DNA of 64,000 nt from NCBI GenBank assembly GCA_020723485.1, contig DYIU01000001.1, positions 1-64,000 on the forward strand. The letters run 5' to 3'. Under the pieces are notes generated by a model. It was not told the origin of the DNA. It did no database searches and worked only from the letters and a program-made list of their open reading frames with translations. Numbering within the stretch: the stretch's first letter is position 1; every line of letters starts with the position of its first letter. Below are positions 1-64,000 of the stretch, piece after piece. The stretch comes from Acidimicrobium ferrooxidans. GTDB lineage: Bacteria > Actinomycetota > Geothermincolia > Fen-727 > Anoxymicrobiaceae. Made by a program: the position numbers and the translations under genes.

Positions 1-48
1 GGACTTTTAATCCGGGTGTCGTAGGTTCGATCCCTACACGGCCCACCA
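1..48 (+). tRNA. tRNA-Lys (TTT), 3' portion, cut by the window edge
   Basis: Only the 3' half is inside the window. The anticodon loop reads C-T-TTT-A-A (4-10), giving anticodon TTT for lysine. It is followed by a T-arm with stem gtagg/cctac, the 3' acceptor strand acggccc, discriminator A and an encoded CCA ending at 48. The 5' half lies to the left of the window. This is the copy next to the integrase, so the functional tRNA now carries the 3' end supplied by the element. Confidence 0.9.
3..48. repeat. attL: left attachment site in tRNA-Lys 3' end
   Basis: This 46-bp sequence matches 52505-52550 at 44 positions. The two differences (position 22 T versus A, position 36 A versus T) are the two partners of one T-stem base pair, so both versions fold. 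Position 2 already differs from its counterpart, which fixes the left limit of identity. A tyrosine integrase gene starts the element about 100 bp away, the usual arrangement for tRNA-targeting ICEs. Confidence 0.9.
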
Positions 49-131
49 TCGGTATTCCGCTTAGAACAGCCGTTTATCAGAAATCTGTCCAATTGTGCTT
101 GCATAGCTAACCCATCCTTGTTCTAAAGATA

Positions 132-143
132 TTCAAAAGGATT
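132..143. repeat. Possible integrase arm site (12-bp repeat, left end)
   Basis: ttcaaaaggatt occurs here and again at 52356-52367. Both copies are in non-coding DNA just inside the two element ends and in the same orientation, each followed within a few bases by a cc. Tyrosine integrases of this type bind short arm sites flanking the core, so these are candidates. The stretch 49-153 holds nothing else I can name. Confidence 0.35.
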
Positions 144-153
144 GGCCTGTAAT

Positions 154-1269
154 TCACTGCTTGTCCCCCTTTTCTTCGGGAAATGGGATAACTTCATCGG
201 AGAAAACCAGGGCGTCTAGACGCCGTCCTACCCCCTCCGAAGCCTCTGGCAGCAAATGCCCATAGCGATCCAGGGTTGTTGAAATAGACGAGTGGCCCAT
301 CTGTGCTTGAATGAACTTGATGTTCTCCCCGAGCGAAATCATTAGGGCTGCGTAGCTGTGCCTCAGATCGTGGAACCTGATTCGGCGAAGCCCCGCCTTC
401 TCGAGTGCAGGTTCGAATTCGCGCCTCACCAAGTTCTGGTGCAGGATAGGTCTCCCAACGCTGTTGGGGAAGACCAAGCCATCACCGGTTCCGCTTGTCT
501 TCGTCTTCTGCATCAAGAGTATCTTCACAAGCTCAGGTGATATATATAGAGCCCTGAAACTGCGAGCACTTTTTGGTTCAACAAAGCCATACTCGGGACG
601 GTAGCTCCTTCGTATATAGATGATTCCTTGTTCAAGGTCCACATCGCTCCATTTAAGTGCGAGTATCTCACCTTGCCTCGCTCCAGACAGCAGGGCGATC
701 GCGCAAATCGGGAAGAACTTTGGCGAGCAAGCCCGTAGCAGTCTGCGTGCCTCCTCCGGTCTTAAATAATCCATTTCCTTTCTTATTTCCCTTGGCCTAT
801 CAACATGCTTCGCGGGATTCGTTCTTAAGTAGCCCCAAATCTCTGCATGTTTAAACATTAGTTTCAAGACGGTAATCGTCTTGTTGATAGTTCGAGGCGA
901 CAGTCCCGAGTCAGTCATATTTGCGACATACTCCTGGACCATAACCGGGGTGATGCTCTTAAGAAACGCATCGCCGAAAAAAGGTCTTAGGTGCCTTCTT
1001 ACCACTGCTTCGTAATCGTCACGAGTCTGCGGTTTGACCTTCAAACTCGCATAGTCTGACAGCCATTTATCGCTGAATTCCTTAAAGGTCATTATCTCTA
1101 TGCCGTATGTCCCTTCCGCTATCTCGCTCTCCCTCCTCTTCAGAAGAGCATCCGCATTCTTCTTGAGCTTCCCTCCTCTCTCCCAACGCCATATCCCATC
1201 GGGGATTTTGTAAACGGCGTAGTAGAGTTTTGAGCCATCCTTCGCGTGTTTGTGCTGTATGCTACCCAT
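154..1269 (-). CDS. int: Tyrosine recombinase / ICE integrase
   Basis: This 371-residue site-specific recombinase should integrate and excise the element at the tRNA-Lys 3' end. It has an N-terminal arm-binding region (about 1-50), a SAM-like core-binding domain (about 60-150) and a C-terminal catalytic domain. The catalytic set is visible: Arg198 (GARQGE), Lys233, His300 and Arg303 (HDLRH), His326 (GHSS) and nucleophile Tyr336 (DRYGH). The ATG at 1269 has an upstream GGAG. It lies next to attL and 24 bp downstream of the excisionase-like gene on the same strand, so the two probably share a transcript. All key residues are present and nothing suggests inactivation. Confidence 0.95.
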   Translation of the reverse strand: MGSIQHKHAKDGSKLYYAVYKIPDGIWRWERGGKLKKNADALLKRRESEIAEGTYGIEIMTFKEFSDKWLSDYASLKVKPQTRDDYEAVVRRHLRPFFGDAFLKSITPVMVQEYVANMTDSGLSPRTINKTITVLKLMFKHAEIWGYLRTNPAKHVDRPREIRKEMDYLRPEEARRLLRACSPKFFPICAIALLSGARQGEILALKWSDVDLEQGIIYIRRSYRPEYGFVEPKSARSFRALYISPELVKILLMQKTKTSGTGDGLVFPNSVGRPILHQNLVRREFEPALEKAGLRRIRFHDLRHSYAALMISLGENIKFIQAQMGHSSISTTLDRYGHLLPEASEGVGRRLDALVFSDEVIPFPEEKGDKQ

Positions 1270-1293
1270 TGTTATGCGCTCCGCCTTTCGTCT

Positions 1294-1491
1294 CTAGGCA
1301 ACCCTAGTCTCAGCAGTAAGCGGATCTTCTTTGCCAAAAGAAAGATGCTTGAGAACTGCTTCCTCATCGAACCGATACTTATTGCCTATCTTGAAGCAAG
1401 GGAGGTGCCCCTCGCGAGCGGCTTTCCAGATTCGGGTGACCGGAACATCCAGAATCTGTGAGAGTCTCGCTGCGTCTATAAGCCGATCCAT
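1294..1491 (-). CDS. Excisionase-like helix-turn-helix protein
   Basis: A 65-residue protein of the MerR-like HTH_17 excisionase/DNA-binding type. It opens with 'DAARLSQILDVPVTRIWKAA' and continues to a 'FKIGNKYRFDEEAV' wing, the usual pattern for Xis-like proteins that bend attachment-site DNA and bias integrase toward excision. The ATG at 1491 is chosen because a GGGGG box lies six bases upstream; a TTG two codons earlier would place the box on the start. It directly precedes the integrase gene. The partner role is inferred from family and position. Confidence 0.8.
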   Translation of the reverse strand: MDRLIDAARLSQILDVPVTRIWKAAREGHLPCFKIGNKYRFDEEAVLKHLSFGKEDPLTAETRVA

Positions 1492-1663
1492 TCCCAACCC
1501 CCTATCTCGATTTCATGCCCGTCTGTTTTGCACCTACCATGGCTTCTTGAGCAAAAGGTTTCAGATCTATCAGCCTCTCACTCCCGTCAACTAAAACAGT
1601 AAATAACTTCACCTATAGCATACCAAGCAACTCTGACATGCGAGACCTCGCGCTATAGCCCTT

Positions 1664-1867
1664 CTAGGCTGCCGGGTCGTAGTCGTGCTTGCCTGCACAA
1701 GAACGGCCGTCGGAACTGCGCCTTATGCATCTGACGTTGCCTTTCTCCCCCTCGATACTGCGCCTCAGTGCCAGTCCGCGAATGTAGGCCTCGCTGACGC
1801 TGCCCTCGCAGACGTAGGAGCGAAGGCCCTGCTGTCCCTTGAGGTCGATTCTGATCACCTGTCCCAT
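1664..1867 (-). CDS. Small hypothetical protein, last gene of the transfer operon
   Basis: A 67-residue basic protein (MGQVIRIDLKGQQGL...) not matched to any family I know. Support comes from an AAGGAGGG ribosome-binding site seven bases before the ATG and from its place as the last of three small ORFs trailing the conjugation operon, all on the minus strand. It contains two cysteines and several charged residues and no membrane segment. Overlapping longer frames in the same stretch lack such a start signal. Function unknown. Confidence 0.6.
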   Translation of the reverse strand: MGQVIRIDLKGQQGLRSYVCEGSVSEAYIRGLALRRSIEGEKGNVRCIRRSSDGRSCAGKHDYDPAA

Positions 1868-1960
1868 CCTCGTGCCCTCCTTTTGTCGCTTCTCGCCTTA
1901 TTCTCAAGCAGGTCTTCTGCGCGTATTTCCAGTGCTCACCTGGAAACAGAAACCCGGTCA

Positions 1961-2203
1961 TCAAGCCGCCCGCCTTCCCGCCCGAGACATGCAAGAACGC
2001 TTGGCCAAGCAGGTGTGTTCTCTGTTCCCCATGCACTTGGGACAGTACGCCGCTTTCTTCGAGGCGGCATCCAAGTCGGGGTAACAGGACCTGCAATAGC
2101 GATCACCAAACGGGCAGTAGAAGCTCTGGCAGTCCGGACCAATCCAAGTCTCAAGCACATGACGCCTGTTGGCGTTTGTGTCTTCGGTCGCTTCGGGTAG
2201 CAT
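1961..2203 (-). CDS. Small cysteine-rich, probably zinc-binding protein
   Basis: An 80-residue protein with closely spaced cysteines (C..FYCPFGDRYCRSCYPD, then YCPKC and a later HTC), which fits one or two zinc-ribbon knuckles. A very strong AAAGGAGGAG lies six bases before the ATG. It sits between two other small ORFs at the 3' end of the transfer operon. The family is not recognised. Metal binding is inferred from the CxxC spacing only. Confidence 0.65.
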   Translation of the reverse strand: MLPEATEDTNANRRHVLETWIGPDCQSFYCPFGDRYCRSCYPDLDAASKKAAYCPKCMGNREHTCLAKRSCMSRAGRRAA

Positions 2204-2218
2204 CGGTTACTCCTCCTT

Positions 2219-2446
2219 TCAAGCCGCGCGCGGGAAAACTCGGTGGCGCCAGAGCTCAGTGTGCCCAGGCGGGTAGTCGTATCTAGGCCTTCGCAGGCTT
2301 AGGTCACGGGACTCGTCTATCTCGATCCAAGAGTAGTTGTAGAGGAAGAGCTGCTCGTAGAGGCCATCGAAGATCGGAGCGTAGCGCCTGCAGAGCATCT
2401 TCTTACTATAGAAGGCGAGTATGCCGACCAGTATCTCGTAGTTCAT
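2219..2446 (-). CDS. Small hypothetical protein, translationally coupled to the propeller gene
   Basis: A 75-residue protein rich in aromatic residues (MNYEILVGILAFYSKK...), of unknown function. Its ATG overlaps the stop codon of the preceding propeller gene as ATGA, with GGAGG boxes just upstream, so the two are almost certainly co-translated. A different short ORF at 30825-30950 also begins MNYE and is also ATGA-coupled to a neighbour, but the rest of the two proteins does not look related. Confidence 0.65.
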   Translation of the reverse strand: MNYEILVGILAFYSKKMLCRRYAPIFDGLYEQLFLYNYSWIEIDESRDLSLRRPRYDYPPGHTELWRHRVFPRAA

Positions 2447-3840
2447 CGGCCTCCTCCTCCATCGGGCCGCACTGCTGCAACGGGGGACTTCTGGCTTTCC
2501 TCAAAGCGGTCGATTACGGGAAGGACGTTCCTCATATCCAGATAGCGCAGGAAGAGCGCGTCGCTGTAATAGAGAGTCTTCCTGTCGCCCGATACGATCG
2601 GGTAGGTGAAGTGCTGGGGGTCCTTGGCGCTTGCCGAAAATATCGTTCCCTCGTTCCCGGTGAGAACGGACGAATAGACGAGGGAATCCGGAGCGGTCTT
2701 GACCTGTCCGGAGAGGGCTCTCTCGATGTTCCGGGGCTTCCCATATATGACGGTCGTGTTTGAGAAGAACGTGAGTTTGGCAAGGTAAGTGTTGGCGGCA
2801 AAAGGCATGAACCTTGAAGCCTCGGTATCGTATGCGTGAACGGTGGGGACCTGGGTCACGGGATCTCGCTTCTCGAAGAGCAGATACCGGGAGTCCGGCG
2901 ACCAGGTCGCCGAGTATATGTAGCCTGACTGATCGACCGGCATGAGGACGTTCTTGCCGGTGTCAAGGAGCCCCAGGTCGCTATCGCTCATGTCGCTTCC
3001 CGGAGTGGGAGTCACAGCGACATGTCGGCCGTCTGGGCTAGGGTAGCAGTACGGGACGAGGATATCGGAGCGCAGGTTGTAGCGAACTGCATTATCAGTG
3101 ATGACCCTGCCGTCAGGATCCAGCTGCCCGGCCTCAGACGCACAGACCATGGAGTCGTTCCCCTCCATTGTGCCGAAGTAGAGTCTCTCGCTATTGTCGA
3201 ACGAGGACCCCTCGGCGCACGGCACGTCCGCGGGGTGGAAGCTGTTGTCCGCCGTGTTGTAGATGAACGAGGATGGCGCCGAGCATGAGATGGGCGAGCC
3301 CATCGAGGCCAGTCCATCGCCCGCTGGCTCCACACGGAGTATTGCGTGCCTGGCGTCCGGAGACCACTTCACGGTCTGTATCTGGGCGAGCTTGTCGTCG
3401 TTGAGGGGGACCGAGCGCGACCCGGATTCGAGGGCCACGAAGGAGGCCCCCCGGTGTCCGAGGTAGTAGAGTGAGTCGCGCTCGGTGTCGTAGGCGGGAA
3501 AGGCGCAGTAGGAACCTTCCGGTATGGTCTTGGGTGCAGGGGTTGGCGCGAGTTTGAAGGAGAGCAGGCAGTTGCCTCTACCTGGGAAGCGGACGCTCAC
3601 AACGGATTCCACACGACCGGGGGCGAAGACCCTGACCACAGCCTTCTTCGGGGAGATGGCGAACCTGCCGGGGACGTCGCCAGAGACTCTCCCGATGACG
3701 GCCTTTCCCGGCCGGTCCGTCTCGATCACTAGGCTCACGAAGCTCCTGTAGTGAAAGTAGAGATAGCCAAGGAGTCCAGCAACGTAGAGAACGGCTACGC
3801 TTATCACGATGACCCTCTTGTCTTTTGCGAACCGGCTCAT
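2443..3840 (-). CDS. Membrane-anchored WD40/TolB-like beta-propeller protein
   Basis: A 465-residue protein with an N-terminal membrane anchor (about residues 10-28, VIVISVAVLYVAGLLGYLYF) and an extracytoplasmic part. After a short PEGA-like segment (about 35-95) come repeated propeller blades with the TolB/PD40 signature: WSPDARHAIL, YPSPDGRHVAV, ATWSPDSRYLLF. The ATG at 3840 has GGAGAGGGC upstream and lies nine bases after the previous stop. The frame stays open further upstream, but that part is a shadow of the wall hydrolase gene. Being inside the T4SS operon suggests a surface scaffold or mating-pair component, although it is not a classical VirB protein. Confidence 0.75.
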   Translation of the reverse strand: MSRFAKDKRVIVISVAVLYVAGLLGYLYFHYRSFVSLVIETDRPGKAVIGRVSGDVPGRFAISPKKAVVRVFAPGRVESVVSVRFPGRGNCLLSFKLAPTPAPKTIPEGSYCAFPAYDTERDSLYYLGHRGASFVALESGSRSVPLNDDKLAQIQTVKWSPDARHAILRVEPAGDGLASMGSPISCSAPSSFIYNTADNSFHPADVPCAEGSSFDNSERLYFGTMEGNDSMVCASEAGQLDPDGRVITDNAVRYNLRSDILVPYCYPSPDGRHVAVTPTPGSDMSDSDLGLLDTGKNVLMPVDQSGYIYSATWSPDSRYLLFEKRDPVTQVPTVHAYDTEASRFMPFAANTYLAKLTFFSNTTVIYGKPRNIERALSGQVKTAPDSLVYSSVLTGNEGTIFSASAKDPQHFTYPIVSGDRKTLYYSDALFLRYLDMRNVLPVIDRFEESQKSPVAAVRPDGGGGR

Positions 3841-3848
3841 GCCCTCTC

Positions 3849-5270
3849 CTATATGCTGTTCAGGACCCCGATGCAGTTGGGGGCGTAGACGGGATTCGGG
3901 TTGTACTTGCTGAATATGGCGAAGGCGTTGCGCCCGAATCCGTAGCTCGCAATCGTCTGGTAGTAACGCTCTACCGCCTCCTGATAACTGCCGAAGGTGT
4001 ACTGGCCGAGGCCGAACGGGTTGAACGGATGGAAGTTGGCCCTGCCTCCCGAAGACTCCACGAACGCGGCCACTAAGGCCATGCGCCAGTCCATGCCATA
4101 GCGGTTGGCGCACTCCACGTTGAAGGAGGCTAAAGAGACGAGTCCCTGGTCGAAGTTGTAGCGCCGCATGAAGTTGGTGGCGCGCTCGGCGGGGTCGCCC
4201 TGGACGGATTGGGCCTCCCATTGCTTCAAGATCGGATAAGGGTTCACAGGGGATCCACCGTTCGGGTGGACCTGAAAATGTGTGTGGGGTGCTCCCCCCC
4301 TTGCGTTGCCGGTATCGCCAACGTAACCGATCACCTGCCCCGCGTTCACCCAGGCGCCGCTCGCGACGGCGTAGCCGCTCATGTGCATGTATTTGTAGGT
4401 CGCTTTGTTCTGGTCGTTCGTGCGGATGTTTATTATGTGCCCGCCGAGACGGTCCTCGGATGTCGTCAGGAAACCGCTGTAACAGGCGATGGCGGGCGTA
4501 CCCATGGGCGCGAATATGTCGCATCCCTGGTGGGTCCTGCCACCGGACCGCGGGTCTCCCCAGTCGTTTGAGTAATGGAAAACCTTCTGTCTGATAGGAA
4601 AGCAGTGACCGTCGTCGGTGAAGGACATGCCCTCATCGGGGTAGATGACGGTGATGGGCATCAACGTCCCTGAGTTCCAGGGGCTCCCGCCCGGATCTCT
4701 ATAGGCCTTGGCCTGGGGGCACACTGTTTTAAGCTCGGAGAAGAACTTGGCGGCCTGGGCGCTTCCGCTCATGGCGAGGTCCAGACGCCTCGGGTCTGTA
4801 ACGCATGTTGCGAAATGGTCGTGGATCTCAGCCTGGCTGTCATAGGCCGGTATCATGAGCTTGATCTGGTCCTTCATGGACCAGGGCAGGACCGGGTTGT
4901 GCTGGTCCTGCACTGTTGCCACCACCCCCTGTATGACACGTCCGTCCGGGGTCTTGGCGAACAGGTTTCGCTCGGGCGGCACGTTGGGGTCGCGCCAGTA
5001 GCGGGTGCCGTCCGCGCAGGTGTCGTTGCCTCCGAGCGGGTCCTCTTTAGAGTTTGGGAAGTAGGTGGTCACTACAAAATCCATCACCACGGCATTGCCC
5101 ATGAGTGAAGGGTCGAGTGGAGCGTCGGGGTCAAACATCTCGGCGGTCATCGCGTTCTCGTCCATTCCCTCGCGAGCTTTCGTCGCGAAGTTCAGTCCCG
5201 CGAGAATGGTCATGAAACCTATGAGCGCGGCGACCGTGAAAGCTAGCGCGATAACGACCAGTTTAGCCAT
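3849..5270 (-). CDS. Conjugation cell-wall hydrolase: M23 peptidase plus lysozyme-like domain
   Basis: A 473-residue VirB1-type enzyme that would open peptidoglycan for the transfer channel. It has an N-terminal membrane segment (about 5-30), a LytM/M23 metallopeptidase domain near residues 240-350 with zinc ligands in THQGCD and HTHFQ, and a C-terminal glucosaminidase/lysozyme-like domain (MALVAAFVESSGG, NPFGLGQYTFGSYQEAV). Pairing two wall-cutting activities in one protein is typical of Gram-positive conjugation systems. The start overlaps the end of virB4 by eight bases, implying translational coupling. The domains appear complete. Confidence 0.85.
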   Translation of the reverse strand: MAKLVVIALAFTVAALIGFMTILAGLNFATKAREGMDENAMTAEMFDPDAPLDPSLMGNAVVMDFVVTTYFPNSKEDPLGGNDTCADGTRYWRDPNVPPERNLFAKTPDGRVIQGVVATVQDQHNPVLPWSMKDQIKLMIPAYDSQAEIHDHFATCVTDPRRLDLAMSGSAQAAKFFSELKTVCPQAKAYRDPGGSPWNSGTLMPITVIYPDEGMSFTDDGHCFPIRQKVFHYSNDWGDPRSGGRTHQGCDIFAPMGTPAIACYSGFLTTSEDRLGGHIINIRTNDQNKATYKYMHMSGYAVASGAWVNAGQVIGYVGDTGNARGGAPHTHFQVHPNGGSPVNPYPILKQWEAQSVQGDPAERATNFMRRYNFDQGLVSLASFNVECANRYGMDWRMALVAAFVESSGGRANFHPFNPFGLGQYTFGSYQEAVERYYQTIASYGFGRNAFAIFSKYNPNPVYAPNCIGVLNSI

Positions 5271-7941
5271 CGGTCGAGCCCCTTGAGTGGATGAGGGCCG
5301 GAGAGGTCGAGAGGAAGCTCTCGAACTCGGGGGGCGAGATCACGCGCAGGCTGACGTGCGAGTTCTCGGCGTATAGCAAGCCCTCTCCGGGAGAGCCGCC
5401 AAGGATCGCCATCTGCTCGCCGTCGGTGAGGTCGAAGGCCCGGGACAGCGCGTCGATGGCGCTCGGCTCCTGCGAGAACAGGAGTTTGGTCGCCGAGTTG
5501 GTGAGAACTGTCTTCATGACATCGCTGTTGAGCAGGGTCTCGACCTCATGGTCGTTCAAGGAGAAGCCCGCCCAGTGCTTGCGGGCGCGTTTGTAGGCCG
5601 CGGCGAACCAGTCTCCAGCGCTCTTCAACAGACACCAGGCCTCGTCCACGTAGATGAGCCGGGGCTTGGGATTGGAGAATATGTTGCGCCACAACCAACT
5701 CAATATGACCTGCATAGCGATGGGCCTCAAGTCCTCGTCCATCTCGCTTATGTCGAAGACGAGATAGTCGCTCGAGAGGTCCACGTCTGTGGGATAGGAG
5801 AATATGTGACGGTATGAGCCCTGGTGCCAAGGGTAGAGGGCTTCGGCGAGGTCCTCCATGCCACGCTCTTTTGAAAGCCTGTAGAGGTCGCCTATCAGGG
5901 GGGCGCTCTTCTCTTTGAACATGGCGTAGAGCAGCTCCTCCAGCTGGGCCTTGCCGATGTCCAACTCCTGCGCCATGAGCCTTATTAGGACCTGGGCGTC
6001 TGCCACCTGGCGGTCGATGCCGCGCATGCCCTCGACGTTGTCGATGTACGGGTCGAATGGGTTTATGTGCTGGGTGGGGTTGCGCGAGATGGTGACGTAC
6101 TGCCCCCCCACCGCCTCGCATATTGCCTCGTATTCGCGCTCCGGGTCTATGATGACGACGCTCACCGGCTGGCGCTTGCCGCTGGCGTTGGTTCCCTGCA
6201 GGAGCGCCAGAAGGCTCTCCTGCTTGGTGTGCCAGCTCTTGCCCGATCCCGAGGACCCGAGGACCACCGAATTGGAGTTTCTCGCGCTGAACCGATCGTA
6301 CATCACCAGGGAGTGGTTGTCTGTGTTTATGCCGTAGAGCATATGGCCAGAGCTCGAGAGGTCCGCGCTTGTGAGGGGCATGCCGTCGGCCAGCCCGTCG
6401 GACTCGAGGTTCCTCAGGTAACAGAGGCGGTCCTGTGCGAGCGGCAGCACCGTGGTGATGGCGCTGGCCATCTGGTATTTGGCGACAGCCGGCGCCACCT
6501 GCATGCTCTCGAGAGTCGCCATGACCGAGTCGGTCTTCTCGTCAAGCTCGTCCGCCTCGAGGGAGCGCACGTTAACGTAGAGCCCCATGTTGAACATCCT
6601 GGTCTCGTTGCGGATGAGGCGCTCCAGTAGGTAGACGGAGTCCTCGGCCTTAGCCTCCATGTGGTAGTCCTCCATCTTGCCCTTGTGGGCGCGGTACCGC
6701 CGCGTGGAGATCATTTTGGAGAGGTTCTTGTTCAGGATATTTATGAGCCCAGGGCTGTTGAGCGGGTTGATATGAACGGAAATGTCCAGATCCTGGTCCA
6801 GGTCCACGAGCGGCTGGAGCCATCCGTTGTAGACGTTGCCTGGGTAGTCCAAGGCGAACAGGGTGCGTACCCTGACACCAGCGACATCGGCGTAGTCAGG
6901 TCCCACGCGGAGGTAGGAAGGCGAGAGGAACTCGACCATGCGGTCCTTTCCCACCATCTCGTAGAGCCCTTCGAGGTCGTGCTTCATCATACCGCCGGCC
7001 GCGGTCGAGGGGTTGAAGCTGTTGAAGACGAGCTCAAAGGTCTCCTGGTCGCTGAGCTGCCGCGCCTCTATGCCCAGTTTCTTCAGCTGGGTTACGACCT
7101 GGTCCCGCCTTGTGGCAAGCTGCTTTGAGGCGACCTCAAAGGTCGTCTCTTCGCTCCGCTTCTTCTTGCGGGTGAACGCCTGGCGGAAGACGCTTATGGT
7201 CTCAAGGTCCGCGGTGTAGTTTGGCAGGTAGGGGATGGCGATATAGAAGGCGCGCGAGACCACCGCCGACTCCTTCACGGTGCTTATCACGAAATCACGC
7301 TGGATCTCGGCCAGCTCGCGCCGCCTCTCGGACGGCTGGGCCTCCACCACCTCTTCGAAGTGCGTCCGTATGTCGTCGATGGTCTGCTTCCTGACCTGTA
7401 TGTGGAACTGTATGGGAAATCCTAGCGAGAGAACGTTCAGGAAAGAGCGGTAACAGCTCCAGAGCTTCAGTTTGGCCTCATCGGACATGAGGTGGAAGTT
7501 GACCGCGTTACAGGCGAGTATCATCACGTAGCCGTTGTTCGTCTTTATCATCCCGTTGGCGATGCCCTCTATGGGGATCTGGGAGGTGACCGAGACAGGA
7601 TCCTCACTGGAGTTGCGAGAGAGCCTCTTGAGCACGGAAGCAACGGTGCGCGGTCTTTGCTCGCGAAGCGGTTTGAAGTAGTGGGGCGAGACCTTATAGG
7701 TGAACCAGTTCACCAGCCACACCTCGAGGAACCGCCCCTCGTGCTTGTAGAAGGCGACGAGCAATCCCGCGAGCAGGACCGGCACCGCGAGAAATACACG
7801 GATCGGGAACGGGATGGAGGCCTTGAACACCGCGTAGGCGGGGATACCGAAGAGGCCGATGATGAGGACCTGCCGGACGGTCATGCCCGCGAATATTTCA
7901 TCCCGATACTGTATCTGCTGGGGAACCTTGTGTGTCTCCAT
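5263..7941 (-). CDS. virB4: VirB4-family conjugation ATPase with N-terminal PrgI-like membrane domain
   Basis: An 892-residue ATPase that powers T4SS assembly and substrate movement. The first ~95 residues form a PrgI/VirB3-like module with two membrane helices (about 24-62). The VirB4 N-terminal domain follows, then the RecA-like motor: Walker A GSSGSGKS at 562-569 and Walker B IYVDEAWCLL near 760. The ATG at 7941 has GGAGGTT five bases upstream. It is three bases downstream of the polytopic membrane gene and overlaps the wall hydrolase gene. PrgI and VirB4 are usually separate genes in Gram-positive elements, so the fusion is notable. Confidence 0.92.
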   Translation of the reverse strand: METHKVPQQIQYRDEIFAGMTVRQVLIIGLFGIPAYAVFKASIPFPIRVFLAVPVLLAGLLVAFYKHEGRFLEVWLVNWFTYKVSPHYFKPLREQRPRTVASVLKRLSRNSSEDPVSVTSQIPIEGIANGMIKTNNGYVMILACNAVNFHLMSDEAKLKLWSCYRSFLNVLSLGFPIQFHIQVRKQTIDDIRTHFEEVVEAQPSERRRELAEIQRDFVISTVKESAVVSRAFYIAIPYLPNYTADLETISVFRQAFTRKKKRSEETTFEVASKQLATRRDQVVTQLKKLGIEARQLSDQETFELVFNSFNPSTAAGGMMKHDLEGLYEMVGKDRMVEFLSPSYLRVGPDYADVAGVRVRTLFALDYPGNVYNGWLQPLVDLDQDLDISVHINPLNSPGLINILNKNLSKMISTRRYRAHKGKMEDYHMEAKAEDSVYLLERLIRNETRMFNMGLYVNVRSLEADELDEKTDSVMATLESMQVAPAVAKYQMASAITTVLPLAQDRLCYLRNLESDGLADGMPLTSADLSSSGHMLYGINTDNHSLVMYDRFSARNSNSVVLGSSGSGKSWHTKQESLLALLQGTNASGKRQPVSVVIIDPEREYEAICEAVGGQYVTISRNPTQHINPFDPYIDNVEGMRGIDRQVADAQVLIRLMAQELDIGKAQLEELLYAMFKEKSAPLIGDLYRLSKERGMEDLAEALYPWHQGSYRHIFSYPTDVDLSSDYLVFDISEMDEDLRPIAMQVILSWLWRNIFSNPKPRLIYVDEAWCLLKSAGDWFAAAYKRARKHWAGFSLNDHEVETLLNSDVMKTVLTNSATKLLFSQEPSAIDALSRAFDLTDGEQMAILGGSPGEGLLYAENSHVSLRVISPPEFESFLSTSPALIHSRGSTDG

Positions 7942-7944
7942 CTG

Positions 7945-9225
7945 TTAACCTCCGGCGGTGCCGGCCATTTTCGCCACGTGCGCCACTCCCCCCGCGGTGC
8001 CGATGCTCTTTAATGCCTGGGGCCTGCCCCAGTTGACAACCGTGCTCTGGAAGATGTAGCTCGGGATCTTGTACATGAGGTAAAGCAGCGCGAAGCAGAA
8101 CAGGACGTTGGCGAGAACGTCCGTGCCGGCGCCAGCGAAGAGTGTCTGGAAGAATAGAAGGATAATGAGCGCGTGCAAGAACTCGACGAAGACCAGCGCG
8201 AAGAAGGCTCTCGCCCACAGCGTGGTGTAATCGCTCGTGGAGTCGTCAACCCAGAGAGCGAGCGCAAGCGGGGCCAGTATTATGAGGACCATGAGGGCGG
8301 CGCGCCTGATCACGTAGAAGCACCCCAGGCCGATGAACCCGATGAGCAGGAACAGAATCAGGATGAATATGAACGGTGACATTGACGATGGAGCAATCCC
8401 CACGAGGTGGTCCCAGAGGACGTTGAAGGGAATCTGGGCGCTCTCCGGATCGAAGAGGCTTAGAGTCGAGACCGACGCCGAATGCGTCATATTGATGAAG
8501 AACTGGCAGAGGGGAAGAGCGAATATCGCGCAGAAGCCGGCCAGTACGATCCTTGGGAGCGCGGCCTTCAGGCGGTAGTCCGCGTAACCGAACGAGACCC
8601 CCAGGATGCTCTTTATGCCCACCACGATTATAAGGACCAGGAACACGCAGCCGACCATCCATGCGAACCCGGTATATATGCTTAAGATGCGGGAGTCCGA
8701 ATTGAGGCTCAGGTCCTGGAAGATGTACTTTGAGAGGAACTCCATGACGCTCTTGTAGGCTCCGCGCACCATCTTCAACAGGAAGTTGTTGATGGTGCTC
8801 CAGACCCACTTGCTCATGTTTGTGGCGACGTTCTTGCCCCAGTTCCAGGGCCAGATGGACCAGCCGGAATCGCCGTCGGCGTTCTCGTCGGGTCCCTCTT
8901 TGGACTTGGACATATCAAACGGGTTGAACGGGTTCTTGGTGTCCTGGGTCCGAGGCTCCTCGGGGTATTCCATGCCAGGCGGGTAGTCGGTCATCTCGTC
9001 GGTGTCGCTGTTATCGCTCGCTCCGGCTTTATCGGCTCCCCCGCTCCTGCCAAGGAGAGAGTCTGCGACGTGGAAAGCGCCAATCGCGTTCGTGACGGAG
9101 ACGCGGTAGCTGGGTGATGGCATGGCGAAAGACTGAGGCTCTACAACGAGGTGCACGACAACCAAAAGCAACATCGATATGAGAAAGAGCAAAGCGCCCG
9201 TCTTATGTAGCTTCCTTTGTAGCAT
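7945..9225 (-). CDS. Polytopic T4SS membrane protein (VirB6/TrbL-like)
   Basis: A 426-residue membrane protein. It has an N-terminal signal/anchor (LLFLISMLLLVVVHLVV), an acidic proline-rich extracytoplasmic stretch around 60-130, and five to six long hydrophobic segments (for example FAWMVGCVFLVLIIVVGI, PFIFILILFLLIGFIGLGCF, AALMVLIILAPLALALWV, FALVFVEFLHALIILLFFQ). This matches the VirB6/TrbL inner channel component in topology and in position between pilin and VirB4. GGGAGG precedes the ATG by six bases. Similarity is by architecture rather than a specific motif. Confidence 0.75.
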   Translation of the reverse strand: MLQRKLHKTGALLFLISMLLLVVVHLVVEPQSFAMPSPSYRVSVTNAIGAFHVADSLLGRSGGADKAGASDNSDTDEMTDYPPGMEYPEEPRTQDTKNPFNPFDMSKSKEGPDENADGDSGWSIWPWNWGKNVATNMSKWVWSTINNFLLKMVRGAYKSVMEFLSKYIFQDLSLNSDSRILSIYTGFAWMVGCVFLVLIIVVGIKSILGVSFGYADYRLKAALPRIVLAGFCAIFALPLCQFFINMTHSASVSTLSLFDPESAQIPFNVLWDHLVGIAPSSMSPFIFILILFLLIGFIGLGCFYVIRRAALMVLIILAPLALALWVDDSTSDYTTLWARAFFALVFVEFLHALIILLFFQTLFAGAGTDVLANVLFCFALLYLMYKIPSYIFQSTVVNWGRPQALKSIGTAGGVAHVAKMAGTAGG

Positions 9226-9261
9226 ATAGAGCCTCCCGAAGCTGTGTGGTAGCAGGATTTG

Positions 9262-9591
9262 CTAGCCCTTGGCATTGAGGATGAGCCCGATTATGTCCTT
9301 GGCGAAAACAACAAGCAGGAGACCGGCTATAGAGCCGGCGATTGTGACCTTCGCCTGCTGTTGTGACTGCGGGTTGCCCTGGCTGGTCTTGAGCTTGATG
9401 GCTCCGAAGACGAGCATCAGGACGGCCAAGGTGCCCGCGATCCCCTGCGCTATCTTGATGAGGTTCTCTATGAAATCGCTGAACGGCTTGACAGCCTGCT
9501 CTCCGGCCGCAAGAGCGCTCGGGGCGATAGCTACGGCCAGGATTGAGAAGGCGACCAGCCAGATGACCGTGATGGCGATGAAGCGTTTCAA
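9262..9591 (-). CDS. VirB2/TrbC-like pilin, first gene of the transfer operon
   Basis: A 109-residue protein with a signal peptide ending near ALAAG (residue 30) and two hydrophobic helices separated by a polar loop: IAQGIAGTLAVLMLVFGAIKL and AKVTIAGSIAGLLLVVFAKDIIGLIL. This is the size and topology of VirB2/TrbC pilins. Translation appears to start at a TTG (9591) behind AAAGGAG, which may keep expression modest. It is promoter-proximal in the T4SS operon, with the promoter and operators at 9604-9668. Confidence 0.8.
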   Translation of the reverse strand: MKRFIAITVIWLVAFSILAVAIAPSALAAGEQAVKPFSDFIENLIKIAQGIAGTLAVLMLVFGAIKLKTSQGNPQSQQQAKVTIAGSIAGLLLVVFAKDIIGLILNAKG

Positions 9592-9603
9592 AGCAGCTCC
9601 TTT

Positions 9604-9619
9604 CTGTATATACCGTATA
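9604..9619. promoter_or_regulatory. Operator O2 in the T4SS leader, identical to the regulator-locus site
   Basis: ctgtatataccgtata at 9604-9619 is identical over 16 bp to 24365-24380 beside the XRE regulator gene. Within it ATATA-CCG-TATAT (9608-9620) is an inverted repeat. It lies between the promoter and the pilin ribosome-binding site. Confidence 0.65.
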
Positions 9620-9635
9620 TGCCTTTACATCATAG

Positions 9636-9650
9636 CGGTAATATATACCG
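9636..9650. promoter_or_regulatory. Operator O1 over the T4SS -10 box
   Basis: CGGTA-atata-TACCG is a perfect palindrome covering the -10 hexamer. A repressor bound here would block RNA polymerase. Its half-site TATACCG recurs in the sites at 9604 and 24365. Confidence 0.65.
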
Positions 9651-9668
9651 AATCGGCATAGGTGTCAA
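9640..9668 (-). promoter_or_regulatory. Promoter of the T4SS operon
   Basis: On the minus strand a perfect -35 TTGACA (9663-9668) is followed by a 17-bp spacer and a -10 TATATT (9640-9645). It is the best promoter match I noticed in the window and points at the pilin gene about 50 bp away. A palindrome overlaps the -10, so this strong promoter is probably kept repressed. Confidence 0.8.
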
Positions 9669-9711
9669 GGTGATTGGAGAGGCAATATTGTTAGGAGAAG
9701 ATCGCTAATCT

Positions 9712-10761
9712 TTGATAGAATCTCTGAATCACTTTGCGCTTCTCGAAAGTACAATCGTGGCTTATATCTCACAAAGAATTGTCGAGGATAAAGAAAAGAT
9801 CGCCATACAGCCACCCTCTCTCGAGTTCGGGGAGGCGGTACGATCCAACCCCGAGCTCACGCAGGAGTACGTCGACCTCTCCAGGCGGGCGACCGACTTC
9901 CTCTCCTCGGTCCTGCCCCAGACACCAATCGTCCTAGCTGGTAACGTCACCGACTACCTCTACGGGGACGAGGCTATAAGGTCGAACGCCAAATGGGACC
10001 TGGGGGATGTGCCTGTGGTCACCCCGCCGTTCAAGGGCGTGTTCCTGGAAACGGCCAGCCCCGGGCGCTTCGAGGACCCGGACGTCCGGGGCTGGGGCGC
10101 CTACTTCTCCCGGCTGGACGGTGCTGGAGGTATCGAGTCGAGCGAGATCCCGGCTGACAAGGTCAAGTGGACGATAGAGATGGCCCTGGTGTACGACAAC
10201 AAAGGGGTGCTCAGGACGTACCCAGCGATCTGGTTGTTCTACCTTGACGAGGAGGGGCAGCTCCTGCGCGACCGCCAGGGGGATGTGCTCGCCGAGACCG
10301 CCACGCTCGTGGCGAGCCCGAAACTTGAGGAGACGCTGGAGGGCAGCAAGCGGTGGGAGGACCTCAAGGCGAGCGTCTTCACACTGGCGCTCCCGTTCTT
10401 CTGGTCATTCGGCTTCATGCACTGCAGGAACGTCTCCCTGGACCCTCAGGCTGTTTCCCGCCAGGCGCGGCGGCAGGCGGAGAGGCGCGGTACGCCGGTG
10501 CTAGACTGCCGCGTCCTCAACATCGAGCCGATGAGGCGCGTCCTCGCCGAGGAGGGGAGGCAGTCGGCGGTAGGGCTGCAGAGGGCTCTCCACATCTGCC
10601 GGGGTCACTTCAAGACGTACACCGAGGAAAGGCCGCTTTTCGGCAAAGTCGCCGGCACATTCTGGTGGGAGGGTAGCATCAGGGGCTCGCTGACGAAAGG
10701 TGAAGTCGCCAAAGAGTGCAAGGTAAGTCCACCGTCTTCACCTTCGCAGTTAGCTCCATAA
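9712..10761 (+). CDS. Conserved hypothetical protein of mobile elements
   Basis: A 349-residue protein transcribed divergently from the T4SS operon. Its C-terminal part (about 255-340: DCRVLNIEPMRRVL, ALHICRGHFKTYT, LFGKVAGTFWWEGSIRG) resembles a segment I recall from phage and ICE hypothetical proteins of Actinobacteria. The catalytic role, if any, is unknown to me. No signal peptide or membrane helix is seen. The first start in frame is TTG (9712), whose nearest AGGAG is 14 bases upstream, so a GTG at 9757 is an alternative. Confidence 0.6.
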   Translation: MIESLNHFALLESTIVAYISQRIVEDKEKIAIQPPSLEFGEAVRSNPELTQEYVDLSRRATDFLSSVLPQTPIVLAGNVTDYLYGDEAIRSNAKWDLGDVPVVTPPFKGVFLETASPGRFEDPDVRGWGAYFSRLDGAGGIESSEIPADKVKWTIEMALVYDNKGVLRTYPAIWLFYLDEEGQLLRDRQGDVLAETATLVASPKLEETLEGSKRWEDLKASVFTLALPFFWSFGFMHCRNVSLDPQAVSRQARRQAERRGTPVLDCRVLNIEPMRRVLAEEGRQSAVGLQRALHICRGHFKTYTEERPLFGKVAGTFWWEGSIRGSLTKGEVAKECKVSPPSSPSQLAP

Positions 10762-10934
10762 CAAGTCTTATCGAGCGATAAACCAAAAGCTAATTTGTGG
10801 CAACACTCTTTTGCCGCTACTCTCCTATTTGTATCCACAACAGCGAGATCGCGCCTGTGACAAGAACTCGGTGCCCGAATGTGTACGGACTGCTTGATAT
10901 AATCCATGAAGAGAAATCCCGGGAGCGTGCGGTA

Positions 10935-11576
10935 ATGAGACTTGATTTCAAAAGCAATCTCAGTAATTGGGCGAGAAGTGCATGCGAGGACTGGGGTTAC
11001 CCCAACCCGCCGGAAGAGCTCTACAATTCAATCTGCACGAAGCTCGGCCGGCACGTCCAGGATTTATTAAGTTCGGGGCTCGAAACCAGGATTCTGATTC
11101 CAGAAGGCCGATCCTTCACTCTGAAGGGTCTGCAACCCGGCAAAGGACCCTATAACTGGTTCTCACAAAATCAGCAAAAACTAACGCCTCAACCCAATTG
11201 GGAATACTTTGTCCAGGTCGCAGAATACATTCGACTCTTCCCGATAGCAGCCAAGCGTGGGCTCCAGCTGACCTTCGAGGACAAGCTGATGGACATCTGC
11301 TTGCATGACGGTGACGAATTGGTCGTTTGCTGCGAGGTCAAGGTGGACAAGAACCAAGCGGAAGGCTTGATCGCCGGCATCAAGCAGTATGAGAAAGGTA
11401 TTGATTACCACGCCGTCGATGGCGGAAACGACCCTCTTCGTAAAGCGAAGTATATCGTTGGGAATCGACCTCGCTTCTTCTGCGTGGTGGCGATCGGATA
11501 TCGCCGCGAATTCCGAGTTGAGTATCAGAGTAGCGAGGGGTTTCAGCTTGTTCCCCATGTAATAGGCTGGATCTAG
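10935..11576 (+). CDS. Putative PD-(D/E)XK nuclease-like protein
   Basis: A 213-residue protein without a clear family match. The centre reads FEDKLMDICLHDGDELVVCCEVKVDK, an Asp followed about 15 residues later by Glu-x-Lys at the end of a hydrophobic strand, which is the PD-(D/E)XK nuclease pattern. The ATG at 10935 is preceded by GGGAG; the frame is open upstream but has no better start. It is 11 bp from the next gene, so the pair is probably one operon. Both genes differ from the GC-rich transfer genes in base usage. Nuclease activity is inferred from the motif only. Confidence 0.6.
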   Translation: MRLDFKSNLSNWARSACEDWGYPNPPEELYNSICTKLGRHVQDLLSSGLETRILIPEGRSFTLKGLQPGKGPYNWFSQNQQKLTPQPNWEYFVQVAEYIRLFPIAAKRGLQLTFEDKLMDICLHDGDELVVCCEVKVDKNQAEGLIAGIKQYEKGIDYHAVDGGNDPLRKAKYIVGNRPRFFCVVAIGYRREFRVEYQSSEGFQLVPHVIGWI

Positions 11577-11587
11577 GGGGTACTTCC

Positions 11588-12169
11588 ATGGGAGATGAAA
11601 AGCCACTGGGCAAGCGTGAAGACCATAGAGACGAGTTCTTGGAGCTTCATGATAATCTGAATGATCTGGAGAGACGATTTAACCCCAAGGAGTTGAACCT
11701 TCATTTCGGAGCGCCGAGGGATGCCGAAGTATGGCCGGGCCTGTGGACGGATATTGAAGGATTAGCCAGGGAAGGGCTTGATCGAGTCAGCGGACACCGG
11801 GATTACTTCTTGAGCCAGAAAGTTCCCTCTGCGATGTACGAAGACGACATGTTCTGGTACGACCTCTTTCTCTTCATTGGCGCTGTTTCCATCGCGAATG
11901 CCCATAGTGAGAGCGTTCACGATGAACCCAGTGAGAAAACACTCGCGTCGATACTCGAATGTTTGATAGATGTATCTGAATACACAGCAGTCATTCCCGC
12001 AGACATTTTCAAACGCAACTGGGAAGCTCTTGCCAATTTCTTAAATGCTTTCCCTGCACTTGCGGAGTCCGCAGAAGAACGGGCCGGGAGTCTCGAAGAT
12101 GGACTCCGGAGAGAGATGATACTCGGAGCGGCTAGCTCGGCCAGAAGAATCGATAACGAGACAACCTGA
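11588..12169 (+). CDS. Hypothetical partner of the nuclease-like protein
   Basis: A 193-residue, acidic, largely helical protein with no recognised domain. It follows the nuclease-like gene by 11 bp, shares its strand and probably its transcript, and starts at an ATG behind GGGGG. Two-gene units with a nuclease-like protein and an unknown helical protein are common in defence cargo, but nothing here shows that directly. The 194 bp after it, up to the convergent gene, contain nothing I can name. Confidence 0.5.
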   Translation: MGDEKPLGKREDHRDEFLELHDNLNDLERRFNPKELNLHFGAPRDAEVWPGLWTDIEGLAREGLDRVSGHRDYFLSQKVPSAMYEDDMFWYDLFLFIGAVSIANAHSESVHDEPSEKTLASILECLIDVSEYTAVIPADIFKRNWEALANFLNAFPALAESAEERAGSLEDGLRREMILGAASSARRIDNETT

Positions 12170-12363
12170 CCTGCCGGGCCTGTCGCGACGAATTATTCGG
12201 AAGTCTGCTTTTGACAGACCGAGATATGACGTGATTCCTTTGGCATGTGGCACTTCTGAGCGGTAGTAATGGGCGTCAGCTGTCCCAGAGGTTCTCATTG
12301 TGCTGGCATACTATTGAGCGGTGCGCTTGATAACACCGATTATCGAGCGCATAGCGTCTACAG

Positions 12364-13254
12364 CTAACTTGACTCGTAGCTCTTGATGAACAGAGGCTTC
12401 GCCTTCTCAAGATCGTCATCAGAAACGATTGTCACTTCGAGATCGCCCGTTCCATAATGTCCGATTTTCTGAACATCTCTTGTGAAGCCTTTCTCGAGCT
12501 TTATCGAATCTGGGGCAACCTTCAAGAAAGCTACAATTTTACCTGATTTCGGATGCACCTCTATTGATGCGAAGTTCTTCATACGCTTGAAGACCACGTA
12601 ATAGGTTAGAGTCTTCATCTGAACATCGTCGCCCAAAGCCATGAGAAATGCCTTGAGCGATTCAAAAAGGTCCAGTTGTTCCTTTGATGCTTTCTTTATA
12701 AGTGTCTCAAAATTTGTGTAGTGCTTCTTTCCCCCAGGACCAGGTGATGCAGTTGTCACATTCGCCAACTCAAGAAGCAGAAGACTGGGCCCGTAACTCT
12801 TGTACCTAATTAGTTCAATGTTTCGATCGATCTGCTGAACAGCATATTCGTCGTATTTCGTATAATCACCAGCAATACATAGGAGTCGAGGGCTCGACCA
12901 CTCCACGGTTACCACTTGGCCTTCTCCTTCTTTGCCCATGACTAGCATTTCGAACTCGGCTTTGTGATCCATAAGCCAATCAAGGTAAAAGAGCCCCTGA
13001 TTGATTACGTTTTCGTTTATCGAGCGCTTGTATTCAATAATGACTGGGCATCCATTCTCATCGATGCCAAGCGTATCGATTCTGCCACCATGCTTCTTTC
13101 CTGTTGGATACTCCGACGCCAGAAATCTGATTCCCAGGAATGTCTCAAGATTCTTCTCGATTAGGAGCTGAAGGGATTTCTCAACCTCCATGGATTTTCC
13201 CACAATCTCGATAGATTTGCCCTTGGAGATTTGGAATAGCTTTAGATCCGCCAT
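12364..13254 (-). CDS. NucS-like / DUF5655 nuclease-fold protein
   Basis: A 296-residue protein. Residues about 40-90 carry GGRIDTLGIDENG followed by CPVIIEYKRS, the D...ExK core of endonuclease NucS-like (DUF91) folds. The C-terminal half (LIKKASKEQLDLFESLKAFLMALGDDV... FASIEVHPKSGKIVAFLKV) matches the DUF5655 type, often found next to restriction genes. The ATG at 13254 is used because GGGGGG stands four bases before it; an upstream in-frame start lacks a site. It stands alone between convergent and divergent neighbours. A DNA-degrading or DNA-sensing defence role is likely but unproven. Confidence 0.7.
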   Translation of the reverse strand: MADLKLFQISKGKSIEIVGKSMEVEKSLQLLIEKNLETFLGIRFLASEYPTGKKHGGRIDTLGIDENGCPVIIEYKRSINENVINQGLFYLDWLMDHKAEFEMLVMGKEGEGQVVTVEWSSPRLLCIAGDYTKYDEYAVQQIDRNIELIRYKSYGPSLLLLELANVTTASPGPGGKKHYTNFETLIKKASKEQLDLFESLKAFLMALGDDVQMKTLTYYVVFKRMKNFASIEVHPKSGKIVAFLKVAPDSIKLEKGFTRDVQKIGHYGTGDLEVTIVSDDDLEKAKPLFIKSYESS

Positions 13255-13807
13255 AATACCCCCCGTGTCCACGGACTGATAATAGTATTATATTTATATC
13301 TACACGTGAGTGGCACGGCGAAGGAATTAATGAAGGGGTACCAATCACACAATCCAGAGCGAAATCTGCTTTCTATATATGCTCCAAGATCCGCCGAAGA
13401 GCACGGTAATCCATCTTATCGTGCTCAACGAATTAGAGAATTCCGCTTGTCGCGTGCGGGAATGCGGGAAACTTGCGGAGCGAGTTCCCACTTGCTCCCC
13501 TTCCCTCAAGTACCATAGACTTACTGCGGCAACTGACACGGCAGAGGGGAAGTTAATTTGTCATCAGTGGGTCTTACTGCAACAACCTGGTCTTCTGTAG
13601 CTGCGATAGCTTCCGGATTGCCACGGGTATTCTTTGAGCTCCACATCATGAGAGACCCGCTCTCAGGTTAAAAGATGGGTAATATAGTGGAGCAAGGCGA
13701 TCAATGAGGTTCAAAGAGTGAACTTCCGCAGATCTCAAAATCAGTCGTTTCAACTATGAAGACTCAAACGATTCTGCAATACAAGTCGGGACAATGTGGA
13801 GCACTTA
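13255..13807. other. Intergenic, about 550 bp, no gene seen
   Basis: This AT-rich stretch between two divergent genes has no open frame with a credible start. A TATAAT-type hexamer close to the NucS-like gene on the minus strand could be its -10. Otherwise I see nothing. Confidence 0.5.
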
Positions 13808-15223
13808 ATGGAGACAATGCTTGAGGATTTTAGATATCGAGGGGAATGGTGGAATCCTGCAAATCCAGATGTTCGCTGTCGTGGTGAGATCTCTTTTGAT
13901 AGTTCAGATGACATCATTTTGACCCTCGAAGGAACGCTAGCATCACATTCAGGAGGTCACGTTGAAACAGAAATCCTAGTAGGTAGAATCGACGTTTCTG
14001 CAGATCGGCCTGTTACATTAGTTCATCCTCTACAATGGCCCTCAGGGTATAGTTCGTCAGGTCTTGAAACATCTATATTCCGCTGCAGATATATGATTTT
14101 TGGGAAGCAATTCCAGTCGTTGACTGATATAGGAGCAATAGCCATATGGTTAAAATTCACTCATTTGTTGGAATGGTTGGGTAATAACAGCGTACTTTCA
14201 ACGCGAAGAGAAGATAACGAAACGCGCGCCTCATTTATTCGACCGGAGCCTATCGAAGGAAATATTCCGTGCATTGAGACTGTCTTTAGTATTAGTTACG
14301 AACTGGGAGAGCGACTTCGTAGATTCAAATCTTTAGAATTGATCACATCAGCATCCATAATGCTGAGCCCAGACGACGCTCATGACTTGGAGTGGTATTT
14401 AGACCTGTCTTATAGAATTAGGCACCTTCTAACCCTGTTAATCGGTCGCCCAATATATTTTGAAGAGATCTTGATGTTAAGAGATATCGGCGAATCAGAA
14501 CAGGGTCCAAACAGACCCGAGTTTCTTCATCTTTATCTTGTCCAGCCAGATAGACACATGAAGGAGTCTATTAGTCCAATTGAGATGCCAGTTGCATTTA
14601 GTGAAATTAATAATCGATTACCCGAAATACTTAATTCTTGGTTGGGCAGGGATGAGGGATTATCTCCTTTGGTGGATCTATACATTAGCAATATCTTTAG
14701 CAGAACGTTCCGCGAGTTCCAGTTTCTTAGCTATATTTACTGTCTTGAGATATATCATCGAATAAACTTCAAAGGTCTCTATCTAGATCCAGAAGAGTTT
14801 TCTGAATACTCTGCTAAAATCCAGAAAAGCGTTTCTGATATTCTTCCTAAGGAGTCAAAAGACCTGGAAGATAGTCTTAACCAACGTCTGAGATACGGAA
14901 ATGAATATGCCCTGCGAAAACGAATCAGAGAGATATTCAACGAACTTCCAGAAGATCTCTTCACGTATCTAGGAATTAGTATTGGCACCTTCATTAGACA
15001 AATAGTTGATACAAGGAATTATCTTACGCATTACTCAACTGATCTCGAGGCTGCTGCCTTGACAAGCCACCGCCTTAGTTCAGCCACCGAGAAGCTTAGG
15101 GGTCTTATCCTTGCTCTACTTTTAAAGGATTTGGGATTAGGACCAGAAGAAGTTACGACTGCGGTTTCAAGAGACTTGATAATCAAAGCAATTGTTGGAG
15201 AGGAATCGCACGGCGACATCTAA
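13808..15223 (+). CDS. apeA: ApeA-type HEPN antiphage protein
   Basis: A 471-residue protein with the architecture of ApeA, a single-gene antiphage HEPN ribonuclease. The N-terminal domain opens 'DFRYRGEWWNPANPDVRCRGEISF', the FxxxGxWW...G.(L/I)xF start of that domain. The helical C-terminal region carries the HEPN catalytic motif RNYLTH (Arg-x4-His) near residue 402. In known systems such an RNase is held inactive until infection, then cleaves RNA. The ATG at 13808 has GTGGAG six bases upstream and is preferred to a GTG at 13796. Clearly AT-richer than the transfer genes, so it was probably acquired separately. Confidence 0.8.
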   Translation: METMLEDFRYRGEWWNPANPDVRCRGEISFDSSDDIILTLEGTLASHSGGHVETEILVGRIDVSADRPVTLVHPLQWPSGYSSSGLETSIFRCRYMIFGKQFQSLTDIGAIAIWLKFTHLLEWLGNNSVLSTRREDNETRASFIRPEPIEGNIPCIETVFSISYELGERLRRFKSLELITSASIMLSPDDAHDLEWYLDLSYRIRHLLTLLIGRPIYFEEILMLRDIGESEQGPNRPEFLHLYLVQPDRHMKESISPIEMPVAFSEINNRLPEILNSWLGRDEGLSPLVDLYISNIFSRTFREFQFLSYIYCLEIYHRINFKGLYLDPEEFSEYSAKIQKSVSDILPKESKDLEDSLNQRLRYGNEYALRKRIREIFNELPEDLFTYLGISIGTFIRQIVDTRNYLTHYSTDLEAAALTSHRLSSATEKLRGLILALLLKDLGLGPEEVTTAVSRDLIIKAIVGEESHGDI

Positions 15224-15513
15224 TCCGTATGGATTCTAGCTGCATATCGCAAACACTTCTTTGAACCTACAAGCTAATCCGGAGTTTGGCGAAGAACCAA
15301 ATGTGGCTGATAATGTCTCTTATCGTACGCATTCGGTGCGACTACGTCACTTATTCCACAATAGAAAACACCAGTTGCGGCTATCGGACAACCAAGCAGG
15401 CGGGCGTTGTTTCTTTAGACCCTCTTCGCTTTTGGCTATTCTTCTGGGCGCAGCCGCAATTGCTCTGAATCGCATTGCTCTAACCTCTTGTGATGCCCAG
15501 TTAGAATGAATTT
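15224..15513. other. Intergenic between convergent genes, about 290 bp
   Basis: No gene, RNA or convincing rho-independent terminator is visible here, although two convergent transcription units end on either side. Confidence 0.5.
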
Positions 15514-18500
15514 CTAATCGATGCCGTAGGCAGAGCCCACGTGTCCGCCTACACAACCGCCGCAGTTGAAGTACATCGGCCGCTCGATCATCACCGGAAC
15601 GTCTGAGGCGATCTTGGCAGAGACATTCTTTCCCGGACCGACCCCTGTGTCTTCGTCGCAAACGTTGACCGTCAAACGCGACTGGGCTTTGACCGAGTAT
15701 TTGCGCACTACCAGCGTTCCGTCTCCGAGCATGTAGGTCACGGTCACGGTGGCGTCGGCCTTGTTCGCATTCTGGATGCAGTAATAGGTCTCGAAGTCTG
15801 AAAGCGTGCAGCCTTCGGCGATGTAGAACGTTTTAGAAGAGGAGGTCTCGCCCATGGCGACAGAGGCACCGTCCCACTTCATCTTGTAGTCGAAGTACAT
15901 CGGGCGTTCGGCGACGATTGGCTGATCGGACTCGACGTCGGCCGATACGTCCTGGCCGTCTCCAACGTCCTCGAGGACTTTCACGGTCCCGCGGGAACGC
16001 GGCGGCACCGTCTTCTTGGCCGTCGTGACTTTGCCCTCACCGTTCATGTAAGTCATCGTGACATTGGCTTCAACGTCACCCGGGTTCTGGATGGTGATCC
16101 ACTCCTCGAACCCATTCTTGGTGGTGCCTTCGGCGAAGTGCCATTTTCGCATTGGAGACGAGGCGCCGACCACGTTGTGGCCGTCGACCGCGTAACCGCG
16201 GTAGTTCTGGTACTGAGGGCGCTCCGCGACCAGGGGTACGTCGGAGGTGACTTTGGCGGAGACGTCTTTGTCGAGCCCCACATCGTTGTTCACGCTAACC
16301 GTGATCCTGCTATGGGACGCGACTTGGTACGCCTTTTCGATGCTGGCGCCGTCGCCCAGCATATATGTGATGTTGACGTTGGCGGGGGTTTCCCCGGGGT
16401 TCTGCAGGGTCAGCCACTCGTCGAATGGGCCACCGTTGCCCGCCTGCCTGGTGGTCCCTTCGGCGAAGTAGTATTGCTTCTGGAGGGTGTTGATGCCCCT
16501 GGCGATATGGCCTCCCTTCCAGTTGCGGTCCGGATCGGCGGCCTTGTAGTGGAAGTACATGGGCCGCTCCACCACGATCGCCTGGTTGTCGCAGTGCACC
16601 TTGGCGCTCACCCCGGAGTGGCCCTCGGGCACGTAGTCCTTGACCCTGAGGGTGGCCCTGGTGCGCGGGGCGACCATGTGGACGTCGGGATGCACCACGC
16701 TGCCGTCCTCGAGCATGAAGTCAAGCTGCACGCGGGCGGGCTGGTCCCCGGGGTTGATGACGCAAAGGTACTCTGTGAACTCAGGAAGTGTGTTGCCTTC
16801 AGCCAGGTACCAGTCCTTTGAAAAGGAGTCGAGGTTGACGCGTCTTGTGGCGGTCCCGATGTTGCCTGCGTTGTCTTTCGCCGAGAGCTCAATCTCGTAG
16901 ACCCCAGCCTTCTCTTTCGAGACGTCCCAGATGACATATATTGGGTCGTCGAACCCGCCGGTCTTGGCGGCGCCCATCCGCACGTCGTCCTTGAGGAGCG
17001 TCTCGGAGGCGAGACCGCTTCCCGAGTCGCTCCCGACACCTGAGACCAGCACCGCCTGGCTCGGTTCGAAGCCGGTCTGGATCGCGTCCTTCTCCGGGGT
17101 CAAGATGGCGGCGCTGGGGGCGGTCTTATCCACCTTGAGACCTGAGGCCTTGGTCGCCTCGGTGTTTCCGGCTTTGTCGACCGAGTAATATTCGACCGTC
17201 CACTGGCCTTCCGTTATTACGAAGGGGCCGCCGTAGTTGTTCCATTCGCCGCAGGAGCCGTCCAGGTTGTTCTTGATCCGGCACTTCGTATGCTCCACGC
17301 CGTAAGAATCCACAGGGTTCAGCTTTACAGTCACGTCTGAGGTGAACCAACCGTCCTCACCGGGCGTTCCCTCAGACACGAGGTTAGTGTCCGGGGGGCT
17401 GGTATCGATGACGATCTCGCCCGAGCGCGTCGAATCTGAGCTGTTGCCGGCCGTGTCGGTAATCGTCCCCTTGAAGTAATACCTGCCGTTGGCAAGCCCA
17501 GGTACGGAAACGCTCGTGGCCCAGGAGAGCCCAGTCGCGCCGGTCGCGTTTATAGTCTTCAGGGTGGTCCAGCTGTTGGGGGAGCTCTTCGGAGCGTACT
17601 TGAACGCAACAGATGTAACCCCGTTGTTGAACTTGCTCTTGATATCGGTCCCGGTCACGTTCCAGTCCAGGTCCTTGACGTTGGTGAGCGACAGCGGGAA
17701 CGATGCCTTGAAATAGGTGGGAGACGTGGAGGGCGGCTGCCCGTTGACCTTGACGGGGTCGCTCGCCGGGGCCGTCACGTCCGTCCGCTTGATATAGATC
17801 TTCCCGTCGCTCAGCCTCGTTCCAACGAGATAAGCCCTGCTTCCGGCCCTCCCGTCCTGGTCGAGGTTGAAGGTGTTGGAGTTCTCCTGGGAGGCGCCGC
17901 CCAGGTCGAGTAGAGTGCTATCGGTCGCGGCGTCCTTCAGGTATCTCCTTCCGTCTCCGGAATTTTGGCCCCTGTAGACGCGGAGCTCGCGCCCCCGGCA
18001 TGTCTTCGGGAAGGGGGCGTAATCTACGCTGCGCATGGAGGAAAGGCCCTGGGTCTGGTTAGTGTCCAGGACCCGCAATTTCACCTCGTGCTTCCCGGAG
18101 GAAGTGTCATCCCACACCACCCGCATCTGGGCGCCGGAGATGCAGGAGACGTCGATGTCCCTCAACGCGCCGTGGGCCTTGTACCCGTCGAGGGAAACGG
18201 CCTTCTGCCCGGAAGGCAGAGTGTACCAGTCGGACCATCCCTGGCCTTCCAGGTACCGGGCGGCCGCCACGAGCTCCCCTGGCGAGGACTCCCAGTTCCG
18301 CTCGATGAAAGAGACATAGTACTCGTTCGCGCCGGCGCCGGATACCGCCGGGCATATGACGGCGCGTCCCGCGGCCTGCGTGGGGATCTGTAACCCCTGA
18401 TCCGAGCCGTCGGAGGCCATGACCCCCACGTTGTGGAGGAAACCGTTCTTTACCTGGCTTCCGCCGTTTGACTCCTGGTAGGCGAGCAGGAACGGCTCTG

Positions 18501-19062
18501 TTACCGAGCAACGGTCGAGATCGAAGTTGTCTACGCTGCGGCTCGCCGGGGTGATCCCGTACCAGGTCCCGCGGGTCTGATGAGTGCCCGGATCTAGGTT
18601 GTTGAATGTCGCCCCGCCGTCGTCCGAGCGTTTCACAACTACGTAATCCCTGTCCGCGGGGAACCCGGCCCATGCGTCGTGGGGCTCGTTACGGGTCTTG
18701 TAGGCGATATAGGCGATGTTTCCGTTCATGGCCACCTGGGGGTCGAGGCACTCGCTCGAGCTCCTGTCCATTCGTCCAGTCGAGAGCTTGGAGGGGTACG
18801 CGGGATAAGCCCATGTGAGCCCACCGTTAGTGGAACGCTTGCACATGACGTGGCCGGCTCTGTCCTTCCAGACCAAGAGGACCGTGTCGCCCCAAGTGGC
18901 TATGTCTAACGACTGATAGGCGGTGCTACCGACGTAGATATCCGAGGTCCAACCCGCAGGATATGCGAGAGCGGGGCCGCTGAATATCCCTCCCGCCAAC
19001 GCCACCACAAAAGAGGCCATTAGGATTGCCGCAAGAATAGACCGCTTCTCCCCCATCACCAT
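15514..19062 (-). CDS. Giant secreted protein: sialidase-like propeller, Ig-like domains, four FAEGT repeats
   Basis: An 1182-residue secreted protein. A signal peptide ends near ALAYPAG. The N-terminal half has Asp-box/BNR-like motifs (KRSTNGGLTWAY, KRSDDGGATF) of a sialidase-type propeller. Two Ig-like or HYR-type segments follow (IDTSPPDTNL, VDKTAPSAAI). The last ~400 residues are four tandem ~95-residue repeats, each starting (W/Y/F)xxAEG(T/N/C) and ending VxxERPxYFxY...GGH. It ends without an LPxTG signal. The ATG at 19062 has GGGAGG eight bases upstream; an ATG two codons later with GGGAG is equally plausible. It is the last gene of a five-gene operon and a paralogue of the preceding gene. 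Probably an adhesin or mating-surface protein. Confidence 0.85.
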   Translation of the reverse strand: MVMGEKRSILAAILMASFVVALAGGIFSGPALAYPAGWTSDIYVGSTAYQSLDIATWGDTVLLVWKDRAGHVMCKRSTNGGLTWAYPAYPSKLSTGRMDRSSSECLDPQVAMNGNIAYIAYKTRNEPHDAWAGFPADRDYVVVKRSDDGGATFNNLDPGTHQTRGTWYGITPASRSVDNFDLDRCSVTEPFLLAYQESNGGSQVKNGFLHNVGVMASDGSDQGLQIPTQAAGRAVICPAVSGAGANEYYVSFIERNWESSPGELVAAARYLEGQGWSDWYTLPSGQKAVSLDGYKAHGALRDIDVSCISGAQMRVVWDDTSSGKHEVKLRVLDTNQTQGLSSMRSVDYAPFPKTCRGRELRVYRGQNSGDGRRYLKDAATDSTLLDLGGASQENSNTFNLDQDGRAGSRAYLVGTRLSDGKIYIKRTDVTAPASDPVKVNGQPPSTSPTYFKASFPLSLTNVKDLDWNVTGTDIKSKFNNGVTSVAFKYAPKSSPNSWTTLKTINATGATGLSWATSVSVPGLANGRYYFKGTITDTAGNSSDSTRSGEIVIDTSPPDTNLVSEGTPGEDGWFTSDVTVKLNPVDSYGVEHTKCRIKNNLDGSCGEWNNYGGPFVITEGQWTVEYYSVDKAGNTEATKASGLKVDKTAPSAAILTPEKDAIQTGFEPSQAVLVSGVGSDSGSGLASETLLKDDVRMGAAKTGGFDDPIYVIWDVSKEKAGVYEIELSAKDNAGNIGTATRRVNLDSFSKDWYLAEGNTLPEFTEYLCVINPGDQPARVQLDFMLEDGSVVHPDVHMVAPRTRATLRVKDYVPEGHSGVSAKVHCDNQAIVVERPMYFHYKAADPDRNWKGGHIARGINTLQKQYYFAEGTTRQAGNGGPFDEWLTLQNPGETPANVNITYMLGDGASIEKAYQVASHSRITVSVNNDVGLDKDVSAKVTSDVPLVAERPQYQNYRGYAVDGHNVVGASSPMRKWHFAEGTTKNGFEEWITIQNPGDVEANVTMTYMNGEGKVTTAKKTVPPRSRGTVKVLEDVGDGQDVSADVESDQPIVAERPMYFDYKMKWDGASVAMGETSSSKTFYIAEGCTLSDFETYYCIQNANKADATVTVTYMLGDGTLVVRKYSVKAQSRLTVNVCDEDTGVGPGKNVSAKIASDVPVMIERPMYFNCGGCVGGHVGSAYGID

Positions 19063-19087
19063 CTCCCTTCCCTCCCTGAAGCGGGGA

Positions 19088-22000
19088 TCAGTAAGATTTG
19101 TAGCCGCGGGACGTATGCCCGCCGCTCCATTTCCCCCCGTAGTTGAAGTACATCGGTCTCTCGACCGCTATGTCGTTGTCGCCGACTATCTGGACGGAGA
19201 CGTCTCGCTCAGCCCCGACGGCCTTGTCTATGTCTATGGTCGTCCTGTGCGCCCGCCCCACGGGGTAGGCGATGGGGTCCGAGCGGGTGCCGTCCGGATA
19301 GATAAGCGTGACGTAGGCCACCGCGCCCTCAGAAGGCGAGAACACCGTCACCCACTCTTCGAACCCGGCGCGGGTCGTCCCCTCGGCCAGGTAGAAGGTC
19401 CTCCCGAGTTCGGTCGCCCCGAGCGTGTCGTGGCCCCCCGTCCACCTGTCCTGGTAGTTGAAGTACATGGGCCGCTCGGCCACCACCGGCTGGTCCGATG
19501 TTATCTTCGTCGATACGTCGTGGCCGACGCCCACCAGATCCGCGACGTTATAGGTGGCTCTGGTGCGCTTGGGTATCGAGACGGAGACCTGCTTCTCGGA
19601 GAAGTCCTCGAGGTAGAACGCCATCTTGAGGGACGCTGGAGTGTCGTTGGGATTCTGGACGGTGATGTACTCGTCGAACCCCGGGCGTGTCGCCCCCTCG
19701 GCGAAGTACCAGGTCCTGCTCGTCGCGGAGGCCCCCGCAACCAGATGGCCCCCGTCGATCGCTTCTCTATAGTTGAAGTACATGGGGCGCTCCGCGGCGA
19801 TGGGCTCGTTCGACTCCACGAAAGCGGAGACGTCCTGGTCCGGGCCGACGTCGCTATTGACGTCCACCGTATACCGGCTGTGCGGCCCTATTTCACACGA
19901 CTTCACGATGTTCTGCCCCGTGGCGAGCATATAGGTCACGCTCACCTTGGCGGCCCTGTCGCCGGGGTTCTGCAGGCAGATCCATTCCTCGAACGGGCCA
20001 CCGTTGCCGGCCTGCCTCGTGGTCCCCTCGGCGAAGAAGTACTGCTTCTCGAGCTTGTTTGCCCCTAAGGTGGTGTGCCCGCCGGTCCATGTGCCCTGGT
20101 AGTTGAAGTACATGGGGCGCTCGGCGATGACCGGCTGGCCGTCCGTGTGAAGATGGACGGAGACGTCGTGCTCGCCTTCTACCATGTCGCGGACGTTGAA
20201 AGTGGCCCTGCTCTTCTTGGCGATGGTGGCGGTCCTGGTGATCACCTCACCCGTCTCAAGCATCAGGTCGAACGTAAGCGATGCGTCCTTATCACCGGCG
20301 TCCAAAACGCAGATGTACTCATCGAAGCCCTCAAGCGTGTTTCCCTCGGCGAAATACCAGTTGACCGCCGGGCTCCTGACGAGCTGGAACGTCCTCGGGC
20401 TGGAACTGCTGCTGTGTCCCGCGGCGTCCGTCCCCTTTATCTCAATACTGTGCGGTCCCAGAGCCTTGCTCTCGGTGTTCCACGGGGAGGCAATCGTCGT
20501 GCTCTCGGGGTTATCCACCTGATAGATCCGCTTGCCGTCTATCCAGATGCTTGCCGTTGCGACCTCCCCCGCCCCGTCGTCGACGCTGCCCTTGACGATC
20601 ACCACCGTATTGTCCACTGGCGGGTAGGCCTCCGTCTTCGGGAAGACCACCGCGCAGTCGGGGGCTTCGGTGTCGACCCATACCGCGAGGGAGGCGTTGG
20701 AATCACTCGAGTTGCCCGCCTTGTCGGTGGCCCTGTAGAAGATCGTGTTGCGACCCTCGGGGGCGTTGAAAGGAGAACTGTATAGCACCCAGGAGGCTCC
20801 CGCTCCCCCGGGGGGCTGTACCTTGTACTGGACCTGGTCGAGGTTCGCGTCGCTCGCCGCAATGGTCACTGTGGTCGGAGAGGTCCTCCAGGAGCTGGGG
20901 TCATGCGGAGGGTCGGTCGAAATGTTACAGGTAGGCGCTGTCTTATCTAGCACAATAGTGCTTGAAGCCACTTCCTTAGTGTTACCCGCAGTATCAGTGA
21001 GTATCCCCTTGATGAAATAGGTGCCGTCGCCAATGCTGTTAGTGTTTACCACGGCAGACCATGGAGCATTGTTTAGAGTTGAACCCTTGTCTGTCGGAAG
21101 GTCGCCCCAAGGACCCCCGGGATTTTCAGATACCTTAACCTGTATTGACGTAACGCCGTTGGTGAAGGAATCGCCGTTGGGATCTGTCCCGGTAGTGTTC
21201 CAGTCGTCAACGACGTTGCTAAAAGAAATCCCGAAGTTGGCTTTGGCGTAGACGGACCCTCCCACCTGGTTTCCCTCGATTGCGACGCCGCTTGAGGAAG
21301 GCGCGACGGCATCCGTCCTCTTGACCCGGACATTGCCGTCCGCGCACCTGGCTGCGACGAGGGCCTCACCACCAGGCGCGCGGTCCGCGGCCCAGCTCGA
21401 AGGAGCGGAGCCCTTCATAATGTCCGCATTGGAACCAAACATTGCCCACTCTAGGAAGGCGCCTGTGCTGTCCATGCAAACGATCGAGTTGTCAGCTGAA
21501 TATTGAATAGCTCGGGCTGAAGGTTGCTGCGTGCCAGCGTCGTAGAGCTCCGTGCGCCCTCCCCACGTCGAACCGTTCCAAACCTTGCGACACACATAGT
21601 GGGAGCTGTTGTAGAAGTCGGTCCAGACAACGTTGATAAGACCGGCTCCCTGGCAGGAGACGTCTGGGTCGAGCAGCGTATGTGTGCCCTCGTTCGCGAT
21701 GACGTCGTTCGAGGTTGCAGAGCCGTTGTATCTCATGCAGTAGATATTCCAATGGTGAAAGACGACGTCCTGACCCATGTAGGCGACGAACACGTTGGCG
21801 CCGTCGCTAGCGATTCGCGGCTTGTCCATATAGTCCGTGGAGGCGTCCCACACCTGCCGCTTGCCCGCTGACAAGTCGCCGCCCCCACCCAGCGGCGACC
21901 AGTAGATGTAGATATGATTGGCGATGTTCATCTTCCAGCACAGTGATACGTTGTCGGAGCCGTGCGTGATTTCCACAGCCTCGACAGTATCGGTGGAAGA

Positions 22001-22402
22001 CCCCACATAAGCGAAGTAGCCCGATTCCCATGTCTGACCGGAGTTCGTCGAACGCCTGACGAGGACCTCGCTCTGCAGGGCCCCGGGCCTGTCCTGGCCT
22101 ACGTACGTGGCGTACACAGTGTTGCCTGCTCCAGTCGTCACCCGGGGGCGGGACCCCGTTCCCGCGTCCAGCCTTACAGCTGAACTCCATGTCAGCCCGG
22201 AATCCGTCGAGCGGCGGTAGTAGACGCCGTTGTTCTCATAGACCAGGTGAACGTTTGCGCCTTTGACGGCGATATCGACCGACCCGGTTCCGGCCGTGAC
22301 CGTCTTGTCGGAGGTCCAGCCCGCGGGGTAGGCGAAAGTGGCGCCCGCCAGAGCTAGCATCAATACTGCTGCCAAGGCTGTCACGGCGGAAAGCTTCCTC
22401 AT
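19088..22402 (-). CDS. Giant secreted protein, paralogue of its downstream neighbour
   Basis: About 1104 residues with the same plan: a signal peptide (LAAVLMLALAGATFAYPAG), Asp-box propeller repeats (RRSTDSGLTWSS, RRSTNSGQTWES), Ig-like modules (VLDKTAPTCNIS, VDTEAPDCAV) and four C-terminal FAEGT repeats (WYFAEGNTLEGFDEY, YFFAEGTTRQAGNGGPFEEW, WYFAEGATRPGFDEY, FYLAEGTTRAGFEEW). The start ATG overlaps the stop of the PKD-protein gene as TGATG, so the two are coupled. Tandem duplication with moderate divergence suggests both copies are kept under selection. Surface attachment or recipient recognition is inferred from the domains. Confidence 0.85.
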   Translation of the reverse strand: MRKLSAVTALAAVLMLALAGATFAYPAGWTSDKTVTAGTGSVDIAVKGANVHLVYENNGVYYRRSTDSGLTWSSAVRLDAGTGSRPRVTTGAGNTVYATYVGQDRPGALQSEVLVRRSTNSGQTWESGYFAYVGSSTDTVEAVEITHGSDNVSLCWKMNIANHIYIYWSPLGGGGDLSAGKRQVWDASTDYMDKPRIASDGANVFVAYMGQDVVFHHWNIYCMRYNGSATSNDVIANEGTHTLLDPDVSCQGAGLINVVWTDFYNSSHYVCRKVWNGSTWGGRTELYDAGTQQPSARAIQYSADNSIVCMDSTGAFLEWAMFGSNADIMKGSAPSSWAADRAPGGEALVAARCADGNVRVKRTDAVAPSSSGVAIEGNQVGGSVYAKANFGISFSNVVDDWNTTGTDPNGDSFTNGVTSIQVKVSENPGGPWGDLPTDKGSTLNNAPWSAVVNTNSIGDGTYFIKGILTDTAGNTKEVASSTIVLDKTAPTCNISTDPPHDPSSWRTSPTTVTIAASDANLDQVQYKVQPPGGAGASWVLYSSPFNAPEGRNTIFYRATDKAGNSSDSNASLAVWVDTEAPDCAVVFPKTEAYPPVDNTVVIVKGSVDDGAGEVATASIWIDGKRIYQVDNPESTTIASPWNTESKALGPHSIEIKGTDAAGHSSSSSPRTFQLVRSPAVNWYFAEGNTLEGFDEYICVLDAGDKDASLTFDLMLETGEVITRTATIAKKSRATFNVRDMVEGEHDVSVHLHTDGQPVIAERPMYFNYQGTWTGGHTTLGANKLEKQYFFAEGTTRQAGNGGPFEEWICLQNPGDRAAKVSVTYMLATGQNIVKSCEIGPHSRYTVDVNSDVGPDQDVSAFVESNEPIAAERPMYFNYREAIDGGHLVAGASATSRTWYFAEGATRPGFDEYITVQNPNDTPASLKMAFYLEDFSEKQVSVSIPKRTRATYNVADLVGVGHDVSTKITSDQPVVAERPMYFNYQDRWTGGHDTLGATELGRTFYLAEGTTRAGFEEWVTVFSPSEGAVAYVTLIYPDGTRSDPIAYPVGRAHRTTIDIDKAVGAERDVSVQIVGDNDIAVERPMYFNYGGKWSGGHTSRGYKSY

Positions 22403-23628
22403 CACTGTCTCACCGTGACCATGATCGTGGACGACGCCGAGAGTCCCCCGGAGTCCGACACCGTCACCGAAACGGGGAATGTGCCCGTGTTCTGGAAAGC
22501 GGTGCTCTTGCTCGAGCTTCCCCAGCTGTAGGAGAGGGAATCCCCGTCGGGGTCCGAGGCGTTAGCGTGGTAAGTCACCGTCTGGCCCACCGTGACCAGG
22601 GTGGGCCCGCTTATGCTGACGCTCGGGGCGTGGTTCACATTTGCGGGCGGCTGCGTCGGCGCTGGCGCGGGCGTAATTGTGTTCGAGCCCGCAGCTTCAC
22701 TAACAGGCGCGACGGTTGCAGACTCAAGGGTCGCTTCGGGCGACGTGTCCTTGGATGTCTCACTGGGCGTCTCGGCAGGCGCCGAGCTTTTCGTCTTGGT
22801 CTTCGTCTTCGAAGCGCTCGCCGCTTTGCGGACCTCCGCTTTCTTCTCTTGTTTATGAGATCCCTGAGCGAAGACGCCGACACCCAAGGCCAGCAGTATC
22901 ACGACAAAGATAGAGGCCGACGCGACAAGGTAGTTCCTGGAACCGGAGGTAGCCGCCGCCATGTCATCGTTCCCTGACGCGTTACCCGAGGCGCCTTTCT
23001 TCTCTCCGGCGGACTGCTTCAATCCTGTGAAGAAAGCGGCCAGCGCCGACCGAAGTGATCTGCGCCTGTTGGGCTCTTCCGCGGCCGCAGATCTCTGGTA
23101 TTGATCTGCAGCAGAGTCCCTGAGGAACTCCTCGGTCGCGGGGTCCTCTGTCCCTAACTCCTGCTCAAGGGCTACAGCCGAGCCGTTCGCCTCTTCCCAC
23201 ACTGTGTCCGGGGATTCCACGTGCATTTGAATGACATCAGCGATCTGCCCCTGATCTTGCTCACCTCGCACCTCGCGCAGTTTCCTGCAGCTGGGAATCA
23301 TGGAAAACAGCTCCACGCGGGTGGGGTTCTCGGAAAGCGAGTAGTCGGCGTAGTACTTGTCGAGGGAGTCCTGGCTGACGGCCGGATCGCCGGTGACGAG
23401 CACGACGAGCGCCCCCGGGTGCCTCTGCCGGATGAGCTTGCCGAGGGTGTCTGAGTCCTTTGTCTCCTTGTGCAGGATATAGATGTTGTATTCCATTCCA
23501 AGGAGGCTGTTGGCCTCTCTCCAATCGGTGGACTTGTAAAGGGTGGCGTTCTTGCGGACGTGCTTCTCTATCCTGGAAAGGCTCGTGCTGCTGTGTAGAA
23601 ACACGCTGAACTTGTTGTCTTGCTTCAT
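22402..23628 (-). CDS. Receiver-like / transmembrane / PKD-domain protein
   Basis: A 408-residue membrane protein of unusual layout. The cytoplasmic N-terminus (about 1-115) resembles a degenerate receiver or CheY-like fold (NIYILHKETKDSDTLGKLIRQRHPGALVVLVTGDP). A charged linker follows, then one membrane helix near 225-245 (NYLVASASIFVVILLALGVGVFA). Outside the cell come a Lys/Ala/Ser/Thr-rich stalk, a proline-rich spacer and one PKD domain (about 325-408: VNHAPSVSISGPTLVTVGQ). The ATG at 23628 has GGAGAG seven bases upstream; a TTG six codons earlier is weaker. Coupled to the giant surface protein genes, it may link surface structures to the cell interior. Confidence 0.7.
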   Translation of the reverse strand: MKQDNKFSVFLHSSTSLSRIEKHVRKNATLYKSTDWREANSLLGMEYNIYILHKETKDSDTLGKLIRQRHPGALVVLVTGDPAVSQDSLDKYYADYSLSENPTRVELFSMIPSCRKLREVRGEQDQGQIADVIQMHVESPDTVWEEANGSAVALEQELGTEDPATEEFLRDSAADQYQRSAAAEEPNRRRSLRSALAAFFTGLKQSAGEKKGASGNASGNDDMAAATSGSRNYLVASASIFVVILLALGVGVFAQGSHKQEKKAEVRKAASASKTKTKTKSSAPAETPSETSKDTSPEATLESATVAPVSEAAGSNTITPAPAPTQPPANVNHAPSVSISGPTLVTVGQTVTYHANASDPDGDSLSYSWGSSSKSTAFQNTGTFPVSVTVSDSGGLSASSTIMVTVRQ

Positions 23629-23706
23629 CGTGCTGCTCTCCGGCAAGGGTCACTCAATCCATAATTAGCGTCGGTAAATCAGGAGATGGATCACATTGGA
23701 CCAAGA

Positions 23707-24036
23707 TCAGAACTCCAGGCTTCTGCCGATGACCCCAGCCCGGATCTTTGCCTTTGACCGCCTATTCCCCGCACCGTCAGACCACTCATCATAGCGAAGC
23801 GAGCCCGATACGACAACACGGTCGCCTTTCTTGAGCTCGACCAGGCAGTTCTCGGCGAGCTTGCCGTACGCCTCCACGTCGAAGAAGTCGCTCCGCTTCA
23901 CCTTCTCGCCGGAGCCTGCTTCGGTGTACTCCACGTGAGTGGCGACCCGCATGTTGGCCGCGGTCCCGTTGCTCAAAGTCCCAGCCGCCGGGTCGTCGGT
24001 GAGGTTTCCGACCATTGTGACGTTGTTGATGTTCAA
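23707..24036 (-). CDS. ssb: Single-stranded DNA-binding protein (first copy)
   Basis: A 109-residue OB-fold SSB (NINNVTMVGNLTDDPAA..., DFFDVEAYGKLAENCLVELKKGDRVVVSGSLRYDEW). It lacks the long acidic C-terminal tail of chromosomal SSBs, as is common for mobile-element copies. It would coat single strands made during transfer or replication. Translation starts at a TTG (24036) with an AAAAGGAGGAG box. It lies 15 bp after the Phd-like gene and 78 bp before the receiver/PKD gene. A second, different SSB is at 30251-30595. Confidence 0.92.
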   Translation of the reverse strand: MNINNVTMVGNLTDDPAAGTLSNGTAANMRVATHVEYTEAGSGEKVKRSDFFDVEAYGKLAENCLVELKKGDRVVVSGSLRYDEWSDGAGNRRSKAKIRAGVIGRSLEF

Positions 24037-24051
24037 AGCTTCTCCTCCTTT

Positions 24052-24318
24052 TCATGCATCGATTGCCCGATGCTCTTGCAATCCGTTCTCTTCATCAGAG
24101 ATGTCTACCGGCTCGCCGATATCCGTGCCGGGAGCTTCTTCGGGGTGGAGCTTCCGCTTTAGCGCCTCTGGGACGGGGACGAGCATCGCCACGGGTCGGT
24201 TATATCGATTGAGGATAAAGGCCTCACCGCCCTGCATGACCCTGTCGAAGACCTCGGCCCTGCGTTTGTCGAAGTCTTTGACGGTCAGGCTCCTTACGAT
24301 CAGGTCCTGCTCCTGCAT
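24052..24318 (-). CDS. Phd/YefM-like DNA-binding antitoxin homologue
   Basis: An 88-residue protein. Its N-terminal half (VKDFDKRRAEVFDRVMQGGEAFILNRYNRPVAMLVPV) fits the Phd/YefM antitoxin fold: helix, then strand with 'xxItrxxxPvAvlvp'. The acidic tail is where such antitoxins hold a toxin, but no toxin gene is adjacent. It starts the ssb/surface-protein operon and faces the XRE regulator across a shared 90-bp promoter region. The ATG at 24318 (GGGGAGGAG six bases upstream) is preferred over a GTG eight codons earlier. It may work simply as a repressor of its own operon. Confidence 0.7.
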   Translation of the reverse strand: MQEQDLIVRSLTVKDFDKRRAEVFDRVMQGGEAFILNRYNRPVAMLVPVPEALKRKLHPEEAPGTDIGEPVDISDEENGLQEHRAIDA

Positions 24319-24364
24319 CTTGCGCTCCTCCCCAATATGCACTATTATATGTATGGCATATATC

Positions 24365-24380
24365 CTGTATATACCGTATA
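24365..24380. promoter_or_regulatory. Operator between the Phd-like and XRE genes, identical to the T4SS operator
   Basis: ctgtatataccgtata is an exact copy of 9604-9619. It sits in the divergent promoter region. On the minus strand a TATAAT lies about 16 bp beyond it, so the site would cover that promoter's -35 region. Flanking ctatta/taatag arms make a wider inverted repeat. Confidence 0.65.
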
Positions 24381-24407
24381 GTAATAGTTGGGGAAAGGGG
24401 TGTCAAG

Positions 24408-24719
24408 ATGGGACCGGCAGAAATGGCAAGAAAGCCGAAACCCGCTCCTTCCAATTTCAGCAGGGACGAGCTCACCGAGCTCGAGGTGACGATCGCAAAG
24501 AACCTGAAGATGTACCGCGAGCTCTTCGGGCTGACCCAGCAAGAGGTGGCCCGCAGGATCGGCTCGAGTGTCCAGACAGTCGCCCATTGGGAGCAGGGGC
24601 TAAAGGTCCCACGACCTGAGTGGTTTGGTGCCCTGGCTAAGCTTTACGGAGTGGATGTGGGCGCTTTCTGGAACGAACCACCCAAGACCAAAGGTCGGCG
24701 CACCCGCCGGCCCAAGTAA
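24408..24719 (+). CDS. XRE-family helix-turn-helix regulator
   Basis: A 103-residue Cro/CI-type regulator. The HTH spans about 38-85 (NLKMYRELFGLTQQEVARRIGSSVQTVAHWEQGLKVP), with the canonical LTQQEVA...VSxxTVxxWE pattern, and both termini are basic. The ATG at 24408 has AAAGGGG seven bases upstream. It is alone on the plus strand, divergent from the Phd-like/ssb operon. The 16-bp site in its promoter recurs at the T4SS promoter, so it is the best candidate for the switch controlling conjugation. The Phd-like protein is the alternative binder. Confidence 0.85.
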   Translation: MGPAEMARKPKPAPSNFSRDELTELEVTIAKNLKMYRELFGLTQQEVARRIGSSVQTVAHWEQGLKVPRPEWFGALAKLYGVDVGAFWNEPPKTKGRRTRRPK

Positions 24720-24766
24720 GAAGGCCTCTCTCGTTCGCAGACCGCATGGTTCGGCAGAAGTTTCCG

Positions 24767-25003
24767 CTACCTCTTGTCTTTCGGAGGATTAGGATCGTTT
24801 CCGTAGCTATCCTTCTCCCTGATCCGACCGTCCTTCCCGTGAATTGACAGCTCGGTCTTGTCTCGGCGAGCGGTCTCACGCGCGGCTTCAATTGCTTCTT
24901 TCTGGGTGTCAAAATGCCCTGAAGCTCTTGAAGCACCTTCCCGCTTGCTGCTCCAACCTCCGTCGGGGTTCGGAACAACATGAATTCCGGGATTCTTTGC
25001 CAT
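24767..25003 (-). CDS. DUF2188 domain protein
   Basis: A 78-residue protein matching the DUF2188 pattern: HVVPNPDGGWSSKREGASRASGHFDTQKEAIEAAR...ELSIHGKDGRIREKDSYGNDPNPP. Such proteins are small, common in bacteria and of unknown biochemical function; the conserved end 'I..KDSYG.DP' is intact. The ATG at 25003 is favoured by family length, with a GTG three codons upstream also possible. It is last on the minus strand in the lower-GC operon that begins near 27.9 kb and may be part of it. Confidence 0.8.
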   Translation of the reverse strand: MAKNPGIHVVPNPDGGWSSKREGASRASGHFDTQKEAIEAARETARRDKTELSIHGKDGRIREKDSYGNDPNPPKDKR

Positions 25004-25042
25004 TGTTCTCACATCCTTCCGGGCGTTCCGTGATGCAAGGTG

Positions 25043-25801
25043 CTATTCCCCTCGCATCGTCTTTCGTTGTATCCAGTTTGCGCTGTCAGGTGTAATCAGC
25101 AGAACGTCAATAGGCCCACCAACGTTCTTCTGGCGCGCCTGAAATCGCATCGTGTCAATCGTAGTGCGAACAGCATAGATGGAAAAATCAATAGCGTCTT
25201 GAAGAGCCATTGCATCCCAGAGAATGGGAGGTTTCGGTACTGGTACGGGCTGATTGTTGGGTCCCATCACTAATGACTCGTTCAAAATGCTCGAGATTAT
25301 ATCCGGTTGACCCGCCCACGATGCGCCGTAAGTGAGCTCACCATTTGGTGCAGTGTTTGTCCGTGTAATTTCATTGTTCCTTACATGACAATAGTAGACG
25401 TGTGGGACGCTGACTCTTTCCTCTTTCTTATATCCAGCAATGTGAAATCCGGTGTCAGCGTTTGGGAAATCCCGTCTGAAATAGTCCACCATTTTTCTTG
25501 GAATCGTAGAAACGTCATCATCATCAGCAAGCTCCTCTTCAGCGAACTTCCTAAGGTGGCTTGCAATTGGTACTTTCTTCAGCAGGTCCTCGCCGAAGGT
25601 GTTTACACCAACTTCGAAGAGTGGTTTGCCATTGTCGCCTGCCCTTTTCAGAAGCGCGGTCTTGAAGACATTATCAGAATTGATAGTCTCGACTTTCAAC
25701 GGTTTACCATCGGGACCTGTTCCTTTGGCAGTGATGAACTGTCGGCTATCTGAAGCCTGAACGATACCCTCAGGCACGTAAGTAGTGATCACGAATGTCA
25801 T
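25043..25801 (-). CDS. Proteasome-like Ntn-hydrolase fold protein
   Basis: A 252-residue protein that begins M-TFVITTYVPEGIVQASDSRQF. After Met removal the N-terminal residue would be Thr1, with Asp17 and Arg19 in the positions of the 20S proteasome beta-subunit active site (Thr1, Asp/Glu17, Arg19) and the usual G(I/V)V.A.DSR strand. Lys33 cannot be placed with certainty because an insertion follows. The frame begins at an ATG with GAGGCGG upstream, with no propeptide. It belongs to the minus-strand operon with two DUF2321 proteins. A self-activated peptidase or amidase is a reasonable inference; activity is unproven. Confidence 0.65.
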   Translation of the reverse strand: MTFVITTYVPEGIVQASDSRQFITAKGTGPDGKPLKVETINSDNVFKTALLKRAGDNGKPLFEVGVNTFGEDLLKKVPIASHLRKFAEEELADDDDVSTIPRKMVDYFRRDFPNADTGFHIAGYKKEERVSVPHVYYCHVRNNEITRTNTAPNGELTYGASWAGQPDIISSILNESLVMGPNNQPVPVPKPPILWDAMALQDAIDFSIYAVRTTIDTMRFQARQKNVGGPIDVLLITPDSANWIQRKTMRGE

Positions 25802-25888
25802 GTCATCGCCGCCTCTGTTGCCTTCGCCGATATTTTATCACGATTCGGTGTAGCTCCAAGTCAGCTACTGCCTGGTCGACAGCGTGGG

Positions 25889-26377
25889 TTACGGGGACAA
25901 CATTCTCTTCGTCGTTTCAGCAACAAGCTCAATCATCATTTCCCGTAGTGGCTGACCCGCGTGCTTGACCTTGTTCATCATCCTGTTGAACCGGGTTGCG
26001 GCTAGCTGAACCCCTGGACTGTCGGTCATAAGCTCGTCGATACTCTGTTGGAGGAGTCTCTTCTCTTCGTCAGTTAGATCTTCGAGTTCCGCCGCCATCT
26101 CCTTTGCTACCTTCAGGTTCTTGTCTGTCCAAGGAAACGGGTCACCACACTGAAAGCAGTAGTTGGGAGCTGGTGACATTGACCTACCAATATGACTAAT
26201 GCCTGCCACCTCGTAGTAGCCACGAATATCACTTCCGCAGTTCGGACAGGTCGATATTGTTGGTTCGCTACATCGAGGACAGTACGGTGATTCCTTCATC
26301 GGACTGTCATCGATTCGGTCGGTCAAGACGTGTCCATTCAGACAGATTAACGACGTATGATACCAAGCATCCCTCAC
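25889..26377 (-). CDS. DUF2321 zinc-ribbon protein, copy 1
   Basis: A 162-residue protein of the DUF2321 type: HTSLICLNGHVLTDRIDDSP, then four CxxC-type pairs (YCPRCSEPTISTCPNCGSDIRGYY... NYCFQCGDPFPWT), and a helical C-terminal half ending in ETTKRMLSP. Two zinc ribbons are likely. The family is uncharacterised. A paralogue with the same order of motifs lies at 27011-27517 in the same operon, and between them are a membrane protein and a proline-rich microprotein. The conserved second half (LLQQSIDELMTDSPGVQLAATRFNRMM) is shared by both copies. Confidence 0.75.
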   Translation of the reverse strand: MRDAWYHTSLICLNGHVLTDRIDDSPMKESPYCPRCSEPTISTCPNCGSDIRGYYEVAGISHIGRSMSPAPNYCFQCGDPFPWTDKNLKVAKEMAAELEDLTDEEKRLLQQSIDELMTDSPGVQLAATRFNRMMNKVKHAGQPLREMMIELVAETTKRMLSP

Positions 26378-26415
26378 CTATAGCACCTCTCTCACGCTTC
26401 TATTGTTCCCTTTGC

Positions 26416-26547
26416 CTACTTCTTCGGCGGAGGCGGCTTCACCGGCGCAACGGGACGGGAAACCGGCCAGTCTCGTTTCTCCACAGGTCCGGGTTGCGGA
26501 GCTTGTGGCTTCGGTGGCGGAGCTGGCTTCTTCTCTCCATTACCCAT
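26416..26547 (-). CDS. Proline-rich microprotein, 43 residues
   Basis: A 43-residue ORF, MGNGEKKPAPPPKPQAPQPG and on to VKPPPPKK, made mostly of Pro, Lys and Ala. It has an ideal TAGGAGGTCAAG-ATG start signal and fits tightly between its neighbours (9 bp from the membrane-protein gene), so it is very probably translated. Polyproline sequences bind SH3-like or other peptide-recognition modules. No partner is evident, but the two DUF2321 proteins and the membrane protein are made from the same operon. Confidence 0.7.
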   Translation of the reverse strand: MGNGEKKPAPPPKPQAPQPGPVEKRDWPVSRPVAPVKPPPPKK

Positions 26548-26556
26548 CTTGACCTC

Positions 26557-26988
26557 CTATTTAGGTAAGTTAATGAAAGCAAAGACGGCGAGGCATACAC
26601 CTCCACCGATGAAGGACGCAAACGAAATCCATTCGAGCCACTTGAGCCCAGATATTAGTCGTTTTGGCCTCTTTCCTTCTTGCTTTTGATACTCCTCGCC
26701 CAATACTTCGATATCCTTCTCAAAGACGTGAACCCCCAGAATGAACACAATCAGCATAAAGCCAAGCGACGTAAAAAGCAGACCCCACGAGGCATACAAC
26801 CACGAATCATGTACGGGGTTTGGGGCCATGTCGTGAAGGAACGTTATCGACAACGCCAAGGCACCCGCGGAGAGGGTCACAAGAGTCTTTTCGAGACTCC
26901 TTACCGCATTATTGCGGCACTCAAGAAGGACTCGCCTCTCGTCCAGATACTCTTGCCTCTCCATCGGTCTATCCCCTTCGTTGGTCAT
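26557..26988 (-). CDS. Membrane protein with three predicted helices
   Basis: A 143-residue protein. An N-terminal charged amphipathic region (ERQEYLDERRVLLECRNNAVRSLEK) precedes three hydrophobic helices near 40-60, 68-92 and 118-140, with a basic cytoplasmic loop (EEYQKQEGKRPKRL). No known domain. The start at 26988 gives the longer form; an ATG at 26964 has the better-spaced AAGGGG. It is co-oriented and closely spaced with the DUF2321 genes. In a defence-type operon it could be the membrane effector, but that is speculation. Confidence 0.65.
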   Translation of the reverse strand: MTNEGDRPMERQEYLDERRVLLECRNNAVRSLEKTLVTLSAGALALSITFLHDMAPNPVHDSWLYASWGLLFTSLGFMLIVFILGVHVFEKDIEVLGEEYQKQEGKRPKRLISGLKWLEWISFASFIGGGVCLAVFAFINLPK

Positions 26989-27010
26989 GCGTCCTGTCAA
27001 TCTCCCGATG

Positions 27011-27517
27011 TCACGGGAACATTACTCTCTTGGCGGCTTCCCCAAGAATGCCCCCTACGACCGTGATTACGAGCTCCCTTAGCTCTATGCCTCTCTTCTG
27101 AGCTTTTGCCGTCAACCTGTTAAGAGTCACGGCAGCTAACTGTGCTTCGGTCGGGTTATCAATGATGTCGTCTATACTCTGTTTTAGCTCCGTTTTCTCT
27201 TTGCGCCGCAGATGGGGAAGTCCGTCGGCCATTTTCTTTAAGGCTTCTTTACACCTAGTCGTCCAGGGGTATTGTTTCCCACACTCGTGACAGTAATACG
27301 GGACAGACGCTTCTTCCTCTCCCCAATAGTTGGGGTTGAAGCCAAATGACTCATACTCCCCACGGATGAACGCGTGGCAATTCTGGCACTTGCAGATTGT
27401 TCGTTCTCCGCAGGTGGGACAGAATCTAGTCTTCTTCTCGGGATTCTCATCAATCCTGTTATCGATGAAGTGTCCCCCCAGACAGGCTAGAGAAACGTGA
27501 TAACGACCATTCATCAT
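27011..27517 (-). CDS. DUF2321 zinc-ribbon protein, copy 2
   Basis: A 168-residue paralogue of the 25889-26377 product. It has YHVSLACLGGHFIDNRIDENP, CPTCGERTICKCQNCHAFIRGEYES, YYCHECGKQYPWT, then the helical half LKQSIDDIIDNPTEAQLAAVTLNRLTAKA and the end EAAKRVMFP. All eight zinc ligands of the two ribbons are present. Its start overlaps the stop of the upstream gene (ATGA), showing one transcript. Duplication of this unknown family within one operon suggests a heteromeric complex or two stoichiometric subunits. Confidence 0.75.
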   Translation of the reverse strand: MMNGRYHVSLACLGGHFIDNRIDENPEKKTRFCPTCGERTICKCQNCHAFIRGEYESFGFNPNYWGEEEASVPYYCHECGKQYPWTTRCKEALKKMADGLPHLRRKEKTELKQSIDDIIDNPTEAQLAAVTLNRLTAKAQKRGIELRELVITVVGGILGEAAKRVMFP

Positions 27518-27897
27518 TCGGGATGGAACCTCGTGATTGAAACAACCCCCTTAACACCAATCCATCGTTCATGGACCCCTCTACCATTAGGGCCAATCGT
27601 CGAGATATGAATATCTGCTTTTGTTCGCTTGTCCCGTCGCCATTCTTCGAATTGTTCTTCAGTTGGATTGTCGGAAAGGGACGGTATCTTCTGACTATCC
27701 GTAATCATGGAGATTAGCCTGCTCAACAATAGCTTTTGCCTATGCTTCTCTAACTCTGACAATCCTTCTCCCAAGACAATTGGGATCAACCTATTGAACT
27801 TATTCAGTGTAATAAACCCGATTGTCCTGTCGCTTCCTTCTCCGCTCCTTTCAACCACTTCGAACTCAGCGAACCAGAAGTACCTCGGGCTGTTCAT
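27514..27897 (-). CDS. Hypothetical protein heading the proteasome-like/DUF2321 operon
   Basis: A 127-residue protein (MNSPRYFWFAEFEVVERSGEGSDRTIGFITLNKFNRLIPIVL...), unrecognised, with alternating strands and a central helical segment. It is translationally coupled to DUF2321 copy 2 by an ATGA overlap. Upstream lies a broken zinc-ribbon gene, so this is now the first intact gene of the operon. The base composition is lower in GC than the transfer genes, like the rest of this block. Confidence 0.6.
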   Translation of the reverse strand: MNSPRYFWFAEFEVVERSGEGSDRTIGFITLNKFNRLIPIVLGEGLSELEKHRQKLLLSRLISMITDSQKIPSLSDNPTEEQFEEWRRDKRTKADIHISTIGPNGRGVHERWIGVKGVVSITRFHPE

Positions 27898-27951
27898 ATT
27901 CTTCTCCCTAATCTTGAATCAACTGACCCTCGTTGTCTGCCTTCTGCTTAG

Positions 27952-28190
27952 TCACCGTGATATCAACAACCGTATCCCTCCAAGCGCACTCATCTTCTTT
28001 TCACATTCGGGACACGCAGCGGTGATTTCAACACAGAACCACGGCCCGGAGCTCCTTCAACCCGCTCAATCTTCAGAGGGAGAGTCGCCACATATGTTTT
28101 CTCGCAGAATTCGCAGGTCACCTCGTGCGGTTTGTTTCTGGTCTCGCCGACGAAGAGTCGCTGGGGACTCTTGACCAGTCTATCGAGGTT
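27952..28190 (-). pseudogene. Frameshifted, 5'-truncated zinc-ribbon gene
   Basis: On the minus strand one frame encodes RLFVGETRNKPHEVTCEFCEKTYVATL..., ending near GAPG; a second frame then continues PWFCVEITAACPECEKKMSALGG to a stop at 27952. Together they form a small protein with two CxxC pairs, broken by one frameshift near 28050. There is no start codon: the frame runs into a stop at about 28196, where the IS3 debris begins. It probably lost its 5' end to that insertion. Confidence 0.5.
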
Positions 28191-28372
28191 GCGTTTTTAC
28201 TTGTCGAGCCACTTCACTTCGAATGTAGAATCCATCTCGGCTTCCTTACATCCCTTATAACAGCCCTGTTTCGAAGTGTAGCATGGGGTTGTGACAACCA
28301 TATTCCAGCTATCAAAGACAACCTGCAATTGCTTGAAGAAAAGAATGACCCGGTTGATGACCATTTTGCGGC

Positions 28373-28522
28373 CCCCTTGACCAGCTCTCTCTTCATCGTC
28401 CTGAAGAACGATTCTAAAACGGCATTGCAATACGGATTTCCTTTTCGTGACATCGAGTGGGTGAAGCCGTTTTCGCTGAGGGCTTTCTGGAATGCCCTGG
28501 AGGTGTACTGAGTGGAGAGTCC
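28373..28522 (-). pseudogene. IS3-family transposase (orfB) fragment
   Basis: About 50 residues match the conserved core of IS3/IS150-type transposases: LSTQYTSRAFQKALSENGFT, HSMSRKGNPYCNAVLESFF and TMKREL, normally HSDrGsQYtS...SMSRKGncyDNAvmESFF. The Asp of the canonical 'DNA' is replaced by Cys and both flanks are unrelated, so this is a dead remnant. It ends only 10 bp from the left edge of the large direct repeat at 28532, marking an old rearrangement junction. No terminal inverted repeats are recognisable. Confidence 0.75.
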
Positions 28523-28531
28523 ACCTTTTCC

Positions 28532-28949
28532 TAGGGCTCCCCATAGGGAGCGAGGGGGACTGCTAGGTTTCCGCCGAGGCGGAAGGGCGCTCATGCGAGT
28601 GAGGCCCGCCGCGCCCGGCGAGAGAAGCGAGACGCCGGACCCCTCGTCGGGGGGAACGTGCCGTCAGCCGAGCGGGAGGCCCCCGGCGTCCCGAGGTCCG
28701 GTGAGGTCCCGAGGGATACGCAGGGGAGCCCTACCGTGAGGCCACAGGCACCCACCCGGCGCAAGGGGTCCCGTCGAGCAAGCGAGCCGTTAAGGGCAGC
28801 GAGTGTCCCGAGGCACGAGGGAAACGAGCTTCCCGGCGCGGAGAGGCCGATTGAGCGGCCAGCCGTCCTCGCCGAGGCGGTCACTCATGGCCTGGGCGGC
28901 GGTCAGGGTCGGGAGGACCCCACCGGGCCGGAGCCCGACGGGGCGGGAT
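28532..28949 (+). repeat. 418-bp direct repeat, copy A (structured, apparently non-coding)
   Basis: Identical to 29807-30224 except for eight substitutions, about 98%, with no gaps. It is very GC-rich and full of short hairpins with purine loops on the plus strand: gctccc-cata-gggagc, ccgcc-ga-ggcgg, ggccg-attgag-cggcc, gggaa-acgagc-ttccc. It lies between the IS3 fragment and the radC stop. Four of the differences fall in one 3' hairpin and break two of its pairs, so this copy appears the degenerate one. Open frames exist on both strands but have no start signals. Confidence 0.85.
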
Positions 28950-28976
28950 CTTTATCCTCCTTCCCTGAAAAGCGAC

Positions 28977-29474
28977 TTAACACTTCTCCCGCAGAACCAT
29001 GCCGCGATAGCTTGTCAGCGACGGCTCTAGAGCGCCGTCGTCCGCGAACGAGTAGAACCCGTCGTCGTGGCCGATGACCAGGTGGTCTACCACGGGTATC
29101 CCGAGCAGCCTCCCCGCCTCCTCGAGTCGCTCGGTAATCCGCCGGTCCTCATCGGAGGGCGCCGGGTCGCCGGAGGGATGGTTGTGCAGGAGCACTACCC
29201 CCGATGCATTGGCGAGGATCGCCGTCTTGAAAACCTCCCTGGGGTGCACCACGCTCGCGGTCAGCGTCCCGACCGACACGGTATGCACGGCCGTTACCCT
29301 CAGCTTCGCGTCCACGCAGGCCAGGACGAAATGCTCGCGATCAAGCTCCCTCATGTAGCCGAAGGCGCCCGCGACATCTCCCGATGACCCCAGCCTGATA
29401 TAAGGCCTGAGGTGATCGTGCACCTTCAAGACGACCTCCACCCTGTAACCCTCGATAGCGTCTGAATAATCCAT
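28977..29474 (-). CDS. radC: RadC-like JAB/MPN domain protein
   Basis: A 165-residue RadC-family protein. The JAMM metal-binding motif is complete: HNHPSGDPAPSDED, with the upstream Glu and VHPREVFKTAI typical of the family. Such short RadC proteins are frequent on plasmids, phages and ICEs, often near ssb or anti-restriction genes; the exact activity is unsettled. The ATG at 29474 has AAAGGGGGAG four bases upstream and removes 12 unlikely residues from the longer frame. It is framed by the two copies of the 418-bp repeat. Confidence 0.9.
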   Translation of the reverse strand: MDYSDAIEGYRVEVVLKVHDHLRPYIRLGSSGDVAGAFGYMRELDREHFVLACVDAKLRVTAVHTVSVGTLTASVVHPREVFKTAILANASGVVLLHNHPSGDPAPSDEDRRITERLEEAGRLLGIPVVDHLVIGHDDGFYSFADDGALEPSLTSYRGMVLREKC

Positions 29475-29510
29475 TCCGCTCCCCCTTTCCCTTGAGGAAA
29501 TGCCTGTCAT

Positions 29511-30224
29511 TTCATCGATAGCCCGCCGAGCCGCCCGCCGGGGCGCCGGCTGTCAAGGCCTTTAGAGCGCAGCGTGCCTTTACAGGCAGGGCCCGAAGGG
29601 TCCCCGGCCCCCGGTGGGCCACTACCGGTCCAGAAGAAGGGAAGTGGGTAAGAGCATGGATCCTCCAGCGCAAGAACCCTCAGTGGGAGGCGGCGCGAGC
29701 AGGCGAGCGCCGCCGTGGGAGAGCGCGGCGTTCAGGCCCGCGGACAGCGGTAGCGGGCGTATCTCGTCGCGCGAGGGGCCGAGTTCCCGGAGACGGAGCC
29801 CCGGTGTAGGGCTCCCCGTAGGGAGCGAGGGGGAATGCTAGGTTTCCGCCGAGGCGGAAGGGCGCTCATGCGAGTGAGGCCCTCCGCGCCCGGCGAGAGA
29901 AGCGAGACGCAGGACCCCTCGTCGGGGGGAACGTGCCGTCAGCCGAGCGGGAGGCCCCCGGCGTCCCGAGGTCCGGTGAGGTCCCGAGGGATACGCAGGG
30001 GAGCCCTACCGTGAGGCCACAGGCACCCACCCGGCGCAAGGGGTCCCGTCGAGCAAGCGAGCCGTTAAGGGCAGCGAGTGTCCCGAGGCACGAGGGAAAC
30101 GAGCTTCCCGGCGCGGAGAGGCCGATTGAGCGGCCAGCCGTCCTCGCCGAGGCGGTCACTCATGGCCTGGGCGGCGGTCAGGGTCGGGAGGACCCCGCCG
30201 GACCGGAGCCCGGCGGGGTGGGAT
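29511..30224 (+). ncRNA. Candidate large structured RNA or folded DNA, includes repeat copy B
   Basis: A 714-bp stretch without a credible gene between radC and ssb. Hairpins follow one another: gcct-ttac-aggc; ggcggcgc-gagcaggcga-gcgccgcc; cccgc-(11 nt)-gcggg; ccccgccgg-accggag-c-ccggcgggg at the 3' end. Loop sequences on the plus strand are purine-rich, as in RNA, while the flanking genes run on the minus strand. Positions 29807-30224 duplicate copy A; 29511-29806 is the part missing there. A possible closing pair is gccgccc near 29530 with gggcggc near 30170. Transcription is not shown. Confidence 0.4.
29807..30224 (+). repeat. 418-bp direct repeat, copy B
   Basis: Counterpart of 28532-28949 at a constant offset of 1275 bp. 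The two repeats flank radC, so recombination between them would delete or circularise a radC-bearing segment. Confidence 0.85.
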
Positions 30225-30250
30225 GAGAGTTTCACCTCCCCCGATAGGTG

Positions 30251-30595
30251 TTACGAAACGCTCCCGAACTCAAGCGACGGGCCGACCGCCAGGGCCCTCA
30301 CCTTCAGTCGGGCTTTGAGCTCACCACCCTCTTCCCACCGGTCATATCTGAGCTGCCCGGCGACGATCACACGGTCGCCACGGCCCAGGGAGGCGAGCAC
30401 GTTCTCAGCCTGGGACCCCCAGACCTCGACGTCAATGAACTCGGAGCGCGCCGCTTTCCCTTCGTCGCCTTGCGCTCCGGGCGCGCGCCAGCGGTTCACC
30501 TCGATCCTGAAGCCAACGGTGCGCGCCTCGCCCTCGACGTTGCTGCGAGGGTCGCCCGTCATGTTGCCGACGATAACTACGTTGTTTACGTACAT
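30251..30595 (-). CDS. ssb: Single-stranded DNA-binding protein (second copy)
   Basis: A 114-residue SSB: MYVNNVVIVGNMTGDPRSN..., FIDVEVWGSQAENVLASLGRGDRVIVAGQLRYDRW. The OB fold is complete and, as in the first copy, the acidic tail is absent. The ATG overlaps the preceding stop as TGATG behind AAAGGGGG. It is clearly different in sequence from the SSB at 23707, so the element carries two SSBs in two operons, perhaps for different stages or partners. Confidence 0.9.
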   Translation of the reverse strand: MYVNNVVIVGNMTGDPRSNVEGEARTVGFRIEVNRWRAPGAQGDEGKAARSEFIDVEVWGSQAENVLASLGRGDRVIVAGQLRYDRWEEGGELKARLKVRALAVGPSLEFGSVS

Positions 30596-30828
30596 CACTC
30601 CCCCTTTGCCGAAACCCGGTGCAGGGCCCTAACGATGGGTTCCTCTCCCCGCTCCAGGGTCATTAGCGCCTCGTAGACCGTGCGCGCGAAATCCTTGAAT
30701 TCGTCCTCGAAGAACGACAGGTGCACCCGCCCGCTCTGCACGACGTAGGTGTCCGCCTCGTCGTAGCGCCACACCGAGGTGACCTCCCCGCTCTGCGATG
30801 TCGTGCTCCCCAGGTCCGTTATGCTCAT
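30595..30828 (-). CDS. Small hypothetical protein coupled to ssb
   Basis: A 77-residue acidic protein (MSITDLGSTTSQSGEVTSVWRYDEADTYVVQSGRVHLSFFEDEFKDF...), not recognised. The start overlaps the preceding 41-residue ORF (ATGA) and its end overlaps the ssb start (TGATG), so three genes are translationally chained. The pattern of strands followed by a helix (EFKDFARTVYEALMTLERG) suggests a small globular fold, perhaps an SSB partner by position. Confidence 0.6.
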   Translation of the reverse strand: MSITDLGSTTSQSGEVTSVWRYDEADTYVVQSGRVHLSFFEDEFKDFARTVYEALMTLERGEEPIVRALHRVSAKGE

Positions 30829-30950
30829 TGGGTCCTCCCTTCCTCGTAGCTCATGATTACCCGGACGCAGTACACCTGTACCGCCGTGCCGAGCTCGCGG
30901 GTCGCCTCCGCGTCCGTCCGGCCCCATGTGAGCGCCAACTCGTAGTTCAT
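30825..30950 (-). CDS. 41-residue ORF, first of the chained ssb genes
   Basis: MNYELALTWGRTDAEATREL and on to YEEGRTQ, 41 residues. It has an AGGAG six bases before the ATG and an ATGA overlap with the next gene, both strong signs of translation. No family recognised. It may act as a leader that couples translation of the following genes. Confidence 0.55.
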   Translation of the reverse strand: MNYELALTWGRTDAEATRELGTAVQVYCVRVIMSYEEGRTQ

Positions 30951-30993
30951 AGAGTTCTCCTCTCCGTATAGTTTGAAGTCCTGTTCACAGCCT

Positions 30994-31443
30994 CTACACT
31001 GCCCGCCCGACGTCTTCGAGCGAAAGCTGGGGACCTGTGACGGGCAGCACGTCGCCGGACCAGCCGTAGCGCTTCCAGTGGTGGATGCGCCCCTCGCGCC
31101 TGTCCTTCTCGTACTCCAGGTCCGCCATGACCCATCCGGTTCCGACGTGCTTCTCGCAGGTGTCGAACCATATCCTCATCAATGCGCCCGACTCTAGCTC
31201 TGAGTGCCGCCCCGCGAAACGCTGCCGCTCTATGTCCAGGTGGATGCTTAAGACGTGCTGGATGCGCTCGCTGTAGAGGTCCTTGACCAGGCCTATCGCG
31301 GTCGCGTTCTCATCGGTGAACCGGTCGGCCGTCCTCGCGGCGTCCCTCCTGGCCCTGCTCAGCCGGGCCTTCCTGCCGACCTGGCGGGTGGCCTTCCCCG
31401 GCCCCATTGCCCTGACGATTCTCGTCGTCTCTTTCAACTGCAT
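30994..31443 (-). CDS. Hypothetical basic protein
   Basis: A 149-residue protein with a very basic N-terminal third (KATRQVGRKARLSRARRDAARTADR), then a helical segment (LVKDLYSERIQHVLSIHLDIERQRF) and a tryptophan-rich end (HHWKRYGWSGDV). The basic part suggests nucleic-acid contact, in keeping with neighbours PC4 and SSB. The ATG at 31443 is chosen since GAGAGG precedes it; the eight extra residues of the longer frame have no start signal. No family recognised. Confidence 0.55.
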   Translation of the reverse strand: MQLKETTRIVRAMGPGKATRQVGRKARLSRARRDAARTADRFTDENATAIGLVKDLYSERIQHVLSIHLDIERQRFAGRHSELESGALMRIWFDTCEKHVGTGWVMADLEYEKDRREGRIHHWKRYGWSGDVLPVTGPQLSLEDVGRAV

Positions 31444-31528
31444 CTTCCTCTCACTCGCTCCCCTCAAGGGAGGGGAAGGGGGCGGTCCCCTGGCGGCAAC
31501 TCAGAGGATTGGTCCGCCCCCGTGGGGT

Positions 31529-31792
31529 CTACTTGCCGGCCTTCCCGACCGGCGCGAGCGCGACCGCCGCCTTGGCGACGATCTCGGCGAACACGTCACT
31601 CGGCACGGTCAGTCCCCTTCTGGTCCAGCCGTCCCAGCCTTCCTTGGGGCTGTCCACTCGCTCCCGGAGGTCGACGTAGTGCTTGCCGTCCTTCTCCAGG
31701 AGAGTGACGACTATGCTCACGCCCTCCTTCTTCGCGACCGCGAAAAGCTCGGTCTTGGAGAAACCGTCCCCGTTGCCATTGGCCTCGTCCAT
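31529..31792 (-). CDS. PC4/p15-like single-stranded DNA-binding protein
   Basis: An 87-residue protein. The segment KTELFAVAKKEGVSIVVTLLEKDGKHYVDLRERVDSPKEGWDGWTRRGLTVPSDVFAEIV fits the PC4 (transcription coactivator p15) fold, in which a 'hVDLRE.y' strand and a 'kGlslp...w..l' helix form a dimeric ssDNA-binding sheet. A perfect AAGGAGGTGAGACGGA-ATG start signal is present. It heads the minus-strand run that leads to ssb and radC, and lies just below the structured stretch at 31818-32397. A role in single-strand handling during transfer or replication is likely. Confidence 0.7.
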   Translation of the reverse strand: MDEANGNGDGFSKTELFAVAKKEGVSIVVTLLEKDGKHYVDLRERVDSPKEGWDGWTRRGLTVPSDVFAEIVAKAAVALAPVGKAGK

Positions 31793-31817
31793 TCCGTCTC
31801 ACCTCCTTGTTGTCTTT

Positions 31818-32397
31818 CCGGCATCCTCACCCCCGAGGCCGGCGGGCCGGCAAGCCAGATGGTCAAGGGGGAAGCGTGGAGATTATTTGGCGCAGCCAAG
31901 CGGAGCCGTGGTGACTCCCGGCGGGTCGCAAGGTTCATGAGGAAGTTTGAGAGGTATAGAGGGGCCCGCGGGCTCCGGGACCCCGAAGCCGCAGTCGGGG
32001 CCAGGTGAGCCGTATGGGACGAAGGGAGAGGTAGCGAGACCGTGCTGCACGCGAGGTTCGAGCGCGCGTCGCCAGGTCCCGAGGGGCAGCGTCAGCGCAA
32101 GCGCAAGGGCTGAAGCGAAGCTGAAGCCGCCGCGCTCCCCGAGGTCCGGCGGCGTGTGCGAAGATCCCGAGCGTCAGGCAGCTCGAGCTCGAGAGCGCCT
32201 CGAGGATTCGGCCCCGGCGAGCCATCCCCGGCTACCCCGCGGCGAGGGCAAGGCCGGAAAAGCGGTTGCCCTCTCCTCGAAGACGACCATTAACCTCGAC
32301 CGCGACGCCGTCACCGCCGAAGGCAGGCGTAGCGTAATAATCTCGAGCGGCCTTGACCAGATGGCGGGACCGCCGAGACTGGGGGTGAGGATGCCGG
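31818..32397 (+). ncRNA. Candidate large structured RNA or folded DNA closed by a 17-bp helix
   Basis: The ends are perfect complements: ccggcatcctcaccccc (31818-31834) pairs with gggggtgaggatgccgg (32381-32397). Inside it, tggtcaagg (31860-31868) pairs with ccttgacca (32351-32359). Between these two helices each strand has its own hairpin (gccggc-gg-gccggc on the left, ggcgg-ga-ccgcc on the right). Further hairpins include gagggcaa/ttgccctc with a 14-nt loop near 32250 and ccgcc/ggcgg near 32130. There is no credible gene. It resembles an ornate non-coding RNA; a MITE with terminal inverted repeats or a single-strand origin are alternatives. Confidence 0.45.
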
Positions 32398-32976
32398 CGA
32401 TCCATGCGCGGCAGCGTTTCGGCGATAGCCGGAAAACCTCCTAAAACGGCAGAAAGCCGTATCATGGCGACAGCCTGGAAAGAAAGGGTAGTGCCGCCAG
32501 GCGCTGAACCGGGAGCCGCCGGCAGGCGTGGAGTTGCCCGGAGGTTCCCGAAAACGACAGTTGACAAAATGACGTCGTGCCTAACGAGATAAAAGACGTG
32601 TTCAGAAGAACCCGGACGCACGACAACACCCTCAGCTCCGAACGCCTCACCACGCCCGCCGACTCGACCAATACCAAACCCCCAATGTCTTTTGTCGAGT
32701 TGTCGCTTTAGAGGCTATTCTTATTCATACCATGTGCGCTATTTCCCCCCACTCCCGAACCCTCACCGCCCGCGCTCAAGTAACCCTACCGAGAGTAACC
32801 TTAGCCTTACTCCATTACACCAAGGTCGAGGGAGGGTTACTTGAGCGCGGGCGGACTGCGCGAATCGCTTCAGAATGGGGAAAATGGCGCACGGGGTTCC
32901 ACCACATATGGTGGGAGCTGTGGTGGACCTCTGGTGGGAGATAGGCAGGGTACGATTTAGAGAATGGGCGCTACTA
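32398..32976. other. Non-coding region, about 580 bp
   Basis: No ORF with a usable start is seen on either strand. The right half holds the nested inverted repeats at 32766-32927. The left half contains short hairpins (for example acggc-agaaa-gccgt near 32455) and a lone TTGACA at about 32562 without a matching -10. It separates the high-GC maintenance genes from the lower-GC defence island. Confidence 0.5.
32766..32854. repeat. 22-bp perfect inverted repeat with nested hairpin
   Basis: The 22 bases at 32766-32787 are the exact reverse complement of 32833-32854, separated by 45 bp. Inside the spacer gagtaa (32793-32798) pairs with ttactc (32807-32812). A third inverted repeat follows at tccaccaca/tgtggtgga (32898-32906 and 32919-32927). 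This is too elaborate for a terminator and lies in non-coding DNA between the maintenance and defence regions. An origin of transfer, an origin of replication or a recombination site are candidates. Confidence 0.75.
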
Positions 32977-35900
32977 TCATGATAAAAAATCAAAGCAGAT
33001 TAGCCGTAGGTTTGAGCGGTCAATTGTCTGTTGTGCAGTCTGAAAACCAGTGTTCTCCGAAGCTGCCTCGGCGCCGTAGTATTGCATCATCTCTTCTATA
33101 GAACCCAATAGCGCTCCAGCATCCCCCGAATTCTGGAAATTCGCATGCTCGCGTCTCAGTCGTTTCGTCTGCACTGTTAGCATGGGCTGTGCCAGAAAGC
33201 GGATGGCGGCAATTACCCGAGATCTCTTAAGGTCGGGGTCATTTATATGCTCCTGCAGTACAACTGATATCGGTTGTTGAATCGGATCCAGAGTTCTCGG
33301 AGCCCTCTCAAGAGCATGTCTTTCGCGAACAGTCCTTTTGATATCGTCGATTATCTTCTCCTGGGATTCGAAAACCGATTCAAACATACCTGGATCCACG
33401 ACACGCACAGTATCCCTGTCACAAGCGATCAGATTTGCAATTACGAAACGGTTGTCCTTAACGGAATCTCTCGCTGAATCGTAATACTTCCAGAAATGGG
33501 TCTTCTGACCTGACTCATCGAGAGCTTGGAAGTAGAAGAAGACTCCCCTCGCACCTTCCTTTATCAGGCCAGAGTGAATTCCATCTGGCAGCAGCTCTAT
33601 GTATTCCGAGCCACCTGCGTTCAGGAACTCTCGTAGTTGCTGTTTTAGAAACTCACTACTGGCGAGTTCAGCAAATTGCTCTTCTTCTTCGATGACGGAG
33701 CCGTCTTCCTCTTGAATCCTCCGCAGGGTGTTGAAGTTCCTGGGGTGAACCGCCTCCCCGAGTACGCTTGCATCAAGAAAGCCTGCGCGGTCGATATCGG
33801 CGATCTTTCTGTTCAGACTCTCGACAAGGCCCAATAGGCGTTCCAGTCCTATATCTGGGAACATGTTGAATACCCATAGGGTGTCGAAAAGTGTGCCTAT
33901 TCTGTCAATCCTGCCTGCGCGCTGTACCATCCGAGTCGGGTTCCAGTGAAGGTCGTAATTCACGAGGTAACCGCAATCCTGGAGGTTTTGTCCTTCAGAG
34001 AGGACATCAGTAGAAAAGAGGATGTCGATTTCTCGATCTGTACCTGCCCACTCCGGCTTTTTGTTCGCAACAGGGGCAAACTTCTGGATTGTCTGCACGC
34101 GGTCTTTGGGGCTTGAGCCACTATCCATCCTTCTCACTGCAACCCCGAGCCCCTCTGAAAACTCCTTCGCAGTTGGAGACTCAGGATCTCCGAGCTGGCG
34201 ATACAGGTACCGAGCGGTATCCTTATAGTAGGAGAAAACAAGGACCTTCTGTCCTTTAAGTTCTGTGGACAATAGGTCCTTAAGGCGCTGCAGTTTGGCA
34301 TCGTTCTCGGGTCCGATGTCTTTGACCCGTTGCCAAATGCCTGTCAGTACATCGACATCGTGCTGTACAGCATCGTGCAGCTTTCTCAAGTCATAGTCTG
34401 CGGGGTCAACCGTATCCATGCCCTCGAGAATATGCTGCACATCCTCACTATCGTCCATTCTTTCGGCAAGAGACGCAGGTGTAGCATCATCGTCTTCATC
34501 TTCGGTGGAGATATAACGGATGGCATTCTGGAAATCCGAACTGCGTAGTAGTCTCCCATCCAGGATGAAGCTTTCGAAAGTCTTCAAGAAAGACAGCGCT
34601 CTCCTGATGCTAATCTGGAAAGCAGCTATGCTTGATTCGAAGCGCTTGAGATACCGGCTCTTGAAGATTCCTACCAATGCCTGCTCGCGTCCTGCTTCGA
34701 ACTCATCCACTTCAACATCCGATTTCTTATAGGCCTCCAGGTTGTATGGGGCCAACGTCAGACTTTCGACGCCAGAGACGACATGTTCGTAGATACCGGA
34801 ATATGTTGCTTCCAAGTTGTAATTGATTGTCTTCAGCTTGCGCTCGGGAAAAGAGATTCGCTCACCATTGATAGTCGCGTCAGGATAAGCAGAACGAATA
34901 AAGGCCCGACTTCTGCGGATAACGATCTCCTCGAGAAGGTTGAATAGCGCAAGAGCTTCTGCACCGGCATGTGATTCTCGCCTGGCTCTCAGGAAATACT
35001 TGTGTAGGTCTCCGATACCGCTGGCTGCGAAGTAACCTCGATCCCCCATTGTTACCAGGGACAGCTGTTGGTATAGATCGAAGAGGTCGTTGTTAATAGG
35101 TGTTGCAGTGAGTAGTATGACCTTCTTTCTCTCCCCGCTTCTCCCTCTCCCACCATAAGCGCCGAGTATCTGCTCTATTGCTGCGTATCGTTGGGCACTT
35201 CTGTTTCGGAAGTTATGGGACTCATCAACCAAGATAACATCGGCATCGCCCCATGGCTCGGGGTCAAACTCCTCACGGCCAAGCTCCTCCTGTGAAAGAA
35301 TCTTCGCCGCAATCGCCACGTCGGCAAGTTCTCCGGTCCACATTTCACGAAGGCTCGCCGGACAAATAATCAACGCCTTCTGCCGCAGATGATATGCGTA
35401 ATCCTCAAGGAGCTTCTTGCCTATCCAAGTCTTACCAAGACCAACGGAGTCTGCAACCATCACCCCGTCGTACCGAGCGAGTATCTTTCGTGCCTTCTTA
35501 ACAGCATCTTCTTGAAACTCCGCGAGTTCTATTGCGGAGCGAACCTCCACCGATTCCTCTGTATCAAGATCTTCCTTGAAATACTCGTAGAGCGCCTTCA
35601 TATAAACTTGGTACGGCGTGTATTCCTTTGACCCGAACTTCGAAGCGTTCAGTATTCCAATCAACTCGTTTTTGAAATCTCTGGACTCCCCCCAGAGTTG
35701 TTCAAACCACCTGTCCAGCTCGGCAATAGCCCGCGCCCCTACACTCGACATAACCTGTTGCATCACATCCAGATCATATTGTTTCCCTAGCGAATCAGGT
35801 GCTTCGCTCGCGGTCCAGGGTAATGTAGAAAGGCCTTCTGCGGATTCCTCCTCCGACATCAATGTCTTATGGGAGAGGTTCAGTTCCCTGTTAGACGTAA

Positions 35901-36369
35901 GTCCTGGAATCGTGAAATTGCTCGAACCAACTATTCCCACCAATGGCTGGAGTCTGTCCCAGCCAGAACTGGGCTGGTCTCCATAGAACAGGTAGCATTT
36001 CGCGTGTAGGAAACCGCCCTCATATAGACGGACGGCAACGATATCCCTATTCAAGTAGCCGATAAGGTCCTCTACCAGCCGCAATGTTGCTTCATCAAAC
36101 GGAAGAGCTGCGAGATCCTGGGTAATTACACCATTTACCTGGTCACCTGTAGGACGAACACCCAATCTATCTGCGGAGGTAGGCTCCACACCCAAGAGAA
36201 GTCGAAAACTCCCAAGGCCGAGAAGGCCATCCTTTACAAGGCCAAATCCGCCAATGGTGAAGTATGCGGTGGCAATATCCATTGACCTGCCAGCGTTCTG
36301 AAGAAGCAAGCTATTCAATGCGTCTGCGAGCACATGTTCTCTATTATCAATTACGAATGGAACTTTCAT
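32977..36369 (-). CDS. PLD-domain SNF2-like helicase of a two-gene restriction-type defence system
   Basis: A 1130-residue protein. The N-terminal phospholipase D-like nuclease domain has the HAK motif (GGFLHAKCYLFYG, near 123) and the GSSNFT element. A superfamily 2 helicase follows: Walker A ADSVGLGKTW near 310, DEAH-type box VDESHN near 382, LLTATPINND, and motif VI QRAGRIDRIG near 821. Related proteins occur with Eco57I-like methylases as a translocating nuclease. The start lies three bases after the methylase stop, so both come from one message. All helicase motifs look intact. Confidence 0.85.
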   Translation of the reverse strand: MKVPFVIDNREHVLADALNSLLLQNAGRSMDIATAYFTIGGFGLVKDGLLGLGSFRLLLGVEPTSADRLGVRPTGDQVNGVITQDLAALPFDEATLRLVEDLIGYLNRDIVAVRLYEGGFLHAKCYLFYGDQPSSGWDRLQPLVGIVGSSNFTIPGLTSNRELNLSHKTLMSEEESAEGLSTLPWTASEAPDSLGKQYDLDVMQQVMSSVGARAIAELDRWFEQLWGESRDFKNELIGILNASKFGSKEYTPYQVYMKALYEYFKEDLDTEESVEVRSAIELAEFQEDAVKKARKILARYDGVMVADSVGLGKTWIGKKLLEDYAYHLRQKALIICPASLREMWTGELADVAIAAKILSQEELGREEFDPEPWGDADVILVDESHNFRNRSAQRYAAIEQILGAYGGRGRSGERKKVILLTATPINNDLFDLYQQLSLVTMGDRGYFAASGIGDLHKYFLRARRESHAGAEALALFNLLEEIVIRRSRAFIRSAYPDATINGERISFPERKLKTINYNLEATYSGIYEHVVSGVESLTLAPYNLEAYKKSDVEVDEFEAGREQALVGIFKSRYLKRFESSIAAFQISIRRALSFLKTFESFILDGRLLRSSDFQNAIRYISTEDEDDDATPASLAERMDDSEDVQHILEGMDTVDPADYDLRKLHDAVQHDVDVLTGIWQRVKDIGPENDAKLQRLKDLLSTELKGQKVLVFSYYKDTARYLYRQLGDPESPTAKEFSEGLGVAVRRMDSGSSPKDRVQTIQKFAPVANKKPEWAGTDREIDILFSTDVLSEGQNLQDCGYLVNYDLHWNPTRMVQRAGRIDRIGTLFDTLWVFNMFPDIGLERLLGLVESLNRKIADIDRAGFLDASVLGEAVHPRNFNTLRRIQEEDGSVIEEEEQFAELASSEFLKQQLREFLNAGGSEYIELLPDGIHSGLIKEGARGVFFYFQALDESGQKTHFWKYYDSARDSVKDNRFVIANLIACDRDTVRVVDPGMFESVFESQEKIIDDIKRTVRERHALERAPRTLDPIQQPISVVLQEHINDPDLKRSRVIAAIRFLAQPMLTVQTKRLRREHANFQNSGDAGALLGSIEEMMQYYGAEAASENTGFQTAQQTIDRSNLRLICFDFLS

Positions 36370-36372
36370 GAT

Positions 36373-39300
36373 CTAAAGCATCTCCCGTAAGCGCGTATAT
36401 ATGTAGGTAGCTTCGTTCTCATCCAACCCGTAGCATCTGCAGAGAACGGCATCAATTACGTCTTGTACATCTTGACTGTCTTGGGTTAAGAAAGCTCTTT
36501 CTGATCTTGACCGCATAATCCGCCTCCCCTCCACGTCTTGGATATAGCGGCAGAGTCCAGACAGCGCGCGGGTGACGCTTGAATTCATTTCGCCAGGATT
36601 TACAATTGCATCACAGAGCGCTCGGCTGAGTGCGTCCCATTGCCGTTGTTCAAAAAGATTCTCCCATTGGACAACATCACCATTCTCAATGGTTGTTGGC
36701 ATGGGGAGCGCATTGAACTGGTATTCGTTAACTTTTGAATTTGTGCTTCTCAATCTAAAGAACCAATCGAGAATCTTCGAATTGAGGAAAGCTAGAAGCA
36801 AATCCAGGTCGATTGCCGAGGATTCCTCTGTTATGTAACTTACTGTATCGAGGCAAAAGCTATTTCTTGGGATTCTTGCTGCGATTATTCTTCGGAAGTT
36901 ATTCTGGGGAGAACTTCGCTGAAATCCCACTCGTTCGCTCCTAAAAGCATAAGCCTTCGAATCTTTACCCTTACCAGCAAGGAACTTGCCAATATTAAGA
37001 TGTATATCTTCCCCCTGCGATGCAGACCTGACTGCATACATAGTTATGTTGGAGCCATGAAGAACTAAGGGGTCGCTATCACAACAAGTGATTGCATCTC
37101 GTTCACGCTCATTGGTCTCGTTAACTTCGCCCTGGTACGATTTCACTGGGACTTTACGTAGTGCCATGACTGATTCAGTACTCATAATCCGCATGGCGAT
37201 ATCCCAATCCCGCTGAGGGCAGGAGGGAATTGAAGCATCTTCTGGGTCAAATCTGAGGACCTCGTCACTGTTCATTGCCAGACAAGGAGAAGTCGGAACC
37301 ACGTAACGTCCGGGATGTGTTCTTACGCAAAAAGAAGATTCACTCGGATTTGCTGAGGTTACGAATATCGTTGTTGCTAGTTTTGCTTCGGGGAAAACTC
37401 TGTTGTTAGGATCATCCTTTTGCGGAAACGCTTCTATTCGAATCAGCCCCTTATCTTGCAGAAGGACTTTCCTTACTCCTGTAGCTTGAGTGTCACCTAA
37501 TAGGGCCATAGGGACAATGAATGACATCGCAGAATGTGGGCTTAAGAGGCTCAGACACCGACATATGAATAGCTTGTATAGATTATTCTTTCCATGGAAT
37601 GACGGTTCATACTCTTTGTGCTGAGCGAAGAAAGCCTGCTCGTCCGAGATATCACGGCCAAGTTCTTTTGAAGCCAAGACATCATACGGTGGATTCCCGA
37701 CAACAACCTCAAATCCGCCATCGTCTTTCCGTTCCCCTTTTTCGAAGAAGACTTCCGGAAACTCTAACTCCCAGTGAAACAAACGGTATCTCGCGTGCGT
37801 AGCCACGGCTATTTCTGCAACTTCTCGATTCGCTTCGCCAAGATCTTTCACATTTCCAGAATCCTTTATCCACGTTTCAGATTCAGGACTCTGGAGAAAA
37901 TCTACCGTGGGATCGAATTCTTCTGCCTTTTTACCCTTATTGATTTGTCGGGGTGTATTTCCGAACCATCTACTTGTAAAGACATTCAGGATCTCTTTGA
38001 AAGGTGCAAGAGCGTCTGTAGCCTTTCGATACTCCATTCTTGATTCTTGGACTTGCGTACTGGTAGCGTCTGAGAGATCGCCAATATGGTGCATAAGGTC
38101 CGTGGCAAGCATCAGCCCGGTGAACTGACTACCCCAAAGAGCGGATTGCGCGGATTCAACCTTCTTGCGTACTTCCTCGACAGATACTCCGACGAGAGAG
38201 TTGCCGCATTTGATGTGATGGTCTAGAAACGACAGAGGCGCTCCCAAGGTAAAACAGTCGAGCCATAATGAAACCTTGGTGAGTTCTACTGCCATTGGAT
38301 TCAGGTCAACACCATAAACACACTTCTTGAGAACGTGGCGTTTCAACAAGTTGATATCCGTCAGCCTATTTCGGTCTATAGCTATTCCCTTTTCGTCCAT
38401 CTCTGCAAAGATTGTCTCCCTCATGGAAGAGAGGTGCGAAAGGATTGGATTCCATGGGAATGAATTCAAAAAGTCCAGGGAACGGTCTGTGATGTAGTCA
38501 ACTGCTTCGACGAGGAAATGGCCCGAACCCATAGCCGGGTCCAATACTTTTATATTGAAGAACTCCTCAACAATGGCGCTGCCAATAGGTTCAGCCTTCG
38601 AATCTGGCTCGGGTCTAATCCCCTTGTCGCGAAGAGCCTCCTGTTTCTTGAAAAAGGCTCGTCGGTCCTGTTGTGCTTTTCGCAACATCGGACGTATTTG
38701 GTCGAACTTATCGTCCAGTACTGGCCCAACGACATTCTGGACGATATATTCGACTATAAAATCTGGCGTGTAGTATGAACCAGTAGCCTTGCGCTCTCTC
38801 CTGTCGTTCTCCAGGTACATTTGACCTTTGCGGATAACCTTCTCACTAGCGCTTTTTCCTTTTCCTTCCTTGAGTGGCTTCAGACCCTTCTTGACTGCTT
38901 CTCGGTATAGCAGAACCTCTTCCGTCTTTTTCCCCTTTACTACCGCCATCTTCTCTGGAGCCATACGTAACTTGAACTCCAGTAGTCCTTCGTAGATGGA
39001 ACCAAGCTGCCGGACTCCCAAAGATTTGTAATCGATGAAAACTAGATCACCACGTTTTGAGTCGGCATCGCGCGAAAGAAGGTCGAGCGCCAAGGCAAGG
39101 TGCCTGTTGGGCAGCATGGTCGATCCCAAGAATCGGGCATTTATTGCTTCAGGGCTTGTGTCGTTCTCGTCAGGCTCGGATAAGAACAAGCCCCCATTGT
39201 ATGGCGGAATATTTAGAGCTGGTTCTCCCCGGTCAACAATCCGAAATAGTTGTTCCAACCTCTCATAGAATTCGCAGTTATCGTTCGAGTATGTCTTCTT

Positions 39301-40830
39301 GATGCGAACGGCTGCCTCATGAGAAAGCGCTCCGGCTGTCTCGGCTATTTCTTCCTTTATCTTCTTTAGGCTGACCCCGAAATATCCTCGAACCTCGCGG
39401 ACAGGCAGCAAGTCCCTTGCTTCTGCATAGAGTAGAAAGAGAATGCGATATAGAAAAGTGAGAGTTCCCTGGAAAACACTATCTAGAATCTCCTGAGTAA
39501 ACTCCGTGGTAGCTGCATCTCCTGACCGTATATAAGTGATAAATCCTTCAGCAATATGAGGAAATACATCCTCGAAGACCCGCTCCTTCAACCTTTCGCC
39601 CAATTCGCGCGCGTATTCATCGCTACCGTCCAGCAGGCGGTCGAGATAAGTGGTCCCCACTTCACCATCTTCTGCTTCCCGCGATGTGGGGAGGAAGGCA
39701 TCGCTGCGAAACAGTAACCAGAAATAACGGAAAGCAACAGCTATGTCCTGGGCTTGGGGAAGGGATTGTGCAAGCGTCTCCTCCAGGTCAATCTCGTAGT
39801 AGTTGGTTGAGCGTGAACGGGCGCGGCGAGAGTACAAGCGCCATAGTTTCCCGTTCGTTACTATGGCCCAGGGCGCCTCCTCTTGCTCCAAAAGACTCAC
39901 GACCCAGGCTCCGGGATTCTCTTCTGGAGTCTTGTCGTCTCGGACATTGTCTTTGCCATCCAAGAACCTGCCCCAGGAGTACACGAGGCAATTGGCTACT
40001 GGCACTTCTCCATTTTCAGGTGAGAAAAGTCGATAGTCTGCCTCCTTTTTTTCACTGTTAGCCTTTTTTCCGACTTCAACACGAAATCCCAATACTTCGA
40101 ACGCGGGTTCAAGAAGCTGCTTCCTAAGAAGCTCCTCCCCTTTACCTGCATACCTTGCAGTTGCTTGGCTGTAGAGCTCGCAAAGCCTCAGGAACGTTGG
40201 CTTGGGGTCCTCCGACCACTCTTCAAGTTGTGGCATCCTATTCATCAGGTAGTAGTCAGAAAAGAGAGCCCGATTGTTGAAGAACTCCTCAGACCATTCG
40301 GCGATGGAATAGGCGGCGAGGAGCTTGTCGTACTGGGCAAATGGGTCTGATTCCGTATATGAAAACCGCTTGAGCACTCGGATATGAACAGTTGATGGTT
40401 TCCTACGGTCAATTGTAAGAGCTCGAGGCCTCACCCCAACCTGCCTCTGGCCAATACCTGTGGATTCAGCAGTGGCTGGAGGCGAATACCTCTCAATGAG
40501 CACGAAATCAATCCGCTCGTAATCGCTGGTCAATACCAAGAGGTAGTTTCCTGCCCTGTTGCGAAATGCCCTGGCCAGAGCTCGTGTCTGGCTTACCGTG
40601 ACACTCGTAAGCTCAAACAGATATATCTGGAGGAGTCCTTCTTGGCTTGCAATAAGCTCAATATGACGTATTGGACGTATAGTACTCTCTGCTGAGATGC
40701 CCAGGTTCTCCGGGGTTTGTATTGTTCTTTCATCTGTGTTGTAACCAAGATTAGAGAAGAAGGCAGCGATACCATCGGGATTGTTCAATTCCTGGACGTT
40801 TCGAGGCATCAGATCAACATCAAATTCCAT
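36373..40830 (-). CDS. Eco57I-like N6-adenine DNA methyltransferase of the defence pair
   Basis: A 1485-residue protein. AdoMet-binding motif I is LDPAMGSGHFLVEA near 765 and the catalytic motif IV is NPPY (VVVGNPPYDVL) near 1043, the gamma-type N6-adenine methylase order. The long N-terminal part (1-250) has a strand-rich domain and the region around 250-330 resembles type I/IIG N-terminal modules. The C-terminal region should hold the target-recognition domain. Partnered with the PLD-helicase, it would mark self DNA. Size and motif layout recall PglX/Eco57I-type methylases. The gene is intact. Confidence 0.85.
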   Translation of the reverse strand: MEFDVDLMPRNVQELNNPDGIAAFFSNLGYNTDERTIQTPENLGISAESTIRPIRHIELIASQEGLLQIYLFELTSVTVSQTRALARAFRNRAGNYLLVLTSDYERIDFVLIERYSPPATAESTGIGQRQVGVRPRALTIDRRKPSTVHIRVLKRFSYTESDPFAQYDKLLAAYSIAEWSEEFFNNRALFSDYYLMNRMPQLEEWSEDPKPTFLRLCELYSQATARYAGKGEELLRKQLLEPAFEVLGFRVEVGKKANSEKKEADYRLFSPENGEVPVANCLVYSWGRFLDGKDNVRDDKTPEENPGAWVVSLLEQEEAPWAIVTNGKLWRLYSRRARSRSTNYYEIDLEETLAQSLPQAQDIAVAFRYFWLLFRSDAFLPTSREAEDGEVGTTYLDRLLDGSDEYARELGERLKERVFEDVFPHIAEGFITYIRSGDAATTEFTQEILDSVFQGTLTFLYRILFLLYAEARDLLPVREVRGYFGVSLKKIKEEIAETAGALSHEAAVRIKKTYSNDNCEFYERLEQLFRIVDRGEPALNIPPYNGGLFLSEPDENDTSPEAINARFLGSTMLPNRHLALALDLLSRDADSKRGDLVFIDYKSLGVRQLGSIYEGLLEFKLRMAPEKMAVVKGKKTEEVLLYREAVKKGLKPLKEGKGKSASEKVIRKGQMYLENDRRERKATGSYYTPDFIVEYIVQNVVGPVLDDKFDQIRPMLRKAQQDRRAFFKKQEALRDKGIRPEPDSKAEPIGSAIVEEFFNIKVLDPAMGSGHFLVEAVDYITDRSLDFLNSFPWNPILSHLSSMRETIFAEMDEKGIAIDRNRLTDINLLKRHVLKKCVYGVDLNPMAVELTKVSLWLDCFTLGAPLSFLDHHIKCGNSLVGVSVEEVRKKVESAQSALWGSQFTGLMLATDLMHHIGDLSDATSTQVQESRMEYRKATDALAPFKEILNVFTSRWFGNTPRQINKGKKAEEFDPTVDFLQSPESETWIKDSGNVKDLGEANREVAEIAVATHARYRLFHWELEFPEVFFEKGERKDDGGFEVVVGNPPYDVLASKELGRDISDEQAFFAQHKEYEPSFHGKNNLYKLFICRCLSLLSPHSAMSFIVPMALLGDTQATGVRKVLLQDKGLIRIEAFPQKDDPNNRVFPEAKLATTIFVTSANPSESSFCVRTHPGRYVVPTSPCLAMNSDEVLRFDPEDASIPSCPQRDWDIAMRIMSTESVMALRKVPVKSYQGEVNETNERERDAITCCDSDPLVLHGSNITMYAVRSASQGEDIHLNIGKFLAGKGKDSKAYAFRSERVGFQRSSPQNNFRRIIAARIPRNSFCLDTVSYITEESSAIDLDLLLAFLNSKILDWFFRLRSTNSKVNEYQFNALPMPTTIENGDVVQWENLFEQRQWDALSRALCDAIVNPGEMNSSVTRALSGLCRYIQDVEGRRIMRSRSERAFLTQDSQDVQDVIDAVLCRCYGLDENEATYIYTRLREML

Positions 40831-41397
40831 CGGATTCCCAGCCCTTTGCTGCCGTCATTGAGATACGCCCAATATACCGCTTCCGACTGACACATTTTAC
40901 TACGAAGCAGTCTGTCCTTGACCATAAGAGAGTTCCAACCAATTAGACACCGGTTGGAGTTGACCCGCTTTCGTTGACACAATCGGAAATGAGACGTTGC
41001 AGGTTAAGGTGTCAAGGGAAACGGGGCAACATCAGGTTGCGTACACATGGTGCACGAAAGTAGGCGGAGTCCAACAAGTAACGGGAATAGTAGACAGGCC
41101 CCAAGTGCTGACTCATGCCACGGAAAACGAATGCAGACCGGGGAGTCCCCTATCGGTGCCTCGGTTAGATAGGCACTCTTGTTCTCTCGAGGTTGTCTGA
41201 CGCAATACAGCTTCTTCAAAGCCACAAATCGTCAGTGGCTCAACCATGATTGGACTTGCAACACACGGAGTTAGACTGCCACAGAGGCCGGGGTGTACCT
41301 TTTGTGCATCAACTTCCTTGGATTTTGCAGTTCCGTGTTCAGTAAAGATATCGGTCTTTTCAGTTTCCTGCGTTCTGTGACTTCTCGGTGGAGTTCG
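40831..41397. other. Intergenic, about 570 bp, no gene seen
   Basis: Upstream of the methylase gene and downstream of the HEPN-like gene. No ORF with a start signal, tRNA or repeat was recognised on either strand. It presumably includes the promoter of the methylase-helicase operon. Confidence 0.5.
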
Positions 41398-42483
41398 TCA
41401 GAAATCCATCACTATAAAGACAGCAGCATATAGAAGCAGCGGCATTACACGATGGCGATTCACGAACAGCCTGTCATCTCCTACGTAGTAGTTATGAGAC
41501 GAATAATTCCTGACGAGCAGAGTCATTGTCAGAGCCTTGGCGATAACTTCGTCTGTTGTCGTTTCAGGTTTACCCAGGATGTCGCTTATTCGGTCGCTGA
41601 AAGGACTGTTGCGCGTACTGCCAAGGCCGCTGGACACGTACTGGCGGACCAATGCGTTTGGCATGTTCTCGAGAAGTCCAGCCAATAGAGGTTCGCTTTC
41701 CGTGACACTTGCCCAGCACGGGTTTGGTGAGGCGATTGCTTTGTCTCTTAGCACGGACTCGACAAAGGTGCAAATCTCACGGAGCCCCAGAGACAATCGA
41801 CCCTTTGTGTAGCCGAGCGGACACTCCATTAGCAGTGCATCGGTTGTCTGCAAATCGTGCAGCGTTCCTAGCAATACGAGTCTATGTTCAAACGCATGGG
41901 TTCCCGGAACTCCACTCCAGGCTGCTCTCATCAGGCGAACAAAATCGGCAGCAGTCGTGTTCACTGTCACCTGCTGGAGATTGGCATGATATCTAGTGAT
42001 ATGCCCAAATAGCCAACTGTAGGAATTCCGCTCGAACTGAGCGTACAGCGGGCTATCAACAATCGCTCGTTCTTGTTCGTCTTCTTGATGATATGGCTCG
42101 TCTTCCTTGAAAGCTGTGAGTATGTGAGCAATCCCTTCATCCGTCTTTCCGGAAAGAAGCTGGGCGATTCCGTAGTTCACATAAACCTGCCCCTTATTAA
42201 GGGTAAATGAAGGCTCGATCTTCTGTCTTTCGTTAATCAGAGCATCCAGCAGGACGAGCAGGTCGCCATAGTATTTGTCTGCAAGATGCACTTGGCCGTT
42301 GCGGATTAAGGTCGCTCCGTCGTTGTTAATCGCTGTGAAATATGCGTCCTTCTCATCGGAGGGCAACGGTGGGTTTTCGGCATCAAATCCAACTGCGGAA
42401 GACACATTGTTGGCCAACTGAACCCTTCTCTCGTTCAAGAAATCAGACCAAATGCTGAGCAAAGCGTAAGTATTGATACTCAC
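41398..42483 (-). CDS. Helical-repeat protein with C-terminal HEPN-type motif
   Basis: A 361-residue helical protein. The N-terminal half has TPR-like helices (GATLIRNGQVHLADKYYGDLLVLLDALI). Near residue 328 it has LLVRNYSSHNYYVGD, an Arg-Asn-x3-His HEPN ribonuclease motif, followed by a final hydrophobic helix. The start at an ATG (42483) agrees with the domain. It sits alone among defence genes on the minus strand, with 160 bp of apparently empty DNA upstream. An RNA-cleaving abortive-infection protein is inferred from the motif and neighbourhood; the family is not one I can name. Confidence 0.6.
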   Translation of the reverse strand: MSINTYALLSIWSDFLNERRVQLANNVSSAVGFDAENPPLPSDEKDAYFTAINNDGATLIRNGQVHLADKYYGDLLVLLDALINERQKIEPSFTLNKGQVYVNYGIAQLLSGKTDEGIAHILTAFKEDEPYHQEDEQERAIVDSPLYAQFERNSYSWLFGHITRYHANLQQVTVNTTAADFVRLMRAAWSGVPGTHAFEHRLVLLGTLHDLQTTDALLMECPLGYTKGRLSLGLREICTFVESVLRDKAIASPNPCWASVTESEPLLAGLLENMPNALVRQYVSSGLGSTRNSPFSDRISDILGKPETTTDEVIAKALTMTLLVRNYSSHNYYVGDDRLFVNRHRVMPLLLYAAVFIVMDF

Positions 42484-42643
42484 CGAAGAACCCCCTTCCT
42501 CGCCGATGACGGGCTACTGTTCCTGTTCATTCCCCAGCAAAGTAGCGCCAATAACAGGTAGACGGCGTGCCGCGACTGCCTTCATCGGTTTTTCAGCCTG
42601 ATCATAAAACATGCTCTCCTCGAGACAATTGACTGCCGGTGCT

Positions 42644-43618
42644 CTACACATCGCGATCAACGCCGTAGTACTTGGCCGTGAACTCACCAGTCCAATCATC
42701 ATGAAGATCAGATTCTACGATTTCTTTAAAAACCTGATCAATGCTTAGGCTACTCACTCGGCTCTTGAGGTCATCTGGCAGAAACGAAACGAGGAATAGG
42801 AACAATCCGCGCTCGCCGAAGGGACCATTGGACAAGAAGGTTGGGTTTCGAGGGTCGTATAGGAGCACGTAACTGCCACCCTCATGCAAAGCAAATAGAA
42901 GCTCACGAAAGAACTGATAGTGACTTGCGAATGGGCAAAAAGGGCTTGAACCCAATAGTCCATCCAGAAGACCGCGCTCCTGCATCTGGTCCCAGTATGT
43001 ACGATATATCCACTGTAGATAGCACATGTCGAACGGTGGACTGGGATTTGCCCCATTACAGTCGCCATCCTCGAAGATCTTGCAGCCTCCGAACTCATTC
43101 TCAGACAATTTCGCTTCGATGAAGAGCGAATCGTTGGCCTCACCGCCTTTAATAACCAGGTCAATCGAAGTTGGCTGAGCAACCTCTTCCTTGAAAATAG
43201 CGCTGCCACTAACCTCGAAATCTGCAGTGATCGGACCATCAGGCCAAGAAATTCCGCTTTTGGATACAGCGGCTTTCAGCGGGGAATAGTCATCTCGCAC
43301 GATGAGCGGGCCTATGAGGTTGAAGAGCATAGCCTGGCTGCTCATGCCATTGTGAATATGTTGATGTAGCGGATAGGCTCGCTTATCCAGTGCAGCTTTG
43401 GCGATTTCAGCTTCTATGTAATTGACAACTTCGTCGAGAATGATATTACATCGCCAATCCCGCTCACGATTAGCGAGGAGGAAGGAGTATTTGTTGCTTA
43501 CTGGGTAGTCTTTTTCTCTGAACCATTCAGTAGCCACTTTACGCAGCTCTCTCTGATATTTTTTGTAACGGGGATAAGGCCACTCGAGAGCCCTCTTTCT
43601 GCTGTTGGTTTTGCTCAT
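42644..43618 (-). CDS. PGN_0703-like putative restriction endonuclease
   Basis: A 324-residue protein. The nuclease core reads SIDLVIKGG followed by DSLFIEAKLSENEFGG, the D...ExK arrangement of PD-(D/E)XK enzymes, with cysteine- and aromatic-rich surroundings (FDMCYLQWIYRTYWDQM, LLGSSPFCPFASHYQFFRELL) like the PGN_0703 family. No methylase partner is adjacent, the nearest being at 36373. The ATG at 43618 opens the frame with a basic N-terminus. The gene stands alone and is AT-richer than the transfer genes. A nuclease role in defence is likely. Confidence 0.65.
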   Translation of the reverse strand: MSKTNSRKRALEWPYPRYKKYQRELRKVATEWFREKDYPVSNKYSFLLANRERDWRCNIILDEVVNYIEAEIAKAALDKRAYPLHQHIHNGMSSQAMLFNLIGPLIVRDDYSPLKAAVSKSGISWPDGPITADFEVSGSAIFKEEVAQPTSIDLVIKGGEANDSLFIEAKLSENEFGGCKIFEDGDCNGANPSPPFDMCYLQWIYRTYWDQMQERGLLDGLLGSSPFCPFASHYQFFRELLFALHEGGSYVLLYDPRNPTFLSNGPFGERGLFLFLVSFLPDDLKSRVSSLSIDQVFKEIVESDLHDDWTGEFTAKYYGVDRDV

Positions 43619-43888
43619 TCCTCACCTACCTGGGAATATTCTGGCAACCGCTGGAAGGAATTGTATCATCCGCGAGTGACATCAGTTTCTCGTAACGAGC
43701 ACCGGTCACGAACGTGTCGTAGCCGGCAGTTATAATAGTCAAGGCAAGCAGTTGGCAACTGGATAAATATAAGGTTCCCGAACCGGAGTTCTTGGACCCT
43801 GCAACCACAACCTAGGATGATGTCAAGCGAGAGTGAGGAGGTATCAGGGAGATGCTAAGAAACCAGCAGCAAGACAGGTGAAGCAATA

Positions 43889-44920
43889 GTGGAGAAAAAC
43901 TTTCGACCGAACATGCCGAAGTTTGCCATTCCCAAGATTCCTGCTATTGTTGTTAATCCATCCCCTATTTTGAGAACGTTTGATGTGTCCGCCGCATTGA
44001 AAACCACCATGAATCAAGCCGGTGAAATCCTTTCAAGGATCCAGGTCAATCCTATTCAGGAAGTAATACAGGCTAGTGCAAAGCAAGCCTCTTTGACGGA
44101 GGCTGTGGGTCGTCTTGCTTCGCAACAGGCGAAGCTTGCAAAGACAATACAACTTTCATTGGGGGATGGTTTTCAGAAGTATCTGGAACAGCTTGGCAAA
44201 CAAGTGGCGGAAGCAGCAAGGTTGTCTGTTCAAGAACTCGAGGGTCTGGTTTTAGCTGACCCCATGACCATAATCGCCGCTGAGTTTGGATGGCCTCCAC
44301 TCAAGGCACCTGATGAGTTTACTGCCTACCTGCTGAAGGAGGCACTGCAGATTGATGACGACCAGCTAAGACAAGAGTTCGTTGACGGAGAAGTGATGGA
44401 GTACTTCCAAGGACAAAGACTCGACGAGCTATTTTGGGGTTGGCAAAAGAAGCCTTATCTCAAGGACACGGAAAGGTTGGTAATAATAGAGTCAGCATTC
44501 GAGGCATACAAAGACATGAATTACTCGCTTGCCTCACCAGCACTGCTTCCACAGATTGAGGGATTATACTGTGAACAAATAATTGGCGAGGAAGTCCTGA
44601 TTTCGGAGAAACATTATGAGGAACAGATGGACAGACTCAAGGATGAAGCAGGTGTAGATTATTATCCTGAGGCAAGCCAAACTGAGGTTTTGTTCGAGTT
44701 CGTCCAGCAACACGGATTCTTCGGTTTCAAGGATGAGAAGAACCCAAACAAGAATCCTATATCTCAAGATATAAGTAGGCACAAGATTCTTCACGGCAGC
44801 AGTACGGCATATTGTCGCCGTCAAGACATTACGCTTCGGCACATTCTTTGGCTAGATTGCGTTTTCGACATGATTGAGTTGACCGCTTTGATCAAAAGGG
44901 AACGCGCAGAAGATGGCTGA
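43889..44920 (+). CDS. HEPN-like protein with RHxxxHG motif
   Basis: A 343-residue protein. The first ~100 residues contain a helical, coiled-coil-prone region (IQASAKQASLTEAVGRLASQQAKLAKTIQ). Near residue 295 it has ISRHKILHGSSTAYC followed by the helix HILWLDCVFDMIEL, the R(H)xxxHG...LLxLD signature of a HEPN-like family common in bacterial accessory genes. Translation likely begins at a GTG (43889) behind AGGTGA. The ~270 bp upstream hold no other gene. Probably a nucleotide- or RNA-targeting defence protein; this is inference. Confidence 0.6.
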   Translation: MEKNFRPNMPKFAIPKIPAIVVNPSPILRTFDVSAALKTTMNQAGEILSRIQVNPIQEVIQASAKQASLTEAVGRLASQQAKLAKTIQLSLGDGFQKYLEQLGKQVAEAARLSVQELEGLVLADPMTIIAAEFGWPPLKAPDEFTAYLLKEALQIDDDQLRQEFVDGEVMEYFQGQRLDELFWGWQKKPYLKDTERLVIIESAFEAYKDMNYSLASPALLPQIEGLYCEQIIGEEVLISEKHYEEQMDRLKDEAGVDYYPEASQTEVLFEFVQQHGFFGFKDEKNPNKNPISQDISRHKILHGSSTAYCRRQDITLRHILWLDCVFDMIELTALIKRERAEDG

Positions 44921-45053
44921 CGGCTGACACAGCCGGAAACACCACCGAGACTTGCGGCACGACGGCCAAGTGGGAACACCTTCCGGCCTTCCAGAACCTC
45001 GCCTCCAACCCGTTCGCGATATAATACCCATCGGTACTCAAAGGCAAGGGGGA

Positions 45054-45482
45054 ATGAAAGTGGCAGCCAGAACGATATCTTTGGAATTCGATGGCTACTG
45101 GCGCGAGCCGAAGGTAGGCGGCGTTCCGGCAGAATCGGGAGTCTATGTCCTCTACGAATGTACCTATAATTCCGAGAAGAAGAAAGTCTCATTGAAGCGC
45201 ATTTTATACATAGGGGAAGCCGACGATGTAAGGGACCGCCTGAAGAATCATGAGAAATGGCCTAAGTGTCACGACTATTGCAGCGGGGGAAGCCAACTAT
45301 GCTGTTCCTTCGCCGCTATATCTAAACCTGACAGGCTGAGAGCCCAGGCGGCCCTAATCTTCGAACACAAGCCCCCTGTGAATACCGACTATAAGGTTAG
45401 TTTTCCTTTTGACCAGACCAGCATTACTGCTGAGGGTGAGGTTACATTGTTGACGAAACGGTTCACAGTCGAAAGGACTTAG
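45054..45482 (+). CDS. GIY-YIG-type nuclease domain protein
   Basis: A 142-residue single-domain protein. The GIY-YIG elements are GVYVLYE and, after a short insertion, RILYIGEADDVRDRLKNHEKW, with the catalytic Tyr, the Arg of the helix (DRLKNH) and a later Glu in LIFEHKPPVNTD. The ATG at 45054 is preceded by GGGGG almost directly; a GTG two codons later (45060) has better spacing. It ends six bases before the next gene, so the two are probably co-transcribed. Small stand-alone GIY-YIG proteins occur as defence or repair nucleases. Confidence 0.7.
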   Translation: MKVAARTISLEFDGYWREPKVGGVPAESGVYVLYECTYNSEKKKVSLKRILYIGEADDVRDRLKNHEKWPKCHDYCSGGSQLCCSFAAISKPDRLRAQAALIFEHKPPVNTDYKVSFPFDQTSITAEGEVTLLTKRFTVERT

Positions 45483-45488
45483 GGATAA

Positions 45489-46661
45489 TTGGTTGATTCC
45501 CCTGAGCCGGAAAAAGAGAGAGAGGCATTTCCTGTTGGCCTAAAACTTGTTCTTCCCTTTCATGTGCCGTTTCAAGATGATGACTATGCCGTGAAGACTC
45601 CGTATGGCGTGATGCAAGTGTCACTGGTGGTAGACCCTCAAGCACATAAGCGGCAAACCAAGAACCAGCAATATGTCGATGAAGCAAATACAACTGTAGT
45701 GGTTACGTTTGGGGGAGTATCCAAAGGTGTCCACCTTCAAGGTGAAGTCAGTGTAATAAACCTCGAATGCCTGAAGGCCTATTTCGCAGATACGATTGTG
45801 CCTTTGACTGACAGTATAATTCAGACTGGCAACAGGTCTGTATGCTTCAGTCGAATAGCAATGCAAACCGGAATCAAGTGTGGTGAATTTGAAGAACGTG
45901 TCGACTATGCCGAATTGGCGGCAGTCTTCCACATCGGAGCTTCCGCTATTAACAGGCTGCTTTCTGCAATACGAGTTGTCACAAGTTACTTCGACCTTCC
46001 CCTAATCAACGAGGATTATTCACAATTTGAGGTGACGAGCTCCGTAAACGGAAGACCTCTTTATGTATTTCATAGAACAGGAGACGTGAAAGAAGTCTGG
46101 TCCATAAGCGGATATTCCGACACCTATATCAAGGTCGAGGATAGTGATTACCAGCAGGTCACTGACATCGTGGCGAAGGGAGAGGAGACTCTATTAGACG
46201 ACAACAGGTTCATCATTGACGCGAACGCTGCATTCTTTCAAGGCGATTACCAGACAGCAATAGTCCTATTGCAGATTCAACTTGAATATGAGTTGTCTAA
46301 GGAAATGAAAGCAGTGGGACTGTCAACTTCTCAGACCGAAGGCTTAGGGAAAAAGTTCATCTATCCTCTTGCTCACAAGAAGAAGACCAAGGAATGGACG
46401 GCTCTTAAATTGGAATGGGACAACTACCGTCAATGGAAAAGATATGTCGGTGGTGACTATCAGAAGATTGACGATGGAATTGGAGCCTTTGTTGAGGCCT
46501 ACATACTGCGAAACAAAATTGTACACGAGGGTAAAGCCGTCAGCAGAGAGGATGCAGTTGAGGCGTTTCTAGCTTACACGTATATCATGCATCTTCTTTT
46601 CAAGAAGATGGTCTTCTTGCCACGAGTCCTATCCGGAAAAATGGTGGGAACTTTCGGCTAG
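45489..46661 (+). CDS. HEPN-type protein, possible partner of the GIY-YIG nuclease
   Basis: A 390-residue protein. An N-terminal strand-rich domain (about 15-190) is followed by a helical C-terminal region with the motif YILRNKIVHEG near residue 340 (Arg-Asn-x3-His-x-Gly), the classic HEPN/apolipoprotein N-like signature, then a helix VEAFLAYTYIMHLL. Translation probably starts from a TTG six bases after the GIY-YIG stop. A GIY-YIG nuclease with a HEPN protein would be an unusual two-nuclease unit. The domain assignment rests on the motif. Confidence 0.6.
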   Translation: MVDSPEPEKEREAFPVGLKLVLPFHVPFQDDDYAVKTPYGVMQVSLVVDPQAHKRQTKNQQYVDEANTTVVVTFGGVSKGVHLQGEVSVINLECLKAYFADTIVPLTDSIIQTGNRSVCFSRIAMQTGIKCGEFEERVDYAELAAVFHIGASAINRLLSAIRVVTSYFDLPLINEDYSQFEVTSSVNGRPLYVFHRTGDVKEVWSISGYSDTYIKVEDSDYQQVTDIVAKGEETLLDDNRFIIDANAAFFQGDYQTAIVLLQIQLEYELSKEMKAVGLSTSQTEGLGKKFIYPLAHKKKTKEWTALKLEWDNYRQWKRYVGGDYQKIDDGIGAFVEAYILRNKIVHEGKAVSREDAVEAFLAYTYIMHLLFKKMVFLPRVLSGKMVGTFG

Positions 46662-46687
46662 AACTATGAGAAGTGCTCCATTCTTCG

Positions 46688-47590
46688 CTAACTAATAAGC
46701 GGTGACTTCAACAGCAGACCGTTCTCGTTGACCCAGACAGGCTCTAGCGGCTTCTTGGTGACGAACCCGTTGTCTATTGAGTTCACTTCAACATTCTCAA
46801 AGGTTGCAAGGCAGAAAGGCATGCGCGAAACGTCAACGGTAACGGCGTCTGCATGGTGCTTCTTGGCGTCGATGATTGCTGTCTTCATGACTTCAAGCCT
46901 CGCATCAGAAGGGGTCAATATGCAGATGCGAGGGAAAAGGGCGCATTCTAAGTCCCGCTTGTATTTTCGTGAAGCATAATACTGGAAGAATCGCGTGAGC
47001 TTAATACGCAGAGCCTTCTTATCGAGTGTGTCGTTGTCGACCTCAAGGAAGATATGTCGCCCCCCTGGAGAGCCGCTCTGGACGTTGAAGTAGAGGTCGG
47101 GGTTCACGACAAGCTTCTTGTCACCTCGTGGAATATAGAAGCGGCAATCGCGGTCCGGTATCCACTCTACCAGGTGGAAGTTGGAAAGAAGTCTGGCGAG
47201 CATTATGAGGTTCACCAAGAAGTTTGTGGTAACGAGGTCATGGCGGGATCTTATGAGAAGGTGGTTGGCCTTTCGGGAAAGCCAACGGTAGTCTTGCTTC
47301 GACTCGATTTCCCGTGTGTTCTTGAGAACTTCCGCACCTTCAAGCCCGAGTAAGTAAGCGACCCTGTTTCTCCAACCGGAAGAAGGTATTGCTGTTTTTT
47401 CAAGGTACTTATTGCAGACTAGGCGAGAGATTCTCTGGGCAAGAGCGTTGCGAGCCCTGGTGAGGTCAAGGGTGAAACCGTCATTCTTGGAGAAGAAGAG
47501 AGTGCATATCTGCGTTTCTGTGAGAAAACCGACGCGAGAAACCATTTTGAGAATCTCTATGTCGCGGTCTGTGATGACGATTCTTGCCAT
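46688..47590 (-). CDS. Replic_Relax (replication-relaxation) family protein
   Basis: A 300-residue protein. The N-terminal winged helix (ITDRDIEILKMVSRVGFLTETQICTLFF... NALAQRISRLVCNKYLEK) and a C-terminal region with VNPDLYFNVQ followed by RHIFLEVDNDT fit the replication-relaxation family found on Actinobacterial and Firmicute plasmids and ICEs. The PD...ExD layout is nuclease-like. It overlaps the coupling-ATPase stop (TAATG), as a relaxosome gene might. As no classical relaxase is seen, this protein is the best candidate for processing or recognising the origin of transfer. Confidence 0.75.
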   Translation of the reverse strand: MARIVITDRDIEILKMVSRVGFLTETQICTLFFSKNDGFTLDLTRARNALAQRISRLVCNKYLEKTAIPSSGWRNRVAYLLGLEGAEVLKNTREIESKQDYRWLSRKANHLLIRSRHDLVTTNFLVNLIMLARLLSNFHLVEWIPDRDCRFYIPRGDKKLVVNPDLYFNVQSGSPGGRHIFLEVDNDTLDKKALRIKLTRFFQYYASRKYKRDLECALFPRICILTPSDARLEVMKTAIIDAKKHHADAVTVDVSRMPFCLATFENVEVNSIDNGFVTKKPLEPVWVNENGLLLKSPLIS

Positions 47591-50500
47591 TATTCAGCCG
47601 CTCCTTCAACTTCATCAAAACCCTCCCGCGCAGGACCATTGGCTTGTTTGTCTTCTGATGCGGAATCGCTTATGGATACGACTAGCTCTGTCCGAGCCGC
47701 AAAGTTCCGCTGCTCCGCCAGAACACCTGCCTTGGGCCTGCAGAGGTCCTCAATTGTCAGTTTCATCACGGTGTGGCAGTTCTCTGGAAGCAACAGATCA
47801 TAAGGCTTGGGAAGGTTGAAGGTTGTCGGCGGAAGCGGTCGTCCATTCACGGTGGACTTTAAGAACCCCTGGTAACGGTGAAGGTTCATGAGGTCGTCCG
47901 CCCGCCGGCGAACCTCGTCGGGATCACTCGAGCTGGCGAAAAGCGGGGCCAGGGCGACTGCGTCTTCTTCCCCGACGTTGAAGCAGACTCTGGTGTTGGT
48001 ATTTCCCTTGAGCCCTGCGAGCAGCTCCTCGGTCTGGGCGAGATACTGAAAGGCAGCGAGGAAGACGACATTGAACTTGCGGTCCTGGGCGAGGATTGAG
48101 GCTATCGTCGGAGTGAGGTACTCAGAGCACTCGTCCATGCAGACAAAGAACGGTCGGCGCTCCTCTGCACGGCTCTGGGCCGCCTGGTGTATGTAGCTGC
48201 AGAAGAGGTTGCCAAGCAGCCTCTTGCCAATCGGGCCGCAATTCTTGTCTCCGAAGTGGCAGATTAGGATCTTTCCCTCGTCGATGATGCTCTTGAAATC
48301 AACTTTGGCTTCGCTCTGGCAGAAGATGAAACGGAGCCGGCGGTCGAGGACGAACTGGTCGACGCGGTTCAAGAGGCTCCTGACCTCCTCCTCGCGGCGG
48401 TCTTGACGCTTGCTCGAGAAGTGGTCCCAGAACTGGTCAGCGTCCGGGTCGTCGAGCTCGCGAAGGACCTGGTCTCGGAAGTCCTTGTTTATGATGAACG
48501 GGCGTATCCAACCGAAGTGGGCGCCCCTGCTTCTGGCCAGAACGTCGGTGACTCTTGGGAGATATAGCATTAGATTCGCCATGCTCGGGTCCAGGCTCCA
48601 GATGGCGTGAAACGCGGCGATTATTGCGTCCTTGGTACGGTCCGCCGAGAACACGTCCGCGTACGCGAGGGGGTTGAAGGCCAGGGGGTAATCCGTACTG
48701 GCCGGATCTATATAGTAAACACGCTCGATGTGTTTCCTGGGTATGGAGTGGAGAAGCTCCTGGCAGGCGTCACCGTGAGGTTCTATGAAGAGAGCCCCCC
48801 TGGGGTGGTCGTCGTCTCCGCTGTCGATCCACTGATGGAGGATGCTTTTGAGGAGCGTCGACTTCCCGGACCCGGTCGTGCCGATAACGAGAGCGTGGTG
48901 ACTGAAGTCGTGCCAGGGAACGCTCACGGGGTCATCCTCGCCGCGGTGGTCATTGGTGCCCAGATAAACGCGGCCGCCGTCTGTGGTTGTAAGCGGCAAG
49001 GCCGCTGGCGCGCTCCTGCTGGTATTCATATCGACTTTGACCAGCACGGTGTTCTTGTAGGGATTATGGAGAATGCCGGCTAGTTCGTCGGACGAGAGAA
49101 TGCCTGCGTATTTGTAGAGCGGCCATAAGTTGCGGCGAGCTAGAAAGTCTACCAACCGAGACGCCGGCCAGTAGATGCGCTTGCCCACCAGGCCTTGATG
49201 CTTGTCGTATTGGCGGAAAGCGGTTGAGAGCCGGTCAACGTCGTGATGATTCGCCCCTTCCTTTTCCACGATCACGCGGATCTCGAAGGCGAACGAGCTG
49301 CGGCAGTTCAGCTTGTCGTCGATCGACTTGACGATGTCCTTTGCCTCTTCGGAGAGTTCCCGGCGGTGGTCCTTGAAACCGGCATTGGGGTTCATGGCGC
49401 CTGCAACCAGGCTGGCGTCATTGGAGGGGTGGAGTGTCAGGGATTCGAAGAGGGACACGAAGAGAGCCAGTGTGGTCCTGAAGAGCGATGCCAGAACGCG
49501 GTGGAGGCTTGAGTTCTTGAGGGCCCTGTCCATGTCGCCGTCATCGGAGCACCTGATCTTCTCTCTGACGCCGCGAGCGCTTCTTTTCCAAAACCCCGAG
49601 CTCGGTTTGAGAAGCAGCTGGACATAGGATGATGAATCCGGGCCCACGTCCATCGAGTTCAAGAGAACCTCGAGGGGGTCGTCCATCTCGAAGCCCTTGA
49701 GGGTCCGTAAGGAGTAAGCCGGGGACTTGCGGAGGACCGTGATACGTCCGTAGCGCCGCGAGGTGGAAGCTTGAGGCAGCTCGAAAGGGACGATATCCAA
49801 GCGGCAGCCGCGCAGTTTGTCCAGAAGAGCGTTCTTGACGTGCTCAACAAAATATCTGATGTCTGGAACGCTTATGAGCAAGGCCTTCTCCCCGCGGGAG
49901 ATGAAGGCCACGGTGACGTGGGGCTGACCGGTGAATATTCGGATGTAACGAGGGAGCAGGAGCTCGTGAAGGAGGTTTCCGAGCTGCTCGCTTCTCAAGG
50001 GAAGATCCTCACTGTGGTGACTGAAGGAAACCTTGAAGGTGACAATCTTTGAAGCGTACTTGTATCGCCAGTGGATGCGTGACCAGTAGAAGAGAACCAC
50101 GGCTATTGAAAGGAAGAGGGCGGCCAGTACCGCCCAGGGAGGCACATAGAACCAGGTTGGCAGGTCAAGATGCGGAAGGGGAACGTGGATACGCGGGAGA
50201 TGGATTCGATTGCCCCAGTAGATCGCAATGCACTCGAGGGCTCCAACGGCAGTGACAGTGAGAAATATCGTATGCTCCGCAGGCGAGCCTACCTTGATGC
50301 GGCTTTCCGCCTTCTTTGGTAAGCCGACCATGTGGCTCTTTCCGAAAATGGGGACTCCCGTCCTGGTAAAGATGTCGCCCAGGTAGATATGGCTTGCATA
50401 TCCCCATAGGGCCGCAAAGCAGAAAGGCATCGCTCTGGAGCCCCAGAAGGCAAGCCCCACAGAGAGGACGATGGCGGTGAAACCAAGCACCCCAAAGACG

Positions 50501-50718
50501 CTATGCGTTACTCCGCGGTGCCCGAAGAGACCCTTGAAGATTCGGCTCAAGCCATAAGAGCGTCTGCCGGCCAGGCTCTCGGGCTCGTCGATGTCGGGCA
50601 GCAGAGCCCCCAGCCCAGCGACGAACGCCAGGGAAAGTGACTTTGGGCCTCCCCCGCCGGCAAGAACTGCGGCGCCGGTAGTTGTAGCTGCTATCGCGAA
50701 GTGTGTATATCCGAGCAT
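47590..50718 (-). CDS. Type IV coupling ATPase (VirD4/TraD-like) fused to a YdjM-like membrane domain
   Basis: A 1042-residue protein. Residues 1-215 form a YdjM/DUF457-type membrane metal-dependent-hydrolase-like domain: LPDIDEPES, FGHRGVTHS, HIYLGDIFTRTGVPIF, with all conserved His/Asp residues, plus about five membrane helices. After a central region comes the coupling-protein motor: Walker A GTTGSGKST near 616, LFIEPHGDA, Walker B FFVCMDECSEYL near 861 and a TraM-recognition-like end. It delivers DNA to the T4SS. Here the usual N-terminal anchor is replaced by the YdjM-like domain. TAG-ATG coupling joins it to the upstream small gene. Confidence 0.85.
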   Translation of the reverse strand: MLGYTHFAIAATTTGAAVLAGGGGPKSLSLAFVAGLGALLPDIDEPESLAGRRSYGLSRIFKGLFGHRGVTHSVFGVLGFTAIVLSVGLAFWGSRAMPFCFAALWGYASHIYLGDIFTRTGVPIFGKSHMVGLPKKAESRIKVGSPAEHTIFLTVTAVGALECIAIYWGNRIHLPRIHVPLPHLDLPTWFYVPPWAVLAALFLSIAVVLFYWSRIHWRYKYASKIVTFKVSFSHHSEDLPLRSEQLGNLLHELLLPRYIRIFTGQPHVTVAFISRGEKALLISVPDIRYFVEHVKNALLDKLRGCRLDIVPFELPQASTSRRYGRITVLRKSPAYSLRTLKGFEMDDPLEVLLNSMDVGPDSSSYVQLLLKPSSGFWKRSARGVREKIRCSDDGDMDRALKNSSLHRVLASLFRTTLALFVSLFESLTLHPSNDASLVAGAMNPNAGFKDHRRELSEEAKDIVKSIDDKLNCRSSFAFEIRVIVEKEGANHHDVDRLSTAFRQYDKHQGLVGKRIYWPASRLVDFLARRNLWPLYKYAGILSSDELAGILHNPYKNTVLVKVDMNTSRSAPAALPLTTTDGGRVYLGTNDHRGEDDPVSVPWHDFSHHALVIGTTGSGKSTLLKSILHQWIDSGDDDHPRGALFIEPHGDACQELLHSIPRKHIERVYYIDPASTDYPLAFNPLAYADVFSADRTKDAIIAAFHAIWSLDPSMANLMLYLPRVTDVLARSRGAHFGWIRPFIINKDFRDQVLRELDDPDADQFWDHFSSKRQDRREEEVRSLLNRVDQFVLDRRLRFIFCQSEAKVDFKSIIDEGKILICHFGDKNCGPIGKRLLGNLFCSYIHQAAQSRAEERRPFFVCMDECSEYLTPTIASILAQDRKFNVVFLAAFQYLAQTEELLAGLKGNTNTRVCFNVGEEDAVALAPLFASSSDPDEVRRRADDLMNLHRYQGFLKSTVNGRPLPPTTFNLPKPYDLLLPENCHTVMKLTIEDLCRPKAGVLAEQRNFAARTELVVSISDSASEDKQANGPAREGFDEVEGAAE

Positions 50719-50967
50719 CTAGCGCTCCTGGTTGCGCTTTGTCTTGCGGGGCATGTATTCGTACACGTTTCCCGTCTTGCGCCCATGAGAAGGGCTCTCA
50801 GTCAATCGGTCTGGGGCGAGCCTGTTCATAACAAGCCTCAGAGAGGAAATATCTACCACCGAACAGCCCCGGAGCTCCTCGAAGATAGCCCCGGGGTCCT
50901 CCCCAAGGTCGAGGCGTGCCTTGACGCAGCAGTAGATCGTTTCCTCATCAAAGAAACTAGGGCTCAT
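50719..50967 (-). CDS. Small hypothetical protein before the coupling ATPase
   Basis: An 82-residue protein (MSPSFFDEETIYCCVKARLDLGEDPGAIFEELRGCSVVDISSLRLVMNRLAPDRL...) with a helical, possibly DNA-binding body and a basic tail (MPRKTKRNQER). It overlaps the previous ORF (ATGA) and abuts the coupling gene, so four genes are chained from rep to the coupling ATPase. No family recognised. By place it may be a relaxosome accessory protein. Confidence 0.6.
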   Translation of the reverse strand: MSPSFFDEETIYCCVKARLDLGEDPGAIFEELRGCSVVDISSLRLVMNRLAPDRLTESPSHGRKTGNVYEYMPRKTKRNQER

Positions 50968-51134
50968 AAGGCCTTCTTCTTTGCCGACTGCTTGTGCGCG
51001 CTGTCGGGGCCGACGCTTTGAACGCCAGCCCTTGTCCGAATCCCCTGCTTGCTCGCCGGCTTCTTGCGAACATCGGTACTCCAGAACGGATGGGGTCTTG
51101 GACTGCGGTTAGAGGGAATGCTCTTTTCTTGCAT
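50964..51134 (-). CDS. 56-residue basic ORF in the rep-coupling operon
   Basis: MQEKSIPSNRSPRPHPFWST and on to KQSAKKKAL, 56 residues and strongly basic. Its ATG overlaps the rep stop (TGATG) and its own stop overlaps the next start (ATGA). This exact nesting between two real genes is strong evidence of translation. No family recognised; nucleic-acid binding is possible from charge alone. Confidence 0.6.
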   Translation of the reverse strand: MQEKSIPSNRSPRPHPFWSTDVRKKPASKQGIRTRAGVQSVGPDSAHKQSAKKKAL

Positions 51135-52207
51135 CAGGCGGCTTCCTTTCTCATGCGCTCTGCCGTGCCGGTCTGGATGCGTCCTTCCGACTCCAGTTTT
51201 TCGGTGTAGGCTATTGCCTGAGGGACAACGGATAGGACCTTATCTTCGGCCTCCTTCAGCACCGCGGAGGCGAACCGGATGGCGTCCTTCAGATTGCCTT
51301 CTTTTCGATAACCCTCTGAGAGCCACCTGGCTGTTAACTTCACGTTCTTCATCCCAGGGTTCTGCGCGCCCTGGAACGCCTCGAAGTGGCGTTCGAGTCT
51401 TGTCCTGAAGTACTTGATGACCGATCCCTTTCGTTGGAAATTCTGGAAAGTGCCAAGATCAATATCCTGCTCGACCTTCTTTGCCTGCTCTTCCTTGAAC
51501 TCCAGGGGGTAGGCGCCTTCCGGGTCAATTAGGCAATCCTCAACGAGGTAGGACTTGATTCTGAAAAAAACCCCACCGACACCAGACAGCTCGTCAATGA
51601 GTTCGGGTTCAAGAAGGCTCGGCTGAGAAAGGGATGGTGGTTCTGGTGGTTTATTTGTATTTATTTCCTTTTTATAGGCTCTCCCCTTTTGTGAAGGGCT
51701 GAGCTCTTCACATTTGTTAAGGGCTAACTCCATGTCAGAGGGCAGCTCTTCACATTTGTTAAGGGCTATATCTTGTGGTCGGCTGGAGTCATCCACGAGG
51801 GGAATATCAAACTTGAAGACCTCCGCGAGCGGGCTCTGAGGAATCACCTTGAGTCGGTAGCAAGTGGCTCTAGCTTTCTTGCCGGGGCCAAAGTGCTCAG
51901 CCTTCTCGATGCAATTCAGGGATTCCAGGAGGGCAAGCACGTTATCGGATCCGTACAGGGATCTCCTTGAAACGCCAGCGCCGTTGTCTAGGCGCCGGCC
52001 CTCTTTCGTACAGTGCCCGTTCAGCATCTCCTCTTTCGAGATCGCCGCTTCCAGGCGATGGAAGCCGCAGGTCCAGCGTCCGATGTAGACAAGAACGTTG
52101 AAAGCGGGACCAGGTAGCGCTCCCTGCCAGTAGTCGAATATCTCGTTTGGCAGGCCTGTGTAGTTGGGCTGGTCGAACCCTTGGAACTGCCCGCTCTCGT
52201 CAAACAT
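51134..52207 (-). CDS. Replication-initiator-like protein
   Basis: A 357-residue protein. The N-terminal domain (about 15-125: PNYTGLPNEIFDYWQGALPGPAFNVLVYIGRWTCGFHR... VSRRSLYGSDNVLALLESLNCIE) is a winged-helix Rep domain like those that start many plasmid and ICE Rep proteins. A variable linker contains a tandem duplication ALNKCEEL, and the C-terminal half is charged and helical. GAGGAGGGA precedes the ATG. It begins the minus-strand operon leading to the coupling ATPase and lies near the right end, fitting autonomous replication of the excised circle. The linker DNA carries 25-bp repeats that may be iterons. Confidence 0.65.
   Translation of the reverse strand: MFDESGQFQGFDQPNYTGLPNEIFDYWQGALPGPAFNVLVYIGRWTCGFHRLEAAISKEEMLNGHCTKEGRRLDNGAGVSRRSLYGSDNVLALLESLNCIEKAEHFGPGKKARATCYRLKVIPQSPLAEVFKFDIPLVDDSSRPQDIALNKCEELPSDMELALNKCEELSPSQKGRAYKKEINTNKPPEPPSLSQPSLLEPELIDELSGVGGVFFRIKSYLVEDCLIDPEGAYPLEFKEEQAKKVEQDIDLGTFQNFQRKGSVIKYFRTRLERHFEAFQGAQNPGMKNVKLTARWLSEGYRKEGNLKDAIRFASAVLKEAEDKVLSVVPQAIAYTEKLESEGRIQTGTAERMRKEAA
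51702..51768. repeat. Two 25-bp direct repeats inside the rep-like gene
   Basis: The same 25 bases occur at 51702-51726 and 51744-51768, a 42-bp period that keeps the reading frame. Exact identity at the DNA level, including wobble positions, within a linker is more than the protein repeat needs. This suggests iteron-like binding sites, a known arrangement for plasmid origins placed inside rep, or simply a recent duplication. Confidence 0.7.
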
Positions 52208-52504
52208 CTATCCCTCCTCAAGCGGCTATAATGTCAGAGCAAAACCTGTTGCCACAGATATGGATATCTGCTAATCTTCGCGGTGTGAGCCATAGCAGAT
52301 AAGCCCCCCAAGCGGCACCCCTCGAATCTGAGGTTGTTTGCGAAATCTAAACATGTTCAAAAGGATTTGCCGGAATGTGCCGCGAACTACCAGCAGCCAA
52401 GAGAAAGCACGGGATATAGTATTCCGTATGAAACTGGGAATTAACGGGGTTTTACAGGGTACCAAGAAGAAGCAGTGAAAAGTACAGAAAAGTACCGAAG
52501 ATGA
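52208..52504. other. Right-end non-coding region of the element
   Basis: About 300 bp between rep and attR. It includes the 12-bp candidate integrase arm site at 52356-52367 (ttcaaaaggatt) and a short tandem repeat gaaaagtaca/gaaaagtacc near 52476-52495, also a possible integrase site. The rep promoter should be here, but I see no convincing -35/-10 pair. Confidence 0.5.
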
Positions 52505-52550
52505 ACTTTTAATCCGGGTGTCGAAGGTTCGATCCCTTCACGGCCCACCA
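52505..52550. repeat. attR: duplicated tRNA-Lys 3' end
   Basis: Matches 3-48 at 44 of 46 positions, including the anticodon loop, T-arm and CCA. The preceding sequence is not a tRNA 5' half, so this is a displaced remnant, presumably the original chromosomal 3' end. tRNA-Glu begins four bases further on, so the original locus was a tRNA-Lys/tRNA-Glu cluster. Confidence 0.9.
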
Positions 52551-52553
52551 TGG

Positions 52554-52629
52554 GCCCCCATCGTCTAGAGGCCTAGGATATCGCCCTTTCAAGGCGGCGA
52601 CACGGGTTCGAATCCCGTTGGGGGCACCA
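52554..52629 (+). tRNA. tRNA-Glu (TTC)
   Basis: A complete 76-nt cloverleaf: acceptor gccccca/tgggggc, D-arm tcgtctagaggcctagga, anticodon loop CTTTCAA (TTC), T-arm cgggttcgaatcccg, encoded CCA. It is the first intact chromosomal gene after the element. Confidence 0.95.
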
Positions 52630-52662
52630 CCATTCATGCACCGCGCCGGGAATCAGGCTTGT

Positions 52663-53118
52663 TCAGCTGTCTCTCTCCCGCCTCCGCCTGTCGCGCTCCT
52701 CGCCGGCCTTCTTGAACATATTCGCGGCCATTCCCATGGCCTCTTCCAGGTCGGAGTAGCGGACTTCCTCGCCGTCTACCGTCGGCGGCTTGACCGGGAT
52801 GTCCCCGGCCATCGAGAAATCGTCTTCCGAGGCGATTATCCCGAACTGGCGGACGATGTTGTCCTCGACCACGTCATCCAGCGGATTCGCGAGCCTCTCC
52901 TCGATATCGATCTGCAGAATGGAGGGAAGCTTCTCGATTTCCTCTATCTCCATGATGCCGATGGAGATTATCTCGCGCGGGTTCATGAGGTTGACCACCG
53001 TCAGCATCCGTGTCGGCACACCGAAGCCCCTGGTGTGGTACCAGGCCTTTCGATAGTCATCGAATGTCTTTCCTTCTCGAAGCGTTCTCGTGATAATCGC
53101 CACACCTTTGGCTTTCAT
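52663..53118 (-). CDS. Conserved hypothetical protein, possibly dimeric alpha/beta-barrel fold
   Basis: A 151-residue soluble protein (MKAKGVAIITRTLREGKTFDDYRKAWYHTRGFG...PTRMLTVVNLMNPREIISIGIMEI). The start of strand-helix-strand (AIITRTLREGKTFDDYRKAWYH) recalls small dimeric alpha/beta-barrel proteins, without a firm match. AGGAGGT six bases before the ATG at 53118 decides the start; the longer open frame upstream has no site. Its C-terminus is very charged (KKAGEERDRRRRERDS). It is divergent from the YccF gene. Confidence 0.65.
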   Translation of the reverse strand: MKAKGVAIITRTLREGKTFDDYRKAWYHTRGFGVPTRMLTVVNLMNPREIISIGIMEIEEIEKLPSILQIDIEERLANPLDDVVEDNIVRQFGIIASEDDFSMAGDIPVKPPTVDGEEVRYSDLEEAMGMAANMFKKAGEERDRRRRERDS

Positions 53119-53253
53119 AAGCGTACCTCCTGCCGCATGGGGAAACCGGCCTGTTGTTGCCTCCTCGATTCTACCTGCGGACGCGGTGACGCGGCAATTC
53201 ATGTACCATTGGTTTATGGGCAGCTTGAAGGCGTCGATGAGAGGATCAACCAG

Positions 53254-53709
53254 ATGAGCAAAGAGGTGCACGTGCCGACCGGGCCGGGGGCGCCCGAGGT
53301 GACGGTCAAGGTCAAGGAGCACAACATCATAGTCAGGGCGCTCTACTTCCTCCTGGTGGGGTGGTGGTTCGGGCTCTTTGTGGCGCTCCTCGGCTGGTTC
53401 CTCTACGCCACAGTCATCGGCGCGCCGCTCGGAATCAAGGTGCTGAACGCCGTCCCCGGAGCGATATCACTCAAAGCGCGAGCGAAGGATATCAAGGTGT
53501 TCCGCGACGGGGACGCCTACACTGTCACCCAGGTGAAGAAGGGGCAGAGGAAGTGGTGGATAAGGGTCCTCTGGTACCCGTTCGGCCTGGTGTTCAGCCT
53601 TATCGCGATCCTGCTGGCATGGCTGCTCTGCGCCTTCCTGGTCACCATGCCGCTAGGGGTTATGCTCTTCGACAAGGTGCCGGCCATAGCCTCGCTCTAC
53701 AGGTCTTGA
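53254..53709 (+). CDS. YccF-family inner membrane protein
   Basis: A 151-residue protein with two copies of the YccF (DUF307) motif: ALYFLLVGWWFGLFVALLGW near 32-50 and WIRVLWYPFGLVFSLIAILLAWLLCA near 98-122, each followed by a (A/T)xxxG.PLGxxxxxxVP pattern (IGAPLGIKVLNAVPG, VTMPLGVMLFDKVPA). Four membrane helices are expected. The function of YccF is unknown. The ATG at 53254 is chosen with GAGAGGA eight bases upstream. It is an ordinary chromosomal gene outside the element. Confidence 0.85.
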   Translation: MSKEVHVPTGPGAPEVTVKVKEHNIIVRALYFLLVGWWFGLFVALLGWFLYATVIGAPLGIKVLNAVPGAISLKARAKDIKVFRDGDAYTVTQVKKGQRKWWIRVLWYPFGLVFSLIAILLAWLLCAFLVTMPLGVMLFDKVPAIASLYRS

Positions 53710-53787
53710 GCGGGCGTCGGGTTGCCAGCCGGACCGGTTTGTATCAGCATGGTCATAATGTATAATACGTTGCCTGTAGTGAGCCGC

Positions 53788-53866
53788 GGGGGCGTGGTGT
53801 AGTCTGGTTTAACACACCGGCCTGTCAAGCCGGAGATCGCGGGTTCAAATCCCGTCGCTCCCGCCA
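53788..53866 (+). tRNA. tRNA-Asp (GTC)
   Basis: A 79-nt cloverleaf with acceptor gggggcg/cgctccc (one G-U pair), anticodon stem ccggc/gccgg around loop CTGTCAA (GTC), T-arm gcggg/cccgt and encoded CCA at 53864-53866. Confidence 0.93.
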
Positions 53867-53925
53867 TCCATCCCCCCACGCGCGGCGTGCGACCGCGCCG
53901 GGGAGGAGCATAGCGCGCGGGCCGT

Positions 53926-54001
53926 GGTGAGGTAGCTCAGTTGGTAGAGCACAGGACTGAAAATCCTGGTGTCGGCGGTTCAAATCCGCCCCTCACCACC
54001 A
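53926..54001 (+). tRNA. tRNA-Phe (GAA)
   Basis: A 76-nt cloverleaf: acceptor ggtgagg/cctcacc, D-arm agctcagttggtagagc, anticodon loop CTGAAAA (GAA), T-arm ggcggttcaaatccgcc, encoded CCA. It lies 59 bp after tRNA-Asp, probably in one transcript. Confidence 0.95.
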
Positions 54002-54091
54002 TTCTCTTTTAATTGAACCGCTGCACACGCCGATAGACGAGGTAGCGGCCAACGAGCCGGGGCGGACCGGCAGCGACAAACGGGAGAGCAA

Positions 54092-54568
54092 ATGGAGCAG
54101 GAACCGGTACTAACCTCTGAAGGCATGAAGACGCTCAGGGAGAAGCTCGAATACCTCGAGACCACCAGGAGGCGCGAGGTCTCCGAGCAGATGAAGAAGG
54201 CCGTCGACCACGGGGACCTCTCGGAGAACGCCGAGTACGATGAGGCGAGGGCGGCCTACATGAAGCTGGAAAAAGAGATAAGCGAGACCGCCTCCCTCAT
54301 CGCGAGGGCGACGGTGGTCGAGGACCACGACATAAGCACCGAGGTCGTAGGCGTCGGCTCGCTCGTTGAGGTGGAAGACATTGAGAACGGCGGCGTCACC
54401 CAGGAGTTCAGGCTGGTCGGCCCGACCGAGTCCGACCCGGGGAGCGGCAAGATATCCCACCAGTGCCCGATAGGAAAGTCGCTGATGGAATCGAAGCTGG
54501 GCGATGTCGTCTCCGTCGAGACCCCGAGGGGGACGAAGAGATACAAGGTCGTCTCCATCTCGAAGTAA
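54092..54568 (+). CDS. greA: Transcription elongation factor GreA
   Basis: A 158-residue GreA, which rescues backtracked RNA polymerase by stimulating transcript cleavage. The N-terminal coiled coil has the acidic tip ENAEYDEAR in the signature HGDLSENAEYDEARAAY (about 40-56), and the C-terminal FKBP-like domain contains SP(I/L)GK-type residues (QCPIGKSLMESKLGDVV). The usual length and complete motifs indicate function. It follows the tRNA genes and is chromosomal housekeeping. Confidence 0.97.
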   Translation: MEQEPVLTSEGMKTLREKLEYLETTRRREVSEQMKKAVDHGDLSENAEYDEARAAYMKLEKEISETASLIARATVVEDHDISTEVVGVGSLVEVEDIENGGVTQEFRLVGPTESDPGSGKISHQCPIGKSLMESKLGDVVSVETPRGTKRYKVVSISK

Positions 54569-54673
54569 GGTCCTTCTCCGGCGGCCCCGGGAAAGTCCCC
54601 TATTCCCTATTGAAATTACGGTGTTTACAGCGGCAGGATTGCGCCCGGTTGCACAGAAGAAGTCGGCGCAAAC

Positions 54674-54706
54674 CGTTACGGGCCGCCCTCGTGGAGACCC
54701 GTAGCG
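54674..54706 (+). promoter_or_regulatory. Structured leader hairpin upstream of the substrate-binding lipoprotein
   Basis: cgttacggg (54674-54682) pairs with cccgtagcg (54698-54706), nine pairs with one G-U, closing a 15-nt loop. It lies about 80 bp before the ATG of the TupA-like gene, in a 217-bp gap after greA (54569-54785) that also contains other GC-rich complementary segments. A cis-regulatory RNA is possible; I cannot match it to a known riboswitch. Confidence 0.35.
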
Positions 54707-54785
54707 GCCGTTCAGGAGACCGTAGTGAGGTGGGCGGCGGCAGGGCACCCGGGGGCGGACTGGGTGCAGGAGACAAGGGGGTATC

Positions 54786-55652
54786 ATGTCTGAGTCAGGA
54801 CTGTTCCGGAAGACCGCGGTCGCGGCGTTGATGGGGGTCCTCGCGCTGTCGGTCGTGCTGGCGGCGGGGTGCGGGACGACGCCGACAATCACTCTGGTCA
54901 CCACCAAGAGCACCGTTGACTCCGGCCTGCTGGCGTCAATGATACCGACGTTCGAGGAAGCCTACGGCATAAAGGTCAACGTGGTGTCGGCTCCGACCTG
55001 CGACGCGGCGCTCGAGAAGGCTGCGTCGGGAGTGGCGGACGTGGCCCTGACACACAACGAGATGGCCGAGGCTGAGTTCATGAAGAAGGGCGCCGGCGTC
55101 GAGGAGAAAGACGTGATGTTCAGTGACTTCGTCATCGTCGGCCCGGTCTCCGACCCGGCGGGCGTAAAGACGTTTGACTGCCCGGCGAAATCCTCCAAGA
55201 AGATAGCCACGATGGGCATCACCTACGTGAGCCGGAGCGATGGCTCCGATACCTACAAGAAGGAGCTGGGCTACTGGCAGAAGAACGGGTACGGCGACCC
55301 CACCGGGCAGGCCTGGTACATCAAGACCGGCAAGGGCATGGAAGAAACGCTCAGGATAGCAGACGAGAAGCAGGGGTACGTGCTGACGGACATGGCGACC
55401 TACCTCAAGATGCAGGACGAGCTGGCCATTGAGCCCATCGTCAAGGGATGCACGATGCTCATGAACCGGTACAGCGCGATAGTGGTAAATCCCAAGAACA
55501 GCGACGGCGACGCCGAGACCGAGGGTGACGCCAGGGAGTTCGTCACGTTCCTGACCAGCAGGACGGGCCAGGCCGAGATCGGCTCCTACAAGAAGTACGG
55601 CGTGACGCTGTTCCACCCGTGCGCGCAGCCCGGCGAGACGGTCACCATCTGA
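54786..55652 (+). CDS. TupA-like tungstate/oxyanion-binding lipoprotein
   Basis: A 288-residue extracytoplasmic binding protein. The lipoprotein signal ends with LAAGC (Cys about 29). The mature part begins TITLVTTKSTVDSGLLASMIPTFEEAYGIKVNVV, the TupA-like 'TTTSTxDSGLL...PxFE' pattern, then ASGVADVALTHNEMAEAEFMKKG, TYVSRSDGSDTYKKEL, GKGMEETLRIADEKQGYVLTDMATYL. These are the anion-binding regions of periplasmic tungstate proteins. AAGGGGG precedes the ATG. No TupB/TupC genes follow; instead an OB-like lipoprotein and a MacB-type ABC transporter are next, so partner and substrate are uncertain. Confidence 0.8.
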   Translation: MSESGLFRKTAVAALMGVLALSVVLAAGCGTTPTITLVTTKSTVDSGLLASMIPTFEEAYGIKVNVVSAPTCDAALEKAASGVADVALTHNEMAEAEFMKKGAGVEEKDVMFSDFVIVGPVSDPAGVKTFDCPAKSSKKIATMGITYVSRSDGSDTYKKELGYWQKNGYGDPTGQAWYIKTGKGMEETLRIADEKQGYVLTDMATYLKMQDELAIEPIVKGCTMLMNRYSAIVVNPKNSDGDAETEGDAREFVTFLTSRTGQAEIGSYKKYGVTLFHPCAQPGETVTI

Positions 55653-55704
55653 GAGAAACCGGAGCGTCACCGGAACCGTCCAACCGCTGAACAAGGAGTG
55701 CAGT

Positions 55705-56109
55705 TTGATCATTAGAAAAGCCCTGATCCCCGCGATAGTGCTCGTCGTCATCGCGGCAGGCGCGCTGACCGCCGGCTGCGGCGGGAGCGGCGCGTCCGGC
55801 GGGTCGGCCGTGAAGACCCAGGCCGGGCAGTCGGAGCCCGAGGCGATGGACGTCAAGGTCGAGGCTATCGCGACTTCGCCGATGGAGTTCGACAACAAGA
55901 CGGTCGCCACTGAAGGCAACTACGCGGTCGGTTACTGCTCCGCGTGTTTCCTGCTCAAGGACGGCGTCTCGGCTGTAAGGGTCGAGGTCTCGGACACCGC
56001 CCCGCTGCCGCCCGAGTCGAAGCTCAACGCGCGCATGCGGATCACCGGCAAGATATACGTCGCCAACGGCTCGCCCAACATAGTCGCGACGAGTATAGAA
56101 TACCTGTAG
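55705..56109 (+). CDS. Small lipoprotein, probably OB-fold
   Basis: A 134-residue lipoprotein with lipobox LTAGC and a Gly/Ser-rich tether. The mature domain (KVEAIATSPMEFDNKTVATEGNYAVGYCSACFLLKDGVSAVRVEV... ARMRITGKIYV) resembles an OB-fold in which KTVxxEG and RITGKI strands are typical. A CSAC pair might bind metal or form a disulphide. Translation starts at a TTG with AAGGAG six bases upstream. It sits between the TupA-like gene and the ABC permease gene, probably in one operon. Confidence 0.65.
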   Translation: MIIRKALIPAIVLVVIAAGALTAGCGGSGASGGSAVKTQAGQSEPEAMDVKVEAIATSPMEFDNKTVATEGNYAVGYCSACFLLKDGVSAVRVEVSDTAPLPPESKLNARMRITGKIYVANGSPNIVATSIEYL

Positions 56110-56155
56110 CGGCGCGCGTCGGCCGTCCGGGCTGCTCCCGGCGAGAAGGACCTGG

Positions 56156-57307
56156 ATGAAGCTGGTATCCCTTGCATGGAGGAACCTCAAGAGGCACAGG
56201 ATACGCTCTGTCCTGACAGTGCTCGGCATCGCGGTCTCCGCGATGACTCTCTTCGTCATACTCGCCTTTAACAGCGGCTACGACCGGGCTCTCGACGAGG
56301 AGATGAAGGCCTCCGGCGTGCACATGTACATCTCCATGGAGGGCTGCCCCATGCAGGCGGCCTCACTAATCCTCCACGGCGGCGAGATACCGACATACCT
56401 CGAGCAGCAGATGCTCGAGTACGTGCAGGCCAGGCAGGAGGTGCGGACCGCCGGAGGGATGCTCATCTCGACCGTTATCGACGGCGGTCGGGCGGACCTC
56501 TTCTATGGGGTTACCGACGAGATGAAAGACCTGAAGCCGACCTGGAAGCTCGATGGAGAATGGTTCACGGGGCCTGACACGGTTATCCTCGGGTACGACG
56601 TGGCCCGGGACGAGGGAAAAGCGCCTGGAGACAAGATACTCATCAAGAGCCTGGACAGGGAGTTCACCGTGTCGGGCGTCCTGCAGAAGACCGGGAACGA
56701 GGACGACGGTTTCTACTTCCTCCCGATGGAGACGGCGCAGGAGATATTCAGGCGACCGAGACAGCTCACCGCCATCGGTATCCAGCTCAGGGACCCGTCC
56801 CAGCTCCAGAAGGTGAAGACCGACCTCGAGCGCATCGGCGCCTACGTGGTGCCCGCCTCGGACATCACAGACCTCATCACCGACCTCGTGGGAAGCACGA
56901 AGTCGATACTGCTTCTGATCGTAGGGGTTGTTCTTCTTGTCACCGGGCTGGGCATCTTCAACACCATAACGATGGCGACGTTCGAGCGCACGGAGGAGTT
57001 CGGATACCTCCGCTGTGTAGGCGCGCAGAAAACCCATATTTTCGAGCTGATAACGCTCGAGACCATGCTGTTATGCCTGGCCGGCGTCGCCGTAGGTCTG
57101 CTGGGGGGCTACGTACTCACGTTCATCATCGACGGTTGGATAAGGGGATTGCTGTCGTACGCCCCCGCCGGCAAGCTGCTGCGGCCTGATATCTTCGGGG
57201 TCCTGATAACAATCGGCGTCGTGCTGGTGATGGGAGCTCTGGCCGGTCTCTACCCCGGGTACAGGGCATCGAGGGTCTCGCCCATAGGGGCGGTGCGCGA
57301 TGAATGA
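56156..57307 (+). CDS. MacB/FtsX-type ABC transporter permease
   Basis: A 383-residue permease of the type VII ABC (MacB/LolC/FtsX) class. It has an N-terminal helix after LAWRNLKRHRIRSVLTVLGIAVSAMTLFVIL, a periplasmic MacB_PCD domain (about 45-260) and three C-terminal helices (LLLIVGVVLLVTGLGIFNTI, LLGGYVLTFII, GVLITIGVVLVMGALAGLYPGYRASRVSPIGAVR). The ending GYRASRVSPIGAVR is characteristic. Its stop overlaps the ATPase start by eight bases. Such systems move or extract lipoproteins or peptides; the substrate is unknown. Confidence 0.9.
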   Translation: MKLVSLAWRNLKRHRIRSVLTVLGIAVSAMTLFVILAFNSGYDRALDEEMKASGVHMYISMEGCPMQAASLILHGGEIPTYLEQQMLEYVQARQEVRTAGGMLISTVIDGGRADLFYGVTDEMKDLKPTWKLDGEWFTGPDTVILGYDVARDEGKAPGDKILIKSLDREFTVSGVLQKTGNEDDGFYFLPMETAQEIFRRPRQLTAIGIQLRDPSQLQKVKTDLERIGAYVVPASDITDLITDLVGSTKSILLLIVGVVLLVTGLGIFNTITMATFERTEEFGYLRCVGAQKTHIFELITLETMLLCLAGVAVGLLGGYVLTFIIDGWIRGLLSYAPAGKLLRPDIFGVLITIGVVLVMGALAGLYPGYRASRVSPIGAVRDE

Positions 57308-58631
57308 GATAGTGGACGTCGCGGGCGCCGTCAGGACATTCCAGCGTGGAGCAGAGGAGGTCCGTGCTCTCGACGGGGTCGACCTGGCGGTGGAGCAGGG
57401 TGACTTCCTTGCCGTGGTCGGGCCCTCAGGGTCGGGTAAGACCACTCTTCTGAACCTCATCGGGTGTGTAGACAGGCCGACCAGCGGCACCGTGACGGTG
57501 CACGGAATGCAGACGGAAGACCTGACAGACCGGGCGCTTGCGACGATCCGCTCGACCACGATGGGTTTCGTCTTCCAGCATTTCCTGCTGATGCCGACCC
57601 TGACCGCCAAAGAGAACGTCATGGTCCCAGGGCGCTTCTACGCCAAACGCGACCGGGACCGCGACCTGGAGGCCAGGGCGAAGAAACTCCTGGACACAGT
57701 GGGGCTCGCGGCGCGTGCCGACCACCTCCCCAGGGAGCTCTCGGGGGGCGAGATGCAGCGCGTGGCGCTCGCCAGGGCGCTCATCAACGAGCCCGAGATA
57801 CTGCTCGCCGACGAGCCGACCGGGAACCTGGACACAGTCAGCGCCGACGAGATAGCGCGGATATTCAGGGAGCTCAACGACGCCGGCCTCACCATCGTGG
57901 TCGTGACGCATAACCTCGAGCTGGCGGCCAGCGCGACGCGCGGCATCAAGCTGCGGGACGGGAAGATAACCGAGCAGGAGGAACTGAGGCCGGTCCCGGC
58001 CCGTCCGGCCGCGCCGCTCCAGGTCGAACGCGCCTCCGAGCCCGAGGCGGCCGCCGCGCCAGAGGTCGAGGCCCAGCCTGAGCCGGAGGCACCGGCCGTC
58101 CCCGAGTACATGCCGCAGACCATAACCAGGAGGAAGTGGGGCTCCCCCGCCGTCTCGGGCGGCCTGGGGCTGCTCGGCGTGGTGATGTGCGCCACGGCCT
58201 TCATGCCGTTCCTATCGGAGCGCAGCGGCTTCGGGCTCATGAGCGACGGGTTCTTCACTGTGACGCTCCGCAAGGGCAACGAGCTCACCAGGGTCTTCTT
58301 CGGCAGCCCCGCCTCGGTGTTCACCGGGATATGGCCCTTTGTGCTCGGCCTGCTGCTCATCGCTGCCGGCGCTCTTTACCTGTTCAGGCGACGCCGGACG
58401 AGCGGCTGGATATCGATTCTCACCGGAGCCCTTGGCGCCGTTCTGGCCGTCACCAACCTGCTGATGGTCTACGCGCGGCTGGGGGCGGACGCGTCCCGCG
58501 GTTACGCGGGCATGAGCCCGGGATACGGTCTCTGGGTCATGCTCGGGGTCTCCATAGCTTCGCTCGCGGCAGGCGTCGTCATCCTGGCCGCCCGAGGCCC
58601 GCGCCCGGCGGGCGCGGACGAGCAGGCCTGA
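57300..58631 (+). CDS. LolD/MacB-type ABC ATPase with C-terminal membrane extension
   Basis: A 443-residue protein. The ATPase domain occupies about 1-230: Walker A GPSGSGKTT (41-49), signature LSGGEMQRVA near 147, Walker B ILLADEPTGNLD near 167, H-loop VVVTHN near 200. A Pro/Ala/Glu-rich linker (about 235-275) leads to four predicted membrane helices near 285-310, 345-360, 370-395 and 410-435. LolD-type ATPases normally end after ~230 residues, so this membrane tail is unusual. It overlaps the permease gene and is certainly its partner. Confidence 0.88.
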   Translation: MNEIVDVAGAVRTFQRGAEEVRALDGVDLAVEQGDFLAVVGPSGSGKTTLLNLIGCVDRPTSGTVTVHGMQTEDLTDRALATIRSTTMGFVFQHFLLMPTLTAKENVMVPGRFYAKRDRDRDLEARAKKLLDTVGLAARADHLPRELSGGEMQRVALARALINEPEILLADEPTGNLDTVSADEIARIFRELNDAGLTIVVVTHNLELAASATRGIKLRDGKITEQEELRPVPARPAAPLQVERASEPEAAAAPEVEAQPEPEAPAVPEYMPQTITRRKWGSPAVSGGLGLLGVVMCATAFMPFLSERSGFGLMSDGFFTVTLRKGNELTRVFFGSPASVFTGIWPFVLGLLLIAAGALYLFRRRRTSGWISILTGALGAVLAVTNLLMVYARLGADASRGYAGMSPGYGLWVMLGVSIASLAAGVVILAARGPRPAGADEQA

Positions 58632-58713
58632 GCCTTTCGCGCTATCATAGAACCCTGCCGCCCGAGGCATCACCCGGCAGAAACGTGTCCGCTATTATGG
58701 GGGAGGTTGGTGG

Positions 58714-59178
58714 ATGTCCAGGAAAAGCGCCGTATTCAAGGGAATGACCGTTCTCACCCTGTCCCTGGTCGTCGTCGCCCTTGCGCTTTCGCTCGCCGCC
58801 GGCTGCGGTGAGCCGGCGGAGGAGAAGCTGACCATCAACGAGATAAAGCTCTCAGAGGAAGACCTGCCGGGCTGGACGCTCATGGATGAGCTCAAAGCCA
58901 CACCCCAGAACGCCGCCGAAGGGAGCATCGTGCCCCAGCTCTATGACGAAGGCGCCGAGGCCATACTCAACCAGGTGTTCGAGAAGAGCGGCGCGAGGCT
59001 CCAGGTTAACTACGTACAGATGGAGGATACCGACGCGGGCAGGCGGGCCGAGGCGATGTTGGAGGCAGCGGTAGGAGGCACGAACTACATCGGCCACAAG
59101 CAGAACATCGCAATCGAGATAATCGGCGATACCCCTGACATCAGCACCGCCGCCGAGGCGCTCGGCCTCTCCCTGTAG
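58714..59178 (+). CDS. Hypothetical lipoprotein
   Basis: A 154-residue lipoprotein. The signal peptide and lipobox are LSLAAGC (Cys about 31). The mature part begins EKLTINEIKLSEEDLPGWTLMDEL, then a helix-rich region with YDEGAEAILNQVFEKSGARLQVNYVQMEDTDAGRRAEAML. It resembles secreted proteins that measure or bind something at the surface, without a named family. GGGGGAGG precedes the ATG by seven bases. It is convergent with the multicopper oxidase gene across a terminator. Confidence 0.65.
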   Translation: MSRKSAVFKGMTVLTLSLVVVALALSLAAGCGEPAEEKLTINEIKLSEEDLPGWTLMDELKATPQNAAEGSIVPQLYDEGAEAILNQVFEKSGARLQVNYVQMEDTDAGRRAEAMLEAAVGGTNYIGHKQNIAIEIIGDTPDISTAAEALGLSL

Positions 59179-59205
59179 CGCGAGCGTTCACATCACCAGA
59201 AAAGA

Positions 59206-59238
59206 AGAAGCGCCCGCTCGGAATGAGCGGGCGCTTCT
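59206..59238. terminator. Bidirectional intrinsic terminator
   Basis: A perfect 13-bp stem (gaagcgcccgctc/gagcgggcgcttc, extended by one A-T pair) closes a 5-nt loop between convergent genes. The minus-strand side is followed by ttcttcttttc, a good U-tract for the oxidase gene; the plus side has a weaker tctcttcc. Confidence 0.88.
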
Positions 59239-59258
59239 CTTCCAACTCCGGCCCGTGC

Positions 59259-62200
59259 TTACGGCCTGGTCACCGCCAGCGGCGGGTCTGTGTACAGCGA
59301 GTCGGCGTTCACGAACGGGAAGTTCGGGAAGTTGACCTGGTCGTTGCCGACCATGTTCCTCGCCTTCACCCGGTAGTACCTGGTCCCGGCCCAGCCGCTG
59401 TTGTCGTTGTAGACGATGGTCGAACCGATACCGGTACCCATCGGCACCAGGACCTCGGTCCAGGGTCCCAGCACCGGGTCCAGGGCCCACTCGAGCACGA
59501 AGTTGGTCTCGTTTATCGAGTTGTCCGTCCAGTTCAGAATCAGGTTCGGAGTACCGCCCGCGTCGACCAGGCCGCTCGGGGCAGGCGGCTTCAGCACGAT
59601 AGGCATGCCGTGCATCATGTCCATCTCTTCGTGCGACAGGATGTGGCAGTGGACCACGAACTCCCAGCCGTAGTTCACCACCTCGTTGGTGAGCACACCC
59701 GGCCCGGCCGGCCCGGCCGTTATGGTCCCGTTCGGATCGAACCACTGCTGGGTCGGCGGCGGGGCGCTTAACGGGTCACCCACCGGTTTGGTCGGGTCTA
59801 TCATCCTGACGCTGTTGGGCACCGGGAACGGAAGCGACGGCACCACGGGCCGCATCGCCACGTAGATGGCCTCCAACGGGTTCACGCGCACGGTCTCCTT
59901 CCAGCCCAGTTCGTTCGGGTCCACCTGCAGGACGGCGTTGTCCCAGCCGACGCGGTTTATAACCTGCACGTCGTACTTGTGGAAGTGTATGGGGTGCGTG
60001 TCCACCCCGTTATGGACTATCTTCCATATCTGGGTGCCGTCACCCGCGGCCGGCTCTACGCCCGGCGTTACCGACTCCATCAGTAAGTCCACCGGCGGAG
60101 ACGCCAGCGGATACTGGACGAAGTTCTGGTTGGCCGAAGAGGTGGTAGGCACCTCGAGCCCGAGGAACCCGCTCATCCGCCCGTACTCGTTGTCGTAAGC
60201 CTCCCCCATCTCGTCCTGTATGGCCTTCGGCTCGAACGGGATGGTGAGGGCGGTTCCGCTGTATACCGTGTTGAACGTGGCCTGGGTCGCGTCGATCCCG
60301 AAGTAGGGGTCCACCGGGAACGACTTGTTGTACGCGGAGTCGTACTCTGCGGTCGGGAAGATTATCGGGTCCTGAGACTCCTCGAACACACCCTGCGTTG
60401 TCGCCGTTGATGCGAACGCCGCCTGCAGTTGCGCCAGGTTGAACGCGGGCGCCGGCGTCTTCGCCGCGACCTTTATCTGCATGATGGTCCTGGTGTTGGG
60501 CCCGTAACCGGGCTGCGTGGGCGGTGCGCCGCCCGTCGCGGTCAGGTCGGGGTTGTACGTGTAGTAGTCGTACCTCGGGTCGAGCGCCGGCACCGGGGCC
60601 GGGCAGTCGTTGTAGAGTATCAGCGTCTTGCCCGCGTACTGTGAGAAGTCGATTACAACGTCCGCTCGCTCGGCCGGTCCCAGCAGGACGGTATGGTCCT
60701 TCAGGACCCCGAAGTTGAACGTCGTCGGGTCCAGGTTCCATGTGATGGGCTGCTGTGACATCACAGCGGGCGCCGGGAGGAAGCCCCCCTCGTTCCCTAT
60801 CTGTATCCAGTCCGGTCCCATCGTCGCGGGGTCCGGCACCCCGCCGTCGCGGCCGTCGGTCGGCCACAGCTCCGGGTAACCCGGGGTCAGTGCCGCCGGC
60901 ACCATCTTGACCTCACCGGCGCTGGCGTTGTTCAGTGTGCCGTCGGGCTTCCACATCTGTGCCTGGGACTTCGCGGTGTAGAGCTGCAGGTTGTAGAACC
61001 TGTCGTCCGCGGCGTTCAGGATGCGGAGCCTGTACGACTTGGGATCGACCTCGAGCACCGGATAAGCGGTGCCGTTTACCACCGAGGTGTCCATGAAGGA
61101 CTCCATGACCGAGGACGGGTTGGGCGTCGCCGGGATTGTTGGGTTCTGCCCCGGCTGGGCCGCGTACGCGTTCGGTATCGGAGGGAACGTTATGTTGGTC
61201 GTCGGGGGCCAGAACCACGGGCCGTAGTGCCACCTGGCGAACGCGTTCATGCCGCCGGGGTCGGCCGGGTTCTGGTTGGGCATGTAGACGTGAGGCAGCC
61301 AGAAATTGCCCTTGCCGCCCCACTTGGCCTTGTCCCAGGTCGGGTCCTGGACGTTCAGCTGCGCGTCGTCCGGCACGAACGTCCTGTCCTGGATGACCAG
61401 GGGTATCTCGTCGGTGGGGATGACCCCGCCGTCTATCAGTGCCTGCTCGGTATCGTCGCGGATGATGTACGGCGCCGCTTCGCCTGCGTAGACGTTGAGG
61501 CGCGTTATGCCATACGCGTGGTCGTGGTAGAAGAGGAGCCTGGAGCTCTGCTGGTTGGTGAAGTAGAACGTTATCGAGCCGTCGCCCGGGTCGTTCGTCG
61601 CGCCGGGCTCGGGCGGTGTCGTCTGTCCGGTGGTGTTGGGTATGATGCTCCCGTCCGCCCTGAACCACATGTCGGGTACGTTCTGGATGCTGACGCCCTT
61701 GGGGTACACCGTCGCCTCACCGTCAGGCACCGTCCACTGGTGCGGCGTGCCGTCGCTTATCCATGGGGTGTTGCCGCCGTGGAGGTGCACCGCCGCCCTG
61801 TTCTGGGTGTAGTTCTCACCAGGGATCGGCCCCATCCCGGCCCCCATCAACGTGGTGTCGGTCGGCAGGAACAGGTCTCCCCCCGCGCCGGTCGGCAGCG
61901 AGTTGGTGAACTTGACACGGACGGGCTTGTCCTTCTGGGCCACGATGGTCGGGCCGAGGTAGTGGAACGTGTTCACCGCGGGGTCGGTGGCGTTAGTCTG
62001 CCTGTAGCCCCGGAGCGTTGTCGCCGGCAGGTCGGAGTGCATCTGCTCCGTGTACTCGCCGAGCTCTATCTCGTAGTAGTCCTCGCCGGGATACATCGTC
62101 GTGTCGGCCTCGGCCACCGGTATGAACTGTCCCAGGTCGTTGGCGCTGGCCGCGCCGAGCCCCGGCAGCCCGTTCACGAACTTCCTGATGCCGGTGCCAG

Positions 62201-63914
62201 GGACCACCTCAGACTTGGGACCGACGATGGTGGCCCCCATGGCGTTATGCCCGCCGGTCCACAGCGGAACGCCGGAGCCGCTCGGCATGTAGTCGAAGTA
62301 CATCGGACGCTCGACCACTATGTCCTGGCCGTTCGTGCAGGCCACCGAGGCGCTGAAGTCGTGCGCCGCGTCGTCGCCCGTCCCCAGGATGTCCCTCGGT
62401 GACACGGTGCTCCTTGAGTTGGCCAGCACCTTCACCGCCTGCGTCGCGGTGGTCGCGTTGCCCTTCATGTAGGTGATGGTGACGTCCGCGTCGGTGGCGC
62501 CCGGGTTCTGTATGGTTATGTACGGGTCGAAGTTCGGGCGGCACGTACCCTCGGCGAAGTAATAGTCGGGGCCGGGCAGTGTCGAGCCGACCACCACGTG
62601 CCCGTCGGTCCAGGCGTTGTTGTAGTTGAAGTATATGGACCTCTCGGCCACAATGCCCTGGCCGTTGAGGCTTTCCACCTTTGTGCTGAAGTCGTGCGCG
62701 ATGTCGGCGGAGCCGAGCACGTCCGCCGGTCGGACGGTGCCGCGCGCGTTCTTGGCGATCTGGATGTTCTGGGTCTTTATGGTGCCGTCGTCCTTCATGT
62801 ACGTGAGCTTGACCTTGGCCGCGGAGCCGCCGAGGTTCACTATCGAGAAGAACGGGTCGTAGTTGGGTCGGTTTGTGCCTTCCGCGAAGTAGAAGACCTG
62901 GTCGGGAGCGGTCGTGCCCATAACGTTATGCCCGCCGTTCCAGGCGTTGTTGTAGTTGAAGTACATGGGCCGCTCGGCGACTATCTTCTCTCCGTTGGTG
63001 CACTCCACCTTGGTGCTGAAGTCGTACTGGACGCCGTCGCCCGCGCCGATCGTGTCGGCGGGGTGCACCGTGGCGCGCGTGCGAGCCGGTATCTGGAGGG
63101 TCTGCTCCTTGGTGGTACCGTCGCCCCTGTAGTAGGTCAGCTTGACGTTGGCGCCGGCTCCCGCACCGTTCAGGATGGTGTAATAGGTCTCGAAGTTGGG
63201 GCGGGTGGTCCCCTCGGAGAAGTAATAGACGTTGTCGAGAGCGGTTGCCCCGACCACGTTGTGCCCGCCGTTCCACATGCCCTTGAAGTTGAAGTACGTG
63301 GGCCTCTCGACCAGGATGGACTGCCCGTTGATGCACTGTATCTTGGCGCTGAAGTCGTGAGCGTCATCGTCGCCGGTCCCCAGCTTGTTCCTGGGGATGA
63401 CCGTCGCCCTGGCGTTCTTCTTGACCGTCAGGGAGTCTGCGACGTTCCTGCCGTCACCCGTCATGTAGGTGATTGCGACGTCGGCGTCCAGGTTCCCGGG
63501 GTTCTGGATGGTGAAGTACGCGTCGAAGTTCGGGCGGCACGTACCCTCGGCGAAGTAGAAAATCGGCGAGGCGGCGGTCGTGATGACCTCGGGAAGAGGG
63601 CTGTTGGCGTAGTTTGGCATCCCGAAGTAGTCAGGCTGGTCGCCCGGCCCGATTCCCAGAGGGTTTCCCGCGGTGACATCGCGGCCCTCCGCGATGGCGT
63701 TCGCCGCAGCGGCCGTCCTGTCGGCCTGGGTCACCCGCTGCTTGCCCGCGTTGGGGTTTATCTCCTGCGAAGGTGCGGCCGCCTGCGCGACCGCTATCCC
63801 ATCACCGGAGGCGCCGTCACCACCCGAGCCCCGTCCCAGAACCGGGCTTACTCCCAGTATCAGGACCAATATCGCCAAAAGGCAGATAATGCCGGTGGTC
63901 CTACGTCCTTTCAT
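59259..63914 (-). CDS. Secreted multicopper oxidase with four FAEGT repeats and C-terminal FN3
   Basis: About 1551 residues. A signal peptide (GIICLLAILVLILGVSPVLG) is followed by four ~105-residue repeats of the (F/Y)YFAEGTxRPNF...ERPxYFNY...GGHN type (about 120-545). A laccase/CotA-like multicopper oxidase comes next, with all four copper motifs: HLHGGN near 708, HDHAYG near 798, HPIHFHKYD near 1309 and HCHILSHEEMDMM near 1424. The end is a fibronectin-III-like domain (about 1445-1550). ATG 63914 has GGGAGG seven bases upstream and is preferred over an ATG six codons earlier. It likely oxidises metals or phenolics at the cell surface, the repeats holding it there. The 86 bp upstream show no clear promoter. 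Confidence 0.9.
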   Translation of the reverse strand: MKGRRTTGIICLLAILVLILGVSPVLGRGSGGDGASGDGIAVAQAAAPSQEINPNAGKQRVTQADRTAAAANAIAEGRDVTAGNPLGIGPGDQPDYFGMPNYANSPLPEVITTAASPIFYFAEGTCRPNFDAYFTIQNPGNLDADVAITYMTGDGRNVADSLTVKKNARATVIPRNKLGTGDDDAHDFSAKIQCINGQSILVERPTYFNFKGMWNGGHNVVGATALDNVYYFSEGTTRPNFETYYTILNGAGAGANVKLTYYRGDGTTKEQTLQIPARTRATVHPADTIGAGDGVQYDFSTKVECTNGEKIVAERPMYFNYNNAWNGGHNVMGTTAPDQVFYFAEGTNRPNYDPFFSIVNLGGSAAKVKLTYMKDDGTIKTQNIQIAKNARGTVRPADVLGSADIAHDFSTKVESLNGQGIVAERSIYFNYNNAWTDGHVVVGSTLPGPDYYFAEGTCRPNFDPYITIQNPGATDADVTITYMKGNATTATQAVKVLANSRSTVSPRDILGTGDDAAHDFSASVACTNGQDIVVERPMYFDYMPSGSGVPLWTGGHNAMGATIVGPKSEVVPGTGIRKFVNGLPGLGAASANDLGQFIPVAEADTTMYPGEDYYEIELGEYTEQMHSDLPATTLRGYRQTNATDPAVNTFHYLGPTIVAQKDKPVRVKFTNSLPTGAGGDLFLPTDTTLMGAGMGPIPGENYTQNRAAVHLHGGNTPWISDGTPHQWTVPDGEATVYPKGVSIQNVPDMWFRADGSIIPNTTGQTTPPEPGATNDPGDGSITFYFTNQQSSRLLFYHDHAYGITRLNVYAGEAAPYIIRDDTEQALIDGGVIPTDEIPLVIQDRTFVPDDAQLNVQDPTWDKAKWGGKGNFWLPHVYMPNQNPADPGGMNAFARWHYGPWFWPPTTNITFPPIPNAYAAQPGQNPTIPATPNPSSVMESFMDTSVVNGTAYPVLEVDPKSYRLRILNAADDRFYNLQLYTAKSQAQMWKPDGTLNNASAGEVKMVPAALTPGYPELWPTDGRDGGVPDPATMGPDWIQIGNEGGFLPAPAVMSQQPITWNLDPTTFNFGVLKDHTVLLGPAERADVVIDFSQYAGKTLILYNDCPAPVPALDPRYDYYTYNPDLTATGGAPPTQPGYGPNTRTIMQIKVAAKTPAPAFNLAQLQAAFASTATTQGVFEESQDPIIFPTAEYDSAYNKSFPVDPYFGIDATQATFNTVYSGTALTIPFEPKAIQDEMGEAYDNEYGRMSGFLGLEVPTTSSANQNFVQYPLASPPVDLLMESVTPGVEPAAGDGTQIWKIVHNGVDTHPIHFHKYDVQVINRVGWDNAVLQVDPNELGWKETVRVNPLEAIYVAMRPVVPSLPFPVPNSVRMIDPTKPVGDPLSAPPPTQQWFDPNGTITAGPAGPGVLTNEVVNYGWEFVVHCHILSHEEMDMMHGMPIVLKPPAPSGLVDAGGTPNLILNWTDNSINETNFVLEWALDPVLGPWTEVLVPMGTGIGSTIVYNDNSGWAGTRYYRVKARNMVGNDQVNFPNFPFVNADSLYTDPPLAVTRP

Positions 63915-64000
63915 GATGCGCCTCCCATGCATCCCGTACTACGACATGACACGACAACACGACACGAGGTCTCATTTCGGGTCTCTCCGCTGCTCTCCTG

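Follow-up and report, generated by a model that had tools for sequence, protein, structure and literature searches.

A shared 16-bp sequence in two promoter regions of an ICE

Why does one integrative conjugative element (ICE) carry the same 16-bp sequence at the promoter of its T4SS genes and again, 15 kb away, between the genes of two putative DNA-binding proteins, and which protein would read it? A sequence-only reading of this DNA had proposed that a single repressor controls the transfer promoter and its own locus. To answer the question, we scanned the window, i.e., the whole 64-kb stretch of DNA analysed. The 16-mer CTGTATATACCGTATA has exactly two copies in it, at 9604-9619 and 24365-24380, both on the plus strand, as that reading had reported. 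Both copies fall in promoter gaps of a 52.5-kb ICE, and both gaps are short and AT-rich. The element spans approximately 1-52554, and the contig begins inside the left repeat, so that the left junction lies outside it. The features that define the element are as follows.

3..52, plus strand: left att repeat, which by eye resembles a tRNA-Lys 3' half (the tRNA listing shows none here)
52505..52554, plus strand: right att repeat, 94% over 50 nt
154..1269, minus strand: tyrosine integrase
46688-47590: Replic_Relax protein (relaxase)
47590-50718: FtsK/TrwB-like coupling protein

With this integrase, the att repeats at a tRNA end (by eye), the relaxase, the coupling protein and the T4SS genes described below, the element has the composition of an ICE.

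The first copy of the 16-mer belongs to the region upstream of the T4SS genes, which contains the following features.

9604..9619: putative operator copy A1 (CTGTATATACCGTATA; 12-bp dyad at 9604-9615), in the T4SS leader, past the start that the -10 predicts and ahead of the ribosome site
9636..9650: second operator-like dyad CGGTA-N5-TACCG (CGGTA-ATATA-TACCG), covering the -10 of the T4SS promoter
9640..9668, minus strand: predicted T4SS promoter TTGACA-17-TATATT
9262..9591, minus strand: T4SS pilin-like protein, the first gene behind the T4SS promoter (PF18895, E 2.5e-11)
7945..9225, minus strand: TrbL-like protein (weak match, below the curated cut-off)
5263..7941, minus strand: VirB4/TraG-type ATPase
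3849..5270, minus strand: M23 peptidase of the T4SS gene cluster

The near-consensus promoter described earlier beside the first copy was recovered with 11 of 12 consensus matches, its -35 at 9668-9663 and its -10 at 9645-9640 on the minus strand. The -10 is contained in the dyad at 9636-9650, and the earlier description of a second palindrome with the same half-site around this box therefore stands.

Organization of the regulator locus

The second copy is flanked by an XRE gene and a Phd-like gene, in agreement with the sequence-only reading. The locus is arranged as follows.

24365..24380: putative operator copy A2 (the 16-mer), immediately after the -10 of the Phd-SSB promoter; it also overlaps the candidate XRE -10
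24378..24406, minus strand: predicted promoter of the Phd-like, SSB and surface protein genes, TTGACA-17-TACTAT
24353..24382, plus strand: candidate XRE promoter ATGGCA-18-TATAGT (weak, 9/12), with its -10 in the 16-mer site
24408..24719, plus strand: XRE-family regulator, 103 aa, HTH_31/HTH_3, the proposed repressor
24052..24342, minus strand: solitary Phd/YefM-like protein, likely start at 24318 (PF02604, E 2.8e-4, below the cut-off)
23707..24036, minus strand: single-stranded DNA-binding protein (SSB) of the XRE-linked type
22402..23646, minus strand: protein with a C-terminal PKD domain, third in the series
19088..22405, minus strand: large DUF5719/Ig-like protein with a signal-peptide-like start (by eye)
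15514..19062, minus strand: large DUF5719/Ig-like protein with a signal-peptide-like start (by eye)

The -35 of the Phd-SSB promoter adjoins the start codon of XRE, an arrangement also found in the chromosomal loci described below. Another minus-strand promoter candidate, TATACA-16-TATAAT (24371-24344), overlaps the 16-mer site as well. Promoter scans were near chance overall, with 3 hits against 4.5 expected in 1-13000 and 5 against 2.8 (sd 2.1) in 15000-25500.

The five minus-strand genes, from the Phd-like gene through SSB and the PKD protein to the two DUF5719 proteins, follow one another with gaps of 15, 60, -4 and 25 nt. Two terminator-like sites were listed on this strand, at 23052 and 19321, and both lie inside reading frames; the terminator scan was at chance level overall (8 against 8.5) and says little. 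The five genes may be co-transcribed, and the "operon of surface proteins" proposed earlier is plausible as a series of five genes.

The Phd-like protein scores 21 bits against PF02604, for which the cut-off is 29.8. Its predicted fold resembles the DNA-binding domains of VapB46, Phd and YefM, some of which were solved on operator DNA, with a best Foldseek E of 2.2e-3 and no match at or below 0.001. No toxin gene is adjacent to it; it is flanked by SSB, 15 nt downstream, and by XRE, which is divergent. Among the single-sequence structure models, that of the Phd-like protein reached a pLDDT of 75, while that of XRE, at 62, is too low to lean on.

Statistical weight of the shared sequence

To what extent could such a repeat arise by chance? 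Allowing up to three mismatches, the window holds a single extra match to the 16-mer, at 24361-24376 on the minus strand, overlapping the copy at 24365-24380; 0.15 matches were expected at this threshold, and none of 100 shuffles reached 3. When the two gaps (9592-9711 and 24319-24407) were shuffled with their dinucleotides preserved, a common 16-mer was obtained in 0 of 20000 trials, the longest shared word being 15 bases, seen twice. Searching the window for TATACCG, the half-site on which the sequence-only reading had relied, gave 8 occurrences against 3.07 expected, and 2 of 100 shuffles reached 8, so that the enrichment is mild only. Three paired half-sites, C[GT]GTA-N(0-8)-TAC[CA]G, were found in the ICE, all within the two promoters, namely both 16-mers with a spacer of 2 and 9636-9650 with a spacer of 5. 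By simple arithmetic about two such pairs are expected in 52.5 kb over nine spacers, and therefore it is their location, and not their number, that is remarkable. A related word at 40873, CGGTATAT, is a single half-site and lies 43 bases ahead of a methylase gene.

These values bear on the explanation that two AT-rich promoter regions merely share a TATA-rich word and have no common regulator. The word is AT-rich indeed, the half-site is mildly enriched and the paired half-sites are close to their arithmetic expectation. In addition, several exact 15-16-mer repeats occur elsewhere in the ICE, mostly in repeated coding stretches, and some such repeat anywhere within 52 kb is not surprising. However, the shuffles of these particular gaps yielded no case, and the place of the sequence relative to the promoter matches that of a conserved operator in 12 homologous loci (below). 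We consider coincidence very unlikely.

In the 3.36-Mb genome that carries the ICE, the 14-mer TACGGTATATACAG occurs exactly at the two ICE sites only, with one further place at one mismatch. The looser palindrome CNGTATATACNG occurs at four places, two of which are the ICE sites. The other two, C5:47823 inside a uvrB-like frame and C11:415833 between convergent gene ends (genes assigned by eye), were rejected as further members of the regulon. Across 39 genomes, TACGGTATATACAG with at most one mismatch was found at 25 places, against 19 for a control pattern, and the 17 loci inspected were mostly coding by eye. In G014, G026 and G029, TACAGTATATACAG is located between an ArsR-like gene and another gene, by eye a different system.

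Homologous XRE-SSB loci in related genomes

To place the ICE regulator among its relatives, we searched for homologues of XRE. A single-protein search detected a weakly similar homologue from the same genome (28%, E 7.1e-5) and others in relatives. A profile of ten rows, consisting of nine chromosomal sequences and the ICE XRE, whose row is 24-30% identical to the others, was then run on 396 genomes of the phylum, with at most 13 candidates scored per genome. One copy was present in 12 of 13 family/order genomes (G000-G005 and G007-G012, own genome included) with 133-156 bits, and none was found in G006, which is 99% complete. The ICE XRE, itself a row of the profile, scored 117 bits, and the next best match 58.6. 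The 12 copies are presumably chromosomal; they are found repeatedly within the order, with a similar gene neighbourhood as judged by eye.

An SSB gene is divergent from XRE in 11 of these 12 loci, and in G010 none was seen within the 3.3 kb inspected. The distance between XRE and SSB in the 11 loci is 167-253 nt, which is too short for a Phd-like gene. A Phd-like match was found in none of G001-G012; among the 146 genomes searched besides the own genome, the one match was in G054. The SSB of the ICE regulator locus is of the linked type: it scored 73.8-89 bits against the 11 XRE-linked SSBs and 43.6-55.9 against 11 other SSBs of the 13 genomes. The ICE has a second SSB (30251-30598), which scored 80.3 bits in the SSB comparison; the gene preceding it (about 30595-30828) looks, by eye, similar to the one that follows the chromosomal SSB.

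All 12 chromosomal loci contain TTGACA-17-(-10)-like hexamer followed by a 17-bp operator of the type RGACAA-N5-TTGTCY. The pattern RGA[CT]A-N7-TG[TA]CY was fitted by 9 of the 12, and G002, G009 and G011 were one base off. This motif was derived from eight loci; among the four added afterwards, an exact fit was obtained for G004 and G007, and one base deviates in G002 and in G009. The operator starts closer to the -35 in G010 (by one base) and in G001 (by four bases) than elsewhere. Columns G2, A3, C4, A5, T13, T15 and C16 are invariant in all 12, a count that is partly circular since the 17-mers were picked with the motif. From this alignment, the conserved 17-mer appears to be the footprint of an operator ahead of SSB.

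The exact pattern RGACANNNNNNNTGTCYA gave 1-5 matches per genome on both strands of the 13 genomes, compared with 0-7 for a control, and the XRE-adjacent place was among these matches in 9 of the 13. No wider chromosomal regulon for this pattern was evident above the control counts in the 13 genomes, and the exact pattern is absent from the ICE.

Comparison of the ICE locus with the chromosomal loci

The ICE locus shares with the chromosomal divergon an XRE of the family, a divergent SSB of the linked type, and a TTGACA-17-(-10) promoter followed by an operator dyad. It is unlike the divergon in three respects. The Phd-like gene intervenes between XRE and SSB, a second putative target is present where none is evident for the chromosomal system, and the operator differs: at the position where the chromosomal loci carry RGACAA-N5-TTGTCY, the ICE has CGGTATATACAG. 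The ICE operator is not of the chromosomal type, being 12 bp and even against 17 bp and odd, and when it is read in the 17-bp register, none of the 8 pairs at the 24.3-kb site is symmetric. The two ICE dyads are also different from each other; that at 24.3 kb is a 12-bp even palindrome (5/6), and that at the -10 at 9.6 kb is 15 bp and odd. The recognition helix is GSSVQTVAHWEQG in the ICE protein and GVHYNTLKNWELG in the chromosomal ones. A change of the recognition helix accompanies the change of the operator, and with one change each this is consistency and not a test.

These comparisons suggest that the ICE likely carries a mobile version of the XRE-SSB switch, with an altered helix and operator, extended to the T4SS promoter. 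We further propose, tentatively and with some doubt, that host and element have homologous XRE-SSB switches with separate operator codes and no cross-talk, and that the version of the element may have added a target 15 kb away, placing SSB, the large surface proteins and the conjugation pore under one switch.

Foreign elements are often silenced by their host, and a chromosomal regulator of the host might hold the ICE down through these same sites. We regard this as most improbable. Outside the ICE, the palindrome has only two places, one inside a reading frame and one between the ends of converging genes. The operator of the chromosomal XRE homologue is a different one, and the ICE has no copy of its exact form.

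The protein proposed to bind the operators

The position of the sites and the homologous XRE-SSB loci in 12 genomes are the reasons for which we favour XRE as the binder. In our judgement, both 16-mers and the dyad at 9636-9650 are probably operators of one repressor encoded by the element, with the XRE protein at 24408-24719 as the best candidate. The sites, the consensus promoters, the relationship of XRE and SSB to the chromosomal proteins and the shared gene arrangement lead us to infer binding by XRE, repression and its timing as follows. Bound at 24365, XRE would occupy its own promoter, and so repress itself, as well as the position immediately following the -10 of the promoter of the Phd-like, SSB and surface protein genes. 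The T4SS promoter would be blocked through the sites at 9604 and 9636, in the early leader and at the -10, respectively. In a cell where the element resides, the repressor would hold both units low. When XRE is lost or not yet made, e.g., upon entry into a new cell, SSB, the Phd-like protein, the surface proteins and the T4SS would rise together, and in a later step this rise would be shut off again by XRE.

Counting against XRE, the operators do not have one common geometry, the protein is only 24-30% identical to the chromosomal family, and the searches described below found no second ICE with it for comparison. The absence of symmetry in the chromosomal register and the shorter, even dyad of the ICE site also speak against the chromosomal system having simply been carried over. 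Mixed geometry still permits a single binder, because ArdK of R388 binds direct and inverted repeats. The fold of the Phd-like protein is, however, likewise DNA-binding. That protein (24052-24342) could be an autorepressor of the orphan antitoxin type, recognising the short even palindrome CNGTATATACNG both in front of its own gene and in front of the T4SS genes; XRE would then have another target or be confined to the odd dyad at 9636. Phd/YefM-type proteins often use short palindromes. The resemblance of the protein to VapB46, Phd and YefM favours this reading, as does the location of the 16-mer site at the promoter of the Phd-like gene; in addition, the short even dyad contrasts with the operator of the XRE family, which is odd and 17 bp long. 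On the other hand, the Pfam match is under the cut-off, and the twelve chromosomal XRE loci have an operator at about the same place in genomes that, own genome aside, are devoid of a Phd-like match. We consider this assignment unlikely.

A division of labour is also conceivable, in which XRE and the Phd-like protein act on overlapping or adjacent elements, one on the odd 9636 dyad and the other on the 16-mer, with joint control of SSB and the T4SS. The presence of two dyad geometries within the T4SS promoter and of two DNA-binding proteins flanking the 24.3-kb site would agree with it. However, the 24.3-kb locus has no odd dyad of the 9636 type, in which case XRE could not act on its own promoter through such a dyad. 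We judge such an arrangement to be quite improbable.

Returning to XRE as the repressor, the proposal of one repressor for the transfer promoter and its own locus gains support from the position of the sites and from the 12 homologous loci, both of which point to XRE. A regulon joining the transfer promoter and the regulator locus is likely from these data. Beyond the original proposal, the controlled locus contains an SSB gene, and a presumed chromosomal counterpart exists. The switch would be small and testable, with one 103-aa protein and three putative sites, and the homologous repressor pair with different operators would be useful for mapping the recognition helices of XRE proteins to DNA. 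The arrangement also suggests joint production of the surface proteins and the transfer apparatus.

Relation to known regulatory systems

An element-encoded repressor with several operators is a known general principle. In plasmid R388 (IncW), ArdK represses Pssb, which is its own promoter, together with four further ones, and KorA represses the T4SS promoters and its own (PMC3937220, PMC9723621). The negative feedback leads to an overshoot after transfer, in which ssb and the transfer genes rise right after conjugation (PMC3937220), and ArdK is one small HTH repressor that binds both direct and inverted repeats (PMC9723621). ArdK and KorA are like the proposed ICE repressor in being small HTH repressors that act on several promoters of one mobile element through a common sequence. 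They differ in that they belong to the KorA family, R388 has separate repressors for the SSB and T4SS units, and the direct repeats of ArdK are adjacent to the -35. In the ICE, a single protein of the XRE type would connect SSB with the surface proteins and the T4SS, and the dyads are at or behind the -10. The ICE switch would therefore resemble ArdK/KorA in its logic, as judged here from the sharing of sites.

ImmR of ICEBs1 and Rco of pLS20 are described as element-encoded repressors that keep conjugation off by default (PMC6540685, PMC4207663). In the case of Rco, the divergent promoters overlap and there are two operators (PMC4207663). Its operators act on one divergent promoter region via a DNA loop, whereas the second promoter of the ICE is 15 kb away. 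An ImmA-like metalloprotease, the partner of the repressor in the ImmR/ImmA type of switch, was not recognised by Pfam among the 40 window proteins scanned. A literature search of open-licence papers gave no description of an XRE-SSB divergon of this kind or of an ICE with such control.

Search for related elements

To find relatives of the ICE, its proteins were used as queries against several collections. A second ICE with this XRE was not found in genome contigs, viral contigs, plasmids or the 396 phylum genomes, the searches of genome and viral contigs being able to detect close relatives only. The XRE search of genome contigs returned 36 loci, which were set aside as mostly ParB/Noc-type helix-turn-helix stretches (by eye). 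Among plasmids, XRE gave 11 records, all below 60% identity and none covering 80%, and the Phd-like protein gave none. VirB4, XRE and Phd-like searches of the viral contigs gave no match. TrbL was not found in 12 family/order genomes, in a search that had no positive control, and the pilin gave two distant matches in 18 genomes (G184 and G343), with no motif in the 500 bases upstream. The only close relative detected is in G005, where VirB4 is 71% identical on a fragment beginning within VirB4; this genome (77% complete) yielded no TrbL, again without a positive control, and no pilin or second XRE. The pattern TTGACA-N(20-50)-CGGTATATACAG has matches in 12 viral stretches.

Second SSB locus of the ICE

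A further SSB of the XRE-linked type is encoded in the integrative conjugative element (ICE), and the preceding small gene resembles, by eye, the gene behind the chromosomal SSB. Next to this second SSB, a search of the ICE's own genome revealed no member of the XRE family in question. The locus is adjoined by a direct repeat, the two copies of which are nearly identical and start 1275 bases from each other, with 285 bases being exact from 28637 and from 29912.

28532-28831, direct repeat, first copy
29807-30106, direct repeat, second copy
30251-30598, second SSB gene
30595-30828, small gene

Repeat proteins and defence-like genes

Outside the ICE, relatives that share repeats with its DUF5719-type repeat proteins or are similar to them were observed at 59259-63932 from the window repeat families and, by eye, at locus L002 (7286-9988). 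Between the T4SS unit and the Phd-SSB-surface protein unit, the stretch 12364-15223 encodes an ApeA/HEPN protein (models PDC-S58 and Cas13-ApeA) together with a candidate defence protein, PDC-S18. A defence-like block occupies 32977-43618 and contains the following.

Within 32977-43618, Eco57I/DrmMI-like methylase
Within 32977-43618, HKD+Snf2 helicase
Within 32977-43618, REase-ARP nuclease

Further operator-like words

A single CGGTATAT half-site is present at 40873-40879, 43 bases upstream of the start of the methylase gene (40830). In three class relatives (loci L089, L093 and L095 of genomes G014, G029 and G026, respectively), TACAGTATATACAG was observed by eye in the gap that separates the gene of an ArsR-like regulator from a small gene in divergent orientation, where it perhaps represents a separate, conserved GTATATAC operator.

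Follow-up and report, generated by a model that had tools for sequence, protein, structure and literature searches.

We identify three long, rod-shaped nucleic acid structures, R1 (28532–28949), R2 (29520–30240) and R3 (31818–32397), all folded from the + strand of a 64,000-nt stretch of Acidimicrobium ferrooxidans DNA (GCA_020723485.1, contig DYIU01000001.1, positions 1–64,000, forward strand; hereafter the window). They are carried by an integrative conjugative element (ICE) in an Actinomycetota genome. Only R3 had been reported in the initial annotation, which missed the other two, similarly built and lying within 3 kb of it. The reading that we favour, although we place it a little below an even chance, is that R1–R3 form a strand-specific family of single-stranded DNA elements of the ICE, serving as promoter and/or primer site and resembling the Frpo sites of the F plasmid, promoters that turn on protective genes while single-stranded DNA is arriving in a new cell. 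On present evidence we propose that the rods work like Frpo and claim no membership of that family.

R3 is closed by a perfect 17-bp helix between its two ends (31818–31834 with 32381–32397), followed by an inner 9-bp helix (31860–31868 with 32351–32359); both had been described before, and both are confirmed at these coordinates and recur in the minimum-energy fold. The closure had been judged unlikely by chance, and indeed the 17-mer is the longest perfect inverted repeat in 31780–32560, a region whose dinucleotide shuffles reach 13 at most (100 shuffles). A hairpin was also thought to bulge from each strand between these helices (31838–31851 and 32363–32374). Both can form locally, as small side hairpins on the rod, but in the minimum-energy fold the opposing strands pair with each other at these sites, so that the rod is nearly continuous. 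Pairs spanning more than 200 nt make up 57% of the R3 fold versus 20% in shuffles. As RNA, the + strand folds to −320.6 kcal/mol (z −7.4; 0 of 100 shuffles are as stable) and the − strand to −292.5 kcal/mol (z −4.6); with DNA parameters the respective z values are −5.3 and −3.4. The purine-rich + strand loops and gene-free interior noted earlier are borne out by the base composition of unpaired positions (A 0.40, G 0.35) and by the codon-position GC of the R3 open reading frames (0.66/0.65/0.74, versus ~0.65/0.44/0.85 in neighbouring genes). Structure continues 3′ of the rod, beyond the boundary first given, as a series of small + strand hairpins running on to ~32560 (32398–32560; 223-nt fold, z −2.6).

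R1 and R2 share a 418-nt repeat (28532–28949 and 29807–30224; 8 differences, 98% identity) whose copies lie 1.3 kb apart and flank radC. R1 corresponds to the first copy; R2 comprises the second plus a left extension, and fills the gap from the radC start to the ssb stop. Both fold strongly on the + strand (R2: RNA z −4.7, DNA z −3.9). An IS3-type transposase remnant (..MSRKGNPYCNAVLESFF..; 28214–28594) adjoins the left end of R1. A 36-nt similarity between R1/R2 and R3 was rejected as homology, since the structural positions differ.

What unites the three rods is a structural grammar. Each contains five or six tandem G.A internal loops (six in R2), always on the + strand; GA/GA accounts for the majority of 2×2 internal loops in R1–R3, nearly always in the context 5′-YGAR-3′/5′-YGAR-3′. 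Such YGAR/YGAR sequences form tandem sheared G.A pairs, a common RNA motif. Counted per 600-nt window, each rod holds five of these loops and the remainder of the 64 kb averages 0.15 over both strands; the best non-rod window has three and overlaps R1. At most two occur in any of 1,274 windows from other genomes, and among all ~1,690 other 600-nt windows scanned none exceeds two, save the one overlapping R1. Shuffles of R3, which has five, give a mean of 0.3 and a maximum of 2 (120 shuffles). The mismatches carry a related bias. With G-U pairing disallowed, which puts the two strands on a more equal footing in the model, the + strand of R2 and R3 has 15 purine–purine single mismatches versus 4 pyrimidine–pyrimidine, and 6 G.T versus 1 A.C. 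As this bias persists without the G-U bonus, selection most likely acts on the + strand in its single-stranded form.

The rods are positioned precisely with respect to genes. The edge of R3 lies 25 nt from the ATG, and ~10 nt from the Shine–Dalgarno sequence (GGAGGTGAG), of a leftward operon running from 31792 to 30251; its first gene encodes an 87-aa protein (31529–31792, − strand) with no Pfam or PHROG match, and it also carries the gene for single-stranded DNA-binding protein (SSB; 30251–30598, − strand; PF00436, E 1e-17). R2 occupies 45–776 nt upstream of a RadC-like JAB-domain gene (28977–29474, − strand; PF04002, E 4e-41), and R1 sits beyond the radC stop. The folded + strand is antisense to the ssb operon at R3 and to radC at R2. 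Between the rods and these two starts there is no space for an ordinary promoter. A scan of 28400–33100 on either strand found no conventional sigma-70 −35/−10 pair, a consensus that may not be the host's, and no evidence of a + strand promoter or terminator for the rods. On the minus strand, the left arm of the R3 9-bp helix reads CCTTGACCA, which is TTGACA-like; the TTGACC in this helix and an AATAAT stem are wrongly spaced for a −35/−10 pair, with the same proviso that the host consensus may differ.

The surrounding element begins at the very start of the window, where the end of a tRNA gene is followed by a tyrosine integrase gene (154–1269). Beyond it come genes for a VirB4/TraG-like ATPase, a TrbL-like protein, RadC, SSB, a Replic_Relax protein (46688–47590, − strand; PF13814, E 5e-18), likely a component of the transfer module, and a coupling protein, nearly all on the − strand. 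The coupling-protein gene (47590–50718) has a YdjM membrane domain at its N terminus, an unusual fusion. A second ssb gene (23704–24039), absent from the longest-ORF list, stands divergent to an XRE-type regulator at ~24410–24720. Defence cargo lies at 32977–43618 (a PLD-SNF2 helicase with DISARM-like DrmD/DrmMI matches, an Eco57I-type methylase and a REase-ARP nuclease), and an ApeA-like HEPN gene lies apart from it at 13796–15223.

As a yardstick, the F plasmid leading region was folded in the same way, with correction for GC content. The Frpo sites come out as its two most stable windows; they lie on the transferred strand, antisense to genes, and 4 nt separate the end of the one upstream of ssb from that gene. 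Frpo1 and Frpo2 (90% identical by our computation) are reported to be 92% identical and about 5 kb apart, to form stem-loops that reconstitute −35/−10 boxes and to be required for early expression (PMC9849209); Frpo-like promoters are widespread in leading regions and directly upstream of ssb (PMC11541004). Folded single-stranded DNA had been offered as an alternative in the initial annotation, and it accounts for the location no less well than RNA does, the rods being placed like the F elements. Like Frpo1 and Frpo2, they are long one-strand rods that are non-coding, GC-rich relative to their surroundings, antisense to and abutting a gene start, upstream of ssb and present in near-identical copies (R1/R2, 98%). 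The single strand folds beyond chance in each case (DNA z −5.3 for R3 and −3.9 for R2, compared with −7.1 for F Frpo2), and R3 and R2 lie directly upstream of the ssb operon and radC. They differ from the F sites in length (580–720 nt versus ~410–470 nt as folded here), in tandem G.A loops (5–6 per rod versus 0–1 per site), in having purine-rich rather than T-rich loops, and in that −35/−10 boxes were not found. A third stable intergenic rod of the F leading region (L086 8343–8756, 56.34–56.76 kb) precedes an antirestriction gene and has no clear similarity to Frpo1/2.

We therefore favour Frpo-like elements because the copies share one orientation, two abut the starts of the ssb operon and radC, these genes are antisense to the strand that folds, and there is neither sign of nor room for an ordinary promoter. 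The element context (integrase, VirB4/TraG-like ATPase, TrbL-like protein, coupling protein, Replic_Relax, SSB and RadC) supports this reading, as do the anatomy of the F control, the scarcity of G-U pairs and the strand bias that remains without the G-U bonus. It is weakened by the lack of a recognisable −35/−10 pair, where Frpo reconstitutes its boxes, by the greater length of the rods and by their A/G-rich, rRNA-like loops, unlike the T-rich loops of Frpo1/2. Mechanistically, once conjugative transfer or rolling-circle replication exposes the + strand as a single strand, R1–R3 would each fold into a nearly double-stranded rod at which RNA polymerase could enter and/or the complementary strand could be primed, a working mode like that of F-plasmid Frpo/ssi. 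The leftward neighbours (the ssb operon from R3, radC from R2) could then be expressed or copied while the element is not yet double-stranded. We infer that the + strand is the one transferred, that polymerase binds the rods and that they have a role in early expression.

The nearest competitor, possible though on the unlikely side, is that R1–R3 are large structured non-coding RNAs, transcribed from the + strand divergently from ssb and radC and acting in the manner of GOLLD, ROOL or OLE while falling outside those families. The tandem G.A loops, mostly YGAR/YGAR and far above the shuffle mean, would suit this, as would a length comparable to that of ROOL (574-position model) and unpaired bases that are A/G-rich, close to E. 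coli rRNA and unlike Frpo1/2: A 0.35–0.40 and G 0.31–0.36 across R1–R3, against A 0.39–0.48 and G 0.23–0.31 in the rRNA. Of the earlier proposal of a large mobile-element RNA, one part stands: the structure is strand-specific, non-coding, exceptionally stable and carried by a mobile element. The likening to GOLLD/ROOL is not demonstrated, given that there is no Rfam match, no evident + strand promoter and a rod in place of a multi-branched fold. ROOL (RF03087) and GOLLD resemble the rods in being highly structured, non-coding, several hundred nt long and located on mobile elements, but they are multi-junction RNAs with pseudoknots, and the tRNA genes found here do not adjoin the rods. Also against transcription, fewer than 30 nt separate R3 from the operon start, little for two divergent promoters, and promoter or terminator evidence is wanting; G-U pairs are few, and no short-loop hairpin with a perfect stem of at least 4 bp has a GNRA loop.

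Several apparent discriminators between RNA and single-stranded DNA fail against the controls. That R3 scores better with RNA than with DNA parameters was rejected as an argument for RNA, and does not tell against DNA, since F Frpo2 behaves likewise (RNA z −8.6, DNA z −7.1). G-U pairs constitute 3–6% in R1–R3 and 11–16% in E. coli rRNA; this fraction is not decisive because Frpo1/2 have 11–12%, and the third F site has 2%. Loops are T-rich in Frpo1/2 and A-rich in the third intergenic F site. Neither loop composition nor G-U fraction separates the two hypotheses. Hairpin-loop type (GNRA versus GNYA/GNA) was dropped as there are too few loops.

Searches for relatives returned little beyond the 3′ flank. 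An Rfam search, suggested when R3 was first described, gave no family match for the rods at threshold with any covariance model; ROOL was not found in this genome, a weak negative in that the positive control also gave no match. No homologue of the R3 rod turned up elsewhere in the genome, in 99 relatives, in 31 members of the class, in a wider sample of the phylum, or in phages or plasmids. No plasmid record matches R3, and no likeness in sequence to known Frpo was found. The covariance model built on the R1/R2 core recovered R1 and R2 only, and a sequence search with these two rods hit fragments only, mostly radC. With neighbouring proteins as bait, no relatives emerged of the 87-aa protein (plasmids searched) or of a 157-aa protein, and SSB and RadC relatives elsewhere occupy chromosomal-looking loci without rods. 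The stable windows at Replic_Relax loci of other families proved to be a CRISPR array and repeats of unrelated kinds, all lacking the G.A signature. Scanning viral contigs for patterns of the 3′ flank and of the hairpin gave no match, nor did scans for the neighbouring proteins. Only the flank 32530–32985 is conserved, in one related genome (G005) and, for its hairpin, in another (G001, JAHJCO01); the contigs of both these related elements break beside the rod region.

An improbable option is that the rods are single-strand origins, at which + strand hairpins would start synthesis of the second strand during rolling-circle replication, with no role in transcription. ICEs can carry such origins, and sso1 of ICEBs1 provides a precedent, being orientation-specific and folding into stem-loops whose structure may outweigh their sequence (PMC4595007). 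The common orientation of all three rods would agree with this, as does the general likeness to ICEBs1 sso1 and plasmid single-strand origins as orientation-specific structures; R1–R3 are however much larger, number three and include two placed exactly at gene starts. Very unlikely is a functionless MITE, inverted-duplication relic or insertion-sequence remnant, for which the near-identity of R1 and R2 and the transposase remnant beside R1 might speak. The MITE origin raised in the initial annotation is not supported, R3 being single-copy in the genome and R1/R2 confined to two copies without evident target-site duplication. A decaying palindrome would yield G.T and A.C mismatches equally and no strand-specific tandem G.A loops, so the + strand mismatch bias and strand-specific G.A loops argue against one. 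An assembly artefact or misjoined repeat, to which the contig breaks in two relatives might hint, is extremely unlikely given that the window lies within a 1.1-Mb contig, the flanking genes are intact and R1, R2 and R3 are distinct.

Separate from the rods, a long hairpin at 32730–32894 (z −6.0) has a 25-bp inner stem (32766–32790 with 32830–32854) that covaries between genera: the G001 counterpart retains it through three double compensatory changes, and an A.G mismatch is conserved as well. Beside it lie short repeats, one inverted and three direct (32900–32945), whose layout is kept between genera while the motif changes (GGTGG here, TGCAGAC in G001 and G005). The same hairpin adjoins a Replic_Relax/coupling-protein module in G001, where the Replic_Relax copy is 58% identical. 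Hairpin and repeats together (32730–32945) are a candidate oriT or replication origin of changed protein specificity. They recall oriT hairpins with relaxosome-binding repeats in combining a structure-conserved hairpin with short repeats near a transfer module, but differ in having no known nic site. Nearer R3, 32550–32710 is ~82% identical to G005:C176:4725–4893 and contains two direct copies and one inverted copy of the motif ACGAnA..ACAAAAGACGT. Were the hairpin at 32730–32894 an oriT and the ssb side the first to enter, the − strand would be transferred, which is wrong for the Frpo-like model; the + strand rods would then not be promoters on incoming DNA, and + strand RNA would be the better reading.

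Should the RNA reading hold, R1–R3 would represent a new class of large ornate RNA in conjugative elements. Taken more broadly, it is conceivable, if rather doubtful, that they define a novel class of giant rods, each folded from one strand around tandem sheared G.A steps and outside any known sequence family; present in several copies beside ssb and radC, they would function, as RNA or as single-stranded DNA, within minutes of the onset of transfer. Plasmids of Proteobacteria have supplied the best-known single-stranded promoters. If the Frpo-like reading is true, finding the same anatomy in a conjugative element from a deep Actinomycetota lineage would imply that gene expression from single-stranded DNA on entry is far more ancient or has arisen repeatedly, and the differing grammar of the rods (tandem G.A steps, no recognisable boxes) would supply a structural rule for finding such elements where sequence similarity fails.
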